Virus record (IMG/VR): IMGVR_UViG_3300036859_000133 | Span: 1 to 39,549 of that record | DNA from: a virus | Direction: 5' to 3' (one strand) | DNA: 39,549 nt | Part shown: in pieces, positions 1 through 39,549 of the stretch | Position numbering within the stretch: position 1 is the first letter of the stretch | Layout: each line of letters opens with the position of its first letter | Notes under the pieces: generated by a model | Seen by the model: the letters and a program-made list of their open reading frames with translations, nothing else | Database searches by the model: none | Told to the model about the DNA's origin: nothing | Program-made: the position numbers and the translations under genes

Positions 1-1725
1 AGTTGGGACAAGATCAACAAGCGTTACGACCACTGGCGGGAGGCCGATCGCGCGCACGATGTCTACGTGCCGCCCGAGGCCACCGAGTTCCGCGAGAAGG
101 CCGTCATCGCCGACACCCGCGCGATCACCGACACCGTCGTCACCTACCTCATGGCGGCCATCACCGGCCGCAACCCAATGTTCCAGCTGGAGGGCCTGAA
201 CAGCCGCTCCCGCCGCGTCGCCCCCATTGTCGAGCGCCTCATCCACCAGCAGATGCGCCGCACTGCCGGCGAAGCGCGCCTGGCCCAGCACATGCTGGAC
301 TCCGCACGATACGGATGTGCGCCAACTAAGATCCTTTGGGACGACAAGAACAACACCAACCAGATCGTCAACTTCGACCCGCGCCGCTACTTCCCGGACC
401 CGCGCGTCCACTGGGGCGACACCGAAAGCATGCAGTTCATGGGCTTCGCCACGCCCATGTCCTACTCCGCGATCGTCCGCTCTGGCCTCTACGACAAGGT
501 CAAGCGTTACCCGGCCCTGCGCATGGCCAAGCCATCCAACTCCCAGACCTGGGAATGCAACCGCCATATCGCCGAGGAAGGCCGTGGCCTCTCCCTCGAC
601 CCCACGTCGGACCCGAATGCCAACTCGCAGTTCACGCTCGGCCCGGCGCGCATCGTCAACGAGGTGTGGCTGAACATCTGCGGCTACGAGCTGAACCTGC
701 CGGCGATCGACAACATCTGGCTCATCGTGGCCATCCTCGACGAGGAGGTCGTGATCCGGTTCCAGCTGAACACGTATGGCCAGTTCTACCCGACCGTCAC
801 CGGCTCGCTCTATCACGACTGCCACAAGACCTTCGGCCAGTCCCTCTACGACGTGCTGCTGCCCTTGCACGAAACCGCGACGTGGCTGCTCCGCAGCCGC
901 ATCGACAACGTGCAGGCCGCGCTCAACAACCTGATCTTTGCTGACCCCACGCAGGTCAACATCCCGGACCTCATCGACCGGAACCCGTGGGGCATCGTCC
1001 GCACGCTCCCCGGCGTGAAGCCGGGCGAAGGAGTCTTCGTCGCGCAAATCCCGGATGTCACCAAAGGCCACTGGCAGGACATCGCTGCCATGAGTGACCT
1101 CAAGCAAAGGGTGTCGGCCGCCTCGGACGCCCAGCAGGGCATGCCCACCGCGGACGTGCGCTCGGCCACCGAGATCGCCCGCCTCACGCAGCTCGGTTCG
1201 CAGCGCCTCGGCATCATCTCGAAGGTCATCAGCGCCACCACCGTGCGCCCGATGGTCCGCATGATGGTCGGCAACGTGCAGGACGTTCTGCAATACGAGG
1301 GCAGCATCCGCATCGATCCCTTCCAGGCACCCGGCATGCTCGCCGACCTGATCAAGGACGACTACGTGGACTTCACCGTGGCCGACCTCCAGGGCGACAT
1401 CGACTACATGGTCGTGGACGGCACGCTGCCGATCGAGCCAACCCGCAACGCGGAGACGTGGCTCAACATGCTCCAGATCATGAACATGACCGGCCTCAAC
1501 ATGGAATACAAAGCCGGCCGCATCGCCGAGGAGGCGATCCGCTCCATGGGCGTGTCGGACCTCCAGCAGTTCCGCATCTCGGCCGAAGAACGCAACCAGG
1601 GCCTCTCCCCCAGCCAGCAGCTCTCCGTGATGGAGAAGATGCGTGGCGCTTCCGTCATGCCGCAGGAGCAGGTCGCCCGTCAGGTCGAACGCGGCAACCT
1701 CGTGCCCATGGGAGCCAAGCGATGA
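1..1725 (+). CDS. Portal protein (5'-truncated by the window edge)
   Basis: The reading frame is open from base 1, so the true start lies upstream and about 574 residues are visible. A portal forms the dodecameric DNA gate at one head vertex and docks the tail. Supporting signs are the N-terminal pattern of a tyrosine/aspartate-rich segment followed by a helix over bases 100-160, then a stretch reading CAPTKILWDD and an NFDPRRYFPDP motif. This 'W..., I..DP..., DP' pattern is common in portals of short-tailed phages. A long helical C-terminal half rich in Gln/Arg (wing/barrel region) follows. No cleavage or nuclease motif is seen. The stop overlaps the next start as ATGA (1722-1725), indicating translational coupling. 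The family call rests on sequence style and on position upstream of scaffold and capsid. Confidence 0.8.
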   Translation, partial: SWDKINKRYDHWREADRAHDVYVPPEATEFREKAVIADTRAITDTVVTYLMAAITGRNPMFQLEGLNSRSRRVAPIVERLIHQQMRRTAGEARLAQHMLDSARYGCAPTKILWDDKNNTNQIVNFDPRRYFPDPRVHWGDTESMQFMGFATPMSYSAIVRSGLYDKVKRYPALRMAKPSNSQTWECNRHIAEEGRGLSLDPTSDPNANSQFTLGPARIVNEVWLNICGYELNLPAIDNIWLIVAILDEEVVIRFQLNTYGQFYPTVTGSLYHDCHKTFGQSLYDVLLPLHETATWLLRSRIDNVQAALNNLIFADPTQVNIPDLIDRNPWGIVRTLPGVKPGEGVFVAQIPDVTKGHWQDIAAMSDLKQRVSAASDAQQGMPTADVRSATEIARLTQLGSQRLGIISKVISATTVRPMVRMMVGNVQDVLQYEGSIRIDPFQAPGMLADLIKDDYVDFTVADLQGDIDYMVVDGTLPIEPTRNAETWLNMLQIMNMTGLNMEYKAGRIAEEAIRSMGVSDLQQFRISAEERNQGLSPSQQLSVMEKMRGASVMPQEQVARQVERGNLVPMGAKR

Positions 1726-2036
1726 GCGATCCAACGACCCCCAACGCCGAACAGGTTGAAGCCTTCGTGCACCCGATGGTCCGCGCCTACGTGGATGCCA
1801 AATGCAAGACCACGAAAGACGAGTGCGAGCAGATGGTCCGTGCCGCCCACCAGGCGATCACCTCCGTCCGCAACTTCGTGGCCAAGGTGCACGCCGACTG
1901 CAACCCCGAGGTCAACGGCACGACCAAGCACCTCAAGCAGCTCAGCTCCCAGCTCCAGCTCATGGACCGCATGTCCGCCACCAAGCTCGGCCTCCAGCGC
2001 CTGGCCAAGGAACTGGGGATCGACCTGAATGGCTGA
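1722..2036 (+). CDS. Small helical protein of unknown function, portal-adjacent
   Basis: 104 residues. The ATG at 1722 overlaps the portal stop (ATGA) and the gene's stop overlaps the next start by 8 bases, so it sits in a tightly coupled operon. The protein is predicted mostly helical, with an acidic N-terminus, a central part with two cysteines (KCKTTKDECEQ) and an amphipathic C-terminal helix (QLQLMDRMSATKLGLQRLAKEL). No signal peptide or membrane segment is seen. Position between portal and fibre suggests a virion assembly or packaging accessory, but I do not recognise the family. An upstream in-frame ORF extension into the portal gene exists but lacks the coupled start, so I use 1722. 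Confidence 0.75.
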   Translation: MSDPTTPNAEQVEAFVHPMVRAYVDAKCKTTKDECEQMVRAAHQAITSVRNFVAKVHADCNPEVNGTTKHLKQLSSQLQLMDRMSATKLGLQRLAKELGIDLNG

Positions 2037-5000
2037 GATCACCCGCCCAGTAACCGAGCAAATCCGGTTTGTGTCCGCCCGCACGGGCGAGCACAGCCTG
2101 GACAGCTACATCGAGAACGCCGAGATCGGCGACAAGACCCTCGCCGAACTCCTCGACCAGGTCTTCGACAGCTCCGGCAACTTCGATGGCGCGCTGTTCG
2201 AGTTCCGCATCGACGCGGCCACCGAGCAGTTCCAGGTGAACGTAGCCAACTCGGGCTGGCAGAACATCCACGCCTTCTTCCGCACCCGCGGCGACTGGGC
2301 CTCGGGCACCGCCTACACGCGCCTGGACATGGTCAAATACCTGTCCAAGTTCTACATCTGCATCGAGGGCCACGTCTCTGCCGGCACCTTCGACCTGGCC
2401 AAATGGCAGGACATCCTCGACGACACCCCGCTCGACCAGGCTGTCGCCGACGCCCAGTTCTATGCCAACCAGGCGATCGCCGCCGTGGCCAGCATCTCCG
2501 GCGCCGTCAACATCCCGATCCAGACCTTCACCGGCGACGGCACCGACCCGACCTTCAACCTCACCGTCGTGCCCTCCAGCGCGCAGGCGCTCCTCGTCAC
2601 GATCGACAACGTCGTGCAGGAGCCGGCCATCGCCTACTCCGTGCTCGGCAACGTCGTCACCTTCACTACGCCGCCGCCGGCCGGCACCAAGATCACCGTG
2701 CGCTATCTCGGCGGCACGCTGAACCAGATGCCCGTCGTCACCAAGCCGGCCACGTTCACGCTGACGGCCGACGACAACTTCCACGTCCTCAACTGCACGG
2801 CCAACCTCACCATCAACGGCCTCGCCGCCGCGACCGCGGGCAACGGCTTCCTGTGCGTCGTCAAGCACAACGGCTTCTCGATCACCGTGGACCCGGCCAG
2901 CACTGAACAAGTCGATGGCGTGGCCACGAAGGTCTTCACCTCCGACTTCTTCCTGTGGTGCGACGGATCGAAGTGGCTGACGTTCGCCCCCGGCGGCTCG
3001 TCCGTCTCCAGCGTCTTCAGCCGCGTCGGCGCAGTGACCGCGCAGAACGGCGACTACACCGCCGCCCAGATCACCAACGTCCCGGCCGGCAACCTCGCCG
3101 CGACCACCGTGCAGGCCGCCATCAACGAGCTGGACACCCAGAAGCTCTCCATCGGCCACGCCGGCCTCGGCGGCACCGCGCACGCCAACGCCACGCCTGG
3201 CACCGCCGGCTTCATGTCCGCCACGGACAAGACCAAGCTCGACGGCATCGAGGCCAACGCCACGGCGGACATGACCGCCAACGAAATCCTGACGGCGCTC
3301 CAGACCGTGGACGGCCCGTCCTCCGGCCTTGACGCCGACACCCTCGACGGTCAGCACGCTGCGGACTTCGCCGCTGCTGGCCACAGCCACCCGACCTATC
3401 AGCCGATCGACGCGACGCTGACCGCCATGGCCGGCGTCACGACGACCGCCGACCTGATCCTCTACTTCACCGGCATCGACACGGCGCAGGGCACCACCCT
3501 CACCGCCTGGGCACGCACGCTTCTGGACGATGCCAACGTCAACGACGCACACGGCACCCTCGGCCTCGGCAACATCGCCACGATCAACACGACCGGCAGC
3601 ACGGACAATTTCCTGCGCGCCGACGGCACCTGGTCCTCCCCGCCGGCTGGCGGGGGCGGCGGCATCTCCGATGGCGACAAGGGCGACATCATCGTCTCCG
3701 GCACCGGCGCGGTCTGGGAGATCGACACCACTGTCCTGTCCGCCTTCGGCCGCACGCTCATCGACGACGCCGACGCGACGGCTGCGCGCGGCACGCTTGG
3801 CCTCGGCTCCGTGGCCACGCTCAGCTCGATCGGCACCGCCAACCTGGCGACCAACGCGGTGGACAACACCATCCTCAACGACATGGCCAATAACACGATC
3901 AAGGGCCGCAACGCCGGATCGGTTGGCAACCCGCAGGACCTGACCACCGCGCAGGTCACGGCGATGCTCAATGCCTTCACCAGCACCCTGAAGGGCCTCG
4001 CTCCAGCCTCTGGTGGCGGCACCGTCAACTACCTTCGTGCCGATGGCACCTGGGCTTCGCCTCCGACCGGCACCGTCGGCGACGGCGACAAGGGCGACAT
4101 CACCGTGGCGTCGGGTGTCTGGACCATCGACAACGGCGTTGTGACGAACGCCAAGATGGCCAACATGGCCGATCAGACGGTCAAGGCCAACTTGACCGGC
4201 ACGGTTGCCGCGCCCGCCGACTACACCATCAGTCAGCTCACGGCCTACCTGTCCAACTTCACTGGCGCGACCTCTGGCGCGAACGGCGCGAAGGGCGTCG
4301 TTCCGCAGCCGAATGCGGGCGATGAAGGCAAGTTCCTCAAGGGTGACGGCACCTGGGGCACGCCTGCGGGTGGTGGCGGCACGCCCGGTGGCTCCTCTGG
4401 CCAGATGCAATACAACAATGCCGGCGCGTTCGCGGGCGCGACTGGCCTGACCTGGGACAACTTGCTCACCCACCTAGTCCTTGGCACCGCTGCCAACAAC
4501 GCAACACTGCGGACGCCCGGCGGCGGCGTCAACCTCGACGGCATCGATTTGCACGTCAACACCGGCGAAGGTGGCGGAACCTTCGGCAGTGGCGGCGACA
4601 TTTGGATGCAAGCCGGTTTCGGCGCTGCTCAGGGCTACGGCGGCTCATTCAACATCATCGCTGGCAATTCGGGCGAAACGTCCGGCGACGGCGGCGTAGT
4701 CCTGCTCCGGGGCGGCAACTCCGCCACCGGCCAAGCTGGCAACATCTATCTCGACCCCGGCGACACCACCAGCGGCGTCAACGGCAGGATCATCGGCGTT
4801 GACCCCTTCAGCACCGAATACACGCTGTTCGATGAATTCATGATGCTTCCGAGCGATCGGATCAATTTCAACGAAGGCTTGAACCTCCAGGAAGGCGACC
4901 TCGTCCGGGCGCGTCTGATGAGCTGCTTCGAGGGGGTTGATAACGTCTCGCCCAACCTTGGCGTGACCACGCTTGATTTCGAAATCGGCACCGTCTTCAC

Positions 5001-5262
5001 GCTTGGCCTCACCGAGAACACAACGCTGAACATCACCAACGTGCCGGATGGTGCGAGTGCCATCACTCTCATCGTGGCCCAGGACGGTAATGGGCCGTGG
5101 GGCATCAACTATCCGGCCGGCACCATGTGGCCAGGAGGCAGCGCCGGCATCCCGACGCTCACCTCTACCGCCGGCGGCATCGATGTCATCACCCTGTTCA
5201 CCTACAACGGCGGCATCAACTGGCTCGGCGGCGTGGTCGGTCAAAACTTCCAGGAGCCGTAA
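2029..5262 (+). CDS. Tail fibre protein 1 (long, repeat-containing)
   Basis: 1077 residues. The N-terminal ~60 residues contain a motif (YIENAEIGDKTLAELL, then FD..GNFDG) that recurs at the start of the second fibre at 13849, so it is probably the virion-anchoring module. A beta-rich module follows near residues 155-235 (DNVVQEPAIAYSV...TPPPAGTKITV). Downstream are repeats typical of phage fibre shafts: LRADGTW three times with variants (FLKGDGTW), R-T-L-(L/I)-D-D-A...GTLGLG twice, and DADTLDGQHAADF followed by GHSH. The C-terminal third is glycine-rich, then ends in a beta-type tip. Codon choice becomes looser in the last ~330 codons, suggesting an exchanged receptor-binding end. The start codon overlaps the previous gene, and the stop TAA overlaps the next ATG (TAATG). 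Confidence 0.85.
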   Translation: MAEITRPVTEQIRFVSARTGEHSLDSYIENAEIGDKTLAELLDQVFDSSGNFDGALFEFRIDAATEQFQVNVANSGWQNIHAFFRTRGDWASGTAYTRLDMVKYLSKFYICIEGHVSAGTFDLAKWQDILDDTPLDQAVADAQFYANQAIAAVASISGAVNIPIQTFTGDGTDPTFNLTVVPSSAQALLVTIDNVVQEPAIAYSVLGNVVTFTTPPPAGTKITVRYLGGTLNQMPVVTKPATFTLTADDNFHVLNCTANLTINGLAAATAGNGFLCVVKHNGFSITVDPASTEQVDGVATKVFTSDFFLWCDGSKWLTFAPGGSSVSSVFSRVGAVTAQNGDYTAAQITNVPAGNLAATTVQAAINELDTQKLSIGHAGLGGTAHANATPGTAGFMSATDKTKLDGIEANATADMTANEILTALQTVDGPSSGLDADTLDGQHAADFAAAGHSHPTYQPIDATLTAMAGVTTTADLILYFTGIDTAQGTTLTAWARTLLDDANVNDAHGTLGLGNIATINTTGSTDNFLRADGTWSSPPAGGGGGISDGDKGDIIVSGTGAVWEIDTTVLSAFGRTLIDDADATAARGTLGLGSVATLSSIGTANLATNAVDNTILNDMANNTIKGRNAGSVGNPQDLTTAQVTAMLNAFTSTLKGLAPASGGGTVNYLRADGTWASPPTGTVGDGDKGDITVASGVWTIDNGVVTNAKMANMADQTVKANLTGTVAAPADYTISQLTAYLSNFTGATSGANGAKGVVPQPNAGDEGKFLKGDGTWGTPAGGGGTPGGSSGQMQYNNAGAFAGATGLTWDNLLTHLVLGTAANNATLRTPGGGVNLDGIDLHVNTGEGGGTFGSGGDIWMQAGFGAAQGYGGSFNIIAGNSGETSGDGGVVLLRGGNSATGQAGNIYLDPGDTTSGVNGRIIGVDPFSTEYTLFDEFMMLPSDRINFNEGLNLQEGDLVRARLMSCFEGVDNVSPNLGVTTLDFEIGTVFTLGLTENTTLNITNVPDGASAITLIVAQDGNGPWGINYPAGTMWPGGSAGIPTLTSTAGGIDVITLFTYNGGINWLGGVVGQNFQEP

Positions 5263-5897
5263 TGCTGTTCGGGAAGCACTGCATGATGTGCGCCGGCCCC
5301 TACACCGGCGGCGGCTCCGAGCCTGGCGGCGGCGGCGGGAACGACGGCGGCAACTGGGCCGGGCCGGCCAACGGCGCGATCATGATGAATGACGCCAGCG
5401 CAACCTTCTTCGGCCCCGGTGGCTACAACTCCGGCGCTGGCAGTTGCTCGGACAACTGGCCACGCATGGGCATGCTCTGCACCGGCAGCGGCGGCGATGG
5501 TGGCGATCTCACCGTGCGTCCGACCAAAAACGGCACCGTCGGCTCTACCTGGTCCGCACCCGGCAATGGCGTGAACGACTGGGTCTACGCCGTCGTCGAT
5601 CTTAGCCAGGCACGCACCTTCCAGTTCGCCAGCTACGGCCAGATGTTCTCGGACGGGAAGACCACGCATGTAAAGCTGGACTATATGACCACCGCGCCGA
5701 GCGGCTACGTCGACGCGGGTTGGACGCCTGTGCATGGCGAGTTCGCGCTCACCAACACGTCAGAGCAGGAGTGGACCAACTTCACCGAGGTCACAGCGCG
5801 ATACGTCCGCGTCGCCTGCCGAAACAACGGCTCATTCGGCGACAGCAGCTGGATCGAGCTTTTCAGCTTCAAACTCACCAACGGGACAGGTGGCTGA
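5262..5897 (+). CDS. Tail protein with discoidin (F5/8 type C)-like C-terminus
   Basis: 211 residues. The ATG at 5262 is formed with the previous stop (TAATG), whereas the longer open frame from 5097 lies inside the fibre gene and is not used. The N-terminus is Cys- and Gly-rich (CMMCAGPYTGGG..., then a Gly run). The C-terminal ~140 residues look like a galactose-binding jelly roll: a VDLSQARTFQFASYGQMFSDGK strand pair, then TEVTARYVRVACRNN and WIELFSFKL. The latter matches the usual 'aRYVRv...i.El.v' ending of F5/8 type C domains. Such domains bind carbohydrate, so this is probably a host-surface-binding accessory of the fibre cluster. Domain assignment is by pattern only. Confidence 0.65.
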   Translation: MLFGKHCMMCAGPYTGGGSEPGGGGGNDGGNWAGPANGAIMMNDASATFFGPGGYNSGAGSCSDNWPRMGMLCTGSGGDGGDLTVRPTKNGTVGSTWSAPGNGVNDWVYAVVDLSQARTFQFASYGQMFSDGKTTHVKLDYMTTAPSGYVDAGWTPVHGEFALTNTSEQEWTNFTEVTARYVRVACRNNGSFGDSSWIELFSFKLTNGTGG

Positions 5898-5899
5898 TC

Positions 5900-6229
5900 A
5901 TGCCCACGTCGAAAGTCACGCGCCACTCTGCTGATGCCGGCGTCGGCGCGAACCAGCTCGCTCTCCTCGACGGCACCGGCAAGCTGGCCAACTCCGCGCT
6001 CAACCTCGGCAACGCCGCGAACCTCATCCCCGTCCACGACGTGAACGGCCGCATCCAGCACGGCAACCTCGGCATCGGCAAGGCTCCGTCCGCCACGCAC
6101 TCGATCGACGTGGCCGGCACGATCAACAGCACCGCTGGCATCGTCGGCAGCAATGCCGTCGGCGCACGCACCGTGTCCACGTCCGCCCCGTCGGGCGGCG
6201 CTGACGGCGACATCTGGTATCAGGTCTAA
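5900..6229 (+). CDS. Short fibre-like structural protein
   Basis: 109 residues, starting two bases after the previous stop and ending in a TAATG overlap with the next gene. The sequence is low in charge and shows the repeat style of phage fibre heads (LALLDGTGKLANSALNLGNAANLIPVH, then a SIDVAGTINST motif resembling bacteriophage fibre 'id.aG.i..t' segments, and an S-A-P-S-G-G-A-D-G-D-I-W end). That ending is typical of proteins sitting on a fibre trimer before a C-terminal adhesin. It is probably a fibre tip or connector working with its neighbours. It has no transmembrane segment and no catalytic motif. Confidence 0.6.
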   Translation: MPTSKVTRHSADAGVGANQLALLDGTGKLANSALNLGNAANLIPVHDVNGRIQHGNLGIGKAPSATHSIDVAGTINSTAGIVGSNAVGARTVSTSAPSGGADGDIWYQV

Positions 6230-7083
6230 TGTTCGTCAAAAATGCAGGCATCTGGAAGACAATCCAAGCAACCTGGGTGAAGGACGCTGGCACCTGGAAA
6301 CAGGCGCTCGTCACCTGGATCAAGACCGGCGGCGTCTGGAAAGAGGCGCTGCCGAACTACAACCTCACGATCTCCGCTGACACCGCCAACTACAACATCC
6401 GCAACGCCGTCGTGGCTGCGGGCTGGGCCGGCCTCGGTCCGGTCAACGTCGTCGTCACGATCAACTCCGGCGTCCGCGTCTACTCGACCTCGACCGCATC
6501 TCCTGCGCTGCGCACCGGCACGCCGTGGCCAGCGGGCACGCGCATCCGCGTCGTCAACAACGGCTTCATCCTCGGCCGCGGCGGCAACGGCGGCGCAGGT
6601 GGCGGCAATACCGGCACGCCTCAGAGCGGCGCTGTCGGCCAGCCCGGCGGCCCCGCATTCCTCGCCGAGTTCGCCGTTACGATGGTCAACAACGGCATCA
6701 TCGCGGGCGGTGGCGGCGGCGGCTCCGGTGGCGACGGCAAGACCTGGACGACCACTAGTCAGAACGGCGACATCACCACCACGCGCTATGGCGGCGGCGG
6801 TGGCGGCGGTGGCGGTCGAGGTGGCCTCTCCAATTCGTCCGGCGGCAACGGCGGCAACGGCAACACCTACGACGGCGCATCCGGCGGCGCTGGCACGGTC
6901 AATGGCCCTGGCGCTGGCGGCGGTGGCGGTGGCGAAGCGCAGAACGGCGCATCCGGCGGCGGCTGGGGTGCCAACGGCGGCTCCACGGGCAACACGGGCG
7001 GCGCGGCCGGCAAGTATGCGCAGGGCAATAGCCTGATCACCTGGGAAGTCCTGGGCACGCGATATGGAGGAGTGACGGCATGA
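6229..7083 (+). CDS. Glycine-rich receptor-binding tail adhesin
   Basis: 284 residues. The N-terminal ~40 residues contain three copies of a Trp/Lys repeat (NAGIWKTIQATWVK, DAGTWKQALVTWIK, TGGVWKEAL), a plausible fibre-docking element. Residues ~115-265 are dominated by glycine runs (GGNGGAGGGN, GGGGGGSGGDG, GGGGGGGGGRGG) with small polar spacers. The protein closes with an AAGKYAQGNSLITWEV motif. Polyglycine stretches separated by variable loops are the hallmark of polyglycine-II sandwich adhesins such as Salmonella phage S16 gp38 (established for that phage; homology here is inferred). The likely role is distal receptor recognition. The stop overlaps the next start (ATGA). Confidence 0.65.
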   Translation: MFVKNAGIWKTIQATWVKDAGTWKQALVTWIKTGGVWKEALPNYNLTISADTANYNIRNAVVAAGWAGLGPVNVVVTINSGVRVYSTSTASPALRTGTPWPAGTRIRVVNNGFILGRGGNGGAGGGNTGTPQSGAVGQPGGPAFLAEFAVTMVNNGIIAGGGGGGSGGDGKTWTTTSQNGDITTTRYGGGGGGGGGRGGLSNSSGGNGGNGNTYDGASGGAGTVNGPGAGGGGGGEAQNGASGGGWGANGGSTGNTGGAAGKYAQGNSLITWEVLGTRYGGVTA

Positions 7084-7637
7084 GGCATCTGGTAATGCTC
7101 TCGGGTGGCCCTGACAGCGCGCTCGCGCTCAAGGAGGCGCTCGCCACCAACGAGCCGGTCGTGGCCTTCCACGCATCCATCATCAACGAACCGCGGTGGC
7201 CATACGAGCTGGCCGCGTGCCGCCAGCTGCACACTGCGTTGTTCGGCCTGCGCCCGTTCGACTTCGTCAACGCCAAGATCGAGAACACCTTCAACGTCCA
7301 GGACTTGCTCATGCTCGCGCCGTTCGCTGCGTCCATGTGCAATCGCTATCTGGACATCGGGAAAATCTGGGTTGGCGAGGACGTGCAGCAGATCGACGGC
7401 GCGCTCGACACCGCCTTCATCCAGATGGTCCGCTCCGCGATCTTCTCGAAGCGGTTCCCGAACACGCCACTCAACTTCGCCTACCACCCGGCACCTGGCT
7501 TTAGCCGCACCAAGTCCCAAATCCGCCAGGCGCTCGGCGACCTGTGGCCACTCACCTGGTCCTGTAGGACGCCAACGCCGTCCGGCCCGTGCCATACCTG
7601 CGACGCCTGCCACGAGCGAGACAGCACCGATGCCTAA
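7080..7637 (+). CDS. QueC-like PP-loop ATP pyrophosphatase
   Basis: 185 residues. The PP-loop ATP-binding motif SGGPDSA is at residues 8-14. The C-terminus carries a Cys cluster (SC..., PCHTCDACHER), a C-x9-C-x2-C-x2-C pattern followed by Arg that matches the zinc site of QueC, 7-cyano-7-deazaguanine (preQ0) synthase. QueC converts carboxydeazaguanine and ammonia to preQ0, a precursor of queuosine and of some phage 7-deazaguanine DNA modifications. At 185 residues it is shorter than usual QueC (about 220-230). It overlaps the adhesin by ATGA and the next gene by 8 bases, so it is part of the tail operon. No FolE, QueD, QueE or DpdA-like transglycosylase gene is visible in the window. It could be a divergent PP-loop enzyme acting on another substrate. 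Confidence 0.7.
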   Translation: MRHLVMLSGGPDSALALKEALATNEPVVAFHASIINEPRWPYELAACRQLHTALFGLRPFDFVNAKIENTFNVQDLLMLAPFAASMCNRYLDIGKIWVGEDVQQIDGALDTAFIQMVRSAIFSKRFPNTPLNFAYHPAPGFSRTKSQIRQALGDLWPLTWSCRTPTPSGPCHTCDACHERDSTDA

Positions 7638-8283
7638 CTTCAGCGCCCAATACGCCCACATCATCAACAACGCCATCGCGTCGATCGGCCCGCTCCCCTA
7701 CATCATCACGAGCGCCGACGGCTCCGCGGTCTACGAGGCCGCCACCATGACCGACGAGCAGCTTGCCGCCGAGGGCTGGCTGCAGATCGAGCAGCGTGGC
7801 CAGAGGGACTTCGACCCTGACATCGAGGTCGCGATCCCGCTCGCCCCGGTCCTCATCAACAACAAGCCGGTCGTCGATTGGACCTACCACTTCACCCCCA
7901 CCTGCCGCGACGCCATGATCGGCAAGATCGACGAACAGGCCGAGGTGCGCCGCGCAGCCGTGGCCACATCCGCCCCGCTCCAGGTCAAGGAGTACGACGA
8001 AGCCTACGACGAGGCCATGAGGTATATGGCGGCCTCCCCAGAAGACCAGGCCGCCGGCTCGTGGCCATTCCTGTCCGCCGACATCGGAGTCACCCAGTTC
8101 CCTGACGGCTCGTTCGTCCAGAACCACGCCCATGCTGCTGGCATCATCATCGCCACCCGCGAAGTGTGGCGCGAGATGGCTGCCGAAATCCGCGCCCAAC
8201 GCCTGGCCGCCAAGTCGGCCATCCGCAACGCGCCCTCCGACGCCGCCGCCCACGCCCATTTTGTCGCGGCCTGGGCCTCATAG
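7630..8283 (+). CDS. Putative tail fibre assembly chaperone-like protein
   Basis: 217 residues from the ATG at 7630, 8 bases inside the previous gene; the longer open frame from 7105 would overlap the QueC-like gene and is rejected. The N-terminal half is beta-rich with a WTYHFTPTCRDAM segment. The C-terminal ~95 residues (AYDEAMRYMAA...GSWPFLSADIGVT...A.GIIIATREVWREMAAEIRAQRLAAKSAIRNA) match the general layout of the helical tail found in many phage tail-assembly chaperones (DUF4376-like). That layout is 'EA..yl....sWP.L.a..G.t ... va..v......W......I...R..aK..I..A'. This agrees with its place at the end of the fibre cassette. Its stop codon abuts the GGGACGAC motif at 8285. Confidence 0.55.
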   Translation: MPNFSAQYAHIINNAIASIGPLPYIITSADGSAVYEAATMTDEQLAAEGWLQIEQRGQRDFDPDIEVAIPLAPVLINNKPVVDWTYHFTPTCRDAMIGKIDEQAEVRRAAVATSAPLQVKEYDEAYDEAMRYMAASPEDQAAGSWPFLSADIGVTQFPDGSFVQNHAHAAGIIIATREVWREMAAEIRAQRLAAKSAIRNAPSDAAAHAHFVAAWAS

Positions 8284-8300
8284 CGGGACGACGCGCCCGC
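8283..8300 (+). promoter_or_regulatory. Recurrent GGGACGAC intergenic motif with hairpin (copy 1)
   Basis: GGGACGAC (8285-8292) lies two bases after the stop of the fibre-chaperone gene, in the 63-base gap before the membrane protein at 8347. GCGGG (8283-8287) can pair with CCCGC (8296-8300) around an 8-base loop. The motif is one of five intergenic copies. A transcript 5' end or processing site is inferred, not shown. Confidence 0.4.
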
Positions 8301-8346
8301 CCCTTTCCGCCTATCAACCGAGGGTCATCAACCGGAGCGTCGCGTC

Positions 8347-8598
8347 GTGGAGCTGACCCCAGTGCAACTTGAAGAAATGCTCGACCGCGCCGCCGAGAAG
8401 GGGGCGAAGCAAGCCCTCGCCTCGATCGGACTTCACGACGACAAGGGCGCTGACGATGTCCGCGAGCTGCGCTCGCTCCTCCAGACCTACCGCAAGATCA
8501 AAGACACAGCCATCAGCACTCTCGTCCGATCCGTCGTCATGGCCATCCTCGGCCTCATCGCCCTCGGCCTATTCGTGAAGTATGGGAAAATTCCCTGA
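8347..8598 (+). CDS. Small protein with one C-terminal membrane helix
   Basis: 83 residues, GTG start at 8347 with a GGAG upstream at 8334. The first ~55 residues are helical and charged (LEEMLDRAAEKGAKQALASIGL, then a D-rich turn and a basic RELRSLLQTYRKIKD segment). A single hydrophobic helix follows at about residues 62-79 (SVVMAILGLIALGLFVKYG). This is the layout of small tail-anchored phage membrane proteins (DUF6127-like), often annotated as hypothetical or holin-like. Given a clear holin candidate at 31198, I do not assign a lysis role here. The gene overlaps the next start by 17 bases. Confidence 0.65.
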   Translation: MELTPVQLEEMLDRAAEKGAKQALASIGLHDDKGADDVRELRSLLQTYRKIKDTAISTLVRSVVMAILGLIALGLFVKYGKIP

Positions 8599-8749
8599 CC
8601 CCTGCGTCATCGTCTGCCAAGGCCCGCCCATCTGTGACCTCTCCGGCGACGATGCGTGCGAGGCCCAACAGAACAATTGCCCCTGGTGCAAATACATCAT
8701 CGTCCACCCGGACGGGACCGAAACAACGATAGAGCCAAGCCACCAATGA
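8582..8749 (+). CDS. Cys-rich 55-residue protein
   Basis: An ATG at 8582 opens a 55-residue frame that overlaps the previous gene by 17 bases and ends in an ATGA overlap with the next (8746-8749). This fills the gap exactly and argues for a real, translationally coupled gene. Six cysteines are present, at residues 8, 12, 18, 26, 33 and 36, with a C-P-W-C knuckle at 33-36, followed by a beta-type tail (YIIVHPDGTETTIEP). A small zinc-binding or disulphide-stabilised virion or accessory protein is plausible. No family is recognised and no signal peptide is present. Confidence 0.55.
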   Translation: MGKFPDPCVIVCQGPPICDLSGDDACEAQQNNCPWCKYIIVHPDGTETTIEPSHQ

Positions 8750-9036
8750 ACACCGCCGAAAAGCTCGACGCGATCAAGTCGCTCCTCAAGCACCCAGCGT
8801 GGCCCCTGATCACGGAGACAATCCGCTCCGAGAATTACTCCTTGGCCACGACGTTCTCGAAGCCAGGCTTCCTCGTCAACGGGGACGACATGCACTTCTA
8901 TCGTGGTGCAATCCACACCGCGGAGCTTTTCGCGACCATGCCCGAGCGCATGATCCAGAGGCTCACCACCGACCTGCTCATCGAGCAGGCCAACGAGGCC
9001 GCCAAGGCCGCCAAGAAACCCGAGCCGCCCCGCTAA
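8746..9036 (+). CDS. Hypothetical protein upstream of the scaffold gene
   Basis: 96 residues from the ATG at 8746, overlapping the previous stop as ATGA; the in-frame start at 8656 lies within the Cys-rich gene and is less likely. The sequence is a compact mixed helical protein (EKLDAIKSLLKHPAWPLI, later LFATMPERMIQRLTTDLLIEQANEAAKAAKK) with a basic Ala/Lys-rich tail. No membrane segment or motif is seen. Its position directly before the scaffolding gene suggests a head-assembly or packaging accessory, but the family is not recognised. Confidence 0.65.
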   Translation: MNTAEKLDAIKSLLKHPAWPLITETIRSENYSLATTFSKPGFLVNGDDMHFYRGAIHTAELFATMPERMIQRLTTDLLIEQANEAAKAAKKPEPPR

Positions 9037-9056
9037 CGCCGGGCAGGAGAACCTGA

Positions 9057-10079
9057 ATGCCCACCCCGATCGAGTCGATCGCCGCCCAGTATCTCGGCCC
9101 CCAGCCGAACAACAACGAAGCCGCAGCCGCCCAGGCCGCGGCAGCCGCCGCCCAACAGCAGCAGACCGCCGAAGCCAATGCCGCAGCAGCTCGCGACGCA
9201 GCTGCCGAGGCTGGCCAGGACGCAGCAGCCGCAGCTGCCCCCAGCAATGAAGGCGAGGAGAACCCTGTCGCCTTTGAGATCGAGCTTGGTGGCCAGAAGC
9301 GCCAGCTCAACCCCAACCAGATCGCCAGCACCTTCGAGCGTTACGCCGCTCTGAACGCCAAGCACGCCAGCATGAAGCCGGTGCTCAGCCTGGTCGAGCG
9401 CATGATGACCGACACCGGCGCAAACGCCGAGCAGGTCGCCGGCGCGATGATGGCCGCAATGAAGGCCGCGTCGAAGGACCCGAAGATGGGTGCCGCCGCC
9501 GCGAAGGAGAACGACAACAACGACGGTGGCGACGGTGATGATCCGCTCGCCGCTTGGGAGCGCGACAACGCCGCCCAGCTCCCGCCCGGCTACCGCGAGA
9601 TGGTCAAGGGCAACACCTCCGTCATGGGCGAGCTGAAGAAGACGCAGCAGATGCTTGCCGCCGTCCTCCAAGGCTCCAAGGCTGTGGCCGGCGCAGCCGT
9701 CCAGGCTCAGCAGCAGCAGCGTGGCAACGCCATCGCCCAGGCGAAGCAGCAAATGGCCATCAACCTCTCGAAGGCGCAGCAGCACCATGGCCTGCCCGAC
9801 GAGAGCGCCAACGACTTCCTCACCTTCGCCGCCGAGCGTGGCTTCACGCTGGAGGACTTCATCAACCCGGACCTGGCGTTCACCGTCGTCGGTGACTTCA
9901 AGAACGCCATGCAGTCGCCGGAGATGGAGCGCCTGAAGGCCATCGCAAAGAAGCGCCAGGCGTTCACCCCGAGCACCGGCTCCGCGCCGGCCGCCGGTTC
10001 CGCGCCCGCCGGCAACAAAGGCCCGACCGCGTTCGACATGCTCACCGATCGCGTCATGTCCAACCGTTTCCCGAAGTAG
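9057..10079 (+). CDS. Capsid scaffolding protein
   Basis: 340 residues, preceded by AGGAG seven bases before the ATG. The protein is highly helical and low-complexity: an Ala/Gln-rich stretch over residues ~20-65, an acidic segment with ENDNNDGGDGDD near 145-160, then coiled-coil-like Gln/Lys helices and a Pro/Ala-rich C-terminal linker (STGSAPAAGSAPAG) ending in a short basic helix (MLTDRVMSNRFPK). Scaffolds guide capsid assembly and leave or are degraded, and a short basic helix at the C-terminus commonly binds the capsid protein. The gene sits directly before the major capsid gene and is closed by a strong terminator. No protease motif is seen. Confidence 0.8.
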   Translation: MPTPIESIAAQYLGPQPNNNEAAAAQAAAAAAQQQQTAEANAAAARDAAAEAGQDAAAAAAPSNEGEENPVAFEIELGGQKRQLNPNQIASTFERYAALNAKHASMKPVLSLVERMMTDTGANAEQVAGAMMAAMKAASKDPKMGAAAAKENDNNDGGDGDDPLAAWERDNAAQLPPGYREMVKGNTSVMGELKKTQQMLAAVLQGSKAVAGAAVQAQQQQRGNAIAQAKQQMAINLSKAQQHHGLPDESANDFLTFAAERGFTLEDFINPDLAFTVVGDFKNAMQSPEMERLKAIAKKRQAFTPSTGSAPAAGSAPAGNKGPTAFDMLTDRVMSNRFPK

Positions 10080-10099
10080 CCACACTCGCTACTGACGAC

Positions 10100-10134
10100 T
10101 AGGGCCGCGCTCATCACGCGGCCCTAATTTTTTT
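10100..10134 (+). terminator. Rho-independent terminator after the scaffold gene
   Basis: A perfect 10-bp stem (10100-10109 with 10117-10126, TAGGGCCGCG/CGCGGCCCTA), a 7-base loop, then a run of seven T (10128-10134). It lies 20 bases past the scaffold stop and separates upstream transcription from the capsid gene. Confidence 0.9.
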
Positions 10135-10137
10135 CTT

Positions 10138-10163
10138 CGATAGGGACGACAGCACCCCCGTCC
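10138..10163 (+). promoter_or_regulatory. CGATAGGGACGAC motif with hairpin (copy 2), upstream of the capsid gene
   Basis: CGATAGGGACGA (10138-10149) is identical to the copy at 20843-20854. It sits right after the terminator T-run, where a new transcript for the capsid gene would be expected to begin. GGACG (10144-10148) can pair with CGTCC (10159-10163). The role as promoter start or processing site is inferred. Confidence 0.5.
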
Positions 10164-10332
10164 TTATCGCAATCATCCCAAACAGCACCGAGTTCCAAGC
10201 CGCGTCTCCGCCCACGGGCCGAGTTGCCGCCGAGGAAACCAGGGCAAAGGCCGACACCGCGACAGCGCGTCCATACGCAGCTCCGCAGCCGAGGCCAACC
10301 GCTTTGAAGACCTTTGCGTCAAGGAGACGACA
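10164..10332 (+). promoter_or_regulatory. Long untranslated leader of the major capsid gene
   Basis: About 170 bases between the motif and the capsid start carry no convincing ORF. The end holds AAGGAG seven bases before the ATG (a strong ribosome binding site). I see no further conserved structure. Confidence 0.4.
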
Positions 10333-11526
10333 ATGCCTGCTTCCATTCCGGGCCTTCGTGGCACGGGTCAGTTCACCACTGATTTCCGCCCGACCAACTA
10401 CCGCGAGCTTTACACGCTCCTGGAACCGAACGGCACCGCGCCGCTGAATGCGCTGCTGTCCATGGGCCAGAGCGAGGCGACCGACGACTCGAAGTACAAC
10501 AACTTCCGCGACGAGCTGCCGGACCGCACCCTCAAGATCAACAACGCCGCTGGCTACGCCTCGGGCGTCACCACCCTCCAGCTCGACGTGGACGGCAACA
10601 CCGGCTACGTCCTGAACGGCTCGATCGTGGTGAACAGCCGCACCGGCGAGGTCATGCTGGCCACCGTCGATGGCAACAACACCACCGGCCAGATCACCGT
10701 GACCCGCAACATCGGCGGCACGGCCTACGCCATCCTGGACAACGACGACCTGTTCGTCGCCGGCTTCGCCGGTCAGGAAGGTGGCGGCTCGCCGACGGCG
10801 ATCACGTTCGACGCCACCGTGGACTTCAACTACACGCAGATTTTCAAGACCGCGTTCCAGGTCACTGGCTCGCTGGACAAGACCTATCTGCGCACGGGCA
10901 ACAAGTATCAGGAGTCCATGGAGAAGGCGCTGAAGCTGCACATGAGCGACATCGAGCGCGCTCACCTGTTCAGCATCCGCAACGAGATCAACGGCTCCAC
11001 CTCGCAGCCCACCCGCACCACTGGCGGCATCATCAACCTGCTCACCTCGGGCGGTTTCGTGGAGGACGTGGCCACCTACGGCACCGCCAACACGATGACC
11101 GAGGACCAGTTCGATCGGCTGCTGATGAACACCATCTTCGCCTACGGGTCGAAGACCAAGCTGGCGTTCGTCGGCGCGACCGTGGCTGGCCACCTCCAGA
11201 AGTGGGGCAAGAACAAGTGGACCCCGCAGTCGGTTGACGGTGCCTACGGCGTGAACGTCGTGCGCTACCAGACCTTCTCGGGCGACCTCTTGGTGCACCT
11301 GCACCCGCAGTTCCGTCAGATCCCCGGCATGGCCAATTCCATGCTGGTGCTGGACTTCCCCTTCATCAAGTATCGCTACCTCCAGGACCGCGATACGAAC
11401 CTGCAGGAGAACATCCAGAACAACGACGCGGACGCGAAGAAATCCCAGTATATGACCGACTGCGGCCTGGAACTGCTCCAGGGCAAGGTCCATCGCTACA
11501 TCAAGAACTGGTCGCTGGTCCCGTAA
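10333..11526 (+). CDS. Major capsid protein (SU10/DUF5309-type, HK97 fold)
   Basis: 397 residues. It follows the scaffold gene and a strong terminator, and has a strong Shine-Dalgarno. The pattern fits the SU10-type major capsid family: a short N-arm with TDFRPTNYRELYTLLEPNG, an E-loop-like FRDELPDRTLKI region and a beta-strand run (GYVLNGSIVVNSRTGEVMLAT). A helical spine (YQESMEKALKLHMSDIERAHLFSIRNE) contains the family's acidic 'diE.a.l.g' core. It continues with RTTGGIINLL and a LVLDFPFIKYRYLQDRD strand, and ends with ELLQGKVHRYIKNW. No N-terminal prohead-protease delta domain or cleavage site is obvious. The gene is bounded upstream and downstream by terminators, so it may be transcribed as its own unit at high level. 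Confidence 0.85.
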   Translation: MPASIPGLRGTGQFTTDFRPTNYRELYTLLEPNGTAPLNALLSMGQSEATDDSKYNNFRDELPDRTLKINNAAGYASGVTTLQLDVDGNTGYVLNGSIVVNSRTGEVMLATVDGNNTTGQITVTRNIGGTAYAILDNDDLFVAGFAGQEGGGSPTAITFDATVDFNYTQIFKTAFQVTGSLDKTYLRTGNKYQESMEKALKLHMSDIERAHLFSIRNEINGSTSQPTRTTGGIINLLTSGGFVEDVATYGTANTMTEDQFDRLLMNTIFAYGSKTKLAFVGATVAGHLQKWGKNKWTPQSVDGAYGVNVVRYQTFSGDLLVHLHPQFRQIPGMANSMLVLDFPFIKYRYLQDRDTNLQENIQNNDADAKKSQYMTDCGLELLQGKVHRYIKNWSLVP

Positions 11527-11548
11527 TAGGGACGACGCAGCCAGCGTC
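11526..11548 (+). promoter_or_regulatory. ATAGGGACGAC motif with hairpin (copy 3), after the capsid stop
   Basis: The capsid stop TAA is followed immediately by TAGGGACGAC; ATAGGGACGAC spans 11526-11536. GACGC (11534-11538) pairs with GCGTC (11544-11548) around five bases. It lies before the terminator at 11561, so if it starts a transcript that transcript would meet a terminator at once. An mRNA 3' or processing element is an alternative reading. Confidence 0.45.
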
Positions 11549-11560
11549 TTGGAAGCAAAC

Positions 11561-11594
11561 AATGGGGGCGGATCAATCCGCCCCCATTCGTTTT
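11561..11594 (+). terminator. Terminator-like hairpin after the capsid gene
   Basis: A perfect 12-bp stem (11561-11572 with 11577-11588, GC-rich core GGGGGCGGA) with a 4-base TCAA loop. Only four consecutive T follow (11591-11594), so termination may be partial. It directly precedes the ribosome binding site of the next gene. Confidence 0.7.
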
Positions 11595-11605
11595 CAGGAG
11601 CCCCC

Positions 11606-11935
11606 ATGGCGAAGAAGAAGCCCGAAGTCGATGTCGAGAAGCTGGTGGCCGCGGAAGCCGCGCGCCATGCAGCCAAGGACGAAGTCGCTCGCGTCGGCAG
11701 CACCCTCTATTGCTCGACCCAGAAGCTCACCGAGATGAGCGTCAGCATGGGCGACGTGGTCATCCGCGGCCGGCGCAACCCGAAGACTGGCCTCATCATG
11801 CTGGAGGTCCCCGACCCGCTGGTCGATCGCTTCGAGCGACACACCCTGTTCCAGATGGGCCACGTCGTGAAGGCGACCGAGGACATCATCGAGGCCGACA
11901 AGCCGGAGCCGGTGGCCGATGGCGGAGCAGAGTAA
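11606..11935 (+). CDS. Small head-associated protein of unknown function
   Basis: 109 residues, ATG at 11606 with CAGGAG upstream; the longer frame from 11549 would run through the terminator hairpin and is rejected. The N-terminus is basic and helical (AKKKPEVDVEKLVAAEAARHAAKDEVARV), followed by a beta-rich core (VSMGDVVIRGRRNPKTGLIMLEVPDPLVDRF) and an acidic tail. It is placed between the capsid and adaptor genes, so a head decoration or head-completion role is plausible. The gene overlaps the next start by 17 bases. No family is recognised. Confidence 0.6.
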   Translation: MAKKKPEVDVEKLVAAEAARHAAKDEVARVGSTLYCSTQKLTEMSVSMGDVVIRGRRNPKTGLIMLEVPDPLVDRFERHTLFQMGHVVKATEDIIEADKPEPVADGGAE

Positions 11936-12359
11936 CACCGCCCCGCAGATCGCCGACTTCTACAGTCCCCTTGAGACGATCGCGTTCAAGGCGCTGCGCA
12001 TCTACGGCGACTTCAACCCGGGCACTGTGGACGGCGATGTCCTGTTGATGTTCGTGGACTTCGCGAACCAGGTCATCGACGAGGTCCGCGCGCATCCCTA
12101 CTGGCGTGGCGGCGGCGTGGACTACTACGCCTCTCCCACCGAGCGCCGCGCGATCCCCGACCACATCATGATGGCCGGCCTCCTGGCCAAGTATGCCGAG
12201 CAGCAGTTCTCCGACAAATACCAGCTGTTCGCGCCCAAGTATGCGCGCACCATGAACCAGCTGCTCTGGTATATCCTGAACGGCAACACCGAGATCGCGC
12301 TGCGCCGCGTGGACGAGAAGGCCCCGACCAACCCGACCAACGGGCAGCCTCTCGCATGA
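11919..12359 (+). CDS. Head-tail adaptor / tail tubular protein A-like
   Basis: 146 residues. The sequence is mostly helical (LETIAFKALRIYGDFNPGTVDGDVLLMFVDFANQVIDEVRAHPYW, then IPDHIMMAGLLAKYAEQQFS...KYARTMNQLLWYI). This is the layout of the small adaptor proteins that sit between portal and tail nozzle in short-tailed phages (T7 gp11 / P22 gp4-like). The position directly before the nozzle gene, overlapping it as ATGA, supports this. No catalytic motif is seen. Assignment rests on context and fold style rather than a clear signature. Confidence 0.6.
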   Translation: MAEQSNTAPQIADFYSPLETIAFKALRIYGDFNPGTVDGDVLLMFVDFANQVIDEVRAHPYWRGGGVDYYASPTERRAIPDHIMMAGLLAKYAEQQFSDKYQLFAPKYARTMNQLLWYILNGNTEIALRRVDEKAPTNPTNGQPLA

Positions 12360-13849
12360 GCGGCACCCTCTCGCCTCCAGCCAAGAAGACTCGGATTTTT
12401 CCGTTCGAGGAGTTCATGGGCCTCGACGCCTACCGGGACAACTTCGCCCTGGACACGGGCAAACAGCAATACCTGGCCAAGCTCGACAACGGCTTCTGCG
12501 ATTTCCGCGGCACCATCATCCGCGACGCCGGCGCGACCAAGCGCCACTCGATCGGCGGCGTGATCGACCATGTCAACTTCGTCAGCGAGGACATCTCGGT
12601 CTGGGCACAGATCGACGGCGCTGGCGTCACGCTCAACTCCGACCGCAACCACAAAATCCAGGACGTCTTCCCGATCAACGCGGTCGTCAGCTCCACCATC
12701 TTCGGCCGTAAGGTCTACTTCTTCTGCCGCGACCAGCAGCTCCGTATCTACGACGGCCTGTCCTGGAACAAGAGCAAATCGAAGTCCGATCCTCGCCCTG
12801 CCTTCGGCGTGGCCATTCAGCGCCGGCTGGCGACGGCCGGCTACATCAACGACCCGACCACCATCTACTTCACGCGCACCGACGACGCCGAGGTATTCCC
12901 GGGCGACGAGGAGCCGAACTACGTCAACCCGCTGAAAGCCTTCAAGCTCGACATCTCCAACCAGATCAGCACCGCCGACAAAATCCGTGGCCTGGGCGTC
13001 TTCGAGAAGAACAACCTGGCCATCTTCACCTCCGACCAGGCGCTCATCTACTACATCGATCCCGACTACACGAAGGCGCAGATCGTCGATAAGGCCAACG
13101 TCAACGTCGGCACGATCAGCCATCGCACGATCGCCACGGCCGGCACGGACCTGCTGTTCTGCTCGCGCCACGGTGTCCACTCGCTCCGGCGCTCCGACGC
13201 GAACGGCATCACCATCTACACCATCCCGCTGTCCCACTCGGTCGAGCTGCTCTACCGCCAGCTCTACAAGCGCACGCCGGACAAGGAAGCCATCAACGCC
13301 TACTACGATCAGGACCGCGGCCAGTATCACATCTTCTTCCCGCTCGGCCCCCAGCTCTGCAACCGGCTCACCCTGACCATCAACCCGGTGGCCGATGGCG
13401 TGCACAAATGGTCCACCGGCACGTTCCTGCGTGCGCGCTGCGGCGCGCGCCTGGGCGACGCCATGGTCTGGGGCACGCCGGACGGCATCTACAATGTCCA
13501 CGACATCGAGGACAGCGACGCCACGGTCTACCCGGACATGATTGTCGAGACGCCGATCATCTGGAACGGCGCGCTCAACGACATGAAGGACAGCCACTCC
13601 TTCGTCCTCCAGGCGAGCGGCAAGTGCACCATCGTGGTCGAAGCCTTCGACGAGCGCGGCCGACAACTCAGCTCCTACAACATCAACGTGGACGACGGCG
13701 CTGCGGACGACAACTTCACCGACGTTCCCCTAAACCGTCAGTATGAGCGCAAGTTCGAGCATCGCTACCGTGGCCTCAAGTTCCGCTTCACGGTGACGGG
13801 CACTGGCCTTGTGCGGATCGTCGGATTTGCCGTGCTAGTGAGGGCTTAA
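12356..13849 (+). CDS. Tail nozzle / stabilisation protein (beta-propeller type)
   Basis: 497 residues, predicted almost wholly beta-strand. Repeated strands with Trp/Tyr and Asp-rich turns run from residue ~50 to ~380: SIGGVIDHVNFVSEDISVWAQIDG, DVFPINAVVSSTIFGRKVYFFC, LGVFEKNNLAIFTSDQALIYYIDP, TAGTDLLFCSRHGVHSLRR and WSTGTFLRARCGARLGDAMVWGTPDGIYNV. A C-terminal jelly-roll-like part follows (ISRRQ-type beta region, ending FRFTVTGTGLVRIVGFAVLV). This matches the propeller nozzle of P22-like gp10 and related podovirus tail tubes. It closes the head and contacts the fibres. The stop TAA overlaps the start of the second fibre (TAATG), linking their expression. Confidence 0.7.
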   Translation: MSGTLSPPAKKTRIFPFEEFMGLDAYRDNFALDTGKQQYLAKLDNGFCDFRGTIIRDAGATKRHSIGGVIDHVNFVSEDISVWAQIDGAGVTLNSDRNHKIQDVFPINAVVSSTIFGRKVYFFCRDQQLRIYDGLSWNKSKSKSDPRPAFGVAIQRRLATAGYINDPTTIYFTRTDDAEVFPGDEEPNYVNPLKAFKLDISNQISTADKIRGLGVFEKNNLAIFTSDQALIYYIDPDYTKAQIVDKANVNVGTISHRTIATAGTDLLFCSRHGVHSLRRSDANGITIYTIPLSHSVELLYRQLYKRTPDKEAINAYYDQDRGQYHIFFPLGPQLCNRLTLTINPVADGVHKWSTGTFLRARCGARLGDAMVWGTPDGIYNVHDIEDSDATVYPDMIVETPIIWNGALNDMKDSHSFVLQASGKCTIVVEAFDERGRQLSSYNINVDDGAADDNFTDVPLNRQYERKFEHRYRGLKFRFTVTGTGLVRIVGFAVLVRA

Positions 13850-15384
13850 TGGCTCGTCTTCGTCAGCTTCACCCGCAGAACTACCCCAACTCGGGTAACA
13901 TCAACACCGAGTTCGAGAGCCTCATCCGCTACCTGAACGCGGCCGAGTTGGGCAACAAGACCCTGGCCGAGCTGCTGGGCGTCCTGTTCGACGGCGACGG
14001 CGAGTTCGACGGGCCGATCGACATGCGCCTGGACACCTCTGCCGGCCTCCAATATCGCGTCGGCGAATACGAGGAGGAGGACGATGGCTGGACCACGATC
14101 GCCGCCATCTCCGAGCTGCGCGGCCCCGCCGGCCAGAACCTCGGCACCGTCGAAGGTCCCTTCTTCTTCAACCGACAGGACTACGTCGCGACCGCTGGCC
14201 AGACGGACCTGCCCTACAACATCGACACGAACACCGAGGAAGTCGTCGTCTTCAAGAACGGCCTCCTCCAGGCTCCGACCGCCTACACCGTGGACGACCT
14301 GAACAACGAGATCGTCATGTCGAGTGCGCTCGCGCTCAACGACAAGGTCACGATCTACAGCGTGCGCGCCAGCTCCGTCACCGGCTACGTCCGCGTGGAC
14401 ATCACCGCGGCCGCATCGCAGGCCGTCTTCCCGTTCATCCACACCGAGGATCAGCGCATCCTCGTCTATCGCAACGGTCTGCTCCAGCGCGAGGGCGGTG
14501 CCTACGACTACGTGGCCAGCCCCGCTTCGGACACCGTCACCTTCACCACCGCTCTGCCGGGCGGCGACATCGTCACCATCATGACGGTCGAGAACCAGGC
14601 GCTGACCAACGTGGCCGGCCTGATGCTCGAAGACGAATACACCGAGAATGGCCTGATCAACTGGTCCAAGATCGGCGTGGAAGACGATGAGATCGCGCAG
14701 ATCAAGGTCGCTGGCCTTGTGGCCGCGCTCGCCAGCAAGGGGAAGCTCACCGTCTCGGCGACCGCTCCGGTCGGCCCTGCCATCGGCGACCACTGGCAGG
14801 ACACGTCGCAGACGCCGGATGTCCTCAAGTTCTGGGACGGCACGAGCTGGATCAGCACCTCGCCGGCCAGCTCGCTCCCGTCCTTCATCGGCTCGAACGC
14901 CGGCCAGTATGTGCGCGTGAACGCGCTCGGCACCGCGCTCGAATACGGCAACATCGACAACTCCGCCCTGGTCCCGAAGACCTACATGGGCGCGGCGAAC
15001 GGCGTGGCCAGCCTCGACTCCGCCGGCAAGCTCCCGACCTCCCAGCTGCCCAGCGTCTTCGCGCTCGGCAACGTGGGCTACATCGGCGCTGGCGCGGTGG
15101 CCAACGGCACCAAGACTGTCCAGCGCATCTATGGCTCGAAGGTCCGCCTCACCGGCTGGGGCTACAAGCTCGGCGCGGGCACCTGCACCATCCAGCTGGC
15201 CGTGGACGGCGTGGTCATCGGCACCACCCAGGCCGTCACCACCGCGGCCGGCCAAGGCAACTTCGGTTCCATCATCGAGATCGACGCAACCACCGCCACG
15301 CGCGTCATCCAGATCAGCGTGACCAGCGCGACCTCGGCCTCCGACCTTGAAGTCGGCCTCGCAACCCAAGTGCTGAGCACCTGA
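13849..15384 (+). CDS. Tail fibre protein 2 (shares N-terminal anchor with fibre 1)
   Basis: 511 residues. Residues ~28-63 (RYLNAAELGNKTLAELL, then FDGDGEFDG) closely parallel fibre 1 at 2029, indicating a shared virion-attachment module. Two similar beta modules follow in tandem. One is at about 105-180 (VVVFKNGLLQAPTAYTV...NDKVTIYSV), the other at about 181-250 (ILVYRNGLLQREGGAYDYV...GGDIVTIMTV). Fibre 1 has one such module. A linker with WWDGTSW-like 'KFWDGTSWIS' follows, then a beta C-terminal domain (KVRLTGWGYKLGAGTCTIQLAVDGVVIGTTQAV) that could bind host glycans. It starts directly on the nozzle stop (TAATG). Confidence 0.8.
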   Translation: MARLRQLHPQNYPNSGNINTEFESLIRYLNAAELGNKTLAELLGVLFDGDGEFDGPIDMRLDTSAGLQYRVGEYEEEDDGWTTIAAISELRGPAGQNLGTVEGPFFFNRQDYVATAGQTDLPYNIDTNTEEVVVFKNGLLQAPTAYTVDDLNNEIVMSSALALNDKVTIYSVRASSVTGYVRVDITAAASQAVFPFIHTEDQRILVYRNGLLQREGGAYDYVASPASDTVTFTTALPGGDIVTIMTVENQALTNVAGLMLEDEYTENGLINWSKIGVEDDEIAQIKVAGLVAALASKGKLTVSATAPVGPAIGDHWQDTSQTPDVLKFWDGTSWISTSPASSLPSFIGSNAGQYVRVNALGTALEYGNIDNSALVPKTYMGAANGVASLDSAGKLPTSQLPSVFALGNVGYIGAGAVANGTKTVQRIYGSKVRLTGWGYKLGAGTCTIQLAVDGVVIGTTQAVTTAAGQGNFGSIIEIDATTATRVIQISVTSATSASDLEVGLATQVLST

Positions 15385-15385
15385 T

Positions 15386-16204
15386 ATGAACGGCTACGGC
15401 GCACTCGTGCAGACCGCCTCGTTCGGTCGAGGCAACGACTCCATGATGGCCCACGTCACGCCGGGCGAAGTCATGCTGCCGCCCGAGCTGCTCGCCCAAG
15501 AGCCTGGCCTCATGCAGGCGCTGGCCACGGTGTTCGCCAAGCACGGCCGGAACCCGGCGGAGTTCACCGTCGGCGCTACCGAAGGCACAAATCCCGTCAC
15601 CGGCCTCCCCGAATACGGTTGGTTCGACAAGGTCATCAAGAGCATCAAGAATTCGATCGTCCCGACCGTGGCCTCTGTTGTCGGCGGTGCCGCCGGCAAT
15701 TACCTCGGCATCGGCTCGGCGATCGGCTCCGGCATCGGCGCTGGCCTCGGCAGCTATGCCACTGGCAACGACGCCATCTCGGCGGCGCTCACCGGCGTCG
15801 GCTCGTGGGCCGGCGCGGAATACCTCGGCCCCGAGCTTGGCCTCTCCGGCGACTTCCTGGGTGCCTCCGCGGGATCGCAAGCCGGCGGCGCGCTTGGCGC
15901 GTTCGGCGCGGGCGTTCTGAGCAACATGGCCTTCGCCCCCGAGGAGACGGACATGGCCGGCCTGGAGGTGCCGCAGTATCAGCTGCCGAACACCCCGCTG
16001 CCCAATCCGATCAACACACAGAACCCTGGCCAGCAACAGCAGACCCCCGGTCCGGTCGTGGGCAACGGCGGCTCGACCATGCAGCCGATCACCTACCTCA
16101 CGCAGGTCAAGAACCGCGACACCGGCGAGATGGAATACGTCAACATTTCGCCGTTCGGCTCCAGCCTCGTGAACTCGAACAACTGGAACGTCAACTATGT
16201 TTGA
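15386..16204 (+). CDS. Membrane-active ejection-type virion protein
   Basis: 272 residues. The N-terminus holds SFGRGNDSMMAHVTPGEVMLPP, a motif found in several phage virion proteins. A long Gly/Ala/Ser/Ile-rich hydrophobic stretch covers residues ~90-175 (SVVGGAAGNYLGIGSAIGSGIGAGLGSYA and later repeats), resembling membrane-inserting segments of ejection proteins. The C-terminal third is Pro/Gln-rich and ends ITYLTQVKNRDTGEMEYVNI. A related NRDTG stretch occurs near the C-terminus of the 16795 product. It probably leaves the head with the DNA and contributes to an envelope channel. It starts one base after the previous stop. Confidence 0.55.
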   Translation: MNGYGALVQTASFGRGNDSMMAHVTPGEVMLPPELLAQEPGLMQALATVFAKHGRNPAEFTVGATEGTNPVTGLPEYGWFDKVIKSIKNSIVPTVASVVGGAAGNYLGIGSAIGSGIGAGLGSYATGNDAISAALTGVGSWAGAEYLGPELGLSGDFLGASAGSQAGGALGAFGAGVLSNMAFAPEETDMAGLEVPQYQLPNTPLPNPINTQNPGQQQQTPGPVVGNGGSTMQPITYLTQVKNRDTGEMEYVNISPFGSSLVNSNNWNVNYV

Positions 16205-16379
16205 TCGGAAGCTGGCGAGCGTCACGACCGGCAGCGTGGTCATCCACCCGATGGTCATGACGGGCGAGCTGCGCCAGCACCTCGAACAGTTCTTCGCCCG
16301 AGCTGGCCTCACCATCGACGCCTTCACGGTCGGCAATGACGCCAACCAGAAGGACGCCGACGGGAAGCTCCTGTTCTAG
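16197..16379 (+). CDS. Small hypothetical protein
   Basis: 60 residues, ATG at 16197 overlapping the previous stop by 8 bases. The sequence is a short mixed beta/helix protein (LASVTTGSVVIHPMVMTGELRQHLEQFFARAGLTIDAF) with an acidic Asn/Asp tail. No signal peptide or motif is seen. Its stop overlaps the 3' end of the minus-strand lipoprotein gene by four bases, so it is the last gene of this plus-strand block. Function unknown. Confidence 0.55.
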   Translation: MFDRKLASVTTGSVVIHPMVMTGELRQHLEQFFARAGLTIDAFTVGNDANQKDADGKLLF

Positions 16380-16717
16380 TTCGGCACGGCGGCCATGCCA
16401 CACTGCGCGGCGAGCGCAGGCACGTCTCCGTAGCCCTTATTCATGATCGCCTCGTATTCCGCTTCGCCGATGGGCGACAAACCCTTGGCCATGCGGTCGA
16501 GCTTCACCTGCTCGGTCTGGCTCAGCCGGTCATACCCGGCGGCCATCATGCAGGCGTGCTGCTCGTCCGAAACGCTCGCGGGATGTGGCACGTTCTTCCG
16601 GGCATATTCCCGGAAGCCCAGATACTGACCGCGCTCCGGCATTGCCGACACGCGCTCCCCACCCGACGCACATCCGGCCACCAGAATAAGCGTGGCCACA
16701 AGTACCCCAATTCGCAT
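16376..16717 (-). CDS. Signal-peptide lipoprotein, minus-strand moron candidate
   Basis: 113 residues. The N-terminus is a type II signal peptide: positive start (MR), hydrophobic core and lipobox LVAGC with the lipidated Cys at residue 16. The mature protein is small and helical, with two further cysteines (HACMMAAGY..., AAQCGM). AAAGGAGG lies seven bases before the ATG, a strong ribosome binding site. It is the only minus-strand gene inside the structural block and uses less C-ending codons than its neighbours (GGG, GTA, CTT, ATT). Both signs suggest later acquisition. Phage lipoproteins of this size often change the host surface or block superinfection, but that role is inferred. The family is not recognised. 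Confidence 0.7.
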   Translation of the reverse strand: MRIGVLVATLILVAGCASGGERVSAMPERGQYLGFREYARKNVPHPASVSDEQHACMMAAGYDRLSQTEQVKLDRMAKGLSPIGEAEYEAIMNKGYGDVPALAAQCGMAAVPN

Positions 16718-16727
16718 TCAGCCCTCC

Positions 16728-16745
16728 TTTGGGACGACAGGTCCC
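16728..16745 (+). promoter_or_regulatory. TTTGGGACGACAGG motif with hairpin (copy 4)
   Basis: TTTGGGACGAC lies in the divergent gap between the lipoprotein gene and the 16795 gene. GGGAC (16731-16735) pairs perfectly with GTCCC (16741-16745) around five bases. The T-run side overlaps the Shine-Dalgarno of the lipoprotein gene on the other strand. Function inferred from recurrence. Confidence 0.4.
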
Positions 16746-16756
16746 TGGCCACTTCA

Positions 16757-16781
16757 TAATTTCGCCGGTGAGCTGAAATTA
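16757..16781. promoter_or_regulatory. AT-rich inverted repeat between divergent genes
   Basis: TAATTTC (16757-16763) and GAAATTA (16775-16781) form a perfect 7-bp inverted repeat around 11 bases. It is an AT-rich island in a GC-rich gap between oppositely directed genes, so an operator or overlapping promoter is plausible. I cannot identify clear -35/-10 boxes. Confidence 0.35.
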
Positions 16782-16794
16782 CAAGAGGTGGGCA

Positions 16795-17952
16795 ATGCCT
16801 TCCTATGGTGGCGCGCACGGCCCTGACGGGAGCAAGAAAAGCGGGGATCAAGGGCAGGGTTCCCGCGACAGCGACGGCGGCCAGACCGGCGGTGGAAACG
16901 GTGGCAAAGTCGGCGGAACGGGCGGCTTCGGCAATACCGCGACGACTGGCAACCGCTATCCCGGCTACCGTGGCCCAACCGGCACCCGCAACGCGGCTTC
17001 CCATCCCGAGAAGCCGACCGGCATGCGCGACACCCTCGGTGGCCAGAACTACCGCGGTGGCCGCACGTCGCCGTCCGTCTCGCGCGCCACGCAGCAGCTG
17101 ACCAATGACTATATCGACCGCACCTATCAGGGCGCGACGCCGGAGAAATACGGTCAGGCAATGCGCGACTTTGGCGAGCGCATGGCCGACTACAACGGCG
17201 AGGAGGAGGACTTCATCGACTGGATCGGCAATCAGCTCGCCGACCTGTTCGGCTTCGAGGAGTCGATGCCCTCGTTCGACATCAACAACACGAACACGTT
17301 GGCCGACTGGGGCTGGGACCCGGTCGAGACGGCGCTCGCCGTCGGCGGAATGTTCAATCCCGCGCTCAAGACGGCCAGCTCCATCTACGGCGGCTACGAG
17401 TTCCTCGGCGGCCCGCGCCCGAGCATCAACATGGGCACGAGCGTGATCGGCCAGGACCAGTCCTACAACTCCGCCCCTGCGGCCAGCTTCGGCGGCACGG
17501 CCATCGGCAACATCAGCGGCGGCTTCGGCGGCGCCGTGCGTGGCGGGCCTTCCGCCAAGCAAGGCGGCAACGGCGGCAGCGGCGAGAAGACGGGCGGCAG
17601 TGGCATTTTCGGCGGCACGCCCACCCCTGGCCGCGCGCCATCTTTCCCGACCCCGGCCCCTGCGGCACCCAAGCCCCCGGCGACTCCGGCGCTGAGCACC
17701 GGCCCACTTCCGCCGGGCGTGTCCTTGGTCAACTACAGCACGCCGATCTACAACCGCGACACCGGCGGCGTCATCAGCGTGCCGGGCTCCGGCAGCGGCT
17801 TCACGAGCGGCTATGGCCAGGTCATCCAAGCCCCCTTTGGCGCGGTCCCGCGTCCGCCCGGAAGCATCCACCCCCCGATTAAGGACGACTTCGGCGGCGT
17901 GAAGAACGGCAACGTCCTGCGCCCGACTGGCTACGGAGCACTGGCAATCTAA
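16795..17952 (+). CDS. Gly/Pro-rich internal virion protein
   Basis: 385 residues. The N-terminal ~80 residues are Gly/Ser/Asp/Lys low-complexity. A folded helical core follows (SVSRATQQLTNDYIDRTY, then GQAMRDFGERMADYNGEEEDFIDWIGNQLADLFGFEE). The C-terminal half is Gly/Pro/Ala-rich with a hydrophobic patch (ALAVGGMFNPALKTASSIYGGYEFLGG). A YNRDTG stretch near the end recalls the 15386 product. Its position at the head of the block 16795-31174 suggests an internal head protein that is ejected. The start has a GAGGTGGG Shine-Dalgarno, and the stop overlaps the next ATG (TAATG). No enzyme motif is seen. Confidence 0.55.
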   Translation: MPSYGGAHGPDGSKKSGDQGQGSRDSDGGQTGGGNGGKVGGTGGFGNTATTGNRYPGYRGPTGTRNAASHPEKPTGMRDTLGGQNYRGGRTSPSVSRATQQLTNDYIDRTYQGATPEKYGQAMRDFGERMADYNGEEEDFIDWIGNQLADLFGFEESMPSFDINNTNTLADWGWDPVETALAVGGMFNPALKTASSIYGGYEFLGGPRPSINMGTSVIGQDQSYNSAPAASFGGTAIGNISGGFGGAVRGGPSAKQGGNGGSGEKTGGSGIFGGTPTPGRAPSFPTPAPAAPKPPATPALSTGPLPPGVSLVNYSTPIYNRDTGGVISVPGSGSGFTSGYGQVIQAPFGAVPRPPGSIHPPIKDDFGGVKNGNVLRPTGYGALAI

Positions 17953-18761
17953 TGGCTGATCCATTCACCACTGGCTTTAGCGCCCTCTCGCTCATCTCCT
18001 CCTGGCTCGACCAGCAGGATGCGGCGGCCGCTGCCGGCGATGCGAATGCGCTCTCGCAGCAGGCGCTCAATGCCCAGCTCAAGATGGCGCTCCAGCAGAT
18101 GGGCGCGGACAACGCCCTGCGCGACCGCGTCATCCAGCAGACCGGCGCTTACCAGACTTCCGTGTCCAACGCGCTCAACGCGATGGGACCCTACGGCTCG
18201 ACGCTGTGGGACGAGAAGGCCCTGGCCAGCGAGTTCGGCACCCGCTACGCCAGCTATCGCGACGCAGCCGACGACGCCATCACCGAGCTGTTCGGCACCC
18301 AGCAGGCCGACATGATGCGGATGGGCATGGACGCCTCGACGCTGGACATCGACATGCGCGCCGCGCTCGCCGACAAGGCCGCGGAGCTGCACAGCGAAGC
18401 CTACACCAAGGCCAAGGACGACGCGCTCGGCTACGTGACGAACCTGAACACCGCGCGCTGGGCTGGCCTCGACCAAATGAACAAGATGCGGATTGGCGCG
18501 GTCAACGAGAACCAGGCGCTCTACGAGCCGGCCATGAAGTATCTGGCCTCGATGATCACGGGCGGCGGCAACACGATGCTGTCGAACGCCTCCTACACCT
18601 CGTCCAATCTCTACAACCAGCTGAACCAGCAGGCCGTGAACGCATCGGCCGGCTTTGGCCAGGAACTGGACGACTTCTTCTCCGAATACGGCCCGTCGAT
18701 CAGCGATTGGCTGAAGGGAAGCAAGTCCAAGAGCACGACTGAAATCAGGATGGGCATTTAA
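17952..18761 (+). CDS. Alpha-helical internal virion protein
   Basis: 269 residues, starting and ending in TAATG overlaps with its neighbours, so it is coupled to both. The protein is long-helical and Ala/Gln-rich (ALSQQALNAQLKMALQQMGADNALRDRVIQQ), with regular amphipathic helices (KAKDDALGYVTNLNTARWAGLDQMNKMRIGAVNENQALY) and a polar Ser/Asn-rich C-terminal segment before a basic tail. The layout and order (small, medium, giant) parallel T7 gp14-gp15-gp16 internal core proteins. By that analogy it would form part of the ejected trans-envelope channel. No membrane helix or catalytic motif is evident; the name is contextual. Confidence 0.6.
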   Translation: MADPFTTGFSALSLISSWLDQQDAAAAAGDANALSQQALNAQLKMALQQMGADNALRDRVIQQTGAYQTSVSNALNAMGPYGSTLWDEKALASEFGTRYASYRDAADDAITELFGTQQADMMRMGMDASTLDIDMRAALADKAAELHSEAYTKAKDDALGYVTNLNTARWAGLDQMNKMRIGAVNENQALYEPAMKYLASMITGGGNTMLSNASYTSSNLYNQLNQQAVNASAGFGQELDDFFSEYGPSISDWLKGSKSKSTTEIRMGI

Positions 18762-20848
18762 TGGCCGGCTTGTTTGGCGGATATACGTGGGCGGTCCAGC
18801 AGGGCCTCAACGAGGCGCGCGATCATCGCTTTGCGATGCGCGACAAGAAGCTCTCTGCCATGAAGGACTTCCTGGCGGAGGCGACTGCCAATGGCCAGCA
18901 GCTCAGCCCGAAGGAGTATCTCGACCAGGTCGAGCAGATGTCCGACGGATCGCACTGGCTCCGTGGCCAGCTCGACCCGGGCACGATCATGCCCAAGCTC
19001 ATCCAGCGCCAGAACGAGCGCGCGAAGGCCGTCGTCGCCCAGGAGAACCTCACTGCTCTGCAACAGCAGGACGCGGCGCGCAGCATCTTCGAGCGCGACC
19101 TCGGCCAGCTGTCGATGGCGCTCGACGATCCCCTGAAGATCAAGGAGTCGATGGCCGCCAAGTATGGCCAGAACCCGATCTTCTCCGACTACCTCAAGGG
19201 CCTCGACGACAACACGATCGGCCGCGCCCGCGCGACCACGTCCGCGTCCGAGCTGCAAAGCCTCATGCCGCTCATCTCCAGCATGACCGAGCAGGGCGCG
19301 AAGGACTACTTCGCCAACTACAACACGCCCAAGTCCGTGCAGGCCGCCGCGCTGTCCTGGATCAGGGAGCGTGACACCAAAATCCAGGAGGAGCGTGGCT
19401 GGCAGCAGCACATGACCGAGCTGAACCACAAGCTCCAGAAAGACGCCTACAAGTTCCAGGACCAGCTCGCCGACGAGAACCTGGTGGCCGCGCAGTCCGT
19501 GCAGGCCGTCAAGGACGCCACCTCCGCCATGGCCAACGATCCCAACCTGGCGGCTGCCGTGGCCAACTACCGCACCGGCAAGCTCGATGACCGCCGCGCC
19601 GCTCGCTCGGCGCTCAGCCAGTTCACGATGGGCACCTCCTGGGCCAACGACCTCGACGGGTTCGTCGCGCAGCTCGGACAGCAGCCGCAGATCGCTGTGG
19701 CCACGCACGAGCAGAGCCAGCTCGACGAGATCGCCAAGGCCGCCCTGTCCGACCCGACCATCCAGGCCGCGGTCGCTCGCGACAGCACGCCCGCCAGCAT
19801 CCTCAAGAACCTCCAGCCGCTGTTCGCGCAGCAGCCCTACTTCACCAACAATCCGGCCGCCCAGAAGCGCGCGGCCGAGATGGTGGCCGGCACGATCGAG
19901 GAGGCGAACTTCGCTGCGGCCGAGCACGCCTACGAGAAGCTCGTGTCCGAGGCTGGCCCCGCCGCTGTGGAGAAGGCCAAGAAGGACCTCGAAACCTACG
20001 ACGCGCAGTGGGAGCCAGCGATCGGCACGCTCACCGAACCCGATGCGCAGATGGCCGCGCAGGCGTTCTCGCTCCAGTTCTACGCGGACCCCAATGCCCG
20101 CCAGGCCGCCATCACCATCCTGGACGATGAAGGTGCCATGCCCGCGCCCGAGCTGGCGCAGCGCCTCGCCCAGGAAGGCTTCCAGATCATCGACCGCAAC
20201 TCCTACGCCACGCAGCTGGCCAGCCAATACGCGGCCGCGTCCGTCGGCTTCACCCCGACCACGCACGAGAGCCTCGTGGACGCCGCGCGCCAGACCCTCG
20301 AAAGCACCAAGGACATCGACGGCCTCCTGCGCCAGTCGCCCGGCGCGACCCGCCAGGACGTGATCGCCTCCCTGGAGCAGGCCACGGTGCAGATGCAGAA
20401 CATGCTCGTGGCCGCGACCAAGACGCCCGCGTCCGTGCGCGGCTACAAGGAGGGCGAGGTCCACTCGCTCATCAACGAGTATCAGGCCCGCATCGCCACG
20501 CTCCGCTCCGAGGCGGCCAAGGTCGAACCGAAGCCGGTCGAGCAAGGCCCGCCCTCGATGCAGCAGCTCCTGGACAACATGAAGACCACGGCGCAGCAGC
20601 CGAAGCCGGTCGAGCAGACCGGCCGGCAGCGCATCGACATCATCACCTCGACGGCCAAGGAGATCGCTGCCCAGGTCCCGAACGACCCGACCTTCGGCAA
20701 CCGCAAGCGCCTAACCGCCACGCAGGTCGAAGCCCTGGCTGACGCCATGATCCGCGAGAAGGGGATCAAGAACATGACCCGTGGCCAGGTGGCGGGCATT
20801 CTCGCCGGCCGCCTCCGTTACAACGGCATCATCGTCTCCGGCCGATAG
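18761..20848 (+). CDS. Large alpha-helical internal virion protein (T7 gp15-like role)
   Basis: 695 residues, almost entirely helical with Ala, Gln, Glu and Lys. Long coiled helices dominate (e.g. QRQNERAKAVVAQENLTALQQQDAARSIFERDLGQL; ERGWQQHMTELNHKLQKDAYKFQDQLADENL). The C-terminal ~60 residues are basic with a helix-turn (ATQVEALADAMIREKGIKNMTRGQVAGILAGRLRYNGI). There is no membrane helix and no lysozyme motif. It lies directly before the giant protein and probably forms the middle layer of the ejectosome. Its stop codon TAG is embedded in the CGATAGGGACGA motif (20843-20854). Confidence 0.65.
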   Translation: MAGLFGGYTWAVQQGLNEARDHRFAMRDKKLSAMKDFLAEATANGQQLSPKEYLDQVEQMSDGSHWLRGQLDPGTIMPKLIQRQNERAKAVVAQENLTALQQQDAARSIFERDLGQLSMALDDPLKIKESMAAKYGQNPIFSDYLKGLDDNTIGRARATTSASELQSLMPLISSMTEQGAKDYFANYNTPKSVQAAALSWIRERDTKIQEERGWQQHMTELNHKLQKDAYKFQDQLADENLVAAQSVQAVKDATSAMANDPNLAAAVANYRTGKLDDRRAARSALSQFTMGTSWANDLDGFVAQLGQQPQIAVATHEQSQLDEIAKAALSDPTIQAAVARDSTPASILKNLQPLFAQQPYFTNNPAAQKRAAEMVAGTIEEANFAAAEHAYEKLVSEAGPAAVEKAKKDLETYDAQWEPAIGTLTEPDAQMAAQAFSLQFYADPNARQAAITILDDEGAMPAPELAQRLAQEGFQIIDRNSYATQLASQYAAASVGFTPTTHESLVDAARQTLESTKDIDGLLRQSPGATRQDVIASLEQATVQMQNMLVAATKTPASVRGYKEGEVHSLINEYQARIATLRSEAAKVEPKPVEQGPPSMQQLLDNMKTTAQQPKPVEQTGRQRIDIITSTAKEIAAQVPNDPTFGNRKRLTATQVEALADAMIREKGIKNMTRGQVAGILAGRLRYNGIIVSGR

Positions 20849-20854
20849 GGACGA
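20843..20854 (+). promoter_or_regulatory. CGATAGGGACGA motif (copy 5), before the giant gene
   Basis: Identical over 12 bases to the copy before the capsid gene (10138-10149). It contains the stop codon of the 18761 gene. Unlike the other four copies it does not open a clear hairpin. A start or processing point for the mRNA of the giant protein is inferred. Confidence 0.45.
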
Positions 20855-20876
20855 TCAACTTCAAACGCTCGGGTAT

Positions 20877-20909
20877 CTCCGTGGGCAGTGGACGCCCATT
20901 CCCACGGAG
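20877..20909 (+). promoter_or_regulatory. Hairpin that buries the ribosome binding site of the giant gene
   Basis: CTCCGTGGG (20877-20885) pairs perfectly with CCCACGGAG (20901-20909), a 9-bp GC-rich stem with a 15-base loop. The Shine-Dalgarno GGAG (20906-20909), five bases before the ATG at 20915, is the outer end of the 3' strand. It would be hidden until the hairpin opens. This suggests translational control of the 3419-residue protein. Confidence 0.65.
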
Positions 20910-20914
20910 AACTC

Positions 20915-23900
20915 ATGGCTACGCCGATCAAGCCGATCACCACCCAGGACATCCTGGCCAACATCAATTCGACGGTTCAGTCCCGTCAGACCGGCTTCCC
21001 CGACTACCTCAACGACGTTTCAGGCGAGACGCTCAAGAACGCCGGCTTCCTGGCGGACGTGCGCAAAGCCTATCAAGCCCGTGACGGCATCGATTTCGGC
21101 ACCGACCAGGACGCCATCTCGCACTTCCTGAGTGATCGGCGCTGGTCCAACATCAACACCCTCGGCATCGCGGGCGACTGGCTCAGCGATATGCCGGACG
21201 ATCAGAAGGAACTGTTCGCGCGCCTCCAGTCCGTCTACGACGAGCTGCCGTGGTTCGTGGACGAGAGTGGCCAGCGCAGCCTGAAGGGCTTCGGCCAGGC
21301 GCTCCTCTACGGCGTGGCCGACCCCACCAACCTCATCGGCGTCGGCGAGGCGGTCAAGGCCGCGCAGGTCGCGGCTATCGCCGGCAAGCCACTGCTCAAA
21401 GCCGCCGGCACCGGCCTGGCCAAGGGTTCGGCCGCTGAGTTCGGCCTCCAGGGCACGATCGGCTTCGGCCAGGACTACGGCACCCAGCAGCGCAACATCG
21501 AGTTCGGCCTCCAGGACGAATACAGCATGGCGCAGGGCGCGGCCTCCGCGCTGCTGTCGGGCGCGGCGGGCGCTGGCATCGTCGCTGGCACCGCGGTCCT
21601 TGGCGACGTGATCGGCAAGGGCGTCCTCTCCGGCGCTCGCCAGGGCGCAGCGATCCGCAGCCAACTCCAGTCCCTGAACTACTCGGACGCCGAGATCGCG
21701 GCTATGCCGCTCAAGGACGTTCCGGCCATCATCGCCGAGCGCCGCGTCTCTCCGTCTTTCATAGAGCGCCAGGCCGCCGCAGAGGCCGAGAAGGCCGCGG
21801 CTGGCCAGAAGGCTACCTCCGAGGCCGTCAACGCCGTAGCGCCCAACCAAGCGACGCAGAAGACCGGCCCCGAGATCATCACCGACGCCATCGCCCTGCG
21901 CCGGCAGCGCCTCGCCGCGCTGTCCCGTGAGGCGGTCGAGGGCGACCCCTCCAATGCGGCCGGCGTCCAGTCTGAAATCAACGACGTGCAGCGCGAGCTG
22001 GAAGCTCTGCTGGAAGCCAAGAACCATGACCGCGTGCTTGCTGGCCTCAACGCCCGCAAGGACGAGGCGGAGCTGGCCGGCAAGTTCAACGAGGCCGCAC
22101 AGATCGAGGTGCAGATCAGCGCGCTCGAAGCGCGCCGCAACTCCATCACCAAGCCGGACCTGACCGAGCGCGAGGTCGAGGACTACCTGAAGTCCCTGGC
22201 TCCTCTGGCCACGGACCCTGCAGGGACCCAACCTGGTAGCCCGGCGACCCCCCAAGAGAGTCAACCCACTGATAACGCAGAGGCCACGGCGGTCTCCGAC
22301 GGTAGTGGTGGATCTCCCGAAGGATCTGAACAGGCGCCCGCTCAGCCTGGCGAGGCTGCCGCCCCGACCCCAGAAAGCTCCTACCCGATCTACACCAACG
22401 ACGAAGCCGTGGCCCAGCTCGTGGGCGAAGGCTACTCGGAGGCGGAAGCCCGCACGCTCGTGCGCGATGCCGGCAAGTCCGGCGCGGAGGACAAGAAGAA
22501 GGCCATCTCCGACACGGTCGAGGGCAATCGCGGCTACGGCCAGGCGATGGGTCAGTTCGCCGACCTGGTCGAGACACTCGGCCCCGACATCGCCAACGAC
22601 GACATCTTCAACGCGATCATGGCCGCCGACCCGGCGCTCACCAAGTTCGCCGACAAGATCAACAGCGTGCGCGACCAGTATAAGGCCGCGCTCTCGATGG
22701 CCGCTCAGCCGATCGAGCAGAACATGGACGAGAAGGTCCTGGGCAAGAAGCTGATGGAGGCGATCGGCGACAGCGATGTCGTGCGCCGTCTCGTCAACGG
22801 CTTCCGCGCGAGCGTGCAGAAGCGCAACCCGGACATCACGCCCACCCACCTGGACTTCCTGACGAAGAACTTCATCGACACGATCACCGCCGCGCCCGCC
22901 GAGCGCAAGCCGCGCGACCCGATGGCGAGCCGCCTGGGCAAGGGCGACATCGACGTGGCCATGGGCGGCAAGCCCCAGTCGGGCATGTCCAAGAGCGCGC
23001 CGGGCACCGAGCACCTGGAGAAGGCCGGCGGCGAGTTCGTCGGCCGTCCGCCGAGCCGTGGCCAGTTCACCAAGCTCACCCTCGAAGCCGAGGTCGAGAA
23101 GCTCGCCAACCAGGCGATGTTCGCCGAGGCGGACGCCGGCAAGAAGGCCGTCAGCACGAAGAAGCGTGACCCGCGCTCGATCGCTCCCATCTACATCACC
23201 TGGAACGGCAAGCGTGAGATGACCGCCGACGGCGTGGCCTTCACGCACGGCGACAGCGTCTGGTATGACCCCGCCACCCGCCGCTTCTGGTATGACATCA
23301 ACAAGGCCAACTGGACCGGCCGCGAGGCGGCCAAGGCCGAGGTGGCTTCGTTCGGCAAGCGCCCGGACATCGTGCCCGTGGAGCGCGCCAATCGCCCGGC
23401 CGACGCCAAGTCCGTCGTGCCCGACGGCGCGAAGCTCGCGACCGCGCAGGGCTGGTCGAAGAACGACCCGAACAAAGCCTACGAGTTCATCGTCGAAGAC
23501 GAGTTCGGCACCGAGGACGGCAAGGCCGTCAAGATCGGTCCGAAGGCCGCGAACGGCAACATCCTGCCGGCGGGCCGCAGCGCCTACGTCTACCAGGGCC
23601 AAGTCTACGGCTCCGCGACCGACCTGCCCTTCCTGAAGGAAGAAGCTGCGCCGGCTGCCACCGCCGCGCCGACGCAGCCCGTCAAGGCATCCGCCAAGGC
23701 CGCCGACATGGCCGCGGCGTTCGTCCGCTACAAGGATCACCAGAGCAAGGCCAAGCTGGCCGCCGATCTGGAGATGATCCGCAAGAAGCATGAGGGCGCT
23801 GCCGCGTCCGCTCCTGCGCCGACCACTCCGACCGAAGCGCCGGCCGAAGCCAAGCCCGCACCGCAGGGCTACGTCGCCGCCGTGATCCCGGTGGGCGAGC

Positions 23901-26900
23901 TGGTCCCCGATCGTCCGATCGCCGGCATCCGTGTCCAGGGCCGCAACCAGGCCGCTGGCCCCGACATCCATGACCGCCTCATCGGCAAGTCCGACCCGAA
24001 CACCTTCCGCAAGGTGTGGGTGCCGGACGGCAAGGCGAAGACCGATCTGCGCCCGACCGATCTGCTCGACCTTGACGGCAAGAAGCTGCCGGAAGCGTCA
24101 AGTGACGCCGTGGCCACGCCGACGGAGACTCCGCCGGCGGACACTCCGACGGTTCGTCCGCTGAACCGGCTCGATGCCGCCACGCAGAACTTCGAGGTCC
24201 CGGAGGTTGCCGCGTGGGTGTTCAGGACACTGCCCCGTCCGCCCACTGTGGTGGAAGGCCACGCCGCCCTGGCTCTGCTCCACATCGCCCCGACGAAACG
24301 GTCCGCCGCCGGCCAGCTTGTCGAGCACGCGATCGCCAGCGCACCCGTGCGCCAGCGCCTCGCGGCTGCGGCTGCGCTTGAGCGCGTCCTGCCCCCGGTC
24401 GAGCGCCCGCGCGTGGAGAAGGCCGCGGCAATTGCCAAGGTCCGCGAGACGTTTGCCAATGCGCCCTACGAGCAGGTCGTGGCCATTCGCGACATGCTGC
24501 GCCGGATCGACAGCGCCTCGTTGCCACCGATCAGCACCGGCACCACTCCCTACGGCATCGGCGGGACCTACACCGCCTTCGACGTGGACCCGGCCGGCAA
24601 GATGTTCGTGGCCGACGACGTCGTGGTCGGCAACACCACCTTCAATCAGCCCTCCGGTGTGCTGGCGCACGAGCTGGCGCACTGGGCCTACCACAACCTC
24701 CTGACCGGCGAGCAGCGCAGCGAGTTCCTGGCCTGGGTCCTGAAGGACATGGACGGCAATGGCCAGCTGCGTGGCGAGCTGGCCTCGATCAGCCCTGCCT
24801 ATGCAGCCATTGATGTCGGCGACAAGCAGCTGCGGCCATACACCGACATCCGCCCGAACGAAATCTTCGCCGATGCCTTCCAGCATTGGGTGTCGCAGAC
24901 CGGCAAGAGCCGCGTCGTCGGCCCCGAGACGCTGTGGAAGCAGGTCGTGCGCTACGTGCGCGCGCTCGTCGAGAAGTATCTGGACCCGAACACGCAGTTC
25001 CCGGCCGAGATCGAGACGCTGTTCGAGCGCATCCTGCCGCCCGAAGCGAAGGCGCAGCAGTTCGTCACCCCGAAGACTGAAGCCGGAGCCAAAATCCATG
25101 CTCTCCTCACTGGCGTCGATGATCAGCGCGTTCGTCTTGAGAACGGTATCAACAGCTACGATCCAGCCACAATCGGCCCTGCTATTCAGCAGGCTCTCCG
25201 CTTCATCCAGCAGCTACCCAGTTCGGGCTATTCGGCGCTCGTCAACGAAGAAATCCAGGCGACGGTCGAAGGCTTCGCCAAGGTAGCCAACCAAGTCTGG
25301 CAGCGCGCGGCCAAGACGCCGTCGCTTGCGCGAGAGCGCGCCATCTTCGAGATCACGGACATCGCGAACGACGTGGTCGATGCCATCGCCGAGTTCCAGA
25401 CCAAGCTCAACGAACGCTACCAGTCCGTCGAGAAGGGCCAGGCTCGCCTCGCCAGCAACGACCCGCTGAACGCCCGCACGCCGAAGACCAAGAAGGGTCA
25501 GGTGATCGCGCCGTTCATGGCCCGCATGCGCGACTACCGGGACAGCATCCAGCAGCGCCTCGCCGCGTCCGCGCGCGCCGTGGAGATGCCGGACAATATG
25601 GAGTTCGCCCGCGAGATCGCCGACTACCTCGAAAAGGATTTCGGCCAGCTCAAGATGGTGGGCCACCTGCATGGTGGCGCGCGCCGCACTGAGCGCCGTG
25701 GCCAGGAGATCAAGCTGCGCGACGCCGGCAAGCCCTACGATGCCCGGATCGCGTCGCTGCCGGAGCGCGGCTCCGAAGACCTGGCCAAGCAGCTGTGGGA
25801 CATGACGGGCGGCCGCCCGGCGACCGCAGACGTGGCCAACGAAATCCGCGTGGATTGGACTGCCGATCTGGAGAACCAGGTCCTCGATGTCCTCGACCAG
25901 GCCAACGAGCTGTTCAACCTGGCGGAGACGAGCCTGCTCTCCAACTTCCGTTCCGCCGAAGGCTTCGACCTCGACACCGGCGTGCTCGCCAAGCGCGACC
26001 ACCGCGTGACGAAGGCAAAGCGTGGCCAAATCCTGGCCAAGCTCCGTCGCTCGATCTTGGCGGAGGTGTCCGCCTACCCGCACAGCGTGGCGCGCGTCGA
26101 GAAGTTCCGCCACCTGGGCAAGATGATCAAGGAGGCGATCGCGGTCGCCGGTGAGAACCGCGACCGCAAGATGCTCGACCGCCTGGGCAAGCTCCAGGAC
26201 AAGCTCACCTCCGTCCTCACCACCGATCGCAAGGGCGTCACGCCCGGCACGGACAGCGCGCACCTGTCGATCAACAGCATCGTGCAGAAGTCCGAGATCA
26301 GCGTCGTGCTCGATGCGGCGCGTGCCGGCGAGAACACGCTGCCCGAGCGCGCTGCCGCCTTCGAGCTGGCACGCCGTGGCCGCGCCCTGCCGCACCCGCA
26401 CACCCACACCGACGTGCGCCCCGAGTTCCAGGCGCTGTCGGACGACGGCATCACCGACGAGCTGAACCGCGCTCTGGACGCCAATGACCAGGCCGCGGTG
26501 AACGAACTGCGCGAGGAAGCCTGGCGTCGAGACACCATGGCCACGCAGGCCGGCCGCCCCGTGCTCTACCCGCGCGACAAGGCCACCAAGCAGGCGATCG
26601 GCCGCGAGGTGGATGCCTGGACCGGCGTGCCCGATGACGACGGCGTTCCGCCGAATGCGCCGCAGTGGGTAAAGGACATCGTCCGCAAGGTCCGCCACAA
26701 GAACCAGCAGCTGCAATACTCGCAGCGCCTCCTGACCTATCGCGCGCTCAATCTCCTCCCGAAGGAGGTCAAGAACGCCATGGCCGACGTGGCCATCCTG
26801 TCGATCGACGAGGCCGATCGCCTCGCCGGCGGCGGCCGCGTCCGACCGGAAGCGCGTGGCGTCTTCGTCACCCAGAGCCCTGAATGGGACGGCCTGAAGC

Positions 26901-29900
26901 GCGCCGTGTCCGGGGTGGCCATCGGCCTCACCGAGGGCACCTCGACCCCGCTCGACGCCGTGCACGAAGTCATGCACTTCGCGCTCCGCACCCGCGTCTT
27001 CTCGGCCGACGACCAGAACCTCATCATCGAAGCCTTCCGTGCCGCGCGCCGCAATGGCGACGTGCTGGCCGCGCTCACCGAGCGCATCGAGGGTGCGGAC
27101 AATGAGCTGAAGCTGGCCGAGGAATGGTTTGTTGAGCGCACCGCTCAGCACGTCATCGGCAAGATCGCCAAGGGCGACATCTTCCAGGCTCGCCTGGGCG
27201 GCGTCGATGCCGAGGCGCAGCTGATCCTCCGCAACCGCCTGGGCACCCTGATCGGCCGCTTCATCGACACCGTGGCCTACCTGGTGAATGGCCTGATCGG
27301 CCGCAACGACGTGCGCCAGCTGATGCGCCGGATGACTATGTATGGCGATGTGCTGGGTGGCCGCGTGCGCGCGTCCGCCGAGACGGACATCGTGGACATC
27401 TTCGCCCACCTGCCGCCCGACCTCCAGGAGCACTTCATCCGCGAGGCCGCGCCGGCCACGCGCAAGAAGCTCATGAAGAAGTTCGCGTCGGGTATCGGCG
27501 TGGACGAGAAGGGCGAGATCGTCTTCTGGTATCACGGTTCTCCGGCGGGCAAGTTCCTCAACAAGGAAGCCAACCCGATCCCGGTCGCAAGCGGCTGGGG
27601 CCGCCGCGGCTCCGGGTTCTATATGACTCGCAACAAGAACGTGGCCTTCGAGACGTATGCCCAGAGCTACACCGTCGAGGCCGCGAAGAAGCTGGCCGAA
27701 CGCTCCGGCCGCAAGAGCAAGGCCGACCTCATCACGATCGAGGAGCTGGCCACGGACCGCATCGAGGTCCTGAACCTCCTGCGCAAGGCCGCCGACGAGC
27801 AGTCCCGCCTGAAGACCGAGCTGCTGAACAGCAACTCCATGCTGGGCGAGGCCGGCGAGATCGATGCCGAGGTGAAGGGCAACCGCGTCGCCGATCTGGA
27901 GCGCACCAAGAAGGCTTGGGCGCGTCGCCTCAAGGAGATCGACGCCGAGCTGGGCCTCTACGGAGCGCGCCCGCAGCCGGTCATGCTGACCCTCGTGGCC
28001 CGCACCGGCGACCGCGAAGACGCGATGTTCAATGCCAAGCCCGATCACATGCTGGACACCGCGAGCGAGCAGGTGCTCCGCACCCGTGACGCTCTGGACA
28101 TGGCGGAGTTCGGGTTCGACGACGACCTGATGGCCAAGTTCGACGAGAGGGTCATGGCCGGCCAGCTGTCCGGCGAGGACCTGTGGCAGAACGTCCACGA
28201 CCTGTTCTACCACCAGATGGCGCGCAACGACGGCGCGTTCGTTGAGGACCTCCAGGCTGTCTCCAAGGAGGCCATGGCGGCCACCACGGAGCTGCTCAAG
28301 CTCGCCGGCTACGAGGGCGTGATCGACACGCACATCAACCGCCTCGATGACGGCGCGACCGTCCACCACGAGACGGCGATCATCTTCGAGCCGGAGGGCC
28401 GCATCAAGGACGTGACCGCCGACTACTTCGACCAGGAGCAGCCGGAGCTGTATCACAGCTCGCCCGCGGTGAACGTGTTCGGCGACATGAAGCCGCTCGG
28501 CGAGCTGGCGACCGCCATCGCTCGCACGGACGGCCCGCTCACCGTGGCCAACACCGGCCCGATGCTGTCCGCCTTCAGCGCGGCCGGCGTCTCCAAGCCG
28601 ATCACCAGCGCGCTCGCCAAGCTCATGAACAAGCGCACGCCCGGCCCGCTGGAGCGTGAGGCGTTGGCCCGCGCCGGCTTCCACAACTACCTCCAGAGCA
28701 ACGCTCAGCGCCTGCGCTCGGTGTCCAACGCGAAGACCGTGGCCGACTGGCTCCAGCCGAAGAACGGCGTAGGCCACTTCGACCGCCTCCTCCGCCGCGT
28801 CGCCGACGATGTGGTGCCCGTCGTGTCCATGCTGGACAAGCTGCCGGGTGCCGCCGGCTTCAAGGGCTGGCTCCGCCACAACAAGTTCTGGGGTGAGGTC
28901 GCCCAGCCGGAGAGCTTCACCCGCATCGCCAAGGCACTCCGCCGTGGCCAGGGCACGAAGTACTGGACGGACCTGGCTCCCGAGGAGCTGGCCATCGCCA
29001 ACGCCATCCGCAACAAGTTCATCGACAAGCTCGGTGAGCTGCGGAACTCCGGCATCGTGATGGGCGAGGTCAAGAACTACTTCCCGCAGATTTGGGACGT
29101 GGAGAAGATCAAGGCCAACAGCGACCGCTTCACCAAGCTCCTGGCTGACTACCTGGAGCGCGAGAGCGACATCGACATCACCCGCAACCGGATCACCCGC
29201 GAAGAGGCCACGATCCGCGCGCAGCGCATCATCGCCTCCCTGATCAATGACGAGGGTGTCTACCTGCCCTCGCACGCCGGCACCCGCGCACCGACCGCCG
29301 ACCATGTGGACTATCAGCGCATGATCCGCCTGCACGATCCGGCGTTCGCTGCCCAGCTGTCCGCCTTCGAGAACGGTGGCTTCATCGTCAATGACCTCAA
29401 GGGCATCATCGCCAAGTATTTTGACACCGCGAACCGCCGCCTCGACTTCATGGAGCGTTGGGGCGAAGGCAACCACGCCTACTACGACTATCAGGCCGTG
29501 GCCGCCTATGGCATCGACGCGGTGAAGCAGCTGCTCACCACCCGCAAGATCATGAAGGTCCGCCGCGACTATGTGTCGGACAACGGCGTGGAGCAGAACG
29601 CCTTCAACATCACCACCATCCAGCCGCTCGACTTCAACATCATCGGCGGCGTGGCCAAGCAGCTGTTCGACCTCACGCAGAAGGGCGACAAGAACGCCGC
29701 CATGAACCTGCTGCTGGCCGTGCAGCCCTACGACAGCCCGGCCTACCGCAAGCGCGCGCAGGCCGTTGTGGACGCCCTGGTGGACTTCAAGGAAGCGATC
29801 GGCCGCGACCCGGCTGGCCGCGCTCCCGGCATGAATGCCAACGAGATCGCGTTCATGGAGAACTTCTTCCGCGTATCGCAGCGCAAGCGCGTCGAGCTGG

Positions 29901-31174
29901 GCTACGGCGGCGAGACGATGGCCAAGGTCAGCAAGGGCGTCCGCAACTTCAACAGCGTGTCGCTGCTCACCGCCACGACCCTCGCCTCGATCCCCGATCT
30001 GGGCATGTCGCTGCTCCGCACCGGCAACATGAAGGCGTGGATGACCGGCCTCTCGAAGTTCGCCGTGGACAAGGAATACCGCTCTGCCTTCCGTGGCATC
30101 GGCGTGGGCGTGGAGAACATCATCCACCAGAACATGGCCAACCTCTACGGCGGTGGCGGCAGCCGCGCGTCGAACGCCTTCTTCAACCTGATCGGCCTGA
30201 CTCCGTGGACCGAGATGCAGGGCGAAGTGGCCAGCGCCGTCGGCTGGGAAGCCTTCAAGGCTGAACAGCGCCGTGCGCTCGCCAACCTGCCGGCACCGGG
30301 CAAGTCCAACCGCGCCTACCGCGTGGCCATGCGCTTCCTCGATCGCTACGGACTGGCCGAATACGCCCGGCCTGGCGCTCAGTCCCTGGAGACGCTGGAC
30401 ATCAACAGCCCCGAGGCGGCGGCGGTTCGTGACGCGCTGCACAAGTTCCGCAACGAAACCATCTTCGCTCCGAACCCGAGCGACATCCCGCTCTGGGCTC
30501 AGACCCCGTGGGGCAGCGTCGTCTTCCAGCTGAAGCAGTATCCGCTGATGTTCAGCCGACTGGGCGGCTACGTGGCCACGGAGGCCGCCAACGGCAACTA
30601 CGGCCCGGCGCTCGCCATGTTCACGATGGGCACCGGCCTCGGCGCTGCGTCGCTCGCCACTCGCGACCTGATCCAGGGCCGCGGCGGCGACAACCGCGAC
30701 AAGGAGCACGCGCTGCGGGAGCGCACGCTGACGAAGTGGCTGGAGCAGTTCGGCTACAAGGGCGACATCCACGGCCCGGCCGACGAGTTCCTCGGTTGGT
30801 ATATCGAGGGCTTCATGGCTATGGGCGGCCTCGGCCTCCTCGGCGACATCATCTATAACACCGCCGCGCAGGCCGATAACGGCGCGTTCGGTGCGCAGCG
30901 GATGGCCAGCGTGGTCTTCGGCCCGACCGTCGGCCTCGGCTTCGACGCCTACAACGTCGTCGTCCAGGGCGGCACCGCCGCGCTCGGCAACGTCACCGGC
31001 CTGGGTGGCCCCTCCAACTACAAGGAGCGGGACGCGATGAGGACGATCACTTCTCGCATCCCTGTTATCGGTGGCTTCCACACGGTCCGAGAGGCCGCAG
31101 CGGACACCCTGGCGGGTGAACGCTACTCCGACACCAAGAGCGGTGGCTGGGGCAGCGGCTCCGGCTGGAACTAA
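20915..31174 (+). CDS. Giant polyvalent internal virion protein: two HExxH motifs and ADP-ribosyltransferase-like domain
   Basis: 3419 residues from the ATG at 20915 (GGAGA upstream); the GTG at 20888 lies inside the hairpin loop. N-terminus: ejection-type segment with hydrophobic stretch at ~206-235. Coiled coil ~370-410; Pro/Gly linker ~430-490; beta-rich part ~750-910. Motif HELAHW at 1252-1257 with likely third ligand E1316 (NEIFADAF): zinc metallopeptidase-like. Long helical region. Second HEVMH at 2017-2021, likely with E2070 or E2074. ADP-ribosyltransferase-like part from YHGSP (2206) through GSGFYMT (2232-2238) to GYEGV (2465) and FEPEGRIK (2491-2498). Helical C-terminus with Gly-rich hydrophobic segments near 3228-3250 and 3301-3320. 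This follows the 'polyvalent protein' design: enzymes delivered with phage DNA. It is probably the outermost ejection protein. Activities are predicted, not shown. Confidence 0.8.
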   Translation: MATPIKPITTQDILANINSTVQSRQTGFPDYLNDVSGETLKNAGFLADVRKAYQARDGIDFGTDQDAISHFLSDRRWSNINTLGIAGDWLSDMPDDQKELFARLQSVYDELPWFVDESGQRSLKGFGQALLYGVADPTNLIGVGEAVKAAQVAAIAGKPLLKAAGTGLAKGSAAEFGLQGTIGFGQDYGTQQRNIEFGLQDEYSMAQGAASALLSGAAGAGIVAGTAVLGDVIGKGVLSGARQGAAIRSQLQSLNYSDAEIAAMPLKDVPAIIAERRVSPSFIERQAAAEAEKAAAGQKATSEAVNAVAPNQATQKTGPEIITDAIALRRQRLAALSREAVEGDPSNAAGVQSEINDVQRELEALLEAKNHDRVLAGLNARKDEAELAGKFNEAAQIEVQISALEARRNSITKPDLTEREVEDYLKSLAPLATDPAGTQPGSPATPQESQPTDNAEATAVSDGSGGSPEGSEQAPAQPGEAAAPTPESSYPIYTNDEAVAQLVGEGYSEAEARTLVRDAGKSGAEDKKKAISDTVEGNRGYGQAMGQFADLVETLGPDIANDDIFNAIMAADPALTKFADKINSVRDQYKAALSMAAQPIEQNMDEKVLGKKLMEAIGDSDVVRRLVNGFRASVQKRNPDITPTHLDFLTKNFIDTITAAPAERKPRDPMASRLGKGDIDVAMGGKPQSGMSKSAPGTEHLEKAGGEFVGRPPSRGQFTKLTLEAEVEKLANQAMFAEADAGKKAVSTKKRDPRSIAPIYITWNGKREMTADGVAFTHGDSVWYDPATRRFWYDINKANWTGREAAKAEVASFGKRPDIVPVERANRPADAKSVVPDGAKLATAQGWSKNDPNKAYEFIVEDEFGTEDGKAVKIGPKAANGNILPAGRSAYVYQGQVYGSATDLPFLKEEAAPAATAAPTQPVKASAKAADMAAAFVRYKDHQSKAKLAADLEMIRKKHEGAAASAPAPTTPTEAPAEAKPAPQGYVAAVIPVGELVPDRPIAGIRVQGRNQAAGPDIHDRLIGKSDPNTFRKVWVPDGKAKTDLRPTDLLDLDGKKLPEASSDAVATPTETPPADTPTVRPLNRLDAATQNFEVPEVAAWVFRTLPRPPTVVEGHAALALLHIAPTKRSAAGQLVEHAIASAPVRQRLAAAAALERVLPPVERPRVEKAAAIAKVRETFANAPYEQVVAIRDMLRRIDSASLPPISTGTTPYGIGGTYTAFDVDPAGKMFVADDVVVGNTTFNQPSGVLAHELAHWAYHNLLTGEQRSEFLAWVLKDMDGNGQLRGELASISPAYAAIDVGDKQLRPYTDIRPNEIFADAFQHWVSQTGKSRVVGPETLWKQVVRYVRALVEKYLDPNTQFPAEIETLFERILPPEAKAQQFVTPKTEAGAKIHALLTGVDDQRVRLENGINSYDPATIGPAIQQALRFIQQLPSSGYSALVNEEIQATVEGFAKVANQVWQRAAKTPSLARERAIFEITDIANDVVDAIAEFQTKLNERYQSVEKGQARLASNDPLNARTPKTKKGQVIAPFMARMRDYRDSIQQRLAASARAVEMPDNMEFAREIADYLEKDFGQLKMVGHLHGGARRTERRGQEIKLRDAGKPYDARIASLPERGSEDLAKQLWDMTGGRPATADVANEIRVDWTADLENQVLDVLDQANELFNLAETSLLSNFRSAEGFDLDTGVLAKRDHRVTKAKRGQILAKLRRSILAEVSAYPHSVARVEKFRHLGKMIKEAIAVAGENRDRKMLDRLGKLQDKLTSVLTTDRKGVTPGTDSAHLSINSIVQKSEISVVLDAARAGENTLPERAAAFELARRGRALPHPHTHTDVRPEFQALSDDGITDELNRALDANDQAAVNELREEAWRRDTMATQAGRPVLYPRDKATKQAIGREVDAWTGVPDDDGVPPNAPQWVKDIVRKVRHKNQQLQYSQRLLTYRALNLLPKEVKNAMADVAILSIDEADRLAGGGRVRPEARGVFVTQSPEWDGLKRAVSGVAIGLTEGTSTPLDAVHEVMHFALRTRVFSADDQNLIIEAFRAARRNGDVLAALTERIEGADNELKLAEEWFVERTAQHVIGKIAKGDIFQARLGGVDAEAQLILRNRLGTLIGRFIDTVAYLVNGLIGRNDVRQLMRRMTMYGDVLGGRVRASAETDIVDIFAHLPPDLQEHFIREAAPATRKKLMKKFASGIGVDEKGEIVFWYHGSPAGKFLNKEANPIPVASGWGRRGSGFYMTRNKNVAFETYAQSYTVEAAKKLAERSGRKSKADLITIEELATDRIEVLNLLRKAADEQSRLKTELLNSNSMLGEAGEIDAEVKGNRVADLERTKKAWARRLKEIDAELGLYGARPQPVMLTLVARTGDREDAMFNAKPDHMLDTASEQVLRTRDALDMAEFGFDDDLMAKFDERVMAGQLSGEDLWQNVHDLFYHQMARNDGAFVEDLQAVSKEAMAATTELLKLAGYEGVIDTHINRLDDGATVHHETAIIFEPEGRIKDVTADYFDQEQPELYHSSPAVNVFGDMKPLGELATAIARTDGPLTVANTGPMLSAFSAAGVSKPITSALAKLMNKRTPGPLEREALARAGFHNYLQSNAQRLRSVSNAKTVADWLQPKNGVGHFDRLLRRVADDVVPVVSMLDKLPGAAGFKGWLRHNKFWGEVAQPESFTRIAKALRRGQGTKYWTDLAPEELAIANAIRNKFIDKLGELRNSGIVMGEVKNYFPQIWDVEKIKANSDRFTKLLADYLERESDIDITRNRITREEATIRAQRIIASLINDEGVYLPSHAGTRAPTADHVDYQRMIRLHDPAFAAQLSAFENGGFIVNDLKGIIAKYFDTANRRLDFMERWGEGNHAYYDYQAVAAYGIDAVKQLLTTRKIMKVRRDYVSDNGVEQNAFNITTIQPLDFNIIGGVAKQLFDLTQKGDKNAAMNLLLAVQPYDSPAYRKRAQAVVDALVDFKEAIGRDPAGRAPGMNANEIAFMENFFRVSQRKRVELGYGGETMAKVSKGVRNFNSVSLLTATTLASIPDLGMSLLRTGNMKAWMTGLSKFAVDKEYRSAFRGIGVGVENIIHQNMANLYGGGGSRASNAFFNLIGLTPWTEMQGEVASAVGWEAFKAEQRRALANLPAPGKSNRAYRVAMRFLDRYGLAEYARPGAQSLETLDINSPEAAAVRDALHKFRNETIFAPNPSDIPLWAQTPWGSVVFQLKQYPLMFSRLGGYVATEAANGNYGPALAMFTMGTGLGAASLATRDLIQGRGGDNRDKEHALRERTLTKWLEQFGYKGDIHGPADEFLGWYIEGFMAMGGLGLLGDIIYNTAAQADNGAFGAQRMASVVFGPTVGLGFDAYNVVVQGGTAALGNVTGLGGPSNYKERDAMRTITSRIPVIGGFHTVREAAADTLAGERYSDTKSGGWGSGSGWN

Positions 31175-31197
31175 CCACAGTAGAAGGAAGAACACCC

Positions 31198-31416
31198 ATG
31201 GATGGCGTGAAGAACATCGTTACCAGCAAGACCTTCTGGGGCGCGCTCGCGGCGATTGCCGGCGGTGCGGCCAGCTTCTTCGGCTACAGCGTCGATGAAG
31301 CCACCAAGCAGGTCATCGTTGACCAGGGCATGATGATCGGTGGCGCTGGTGCCACCCTCGTCGGTGGCCTGCTCGCGATCTGGGGCCGCATCAAGGCCAA
31401 CAAGAAGATCGGCTAA
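31198..31416 (+). CDS. Holin candidate (two membrane helices)
   Basis: 72 residues, Shine-Dalgarno AGAAGGAAG upstream. Two hydrophobic segments are visible, at ~13-30 (TFWGALAAIAGGAASFFGY) and ~45-63 (MMIGGAGATLVGGLLAIWG), separated by a polar turn (SVDEATKQVIVDQG). The C-terminus is basic (RIKANKKIG). The arrangement with SKTFWGA and 'LAIWGRIKA' is seen in small phage holins of Proteobacteria. A holin forms timed holes in the inner membrane for the endolysin. It opens the lysis cassette, directly before a spanin-like gene with a TAATG overlap and upstream of the M15 endopeptidase. Confidence 0.75.
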   Translation: MDGVKNIVTSKTFWGALAAIAGGAASFFGYSVDEATKQVIVDQGMMIGGAGATLVGGLLAIWGRIKANKKIG

Positions 31417-31625
31417 TGGTCTACGCGATCGTCGGAGGCATCGCGCTCCTGGGTGGCTTCATCCTCTGGCTCTACTACACGGGCAAGAAGGCTGGGGCCA
31501 CCAAGGTGCAGAACGAGGTCCTCGTGGACACGAACGAGGTCAAGAGCAAGCAGCTCGACGCCATCGTGAACGGTCCGAAGTCGAAGTCTGACGTTATGGC
31601 CAGGCTCCGGGATAAGGGGCTGTGA
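31416..31625 (+). CDS. Small inner-membrane lysis protein (i-spanin-like)
   Basis: 69 residues. A single N-terminal membrane helix (residues ~3-20, AIVGGIALLGGFILWLYY) is followed by a charged helical periplasmic part (KVQNEVLVDTNEVKSKQLDAIV) and a basic end. This N-in topology and place before a lipoprotein gene resembles Rz-type i-spanins, though it is shorter than the usual 100-150 residues. It shares a TAATG junction with the holin and a GTGA junction with the tiny ORF after it. The spanin call is contextual. Confidence 0.55.
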   Translation: MVYAIVGGIALLGGFILWLYYTGKKAGATKVQNEVLVDTNEVKSKQLDAIVNGPKSKSDVMARLRDKGL

Positions 31626-31699
31626 TCGAGAAGCTCTGCGATCTCGCCTTCAAGGCGATCTGCTGGCTGATCGGCTTTCTGTTTTGGAGGAACCGATGA
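31622..31699 (+). CDS. Possible 25-residue hydrophobic lysis-cassette peptide
   Basis: A GTG at 31622 overlaps the previous stop (GTGA), and the frame ends as ATGA with the lipoprotein start (31696-31699). The peptide is IEKLCDLAFKAICWLIGFLFW plus a short basic end, amphipathic to hydrophobic. The exact double overlap argues for translation, but 25 codons with a GTG start is weak evidence and it may simply be the leader of the next gene. Confidence 0.35.
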   Translation: MIEKLCDLAFKAICWLIGFLFWRNR

Positions 31700-31905
31700 A
31701 GGGTTTGCTGGCCCTCATGCTCATCATTCTGACGGGCGGCTGCGCCACGATCGACGCAGCCGAATGCCCGCCTCTGGTCAAATACACAGATGAGGAGAAC
31801 GAGCAGCTGGCCACGGAGATCGACCCGCTGCCGGCCGACTCCATGACTGTGCGCGTGGTCGGCGACTACATGACCCTGCGTGACGCCGTTGAGGCGTGCC
31901 AATGA
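31696..31905 (+). CDS. Lysis lipoprotein (o-spanin-like)
   Basis: 69 residues. Signal peptide with lipobox LTGGC, lipidated Cys at residue 16. The mature part reads ECPPLVKYTDEENEQLATEI...ADSMTVRVVGDYMTLRDAVEAC, with paired cysteines near each end. This matches the 'CPPL..Y......la.El..lp..s......DY..LRd..raC' pattern of phage lysis lipoproteins. It would bridge the outer membrane to an inner-membrane partner in the final lysis step. GGAGG lies five bases upstream of the ATG, and the stop overlaps the endopeptidase start (ATGA). It is short for an o-spanin and lacks a Pro-rich linker. Confidence 0.7.
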   Translation: MKGLLALMLIILTGGCATIDAAECPPLVKYTDEENEQLATEIDPLPADSMTVRVVGDYMTLRDAVEACQ

Positions 31906-32276
31906 CACCTCGCGACATCACCCGACTGAGGGGTGTCCACACCGACCTGCTCGCCGTTGTCAGCGAGGCGGAGAAGATCACCGCCGTCCCCTTCATGATC
32001 CTCGAAGGGCTGCGCACGCTCGACCGGCAGAAGCAGCTGGTTGCGGCCGGCGCATCGAAGACGATGAACAGCCGCCATCTCACTGGCCACGCCGTCGATC
32101 TAGGCGCGCTGGTTGGCGGGAAGCTGCGGTGGGATTGGCCGCTCTATTCGCGGATCGCCGAAGCGATGAAGGAAGCGGCCAAGAAGGTCGCCGTCCCCAT
32201 CGAATGGGGCGGCGACTGGAAGTCCTTCAAGGATGGTCCGCACTTTCAACTGCCGTTTCGGCGGTATCCGAAGTAG
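31902..32276 (+). CDS. Endolysin, M15 D-Ala/L-Ala-D-Glu peptidase
   Basis: 124 residues from the ATG at 31902, which overlaps the lipoprotein stop; a GTG two codons upstream is possible. The SxHxxGxAxD motif is complete (SRHLTGHAVD, H59 and D66) and the downstream WGGDW...DGPHFQL supplies H114. These are the zinc ligands and catalytic surroundings of M15C-type peptidoglycan peptidases such as the T5 endolysin. It cleaves the peptide cross-links of the wall after holin opening. There is no signal peptide, consistent with holin-dependent release. Its 3' end overlaps a minus-strand HTH gene by 50 bases. Confidence 0.9.
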   Translation: MTPRDITRLRGVHTDLLAVVSEAEKITAVPFMILEGLRTLDRQKQLVAAGASKTMNSRHLTGHAVDLGALVGGKLRWDWPLYSRIAEAMKEAAKKVAVPIEWGGDWKSFKDGPHFQLPFRRYPK

Positions 32277-32454
32277 CCGGCACCCGCTTGCCGATAAGCG
32301 GACGCCACGCCTCCAGCTCACTCTTGGCATAGCTGATCGCCCGGCCATCCCGCTTGTAGGCGGGACCGCGGCCCTTCATGCGCCAATAGCGTAGGGTCTG
32401 CGGCTGCACACCCAGGAAGCCGGCGGCTTCAATCGTGGTCATTGTCGGTTCCAT
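32227..32454 (-). CDS. AlpA/excisionase-like HTH DNA-binding protein
   Basis: 75 residues from the ATG at 32454, with AAGGAG five bases upstream; the start at 32502 lies in the previous gene. A winged-helix pattern of the AlpA/HTH_17 type is clear: MTTIEAAGFLGVQPQTLRYWRMKGRGPAYKRDGRAISYAKSELEAW at residues ~5-50 (TIEAAGFLGV recognition helix, then the 'W..G.gP.y....g.i.Y..selE.W' wing). Such proteins act as excisionases or small repressors. It ends the minus-strand early operon and overlaps the endolysin gene tail to tail. The C-terminal 25 residues are polar and not conserved in style. Confidence 0.75.
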   Translation of the reverse strand: MEPTMTTIEAAGFLGVQPQTLRYWRMKGRGPAYKRDGRAISYAKSELEAWRPLIGKRVPATSDTAETAVESADHP

Positions 32455-32456
32455 GG

Positions 32457-32801
32457 CTACTCCTTCGGCCGGACTTCGCCGCTGATGGCGGCGTAGCCGC
32501 ACATATCGACGTAGTGGTCATCGATCTTGGTGCCGTTCATCGTGCGGCTGACCTTGAGCAGCACCATGCACAGCGTGACTTCGTCGGCCGTCAGTGGCCG
32601 GTTGAGGATGGGAGCCAGGTAGGCCGACCAGAGCGCGGCGGTGTGGTCGAAGTTCGCCTGCTTGGTGCCGTGCGTCACGTTGCGGGGGCCGGCCACGTAG
32701 CCGATCGCCGTCTCCATGATCTCCTGGCACTTCATCTTCGCGACCCGCACCGCGTTCTGCAACTCGTCGGACAGCGGCAGGTTCACCTGCGGCATGTTCA
32801 T
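32457..32801 (-). CDS. DUF6378-like phage protein
   Basis: 114 residues from the ATG at 32801 (GAGGAG upstream); the TTG at 32816 is less likely. The central part reads NVTHGTKQANFDHTAALWSAYL, then ADEVTLCMVLLKVSRTMNGTKIDDHYVDMCGYAAI. This follows the pattern of a common phage protein family with 'HG....n....A.LWsaYLg..it..dVa..M.llKlaR......D..vDiaGYaal'. The family (DUF6378) is usually found in early operons and has no proven function. It lies two bases after the HTH gene on the same operon. Confidence 0.65.
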   Translation of the reverse strand: MNMPQVNLPLSDELQNAVRVAKMKCQEIMETAIGYVAGPRNVTHGTKQANFDHTAALWSAYLAPILNRPLTADEVTLCMVLLKVSRTMNGTKIDDHYVDMCGYAAISGEVRPKE

Positions 32802-32805
32802 GGGC

Positions 32806-33108
32806 TTACTCCTCAAACCAAAGGGACTGCTGGAACTCCAGCTCCAGCCGATAGAGCTTCGCCCGCTTGCCGATGAGCGCGAGGCGCGCGGCCTCGATGT
32901 CGCGCAGCAGGGCGGCCTCCTTGATGCGGGCCTTCTTCAGCTCGCCGGCGGGGTCCAATGGATCTTGGCCACGGTCCTGTTCGAGCCTGGCCAGCCGCGA
33001 CTTCACGCTGCCGAGCATCAGGATGTTGGTGTCGAGCGCGGTTTCGGCTTCGAGCACTTCGATCTTTGCGACGTGCGCGGCGGCGATCGCTTCATTTGTG
33101 TTTTTCAA
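32806..33108 (-). CDS. Small coiled-coil protein, TTG start
   Basis: 100 residues. The frame opens with TTG at 33108, since the next Met is 30 codons in; it overlaps the upstream gene by 17 bases. Heptad-style helices dominate (AHVAKIEVLEAETALD..., KSRLARLEQDRG..., ELKKARIKEAALLRDIEAARLALIGKRAKLYRLELEFQQ), so a coiled coil is expected. No domain is recognised. Position in the early operon suggests an accessory to replication or takeover. Confidence 0.55.
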   Translation of the reverse strand: MKNTNEAIAAAHVAKIEVLEAETALDTNILMLGSVKSRLARLEQDRGQDPLDPAGELKKARIKEAALLRDIEAARLALIGKRAKLYRLELEFQQSLWFEE

Positions 33109-33334
33109 GTTCCATCCTCATGCGAAAGACCAATTCTTCCCGCGCCGCCTGGATCGACTTGGCCTCGGCGACCTTGGCCGTCGAGAACCGCTGTGCGGCG
33201 CACCGTTCCGCGCGTCGAAGCAGGCCGATCCATTCCTTGATCAGCGGCTTCGAGCAGTTGAGCCAGCCCTCTGGCGGCTTCCCCAGCACGCCGTAGGCTT
33301 TGCGCTCGTGTTCAGGCATCAGCTTCACGGACAC
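33092..33334 (-). CDS. Small basic helical protein
   Basis: 80 residues if started at GTG 33334, which has AAGGAG eight bases upstream; GTG 33328 (GTGA with the previous stop) and ATG 33319 are alternatives. The sequence has a PEHERKAYGVLGKPPEGWLNC segment, then a basic helix (WIGLLRRAERCAAQRFSTAKVAEAKSIQAAREELVFRMRMELEKHK). No motif is recognised. The longer frame from 33427 runs inside the HD gene and is not used. Confidence 0.5.
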   Translation of the reverse strand: MSVKLMPEHERKAYGVLGKPPEGWLNCSKPLIKEWIGLLRRAERCAAQRFSTAKVAEAKSIQAAREELVFRMRMELEKHK

Positions 33335-33900
33335 AGCCAAAACTCCTTGGCGCGCGCCTTGCTCAGCCGGCCGACCTTGAGGAAGCGGCGCATGAACTGC
33401 GCCTCGGCCTCGACCGGGTGCCAGCATTTGACCTTCAGCTCATAGACCTCGGGGAACCCACCTTCTGGGAACCACTCCCGAGCGTTCCTCCAGCCGACCG
33501 CCGGCTCCGGCAGCAGCTGCATGGCCTCCGTGGCCAGCAACCGCATGTCGATCTCCTTGATCTCCGCCGGCATCGGCCAGGGCAGGCCGAACTTCTCGGC
33601 CACGGCGCTCTCGCCTTCCCTGGACATGCGGACCAGCTCCGGGATTTCGTATTTGATCGGGCTGGGCACGTCGGTTTGCAGGTATTCGGCAAGGTCGTGG
33701 ACCAGCGCCCACAGCTTGTTGTCCTCCGACGCCACGTCGTAGGCGTGACAGCTGTGCTCGGCGACGCTGTAGAACTTGCGCGTGTGGCCATTGAAGCGGC
33801 AGAGGCGCGACAGGACCGCGGCCCCCTCCTCGATGTCGATGTCGTCGGGAGTCAGGCGGAACGGGTCAACGAAGCGGCCCGAACAGGTCTGGATTTTCAT
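33325..33900 (-). CDS. HD-domain phosphohydrolase
   Basis: 191 residues from the ATG at 33900 with AAGGAG seven bases upstream; the ORF upstream of it lies within the nuclease gene. The N-terminus (TCSGRFVDPFRLTPDDIDIEEGAAVLSRLCRFNGHTRKFYSVAEHS) and then LVHDLAEYLQTDVPSPIK are the signature of HD-family hydrolases of the YfbR type. Metal-binding residues are H39, H49 and H68-D69, with D77 further on. Such enzymes dephosphorylate nucleotides, and in phages may adjust the dNTP pool. It overlaps the nuclease gene by ATGA. Confidence 0.85.
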   Translation of the reverse strand: MKIQTCSGRFVDPFRLTPDDIDIEEGAAVLSRLCRFNGHTRKFYSVAEHSCHAYDVASEDNKLWALVHDLAEYLQTDVPSPIKYEIPELVRMSREGESAVAEKFGLPWPMPAEIKEIDMRLLATEAMQLLPEPAVGWRNAREWFPEGGFPEVYELKVKCWHPVEAEAQFMRRFLKVGRLSKARAKEFWLCP

Positions 33901-34700
33901 GCGCGCTCCTTCGGGTGATACAGCTCGAAATCCGGGCAGATCACTGCGGTCGTGCGTGCATGTTTGGAGCACCACCATGTGCCGTCGGTGGCGGGTGTAG
34001 CGTGTTTGCAGTGCTTGCAGTAAAGGGTGGCCGGCTTCTCTCCGCGCCAGCAGACGCCGAGCTTGAAGCAGCCCTTGCACCGCCAGTCGCTCTCGTCGGT
34101 GGCGACCTTCCGGCCCTGGTCCTTCATGGCCAGCTCCGCCTTGGCGAGCAGCGCCTCGAAGGTCCAGCGGTCGAAGTCCACCAGCTCGTCGTGATACTGG
34201 CTGTTGTTCTTGTTGTAGGCGGTGAACAGCGCGCGCCTGATGCCGCTCTTGCCCATCATCAGCTGCATCTGGTCGTGATAGCCAGAGTGCGAGGTCTTCA
34301 CGCCGTAGAGCTGGAACTTGCTCCACGAGGCGTCGTTCATGGACTTGATCTCCAGCAGCGCAATCACGCCGCCGTCCAGCTCGATCAGGCCGTCAGCGTG
34401 GCTGGAGATGTGGCCACCGAACATCTGCCACTCGTGCTGCCGGCCGCTCAGCGGGTCCTTTTCGTGGACCACGTAGCCGGCTTTGCGCAGGTCTTCAATG
34501 ACCTGCCGCTCCAGCTTGTGGCCCAGGAGAAAGATGCGTTTGGCCCCCGGCCTCGGCGGGGTGTTAGGGAAGCCGCGCAGGCAGAAGGACAGATATGCGA
34601 TGCACGGGTTCCCAATGACGGACGCGCCGATGTAGCTCCGCGCCGGTTCTTCCGGCTGGGCTGCATAAGCCGCGTCGATCTTGTTGGATGCCGTGGTCAT
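33897..34700 (-). CDS. Fe-S PD-(D/E)XK nuclease (Cas4/RecB-like) with extra Cys ribbon
   Basis: 267 residues. The nuclease core has HADGLIELDGG (D103) and LLEIKS (E117-I-K119), then YHDQMQLMM (QxxxY-like helix around 141-149). Cys33 together with C208-x2-C211-x5-C217 matches the four-cysteine iron-sulphur arrangement of Cas4-type nucleases. A second set, C228, C231, C244 and C255, could form a zinc ribbon. Such exonucleases process DNA ends for recombination. The gene sits with an SSB-like protein and a Sak4-like ATPase, which fits an end-resection partner. It overlaps the HD gene (ATGA). Confidence 0.75.
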   Translation of the reverse strand: MTTASNKIDAAYAAQPEEPARSYIGASVIGNPCIAYLSFCLRGFPNTPPRPGAKRIFLLGHKLERQVIEDLRKAGYVVHEKDPLSGRQHEWQMFGGHISSHADGLIELDGGVIALLEIKSMNDASWSKFQLYGVKTSHSGYHDQMQLMMGKSGIRRALFTAYNKNNSQYHDELVDFDRWTFEALLAKAELAMKDQGRKVATDESDWRCKGCFKLGVCWRGEKPATLYCKHCKHATPATDGTWWCSKHARTTAVICPDFELYHPKERA

Positions 34701-34715
34701 GATCGCCTTCGTGAA

Positions 34716-34752
34716 ATGGGCCGGAGCGAGGGGCTGCTTCGCTCCGGCCCAT
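34716..34752 (-). terminator. Strong hairpin between SSB-like and nuclease genes
   Basis: A perfect 14-bp stem (34716-34729 with 34739-34752, GC-rich) around 9 bases, just downstream of the SSB-like gene on the minus strand. Only TTTC follows on the minus strand, so it is either a weak terminator or an mRNA-stabilising stem that sets relative expression of the operon parts. A second short stem (34753-34759 with 34779-34785) lies next to it. Confidence 0.55.
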
Positions 34753-34783
34753 AGCCGCCAGTTTTGGGACAGGCAGGGGGCGG

Positions 34784-35290
34784 CTAGAACGGTATGTCGT
34801 CGTTCAGTGATCCGGCTTTGACCTTACTGAAGTCGGCCTTCGCAACGCCGAGGTCAGCCGGATCGAAGTAGGCTTGGCCACGACGGCGCGGGCGGTTGAA
34901 GCCCTTCTTCGTCACGCCGTCCTTCACGAAGTCCTCGCCCTTCTCGATGTAGACGCCGACCACGATGCCCTTGAGGTTCTTCACGTCGCTGGGCGCGTCG
35001 GCATTCGGGAAGCCGGAGAAGTGCAGGATCGACTTGAGGCGACCGCGGCCAATCTCGACCGCCTTCTGCGAGTTCTCGTCGGTCTTCTTGGAGAACAGGG
35101 TGATGTAGTCCTTCACCATGCCCTCGCCCTTGAGGCTCTCCAGCTCGACCACCAGCTGGCCGACCTGGCCGCCGCTGGCCTCGTTCATTTCGGCGTTCGT
35201 GATCTTGCAGATGTGCGGACCCTCGGGAAGCTGGCCACCCTTCTGGATGTCGTAGTTCGCGAGGTTTAGATTGCGGAAATCCCAACTCAT
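34784..35290 (-). CDS. DUF669-type single-stranded DNA-binding protein candidate
   Basis: 168 residues. The body (WDFRNLNLANYDIQKGGQLPEGPHICKITNAEMNEASGG...LVVELES, then ESGKNLKGIVVGVYIEKGEDFV) fits the DUF669 pattern of phage proteins with an OB-like beta barrel. The C-terminus ends in DDIPF, the acidic tip used by SSB proteins to recruit partners. It lies next to the Sak4-like gene, as is usual for phage recombination modules. Coating of ssDNA is therefore likely but not shown. A strong minus-strand hairpin follows. Confidence 0.75.
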   Translation of the reverse strand: MSWDFRNLNLANYDIQKGGQLPEGPHICKITNAEMNEASGGQVGQLVVELESLKGEGMVKDYITLFSKKTDENSQKAVEIGRGRLKSILHFSGFPNADAPSDVKNLKGIVVGVYIEKGEDFVKDGVTKKGFNRPRRRGQAYFDPADLGVAKADFSKVKAGSLNDDIPF

Positions 35291-35303
35291 GTTTGCGCTT
35301 CTC

Positions 35304-36110
35304 CTAAGCTGCTGATGCAGTGGCCTGTTCGACGACCTTCATCGCGTCCAGGTATTTCTCGAAATCGCTGTCCGGCATTTCCATGCGGACAAAGAGGTCC
35401 GTCACGTCGTCGCACTTTTCGACGGCGCGCAGGCGACGGCGCGGGTCGCGCGCCTTCCCGTGCCAGCCACGGACTTCATCCGTGACCACGTAACGATCGA
35501 CCTTGGGGTTTGTCCGATCGCCGCTCGTGGCGCGGATCAGACAGAAGACGTTGTCGAACATGCCCGGCACTTGCTTGACCGAGCCGCCCTTGATGTTGGG
35601 CCAGTAGTCCGTGCCGCCGTTGTCGTCGCTTTCTTCCTTGGCGAGGGCGGTGACGAGGACGTGGTGGGGCAGATCGCGAAACCGTTTGACTGTGCCCAGC
35701 ATGAACTTGCCGTAATCACCCCACATCTGCATGCCGTTCTTGCTGGCTGCATACTTCGGCTCCAGGAACTCGATGAGGCGGTCGGACACTTCGGTGAGGC
35801 TGTCCAGCATCACCCACTTGTAGCCAGCTGCGGCGAACGAGGAGCTTTCAACATAGTCGAGCAGCGCGGAGAGCGAGTAGTCGCCGGTGCCCGGATCGGT
35901 CTTGCCGTTGAACGAGTTGAACGGCAGGAAGTCGATGTCGTCGTTCATGATCGACCGCAGGCCGGACTCGCCCGAAATGATGAAGCCCTTGCCGTAGCGA
36001 CGGCGGTAGTAGCGCGCCTGCGTGGTCTTGCCCGCGCCGTGGTGCCCATAGATCAGAGTCTTCTGCGGGCCGTCCTTCGCAAGCGAAGTCGTATTCATCG
36101 GGGTGAACAT
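35304..36110 (-). CDS. Sak4-like single-strand annealing/RecA-like ATPase
   Basis: 268 residues from the ATG at 36110, three bases after the upstream gene; the longer frame to 36311 lies within that gene. Walker A is YGHHGAGKTT (K28), Walker B is KWVMLDSLTE (D103). Between them is a SGESGLRSIM loop typical of the family. After Walker B come ...MQMWGDYGKFMLGTVKRFRDLPHHVLVTALAKEE (sensor strand), then GGSVKQVPGMFDNVFCL. This is the layout of Sak4/RecA-like ATPases in phage recombination modules. It would promote strand annealing or exchange with the SSB-like neighbour. Confidence 0.8.
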   Translation of the reverse strand: MFTPMNTTSLAKDGPQKTLIYGHHGAGKTTQARYYRRRYGKGFIISGESGLRSIMNDDIDFLPFNSFNGKTDPGTGDYSLSALLDYVESSSFAAAGYKWVMLDSLTEVSDRLIEFLEPKYAASKNGMQMWGDYGKFMLGTVKRFRDLPHHVLVTALAKEESDDNGGTDYWPNIKGGSVKQVPGMFDNVFCLIRATSGDRTNPKVDRYVVTDEVRGWHGKARDPRRRLRAVEKCDDVTDLFVRMEMPDSDFEKYLDAMKVVEQATASAA

Positions 36111-36112
36111 GG

Positions 36113-36505
36113 TCAGATGCCGTCCTTGGCTGCCTTGATGGTGATGCGGGGCTTGGCTGGCTCGCGCGTGAGCGCGGGGAGGAGCGCGGTGCGCTCGGTG
36201 TCGGTCAGCTTGTCGAAGTCCTTGCGCTTCACCGACAGCTTCTGCTCGATGTAGTCCGGCAGCGGGGTTGAAGCGAACAGCGCCTCCAACACATCCTGCT
36301 CCCAGCTCCACTTCTCGCTGATCTTGACCTTCACTTCGGTCTTGCCGACGATCTCGGAATACTCGCCCGGCTCATCGGGGAAGTGAGCGGCAATCTGCTG
36401 CGCAAGGACTTCCTTGCGCTCCTTCAAGCCTTCGAGCGTGTTGGTGATTTCGACGAACTCGTCGATGGCGGCGTCCAGCGGATGGGCCGGCGTGAAAGCG
36501 GACAT
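36113..36505 (-). CDS. Small charged protein next to the Sak4-like gene
   Basis: 130 residues from the ATG at 36505 with GGAG seven bases upstream; the frame from 36559 includes intergenic DNA. The N-terminal half is a helix pair (LDAAIDEFVEITNTLEGLKERKEVLAQQIAAHF), followed by a beta part (EYSEIVGKTEVKVKISEKWSWEQDVLEAL) and a basic C-terminus. It is the first gene of the minus-strand early operon. A DNA-metabolism accessory is plausible from context; no family is recognised. Confidence 0.6.
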   Translation of the reverse strand: MSAFTPAHPLDAAIDEFVEITNTLEGLKERKEVLAQQIAAHFPDEPGEYSEIVGKTEVKVKISEKWSWEQDVLEALFASTPLPDYIEQKLSVKRKDFDKLTDTERTALLPALTREPAKPRITIKAAKDGI

Positions 36506-36630
36506 TGATGTCTCCTGCCTGCGGTGTCCAATGTTGCGGATGGAGGATATGCTGTGCACATCCTATTATCAACCTAACCAGCTGGTGCTTATCCGCACCA
36601 GTGACTTTGTTGACGAAGACAGGAGTAAGC
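36506..36630. promoter_or_regulatory. Divergent control region with palindromic half-sites
   Basis: The 125-base gap separates the minus-strand early operon from the plus-strand regulator/prim-pol genes and is AT-richer than the genes. It holds ACCAGCTGGT (36577-36586, perfect palindrome) overlapping CTGGTGC-6-GCACCAG (36582-36588 with 36595-36601), giving three CCAG/CTGG half-sites in 25 bases. TGTGCACA lies near 36554. Operators for a repressor and two promoters are likely, but no clear -35/-10 pair is assigned. Confidence 0.5.
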
Positions 36631-37155
36631 ATGTCTGCTCGCAAGCCCAGGCGAAGGGACGGGCTTCCAAGTTTGACGCGACGACAAACCCAAGCAGCGA
36701 TGGTGCAGACCTTGCCTACCGCCTACGAGTTCGACGTGCGCGCCTTCATCAAGGCGCTCGATGGCGGCCGAGGCGAGAGCGAGAACATGCTGTCCAAGCG
36801 GCTCGGGATACACCGGAAGAACTTCTGGTATTGGCGAGTCAAGCGCATGGCCACGGACGTGGGCTGGCTCGCGGCGCTGAAGACGCTCAACCCCTCCTTC
36901 GACCTGAACACATTGTTCAAGCCGGTGCCGTCAGCGCCGGCAGTGAAGCCGGACGAGTACCAGCAGAGGATCGAGAAGGAATACATCTATGACCGCAAAC
37001 CGGACCCAGGGCAGCTACGACAGTTTGCTGCACAGCTGGGCCTACGAGTATCTGGACAAGGGCTGGTCGATCATCCCGATCAGCCCGAAGAACAAGAAGC
37101 CGCTGATCGAGTGGAAGCATCTACAGGAGCGCCAGCCAACTCACGAGGAAGTTGA
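36631..37155 (+). CDS. Putative DNA-binding regulator overlapping the prim-pol gene
   Basis: 174 residues, ATG at 36631 with AGGAG five bases upstream. The N-terminus is basic (SARKPRRRDGLPSLTRRQTQ). Residues ~51-85 (SENMLSKRLGIHRKNFWYWRVKRMATDVGWLAALKTL) look like a helix-turn-helix. The last ~55 codons overlap the start of the prim-pol gene by 167 bases in another frame, which is unusual. That tail is Gln/Glu/Pro-rich and looks like an unstructured read-through extension. Position at the divergent palindromes suggests it regulates them. No family match is certain. Confidence 0.5.
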   Translation: MSARKPRRRDGLPSLTRRQTQAAMVQTLPTAYEFDVRAFIKALDGGRGESENMLSKRLGIHRKNFWYWRVKRMATDVGWLAALKTLNPSFDLNTLFKPVPSAPAVKPDEYQQRIEKEYIYDRKPDPGQLRQFAAQLGLRVSGQGLVDHPDQPEEQEAADRVEASTGAPANSRGS

Positions 37156-38971
37156 TAGCTGGTTCGATCAGTGGGGCGACTTCGGCCTGGCGCTGGTCAC
37201 TGGCCACGTCTCCGGCATTCTGGTTGTTGATGCCGATACGCCAGACGCGGTCGTATGGTGCAGGGAGAATCGGCGCACGTCCCCCTTCGGCGTGGCCACG
37301 ACGCGCGGGCAGCACTACTACTTCAAGCACCCCGGCGAAGGGCAGCGGTTCCCGAACGTGGCGCACAACAAGATCAGGGGCCACGGCCTGTTCGGCGTGC
37401 CGCACTTGGACTTCCGCGGCGACGGTGGCTACGTCGTCCTGCCGCCGACCATCAAGGTGCGTGACGACGGCACCTTCCACGAATACGCCTGGCTCCCGAA
37501 CAACCTGGATTGGGACGACCTGCCGGTGTGGCAAGGCAAACCGACGTTGATGGACGTGACCGACACGCCCGCCGACGAGTTCAGCTTCGCCAGCCTCGAC
37601 CTGTCGCACGTCACCATCCCCTCGCCACTCGATCACCTGACCGCTTGGGAGCAAGCCGCCCATCACGTCGGCACCCACGGCAAGCTGGGCGAGGGCGATG
37701 GCCGCAACGACGCCCTGATCCGGTATGCCGGCGAAATGGTGCGGAAGGGTGTTGTTGACGAGGACCTGGAGCGGTCATGCAACAACTTCCAGGACGAGTT
37801 CTTCAAGCACCCGCTGGAGGACCGGGAGTTCCGGGCGCTGATCCGATCGGCCATGCAGATGGACCGCCGCAACCACCCGGATGACTATAACCAAGATGGT
37901 TCAAGGAAAAACCAAGCAAGCTCAAGAACCGATCAAGTCGGTTCAAGCGCCGCACAAGTTGGATCTTCCGTGGCCACGATGGCGCCTGGTGGCCACGGCC
38001 TGGTCCCCCTCTACGTGGATGACGACGATGCGTTCGATCGACTGACTCCAAAAGGGCCGCCCCTTCTGGACCCGTTGCTCCCGTCCGCCGGCCACATCGT
38101 CATGCTCTACGCCTGGACCGGCCACGGCAAATCCGTCTGGCTCACCAACCTCATGTGGCACCTGGCCGCGGGCAAGCCATTCGGCGGTATGGAGCCGCTG
38201 CGCCCGATGCGAGTGCTCTACCTGGACTACGAGAACGGGCCGCGCACGGTGGCCGTGCGCCGCAATCGGCTGAAGCAATACGGCGGCAACGCCGGCAAGA
38301 ACCTCGCCTTCTGGCTCCGATCGGTCCACGCGATGCAGAGCGGCGACATGAACCTGCTCACCCCCGAGGGGCGCAACCGGCTGGCAGCGTGGCTCAACGC
38401 CACGAACCCCGAGGTCCTGGTCATCGACACCCTCCGCTCCGCCTTCCCTGGCCTGGAGGAGAACAAGGCCGAGGCATGGTCGCCGATCAACGAGCTGCTG
38501 CTCTACCTCCGCTCGACTGGCCTCACGGTCATCGTTGTCCACCACGCCAACAAGCCGAACGAGCATGGCCTGGGCAAGGAAGCCGGCTCATCAAACCAGC
38601 TCACCGTGGTCGAGACGCACATGAAGCTCACGCAAATCTTCGACACCGAGGAAAAGGCAGAGAAGCGCCGGGGCAAGTTCGACGCGGCCGCGTGGCAGGC
38701 CCTGCACGCCAAGGCGCAATACCTCCACGGCGGCGCGCGCATGGCCATGGCGGTGGAGATTGACTACGAGAAGCTCCGCGACCCGTCCGACAACCATGCG
38801 CCGCTGCGCTATGGCTTCGCGTTCGGACCCGGCAGTGAACCGTTCGTCGTTGGGGAGAGTTCGCCACGGCAGAAGGCGGTGGCAATGGCCATCGGTGGCC
38901 AGAGCGATCTGGACATCGCCCAGAACCTGGGGGTCGATCTCAGCTCGGTGAAGGAGTGGCTGGGACGGTAG
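36989..38971 (+). CDS. Prim-pol / RepA-type helicase replication protein
   Basis: 660 residues; AGAAGGA lies eight bases before the ATG. The N-terminal prim-pol domain has YLDKGWSIIPISPKNKKPLIEWK, LVVDADTPD (D81, D83), TTRGQHYYFKHP (H109) and LDFRGDGGYVVLPP (D141), the usual catalytic set. A PriCT-like helical part follows at ~225-295. A RepA/AAA_25-type ATPase has AWTGHGKS (K381), RVLYLDYENGP, VLVIDTLR (D480) and VIVVHHANKPN. The C-terminal ~30 residues form a small HTH (DLDIAQNLGVDLSSVKEWLGR). It would both prime and unwind DNA for phage replication. The last codons and stop overlap a tRNA-3'-end-like element (38957-38984). Confidence 0.9.
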   Translation: MTANRTQGSYDSLLHSWAYEYLDKGWSIIPISPKNKKPLIEWKHLQERQPTHEEVDSWFDQWGDFGLALVTGHVSGILVVDADTPDAVVWCRENRRTSPFGVATTRGQHYYFKHPGEGQRFPNVAHNKIRGHGLFGVPHLDFRGDGGYVVLPPTIKVRDDGTFHEYAWLPNNLDWDDLPVWQGKPTLMDVTDTPADEFSFASLDLSHVTIPSPLDHLTAWEQAAHHVGTHGKLGEGDGRNDALIRYAGEMVRKGVVDEDLERSCNNFQDEFFKHPLEDREFRALIRSAMQMDRRNHPDDYNQDGSRKNQASSRTDQVGSSAAQVGSSVATMAPGGHGLVPLYVDDDDAFDRLTPKGPPLLDPLLPSAGHIVMLYAWTGHGKSVWLTNLMWHLAAGKPFGGMEPLRPMRVLYLDYENGPRTVAVRRNRLKQYGGNAGKNLAFWLRSVHAMQSGDMNLLTPEGRNRLAAWLNATNPEVLVIDTLRSAFPGLEENKAEAWSPINELLLYLRSTGLTVIVVHHANKPNEHGLGKEAGSSNQLTVVETHMKLTQIFDTEEKAEKRRGKFDAAAWQALHAKAQYLHGGARMAMAVEIDYEKLRDPSDNHAPLRYGFAFGPGSEPFVVGESSPRQKAVAMAIGGQSDLDIAQNLGVDLSSVKEWLGR

Positions 38972-38984
38972 GGCTCGAACCTAC
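38957..38984 (-). other. tRNA 3'-end-like element (possible attachment-site core)
   Basis: On the minus strand this reads as the 3' end of a tRNA. A perfect 5-bp T stem (38980-38984 with 38968-38972) encloses a TTCGAGC loop. It is followed by seven acceptor bases (CGTCCCA), discriminator G and CCA. A72 (U1-A72 type pair) and G73 resemble tRNA-Gln. No 5' half follows on the right, so it is not an intact tRNA. Integrating elements often carry such copies in attP. It overlaps the prim-pol stop codon. Confidence 0.6.
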
Positions 38985-39147
38985 GACGCAGCGGGGGCAA
39001 TTCAGGGCACAAACCGGGCTAGAACAATGAGCGAACATCTGCCTGGACATTCCCCGGCGAATCAGTGTAAATAGCCAGCCAATCAGATGCACGTCTGAAA
39101 CCGGACGGCAGAAGGGAGGTGTTGCGGACTGGAGAAAGGAAAGACCC
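38985..39147. other. Non-coding gap after the tRNA-like element
   Basis: About 160 bases with no ORF. It holds an imperfect palindrome around 39083-39098 (TCAGA-6-TCTGA) and a purine-rich GGAGAAAGGAAAG that serves the next gene. No integrase-arm repeats or tRNA 5' half are found. Confidence 0.35.
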
Positions 39148-39549
39148 GTGACTGGACCTCAACCGAAGCGCGCTATTTCAAACATCCCGCTGACCCTCGA
39201 AGCAATCTATTACCCCAGACCGATCCCGAACAGCGCGGCACTCCTCACGGTGCTGGGGCTTGTCTTCGACAAAGTATATTTCCCTGGCGTTTACCTCCCC
39301 CTCGATGGCTACAGCGCAAAAGAGCTGCAGCAGGAGATTGCGCGCATCGACGCGCTCAAGGAGGGGGACTATGACACGCGCCTGCTGCTTGCCATGCTGC
39401 GGTTCATCCCACACGCCAAGACCTTGGCTGGATTTTGCGAGTTCACCGGAACGGAGGATCACATCTTCGGTGGCAGCGCTGCGGTCACAGAGCAATTTGT
39501 ACGCGCGCTGGTCGATGCCATTCATGGCCCGCATAAGCCAGGTTGGACC
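39148..39549 (+). CDS. Hypothetical protein, 3'-truncated by the window edge
   Basis: GTG start with GGAGAAAGGAAAG upstream; 134 residues are open to the window end without a stop. The sequence (LTLEAIYYPRPIPNSAALLTVLGLVFDKVYFPGVYLPLDG..., then AKELQQEIARIDALKEGDYDTRLLLAMLRFIPHA) has no signal peptide or recognised motif. Codon use is looser than in the phage genes (AGA, GTA, TAT, TCA, TTT appear), so it may be host DNA or a cargo gene next to the tRNA-like element. Function unknown. Confidence 0.6.
   Translation, partial: MTGPQPKRAISNIPLTLEAIYYPRPIPNSAALLTVLGLVFDKVYFPGVYLPLDGYSAKELQQEIARIDALKEGDYDTRLLLAMLRFIPHAKTLAGFCEFTGTEDHIFGGSAAVTEQFVRALVDAIHGPHKPGWT

Follow-up and report, generated by a model that had tools for sequence, protein, structure and literature searches.

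Introduction

Some small phage proteins activate late or lysogenic promoters, among them the zinc-finger proteins Ogr and Delta of P2/P4 and the CII protein of lambda. Ogr binds zinc and its site lies near −55, and CII acts around the −35 region. In phage T4, middle promoters keep the host −10 element and carry a phage element in place of the −35 element; in the account of PMC2988021 this is the MotA box, (a/t)(a/t)(a/t)TGCTTtA, with its centre at −30 and a distance of 12 ± 1 bp to the −10 element. T4 late promoters, TATAAATA, depend on gp55, and at those of the gene e type the read-through RNA hides the ribosome-binding site and the RNA started at the late promoter is made without the 5' strand, as presented in PMC3014915.

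Prophages of the CRP-810 type are reported from SAR11, Poseidonocella and Sphingomonadaceae according to PMC11288001. The words "promoter" and "RNA polymerase" do not occur in the main text of the CRP-810 paper. The window analysed here, a stretch of 39,549 nucleotides (IMG/VR record IMGVR_UViG_3300036859_000133), is a fragment of a marine phage of this type. It shares the capsid, portal and primase-polymerase (prim-pol) genes; the fragment yielded neither a terminase nor an integrase.

Results

Five copies of GGGACGA lie in gaps of the window, all on the coding strand, which bears out the recurrent intergenic motif described in the initial annotation (Table 1). As had also been described, ATAGGGACGA is shared by three copies, occurring exactly at 10140, 11526 and 20845, always on the + strand and never on the − strand, and CGATAGGGACGA is common to those at 10140 and 20845; the copies at 8285 and 16731 have GGGACGAC in common. 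Over both strands, 5 of the 10 occurrences of GGGACGA fall in gaps, which amount to 2.2% of the window as hand-defined by the analyst (binomial P = 1.3e-6). In three cases the motif overlaps a stop codon or begins shortly after one (ORF ends 8283, 11526 and 20848). A one-mismatch search with TAGGGACGA in the window alone came near chance (8 matches against 5.1 expected, with 12/100 shuffles reaching 8), as would be predicted if the motif were an artefact of chance or of composition in a GC-rich genome. This explanation is refuted by the family-wide counts, and we consider its probability negligible: over-representation, strand bias and synteny hold throughout the family, in records of 39 to 66% GC.

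Table 1. Positions of the boxes, −10 candidates and hairpins in the window
Feature	Position	Strand	Remarks
Box GGGACGAC (−35 region)	8285..8292	+	directly follows stop codon of ORF 7105-8283; precedes gp47-like gene; same upstream-gp47 position in relatives
Predicted −10 TATCAA	8312..8317	+	27 bases after box start
Box GGGACGAC	10143..10150	+	upstream of major head protein; follows T-rich terminator-like tail; gap has box in 66/81 loci
Weak candidate −10 AATCAT	10171..10176	+	spacing 28
Box GGGACGAC	11529..11536	+	just past major head protein stop; gap has box in 79/82 loci
Terminator-like hairpin, 12 bp	11561..11588	+	arms 11561-11572/11577-11588; 5' arm covers predicted start (~11567)
Box GGGACGAC	16731..16738	+	upstream of gene 16795-17952
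Predicted −10 TAATTT	16757..16762	+	spacing 26; within 7-bp hairpin 16757-16763/16775-16781
Box GGGACGAT	20848..20855	+	begins on last stop base of ORF 18761-20848; upstream of 3428-aa ORF
Weak predicted −10 TATCTC	20874..20879	+	spacing 26; score 0.1
Hairpin, 10 bp	20876..20910	+	arms 20876-20885/20901-20910; 3' arm contains Shine-Dalgarno GGAG before ATG 20915

Conservation in close relatives, whose absence would have spoken against the motif, is far beyond chance across the family. The four most over-represented 8-mers in 106 related loci (a count that leaves out L001-L003, L026 and L027) are TAGGGACG, AGGGACGA, GGACGACA and GGGACGAC, all derived from the motif, and the strand bias of GGGACGAC in these loci is 135:4. 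The gap downstream of the capsid gene (capsid-down) carries the box in 79/82 loci and the gap upstream of it (capsid-up) in 66/81, never on the opposite strand; the strict box is missing from the other 15 capsid-up gaps. Sites recur at late-gene junctions, namely after the terminase, around the capsid gene and before the giant internal virion protein. The junctions match in CRP-810 and 12 long contigs, and in 9/13 of these the terminase stop and the box are 3-8 bases apart. In the CRP-810 record, late-junction boxes have their first base at 57583, 54985, 44228, 41249 and 31280 (minus strand). In 80 other loci, a box with a −10 element was found at 115/163 on the gene strand versus 4/64 on the other strand; one later set of loci overlaps in part, by its contigs, with those used before. 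The divergent early gap was compared in 11 records, those with both genes and gaps of up to 1500 bases. It has no box in 10/11 and contains sigma70-like pairs, the latter counted without a chance control. In phages that have a related capsid but are more distant (Kuura, VS-ABTNL-3, Mel-JY34 and PaP2, first ~30 kb of each), we found 1-4 matches per strand with an inconsistent bias. Among the papers listed by a literature search for GGGACGAC as a phage promoter, none described it, the string being too common to exclude an earlier description.

A −10 hexamer follows the box with a constant spacing. Sequences were dereplicated at 80% identity ahead of profiles and controls, and sites too near a contig end were omitted from the −10 and hairpin counts. 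Among 152 dereplicated non-ORF sites, 77 have their best −10 match at 26 or 27 bases from the first base of the box, where about 7 (~4%) are expected; inside ORFs the figure is 17/102 (~4% expected). The signal is present in three site classes and weakest in the capsid-down class, for which the position test alone gave 10/30, equal to the upstream control (10/30). A strong −10 at 26/27 accompanies the consensus box at 56/211 sites versus 4.4 expected, and it persists when position 1 (G1A 56/210, G1T 18/136, G1C 7/125) or position 8 (C8A 22/76, C8T 17/53) is changed. Changes at positions 2-7 drop to background, except G6T (6/25) and perhaps C5T (5/50). The hexamer 26-27 bases after the motif start thus identifies the motif, N-GGACGA-(C/A/T), as a −35-region element, and transcripts would be expected to begin about 36-40 bases 3' of its first base. 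The TATAAT-like hexamer at a fixed distance is what a sigma70-like promoter of the host polymerase would have; a TTGACA −35 box at 17 ± 1 bp is absent, and N-GGACGA-H, in which the letters GAC alone overlap, stands in its place. The −10 elements are weak in the window and in its nearest relative, G023 (66% GC), where 2/37 and 2/43 NGGACGAH sites, respectively, pass at 26/27. The −10 sum of the window nevertheless exceeds shuffles at P = 0.001 under simple base shuffling. At the box at 11529 no −10 was recognisable. According to these results, the motif is very probably a promoter element, and "non-canonical phage promoter", one of three options initially offered, appears to hold.

The resemblance to a T7-type start region, put forward in the same annotation, did not survive, since the other promoter half sits downstream and not upstream. 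The T7 promoter start region resembles ATAGGGA and the N4 vRNAP is comparable in size to the giant ORF, so that a promoter of the T7 or N4 type, served by a single-subunit RNA polymerase of the phage, could be imagined. However, the profile of bases around the box, dereplicated by post-box bases only, shows no conservation from −40 to −5 upstream of the box, in agreement with the unconserved upstream side noted before, and the −17 to −1 conservation of a T7-type promoter is not seen. Moreover, scans of the giant protein against PHROGs, Pfam and PDB gave no RNA polymerase. We also considered this protein as an encapsidated RNA polymerase and rejected it, the scans being unsupportive and a simple pattern search finding no DxDxD-type motif. 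The single-subunit polymerase that had been suggested as worth seeking is not among the annotated features of the complete relative CRP-810, which include no RNA polymerase at all; a PF00940 search gave no match in 23 records, its control being equally silent. We consider such a promoter very improbable.

Hairpins are frequent at the box sites in another form than first proposed. Pairing of the motif's own bases with a nearby segment, described for four copies, was recovered at 2/5 window sites (5-base stem rule, P = 0.12) and at 21/153 family sites versus 13.0 ± 3.5 in shuffles, and we discarded it as a general feature. Stems of at least 7 bp straddling the predicted start are instead in excess. 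With classes set by a rough rule, under which "giant-like" takes in some capsid-down-type sites, they occur at 31/44 capsid-down (3.8 expected), 11/24 giant-like (1.6 expected) and 11/55 capsid-up sites (5.0 expected), and at 49/173 others (14.2 expected), the last class keeping only sites with a −10 score of at least 2. Because these hairpins straddle the predicted start, they would be formed mainly by read-through RNA. The design of the giant-gene hairpin recurs in CRP-810 and others, built from different bases. An Rfam scan of the window and 8 relatives found no family reaching its gathering score.

If GGGACGA were an RNA feature, the beginning of a transcript 5' end or of a processing site ahead of a structured leader, two observations would agree with it. 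In one capsid-up subgroup, bases immediately 3' of the box pair with a segment close to the start of the capsid gene and show compensatory changes, as seen by eye, and a covarying hairpin in the capsid leader has 5/7 pairs changed on both sides. The compensatory pairing implies that these bases are transcribed there too, by read-through or by a start at the box. Nevertheless, an RNA site would not predict that a −10 hexamer follows the box with constant spacing, the bases of the motif itself do not clearly exceed chance in their pairing across the family, and most capsid leader structures begin, by eye, 3' of the predicted start. The 5'-end and processing-site options of the initial annotation are thus mostly unsupported, and we regard this explanation as improbable.

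We then asked which protein might read the box as a −35 element. A phage-encoded reader is likely, and a helix-turn-helix (HTH)/zinc-ribbon protein is the candidate that we favour, with some reserve. Its gene, coding for ~97 residues, is present in 13/13 long records, lies at 14316-14026 (minus strand) in the CRP-810 record, and is unannotated in OR671924.1; the window stops before its position, so that the window's own copy would lie outside the fragment. In G036, prim-pol abuts the resolvase gene, the HTH/zinc-ribbon gene is absent from the record, and no box is found at the capsid-up, capsid-down, giant-up or gp47-up gaps. G036 has 0/32 NGGACGAH with a −10, which is no different from the window and G023 on this measure; only the box at matching gaps differs, and the link between reader and box comes from this one natural loss. 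Five other records negative for the gene are without the resolvase and so are truncated. The protein matches no curated Pfam family and no PHROG regulator significantly; one of the 13 members hits phrog_836, annotated as "late transcriptional activator", at no better than E 0.084. A PDB profile search gave partial HTH matches only, the best being 8vd6, "CAP repeat" (E 1.3e-6, ~34 residues). With the structure model (pLDDT 79.6, pTM 0.46), Foldseek returned 0/260 matches at E ≤ 0.001.

The same promoters could have their −35 box read by another factor, whether the LuxR-type gp13, the YdaS/Cro-like gp24, or a host sigma factor or activator, which we judge possible though rather unlikely. The gp24 protein, whose recognition helix is well conserved, is encoded in 13/13 long records other than the window, but it is retained in G036, whose examined late gaps have no box. 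The gp13 protein has a clear GerE domain (E 3.5e-11), although it is found in 9/13 long records and box plus −10 sites in all 13; as it is missing from some records with boxes, we rejected it as a universal reader. One host factor would need to serve several host groups, as judged from prophage and MAG titles. A sigma-70 region 4 domain was above the cut-off in 2/18 records and was set aside: G037 is a bacterial genome and the G028 match overlaps the LuxR-type protein.

Discussion

The box, its spacing, strand and synteny and the hairpin excess are established by the sequence, and from them we infer promoter function, the use of sigma70, a reader and the hairpin logic. Taken as a whole, the best explanation is probably that these phages have specific late promoters combining a −35-region box, host sigma70 and a phage reader. 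In the scenario we propose, ordinary sigma70 promoters would serve the early and replication genes. The late promoters would consist of N-GGACGA-(C/A/T), 18-19 bases, and a sigma70-like −10 hexamer (TAtaaT) read by the host RNA polymerase with its housekeeping sigma, recognition at −35 being taken over by a phage protein, most likely the small HTH/zinc-ribbon protein, whose gene lies between those for the primase-polymerase and the Holliday-junction resolvase. Once this factor is synthesized, box promoters would become active at the start of every block of late genes. The hairpins straddling the start at many box promoters may act on transcripts reading through from upstream, which would be terminated after the capsid gene or have their ribosome-binding site hidden before the giant virion protein. 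Transcripts from the box promoters would lack much of the 5' hairpin arm. We lean slightly towards this logic, in which read-through RNA is closed and box-started RNA open.

The position of the box differs from that of the Ogr site of P2/P4. The layout resembles T4 middle promoters, at which MotA and AsiA appropriate sigma, in joining a host −10 to an element in the −35 place. It differs from the MotA box as given in PMC2988021 in sequence and spacing, the GGACGA element lying at about −38 to −31 before late virion genes; the candidate reader is an HTH/zinc-ribbon protein, and neither MotA nor AsiA was seen among the annotated CRP-810 features. The hairpin before the giant virion gene has the same geometry as that of T4 gene e in PMC3014915. 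Unlike the T4 late promoters described there, the promoters here would combine a box with a sigma70-like −10, and the hairpin design also includes a terminator-like stem past the capsid gene.

We tentatively propose, at somewhat less than even chances, a new switch in which an unannotated HTH/zinc-ribbon protein redirects host sigma70 polymerase to a GGACGA box replacing the −35 element, with hairpin-embedded promoters closing late genes in read-through RNA and opening them only in box-started RNA, across a globally distributed family. The analysis would provide a late-promoter code for a widespread marine phage family, readable from metagenomic contigs, and it names a candidate master regulator that the reference annotation misses. 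If right, it would add a −35 replacement unlike that of MotA and a recurring design of promoters inside hairpins.

A conserved box and −10 element at late-gene junctions

The window, a virus record of 39,549 bases, encodes portal, tail and capsid proteins, a 3428-aa ORF, a Sak4-like protein and a prim-pol. The capsid shares 60% identity with its counterpart in Roseobacter phage CRP-810, the type of a marine phage family (PMC11288001). The five intergenic copies of (A)TAGGGACGAC in the initial annotation were recovered, all on the plus strand and all in gaps; GGGACGA occurs ten times in the window, five of them inside gaps, which make up 2.2% of bases (P = 1.3e-6). The small hairpin ascribed to the motif's own bases is not conserved.

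Relatives were gathered by capsid search (22 loci, then 80, plus 4 from bacterial genomes). Over 106 loci (1.27 Mb), the four 8-mers most in excess of order-3 expectation were TAGGGACG, AGGGACGA, GGACGACA and GGGACGAC, the last split 135 to 4 between strands. A one-base variant scan showed that positions 2-7 of the box (GGACGA) are required, whereas position 1 tolerates change and any base but G may stand at position 8. The search among relatives suggested at the outset placed the box at the capsid-flanking gaps in most loci and on one strand only: the gap that follows the capsid gene (capsid-down) holds it in 79 of 82 loci, the gap that precedes the gene (capsid-up) in 66 of 81, with none on the opposite strand. 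By eye, near-variants occupy several of the missing sites. A further locus search, overlapping in part with the earlier contigs, gave 50/59 capsid-up and 56/61 capsid-down. Upstream of capsid in L047, L048, L052, L072 and L102, variant boxes (GGGATGAC, GGGTAGAC) were seen by eye, followed some 27 bases further on by hexamers that resemble a −10.

In profiles of non-coding sites, the upstream side was flat apart from an A/T bias, and a second conserved block, by sequence a −10 hexamer, lay 26-32 bases 3' of the box. The best −10 match fell at a spacing of 25-28 (from the first base of the box) in 76% of capsid-up, 59% of other and 33% of capsid-down sites, with chance at about 9%; at capsid-down the upstream control equalled the site count (10/30), so the −10 there rests mainly on the column profile. 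A −10 at 26/27 accompanied 77 of 152 sites outside ORFs versus 17 of 102 inside. Assuming a start 6-7 bases past the −10, the box therefore occupies about −38 to −31. Thus, among the options first listed (5' end, processing site or unusual promoter), the promoter is favored through this downstream block, a start at the box being one of two options in a single capsid-up subgroup. In the window, summed −10 scores exceed simple shuffles (P = 0.001), and a both-strand scan for N-GGACGA-H with a −10 score >2 at 25-28 returned three sites, each among the original five; the −10 elements of the nearest relative, G023, are equally weak.

Promoter-like pairs recur at matching late junctions in CRP-810 and 12 long contigs (not all junctions in all records): before gp62, ahead of gp47/gp46, on both capsid flanks, ahead of the giant protein and, in 9 of the 13 records, 3-8 bases from the terminase stop ahead of portal. 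A box with a −10 also lies at most 2 bases from the resolvase stop in 15/70 loci (other strand, 0). For 80 loci retrieved with a different gene, a −10 accompanied 115 of the 163 boxes on the gene strand and 4 of the 64 on the other. The divergent early gap showed no box in 10 of the 11 records shown; sigma70-like pairs are visible there, with no chance control behind them. Altogether, the sequences argue strongly for a family-wide class of predicted late promoters with a phage-specific −35 box.

Features of the window and of CRP-810 (boxes by first base)
Feature	Position	Strand	−10	Remark
Box	8285	+	TATCAA	spacing 25-28
Box	10143	+	AATCAT	spacing 25-28
Box	11529	+		no clear −10 at 25-28
Box	16731	+	TAATTT	spacing 25-28
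Box	20848	+	TATCTC	weak
Capsid leader	10183-10332			relatives' hairpin not recognised
Capsid-down stem	11561-11588			12 bp
Small ORF	16376-16717	−		in late block, adjoins 16731 box; lipoprotein-like start (by eye); no PHROG match
3428-aa ORF	20888-31174			three ORFs in CRP-810 (gp34-gp36); HELAH, HEVMH peptidase-like motifs (by eye); ART-PolyVal match sub-threshold
YdaS/Cro-like small HTH gene	about 36496-37152			before prim-pol (gp24 position); in all 13 long relatives
ORF after prim-pol	39148-39549			not the relatives' HTH/zinc-ribbon gene; contig ends within it
HTH/zinc-ribbon ORF, CRP-810	OR671924.1 14316-14026	−		97 residues, in a gap

Stems at the predicted promoters

Start-straddling stems of at least 7 bp exceeded base-shuffle expectation at capsid-down (31/44 versus 3.8), giant-like (11/24 versus 1.6), other (49/173 versus 14.2) and capsid-up sites (11/55 versus 5.0). 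The capsid-down stem is terminator-like in appearance. The giant-gene stem holds the Shine-Dalgarno within its 3' arm and is kept though its bases differ (window TCTCCGTGGG, CRP-810 TCTCCAGTTAT). This layout matches that at T4 gene e, where RNA that reads through is reported to be silenced, unlike RNA begun at the late promoter (PMC3014915). In L009, L012, L016, L018 and L023, bases just 3' of the box pair with sequence close to where the capsid gene begins; this outer stem crosses the predicted promoter with compensatory changes (by eye), which implies that this capsid-up subgroup has either RNA reading through from upstream or transcripts begun at the box. Separately, capsid leaders of relatives (CRP-810, L034, L053, L054 and others) share a hairpin whose CGCTACGGC-type loop is almost invariant and whose predicted pairs show both-side changes at 5 of 7 positions (13 sequences); Rfam gave no match for it. 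CGCTACGG and GCTACGGC come fifth and sixth in the family 8-mer ranking.

A candidate reader of the box

Profiles built for the 63 genes annotated in CRP-810 yielded few DNA-binding candidates: outside the window, gp24 occurs in 13/13 long records and gp13 in 9/13. An ORF absent from the deposited CRP-810 annotation encodes an HTH and a CxxC...CxxC; it is present in 13/13 long records, its DTLKR helix and GAKY motif almost fixed, and in 286 viral contig stretches. The protein had no confident match to any curated family and no match in a fold search; a PDB 'CAP repeat' chain matches the HTH in part. By gene presence, 35 of 42 distinct records were positive and 7 negative. Six of the negatives, five contigs plus the window, have no resolvase and hence an incomplete interval from prim-pol to resolvase. 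In the seventh, G036, prim-pol abuts the resolvase, and gp24, integrase and capsid are present; the HTH/zinc-ribbon gene was not found in this record, nor was a box in its capsid-up or capsid-down gaps or in those before the giant (giant-up) and gp47-like (gp47-up) genes.

We propose that the box promoters are best read as sites to which a phage factor directs the host polymerase; the candidate HTH/zinc-ribbon protein is the probable factor. By analogy with T4 gene e, the hairpins may silence read-through RNA.

Follow-up and report, generated by a model that had tools for sequence, protein, structure and literature searches.

A giant cysteine-free protein of a CRP-810-type marine phage combines a T7 gp16-type C-terminal domain with zincin-like and ADP-ribosyltransferase-like domains

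The window analyzed here is a 39,549-nucleotide stretch of viral DNA (IMG/VR record IMGVR_UViG_3300036859_000133), in which one gene on the plus strand, 20915-31174, reads through without a stop codon to give a protein of 3419 residues. The start at 20915 is supported by a GGAG sequence 5 bases ahead of the ATG and by a Met1 that is invariant in the alignment of relatives; an in-frame GTG lies upstream at 20888. An earlier note, made from the sequence alone, had described this reading frame with two HExxH sites and ADP-ribosyltransferase (ART)-like motifs, and all of them lie exactly where it placed them: HELAH at residue 1252, HEVMH at 2017, YHGSP at 2206, GSGFYMT at 2232 and FEPEGRIK at 2491. 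In shuffled versions of the protein, HExxH occurs 0.05 times on average and two copies were reached in 1 of 2000 shuffles; two such motifs in one such chain are not expected by chance. The hydrophobic ejection-type ends claimed in the same note are borne out in part: Ala/Gly-rich stretches lie near both ends, but only a single segment (residues 211-230) exceeds a simple hydropathy threshold. Searched at full length against Pfam, PHROG and NCBIfam, the protein gave no significant match. An antisense open frame of 1993 residues beneath the gene (25214-31195, minus strand) is most likely a by-product of the 65% G+C content. The features of the locus are collected in Table 1.

Table 1. Features of the giant gene and the reading frames just upstream of it
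Feature	Position	Strand	Remarks
Four ORFs without cysteine just upstream of the giant gene	15386..20848	+	Candidate virion or ejection partners, by position and composition
Giant ejection-type polyvalent protein (predicted)	20915..31174	+	3419 aa, zero cysteine
N-terminal domain, residues 1-260	20915..21694	+	Conserved and hydrophobic, with many Ala and Gly residues; aligned with the 'internal virion protein D' of CRP-810 (gp36)
Linker, approximately residues 261-1184	21695..24466	+	Poorly conserved; column conservation mostly 0.17-0.35
Zincin-like domain 1, residues 1185-1400	24467..25114	+	HELAH 1252-1256, partner E1316; order in the model: helix, strands, HExxH helix, Glu helix
Variable linker, residues 1401-1889	25115..26581	+	From conservation
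Zincin-like domain 2, approximately residues 1890-2186	26582..27471	+	HEVMH 2017-2021, partner E2069
ART-PolyVal-type domain (predicted), residues 2195-2505	27497..28429	+	H2207, Y2236, E2467
C-terminal domain, residues 2580-3419	28652..31171	+	Assigned to the T7 gp16 (internal virion protein D) family

Gene order and sequence identities of the window match those of the Roseobacter phage CRP-810, with, in order, 60% identity for the capsid protein, 46-58% for the capsid neighbors, 54% for the AAA ATPase, 48% for the nuclease and 38% for the primase-polymerase. Judged by these comparisons, the window is that of a CRP-810-type marine phage. A marine phage family founded by CRP-810 has been published and includes 251 uncultured relatives; in that study, the region goes by the name 'internal virion protein D' only, and neither peptidases nor polyvalent proteins are brought up (PMC11288001). 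Relatives of the giant protein number in the hundreds in IMG/VR, with up to 405 encoded in one alignment-based scan of viral contigs, and 63 distinct chains were used for detailed comparison; one scan for relatives was biased toward chains with an intact second HExxH site. Almost every complete relative is a single chain of approximately 2.9-4.0 thousand residues, and the motifs are kept in homologues at approximately 20-40% identity. The sole relative found on bacterial genome contigs lies on a 4.5-kb contig from a Rhodobacteraceae bin (FZLS01000164.1), which is probably phage DNA.

The CRP-810 version shares both HExxH sites, the ART motifs, the C-domain and the gene order with the window, but differs in being encoded by three separate ORFs, gp36/gp35/gp34 (OR671924), which bear no annotation beyond 'internal virion protein D' and hypothetical protein. 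The chain is cut near the end of the N-domain and between ART and C-domain; the breaks (23473-23534 and 17463-17540 of the CRP-810 record) are due to a frame-shifting tandem duplication of 31 bases at the second of these junctions and to a separate frameshift. The split may be either real or a matter of assembly. The three-gene layout can be ruled out as the ancestral state, given that nearly all complete relatives are single-chain. Another relative (L060:2706-12529) occupies three overlapping ORFs, two of which contain cysteines, suggesting frameshift errors or recent mutation.

Each HExxH motif of the giant protein is paired with a downstream glutamate, E1316 for HELAH and E2069 for HEVMH. 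At site 1, the equivalent of E1316 is present in all 55 chains that carry the HExxH motif and in none of the 8 that lack it. At site 2, which is missing in about half of the relatives, the glutamate accompanies the motif in 27 of 30 chains and occurs in 2 of the 27 scored chains without it. None of the 57 scored chains lacks both sites, nor does any of the 6 with a gapped second site. On the tree, site 1 was lost once and site 2 at least four times. Because these independent losses are few, shared ancestry inflates the co-loss statistics and the raw P values are unreliable; given so few losses (one at site 1, about four at site 2), the absence of a double loss is likewise not statistically significant. 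Still, joint loss of HExxH and glutamate is the direction predicted by two working zinc sites, and both look real by this comparison. One clade of eight relatives (L087, L089, L093, L094, L096, L097, L104, L109) has lost zincin 1 and kept zincin 2 and the ART; many other clades show the reverse.

Structure models place both HExxH motifs in confidently modeled helices, and each partner glutamate lies on another helix. An HExxH motif plus a downstream glutamate on the second helix, as in a zincin-like metallopeptidase (MPTase), is thus predicted at both sites. For the two zinc-peptidase motifs proposed earlier, the comparison thus supplies third ligands, which disappear together with HExxH, and the models do not place either motif in an exposed or unstructured position lacking such a ligand. 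In the model of domain 1, short strands precede HExxH in the order expected for a zincin; in that of domain 2, clear beta strands are absent. A fold search of the models against the PDB matched no solved structure, and PDB sequence profiles likewise gave no credible match. The profiles of the two domains resemble each other (P 6.5e-5). Among relatives of domain 1, one matched DUF6782 (1.3e-5), one weakly matched Peptidase_M91 'effector protein', and the match to MPTase-PolyVal was weak; the window protein itself matched no curated peptidase family. Of the large-polyvalent-associated (LPD) domains, LPD39 was matched by one member only, and weakly (E 0.085); the viral proteins nearest in fold carry LPD names.

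Downstream of the second zincin-like domain, H2207 on strand 1, Y2236 on strand 2 and E2467 before strand 5 form an ART residue set; the position of E2467 is occupied by D in most relatives, and the active-site scheme described for ART-PolyVal in PMC5512222 is His, Tyr, Asp. The Pfam model ART-PolyVal (PF18760) matches 26 of 38 relatives. Two of them exceed its cut-off of 31.2 bits (L018 with 35.8 and L059 with 31.5), and the window protein stays below it with 20.7 bits, a weak score that we attribute to a helical insert of approximately 95 residues (2254-2348) modeled between strands of the domain. By its H-Y-D/E residue set, the domain is of the ART-PolyVal kind, in agreement with the ADP-ribosyltransferase-like domain suggested before; an ART fold in region 2206-2498 is favored by the model, in which the strands form and the three residues sit on or near them. 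A second ART start at 'LYHSS' (residue 2512) was rejected, since relatives show a non-ART 'LYYR/LFxR' there. The ART histidine is lost in 10 of the 63 chains, every one of which keeps a peptidase site, and many chains keep the ART with only one site. Peptidases that persist next to an ART that no longer works cannot have the freeing of the ART as their only task, and the earlier idea of self-cleavage releasing the ART is therefore less well supported than the domains themselves.

The C-terminal ~840 residues are the most conserved part of the chain. The C-domains of 14 of 35 relatives matched PHROG 342, 'internal virion protein with endolysin domain' (best E 1.7e-20), and an alignment headed by the window protein matched an alignment of T7 gp16 homologues with 87% (P 3.6e-6) over residues 2664-2731 (28904-29107), compared with 0.6% for a control alignment of the zincin-ART region against the T7 gp16 profile. 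The strong similarity is limited to part of the C-domain, which by these profile comparisons belongs to the T7 gp16 ejection family and lends substance to the description of the chain as an ejection-type polyvalent protein. The N-domain was rejected as a gp16 homologue (0.2% in the profile comparison). In T7 gp16, the N-terminus holds a muralytic domain, and the C-terminal part has been placed in the cytoplasmic hub of the ejectosome that transfers the DNA (PMC8954989). No N-terminal transglycosylase appeared among the Pfam or NCBIfam matches of the 3419-residue chain; P22-like members also lack this domain, which is reported to be phage-specific (PMC8954989) and does not, given those members, define the gp16 family. 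Like T7 gp16 and PHROG 342 proteins, the window protein has the homologous C-terminal domain and an internal virion gene position and, like T7 gp16, no cysteine. It differs from T7 gp16 in being 2.6 times longer, in its zincin and ART domains, in the lack of a recognized transglycosylase and in an N-domain that is not detectably related; with gp16-like proteins listed at 609-1337 residues (PMC8954989), it would far exceed every one of them. In tblastn searches, the C-domain weakly matched 'particle proteins' of Vibrio, Aeromonas and Pelagibacter phages (OL774570 (H64), MN698243 (H13) and Vibrio 50-kb phages (H4-H19)), which are perhaps further gp16-like giants.

Approximately 20 cysteines would be expected in the giant chain from the window's other likely genes, and the 63 chains of the family together contain two in 196,376 residues. 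The known ejected sets of three unrelated model phages, T7 gp14-16, P22 gp7/20/16 and N4 gp50-52, contain one cysteine in 7,864 residues, compared with 0.9-1.3% in the other proteins of these phages (records L163 for T7, L164 for N4 and L165 for P22). Of the other proteins of at least 190 residues, 6 of 55 are cysteine-free, the longest having 405 residues. The absence of cysteine from the giant protein fits ejection, since the ejected proteins of T7, N4 and P22 share it almost completely; the synteny with CRP-810 is a further indirect sign. Unfolded passage, or an oxidizing periplasm, would explain it. In the window, the ORFs at 15386, 16795, 17952, 18761, 20915, 31198 and 31416 total 5,181 residues with zero cysteine; this block (15386-31625) likely encodes virion and ejection proteins, and by position and composition, the four ORFs upstream of the giant gene are candidate virion or ejection partners. 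We found no statement of a cysteine-avoidance rule for ejected proteins in the literature searched, and freedom from cysteine is possibly general among them across phages.

Based on these observations, we propose, with a probability of about two in three, that the giant protein serves a CRP-810-type phage as its main ejection protein and is an oversized relative of T7 gp16 that carries zincin and ART cargo ahead of its gp16-like part and acts on the host as follows. The gp16-family C-domain, the zinc-ligand sets, the ART residue set, conservation and the absence of cysteine are read from sequence, and packaging, ejection, topology, catalysis and targets are inferred. The chain would be packaged in the head and exit by way of the portal in what is probably a mostly unfolded state, a possible reason for its intolerance of cysteine. 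Its N-terminal domain and gp16-like C-domain would help DNA across the envelope, with the C-domain, by analogy, as the inner-membrane and cytoplasmic hub. Between them would travel zincin 1, the optional zincin 2 and the ART. Because an ART needs NAD+, the cargo should end up in the cytoplasm, which fits both the hydrophobic segment 211-230 on its N-terminal side and a cytoplasmic gp16-C. There, the ART may modify host proteins early in infection, and the zincins may cut the giant chain itself, host proteins or both.

What the zincins do is where other explanations enter. They could mainly be processing enzymes that sever the N-domain, the cargo and the gp16-like part from one another, either inside the head or once the chain has entered the cell, with either site being sufficient. 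We hold this possible, if tentatively: no chain lacks both sites, the encoding of the CRP-810 parts by three ORFs means that they can probably work unlinked, and for polyvalent proteins, domains of this kind have been suggested to cleave their own chain (PMC5512222). However, retention of at least one peptidase falls short of significance, the claim that one is always kept being further weakened by the scan biased to intact second sites, and the N4 polymerase is packaged uncut despite such a domain (PMC5512222). Direct action on host proteins upon entry, parallel to the ART, would agree with the peptidase site in all 10 chains without ART histidine and with the weak Peptidase_M91 'effector protein' match and the DUF6782 match in single domain-1 relatives, but such persistence is equally compatible with self-processing, and we consider such a host-directed role rather unlikely.

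That the domains are relics or structural modules in a chain serving solely as an ejection conduit is improbable. About half of the chains have a dead site 2 and some a dead ART, and no curated family was significant for the window protein itself, but most members, at 20-40% identity, retain the ligand sets in full, and where these are lost they go as sets, as for selected catalytic sites. We regard it as very improbable that the zincins act in the periplasm, clearing the path of the DNA and standing in for the T7 gp16 transglycosylase: zincins of the HExxH/Glu type are as a rule proteases, and the ART adjoining zincin 2 needs NAD+ and hence the cytoplasm. The muralytic domain of T7 gp16 (PMC8954989), for which the giant chain has no recognized counterpart, would be the point in its favor.

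Polyvalent proteins are described as giant chains, predicted to be injected, with one to five zincin-like peptidases and H-Y-D ARTs (Iyer et al. 2017, PMC5512222). The giant protein resembles them, with zincin-like peptidases and an ART in one chain, and fits their definition in that several unlike predicted enzymatic domains, the zincin-type sites and the ART, share a chain with a gp16 domain. For those proteins, a gp16-type ejection fusion is not described in the abstract and the sections consulted, and 'internal virion' and 'ejection' do not occur in the text. The ejected N4 virion RNA polymerase likewise has approximately 3,500 residues, no cysteine and one HExxH domain (PMC12633501), but Pfam detected no RNA polymerase domain in the window protein, and homology to the C-terminus of the N4 polymerase was rejected because hhalign could not align the C-terminal parts. 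An 'undescribed takeover system', as the earlier note put it, is too strong: injected multi-enzyme proteins that contain zincins and ARTs have been reported before (PMC5512222), and the phage family has been published, though without these domains (PMC11288001). The link to gp16-type ejection and the domain content in the CRP-810 family appear to be undescribed in the literature searched.

Our favored reading would mean that two separately described groups, the T7 gp16-type ejectosome proteins and the injected polyvalent effectors, meet in a single protein of a phage family that is abundant in the ocean and has a cultured member in CRP-810. A broader version, for which we see a little less than an even chance, is that this widespread marine family made the gp16-type protein that helps its genome through the inner membrane a vehicle for two interchangeable zinc proteases and an ART in one cysteine-free chain, and that exclusion of cysteine is a general signature of portal-ejected proteins. 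The absence of cysteine would make candidates for ejected proteins inexpensive to pick out by sequence, and since CRP-810 is in culture, it can be tested whether ejection proteins act on the host besides moving DNA.
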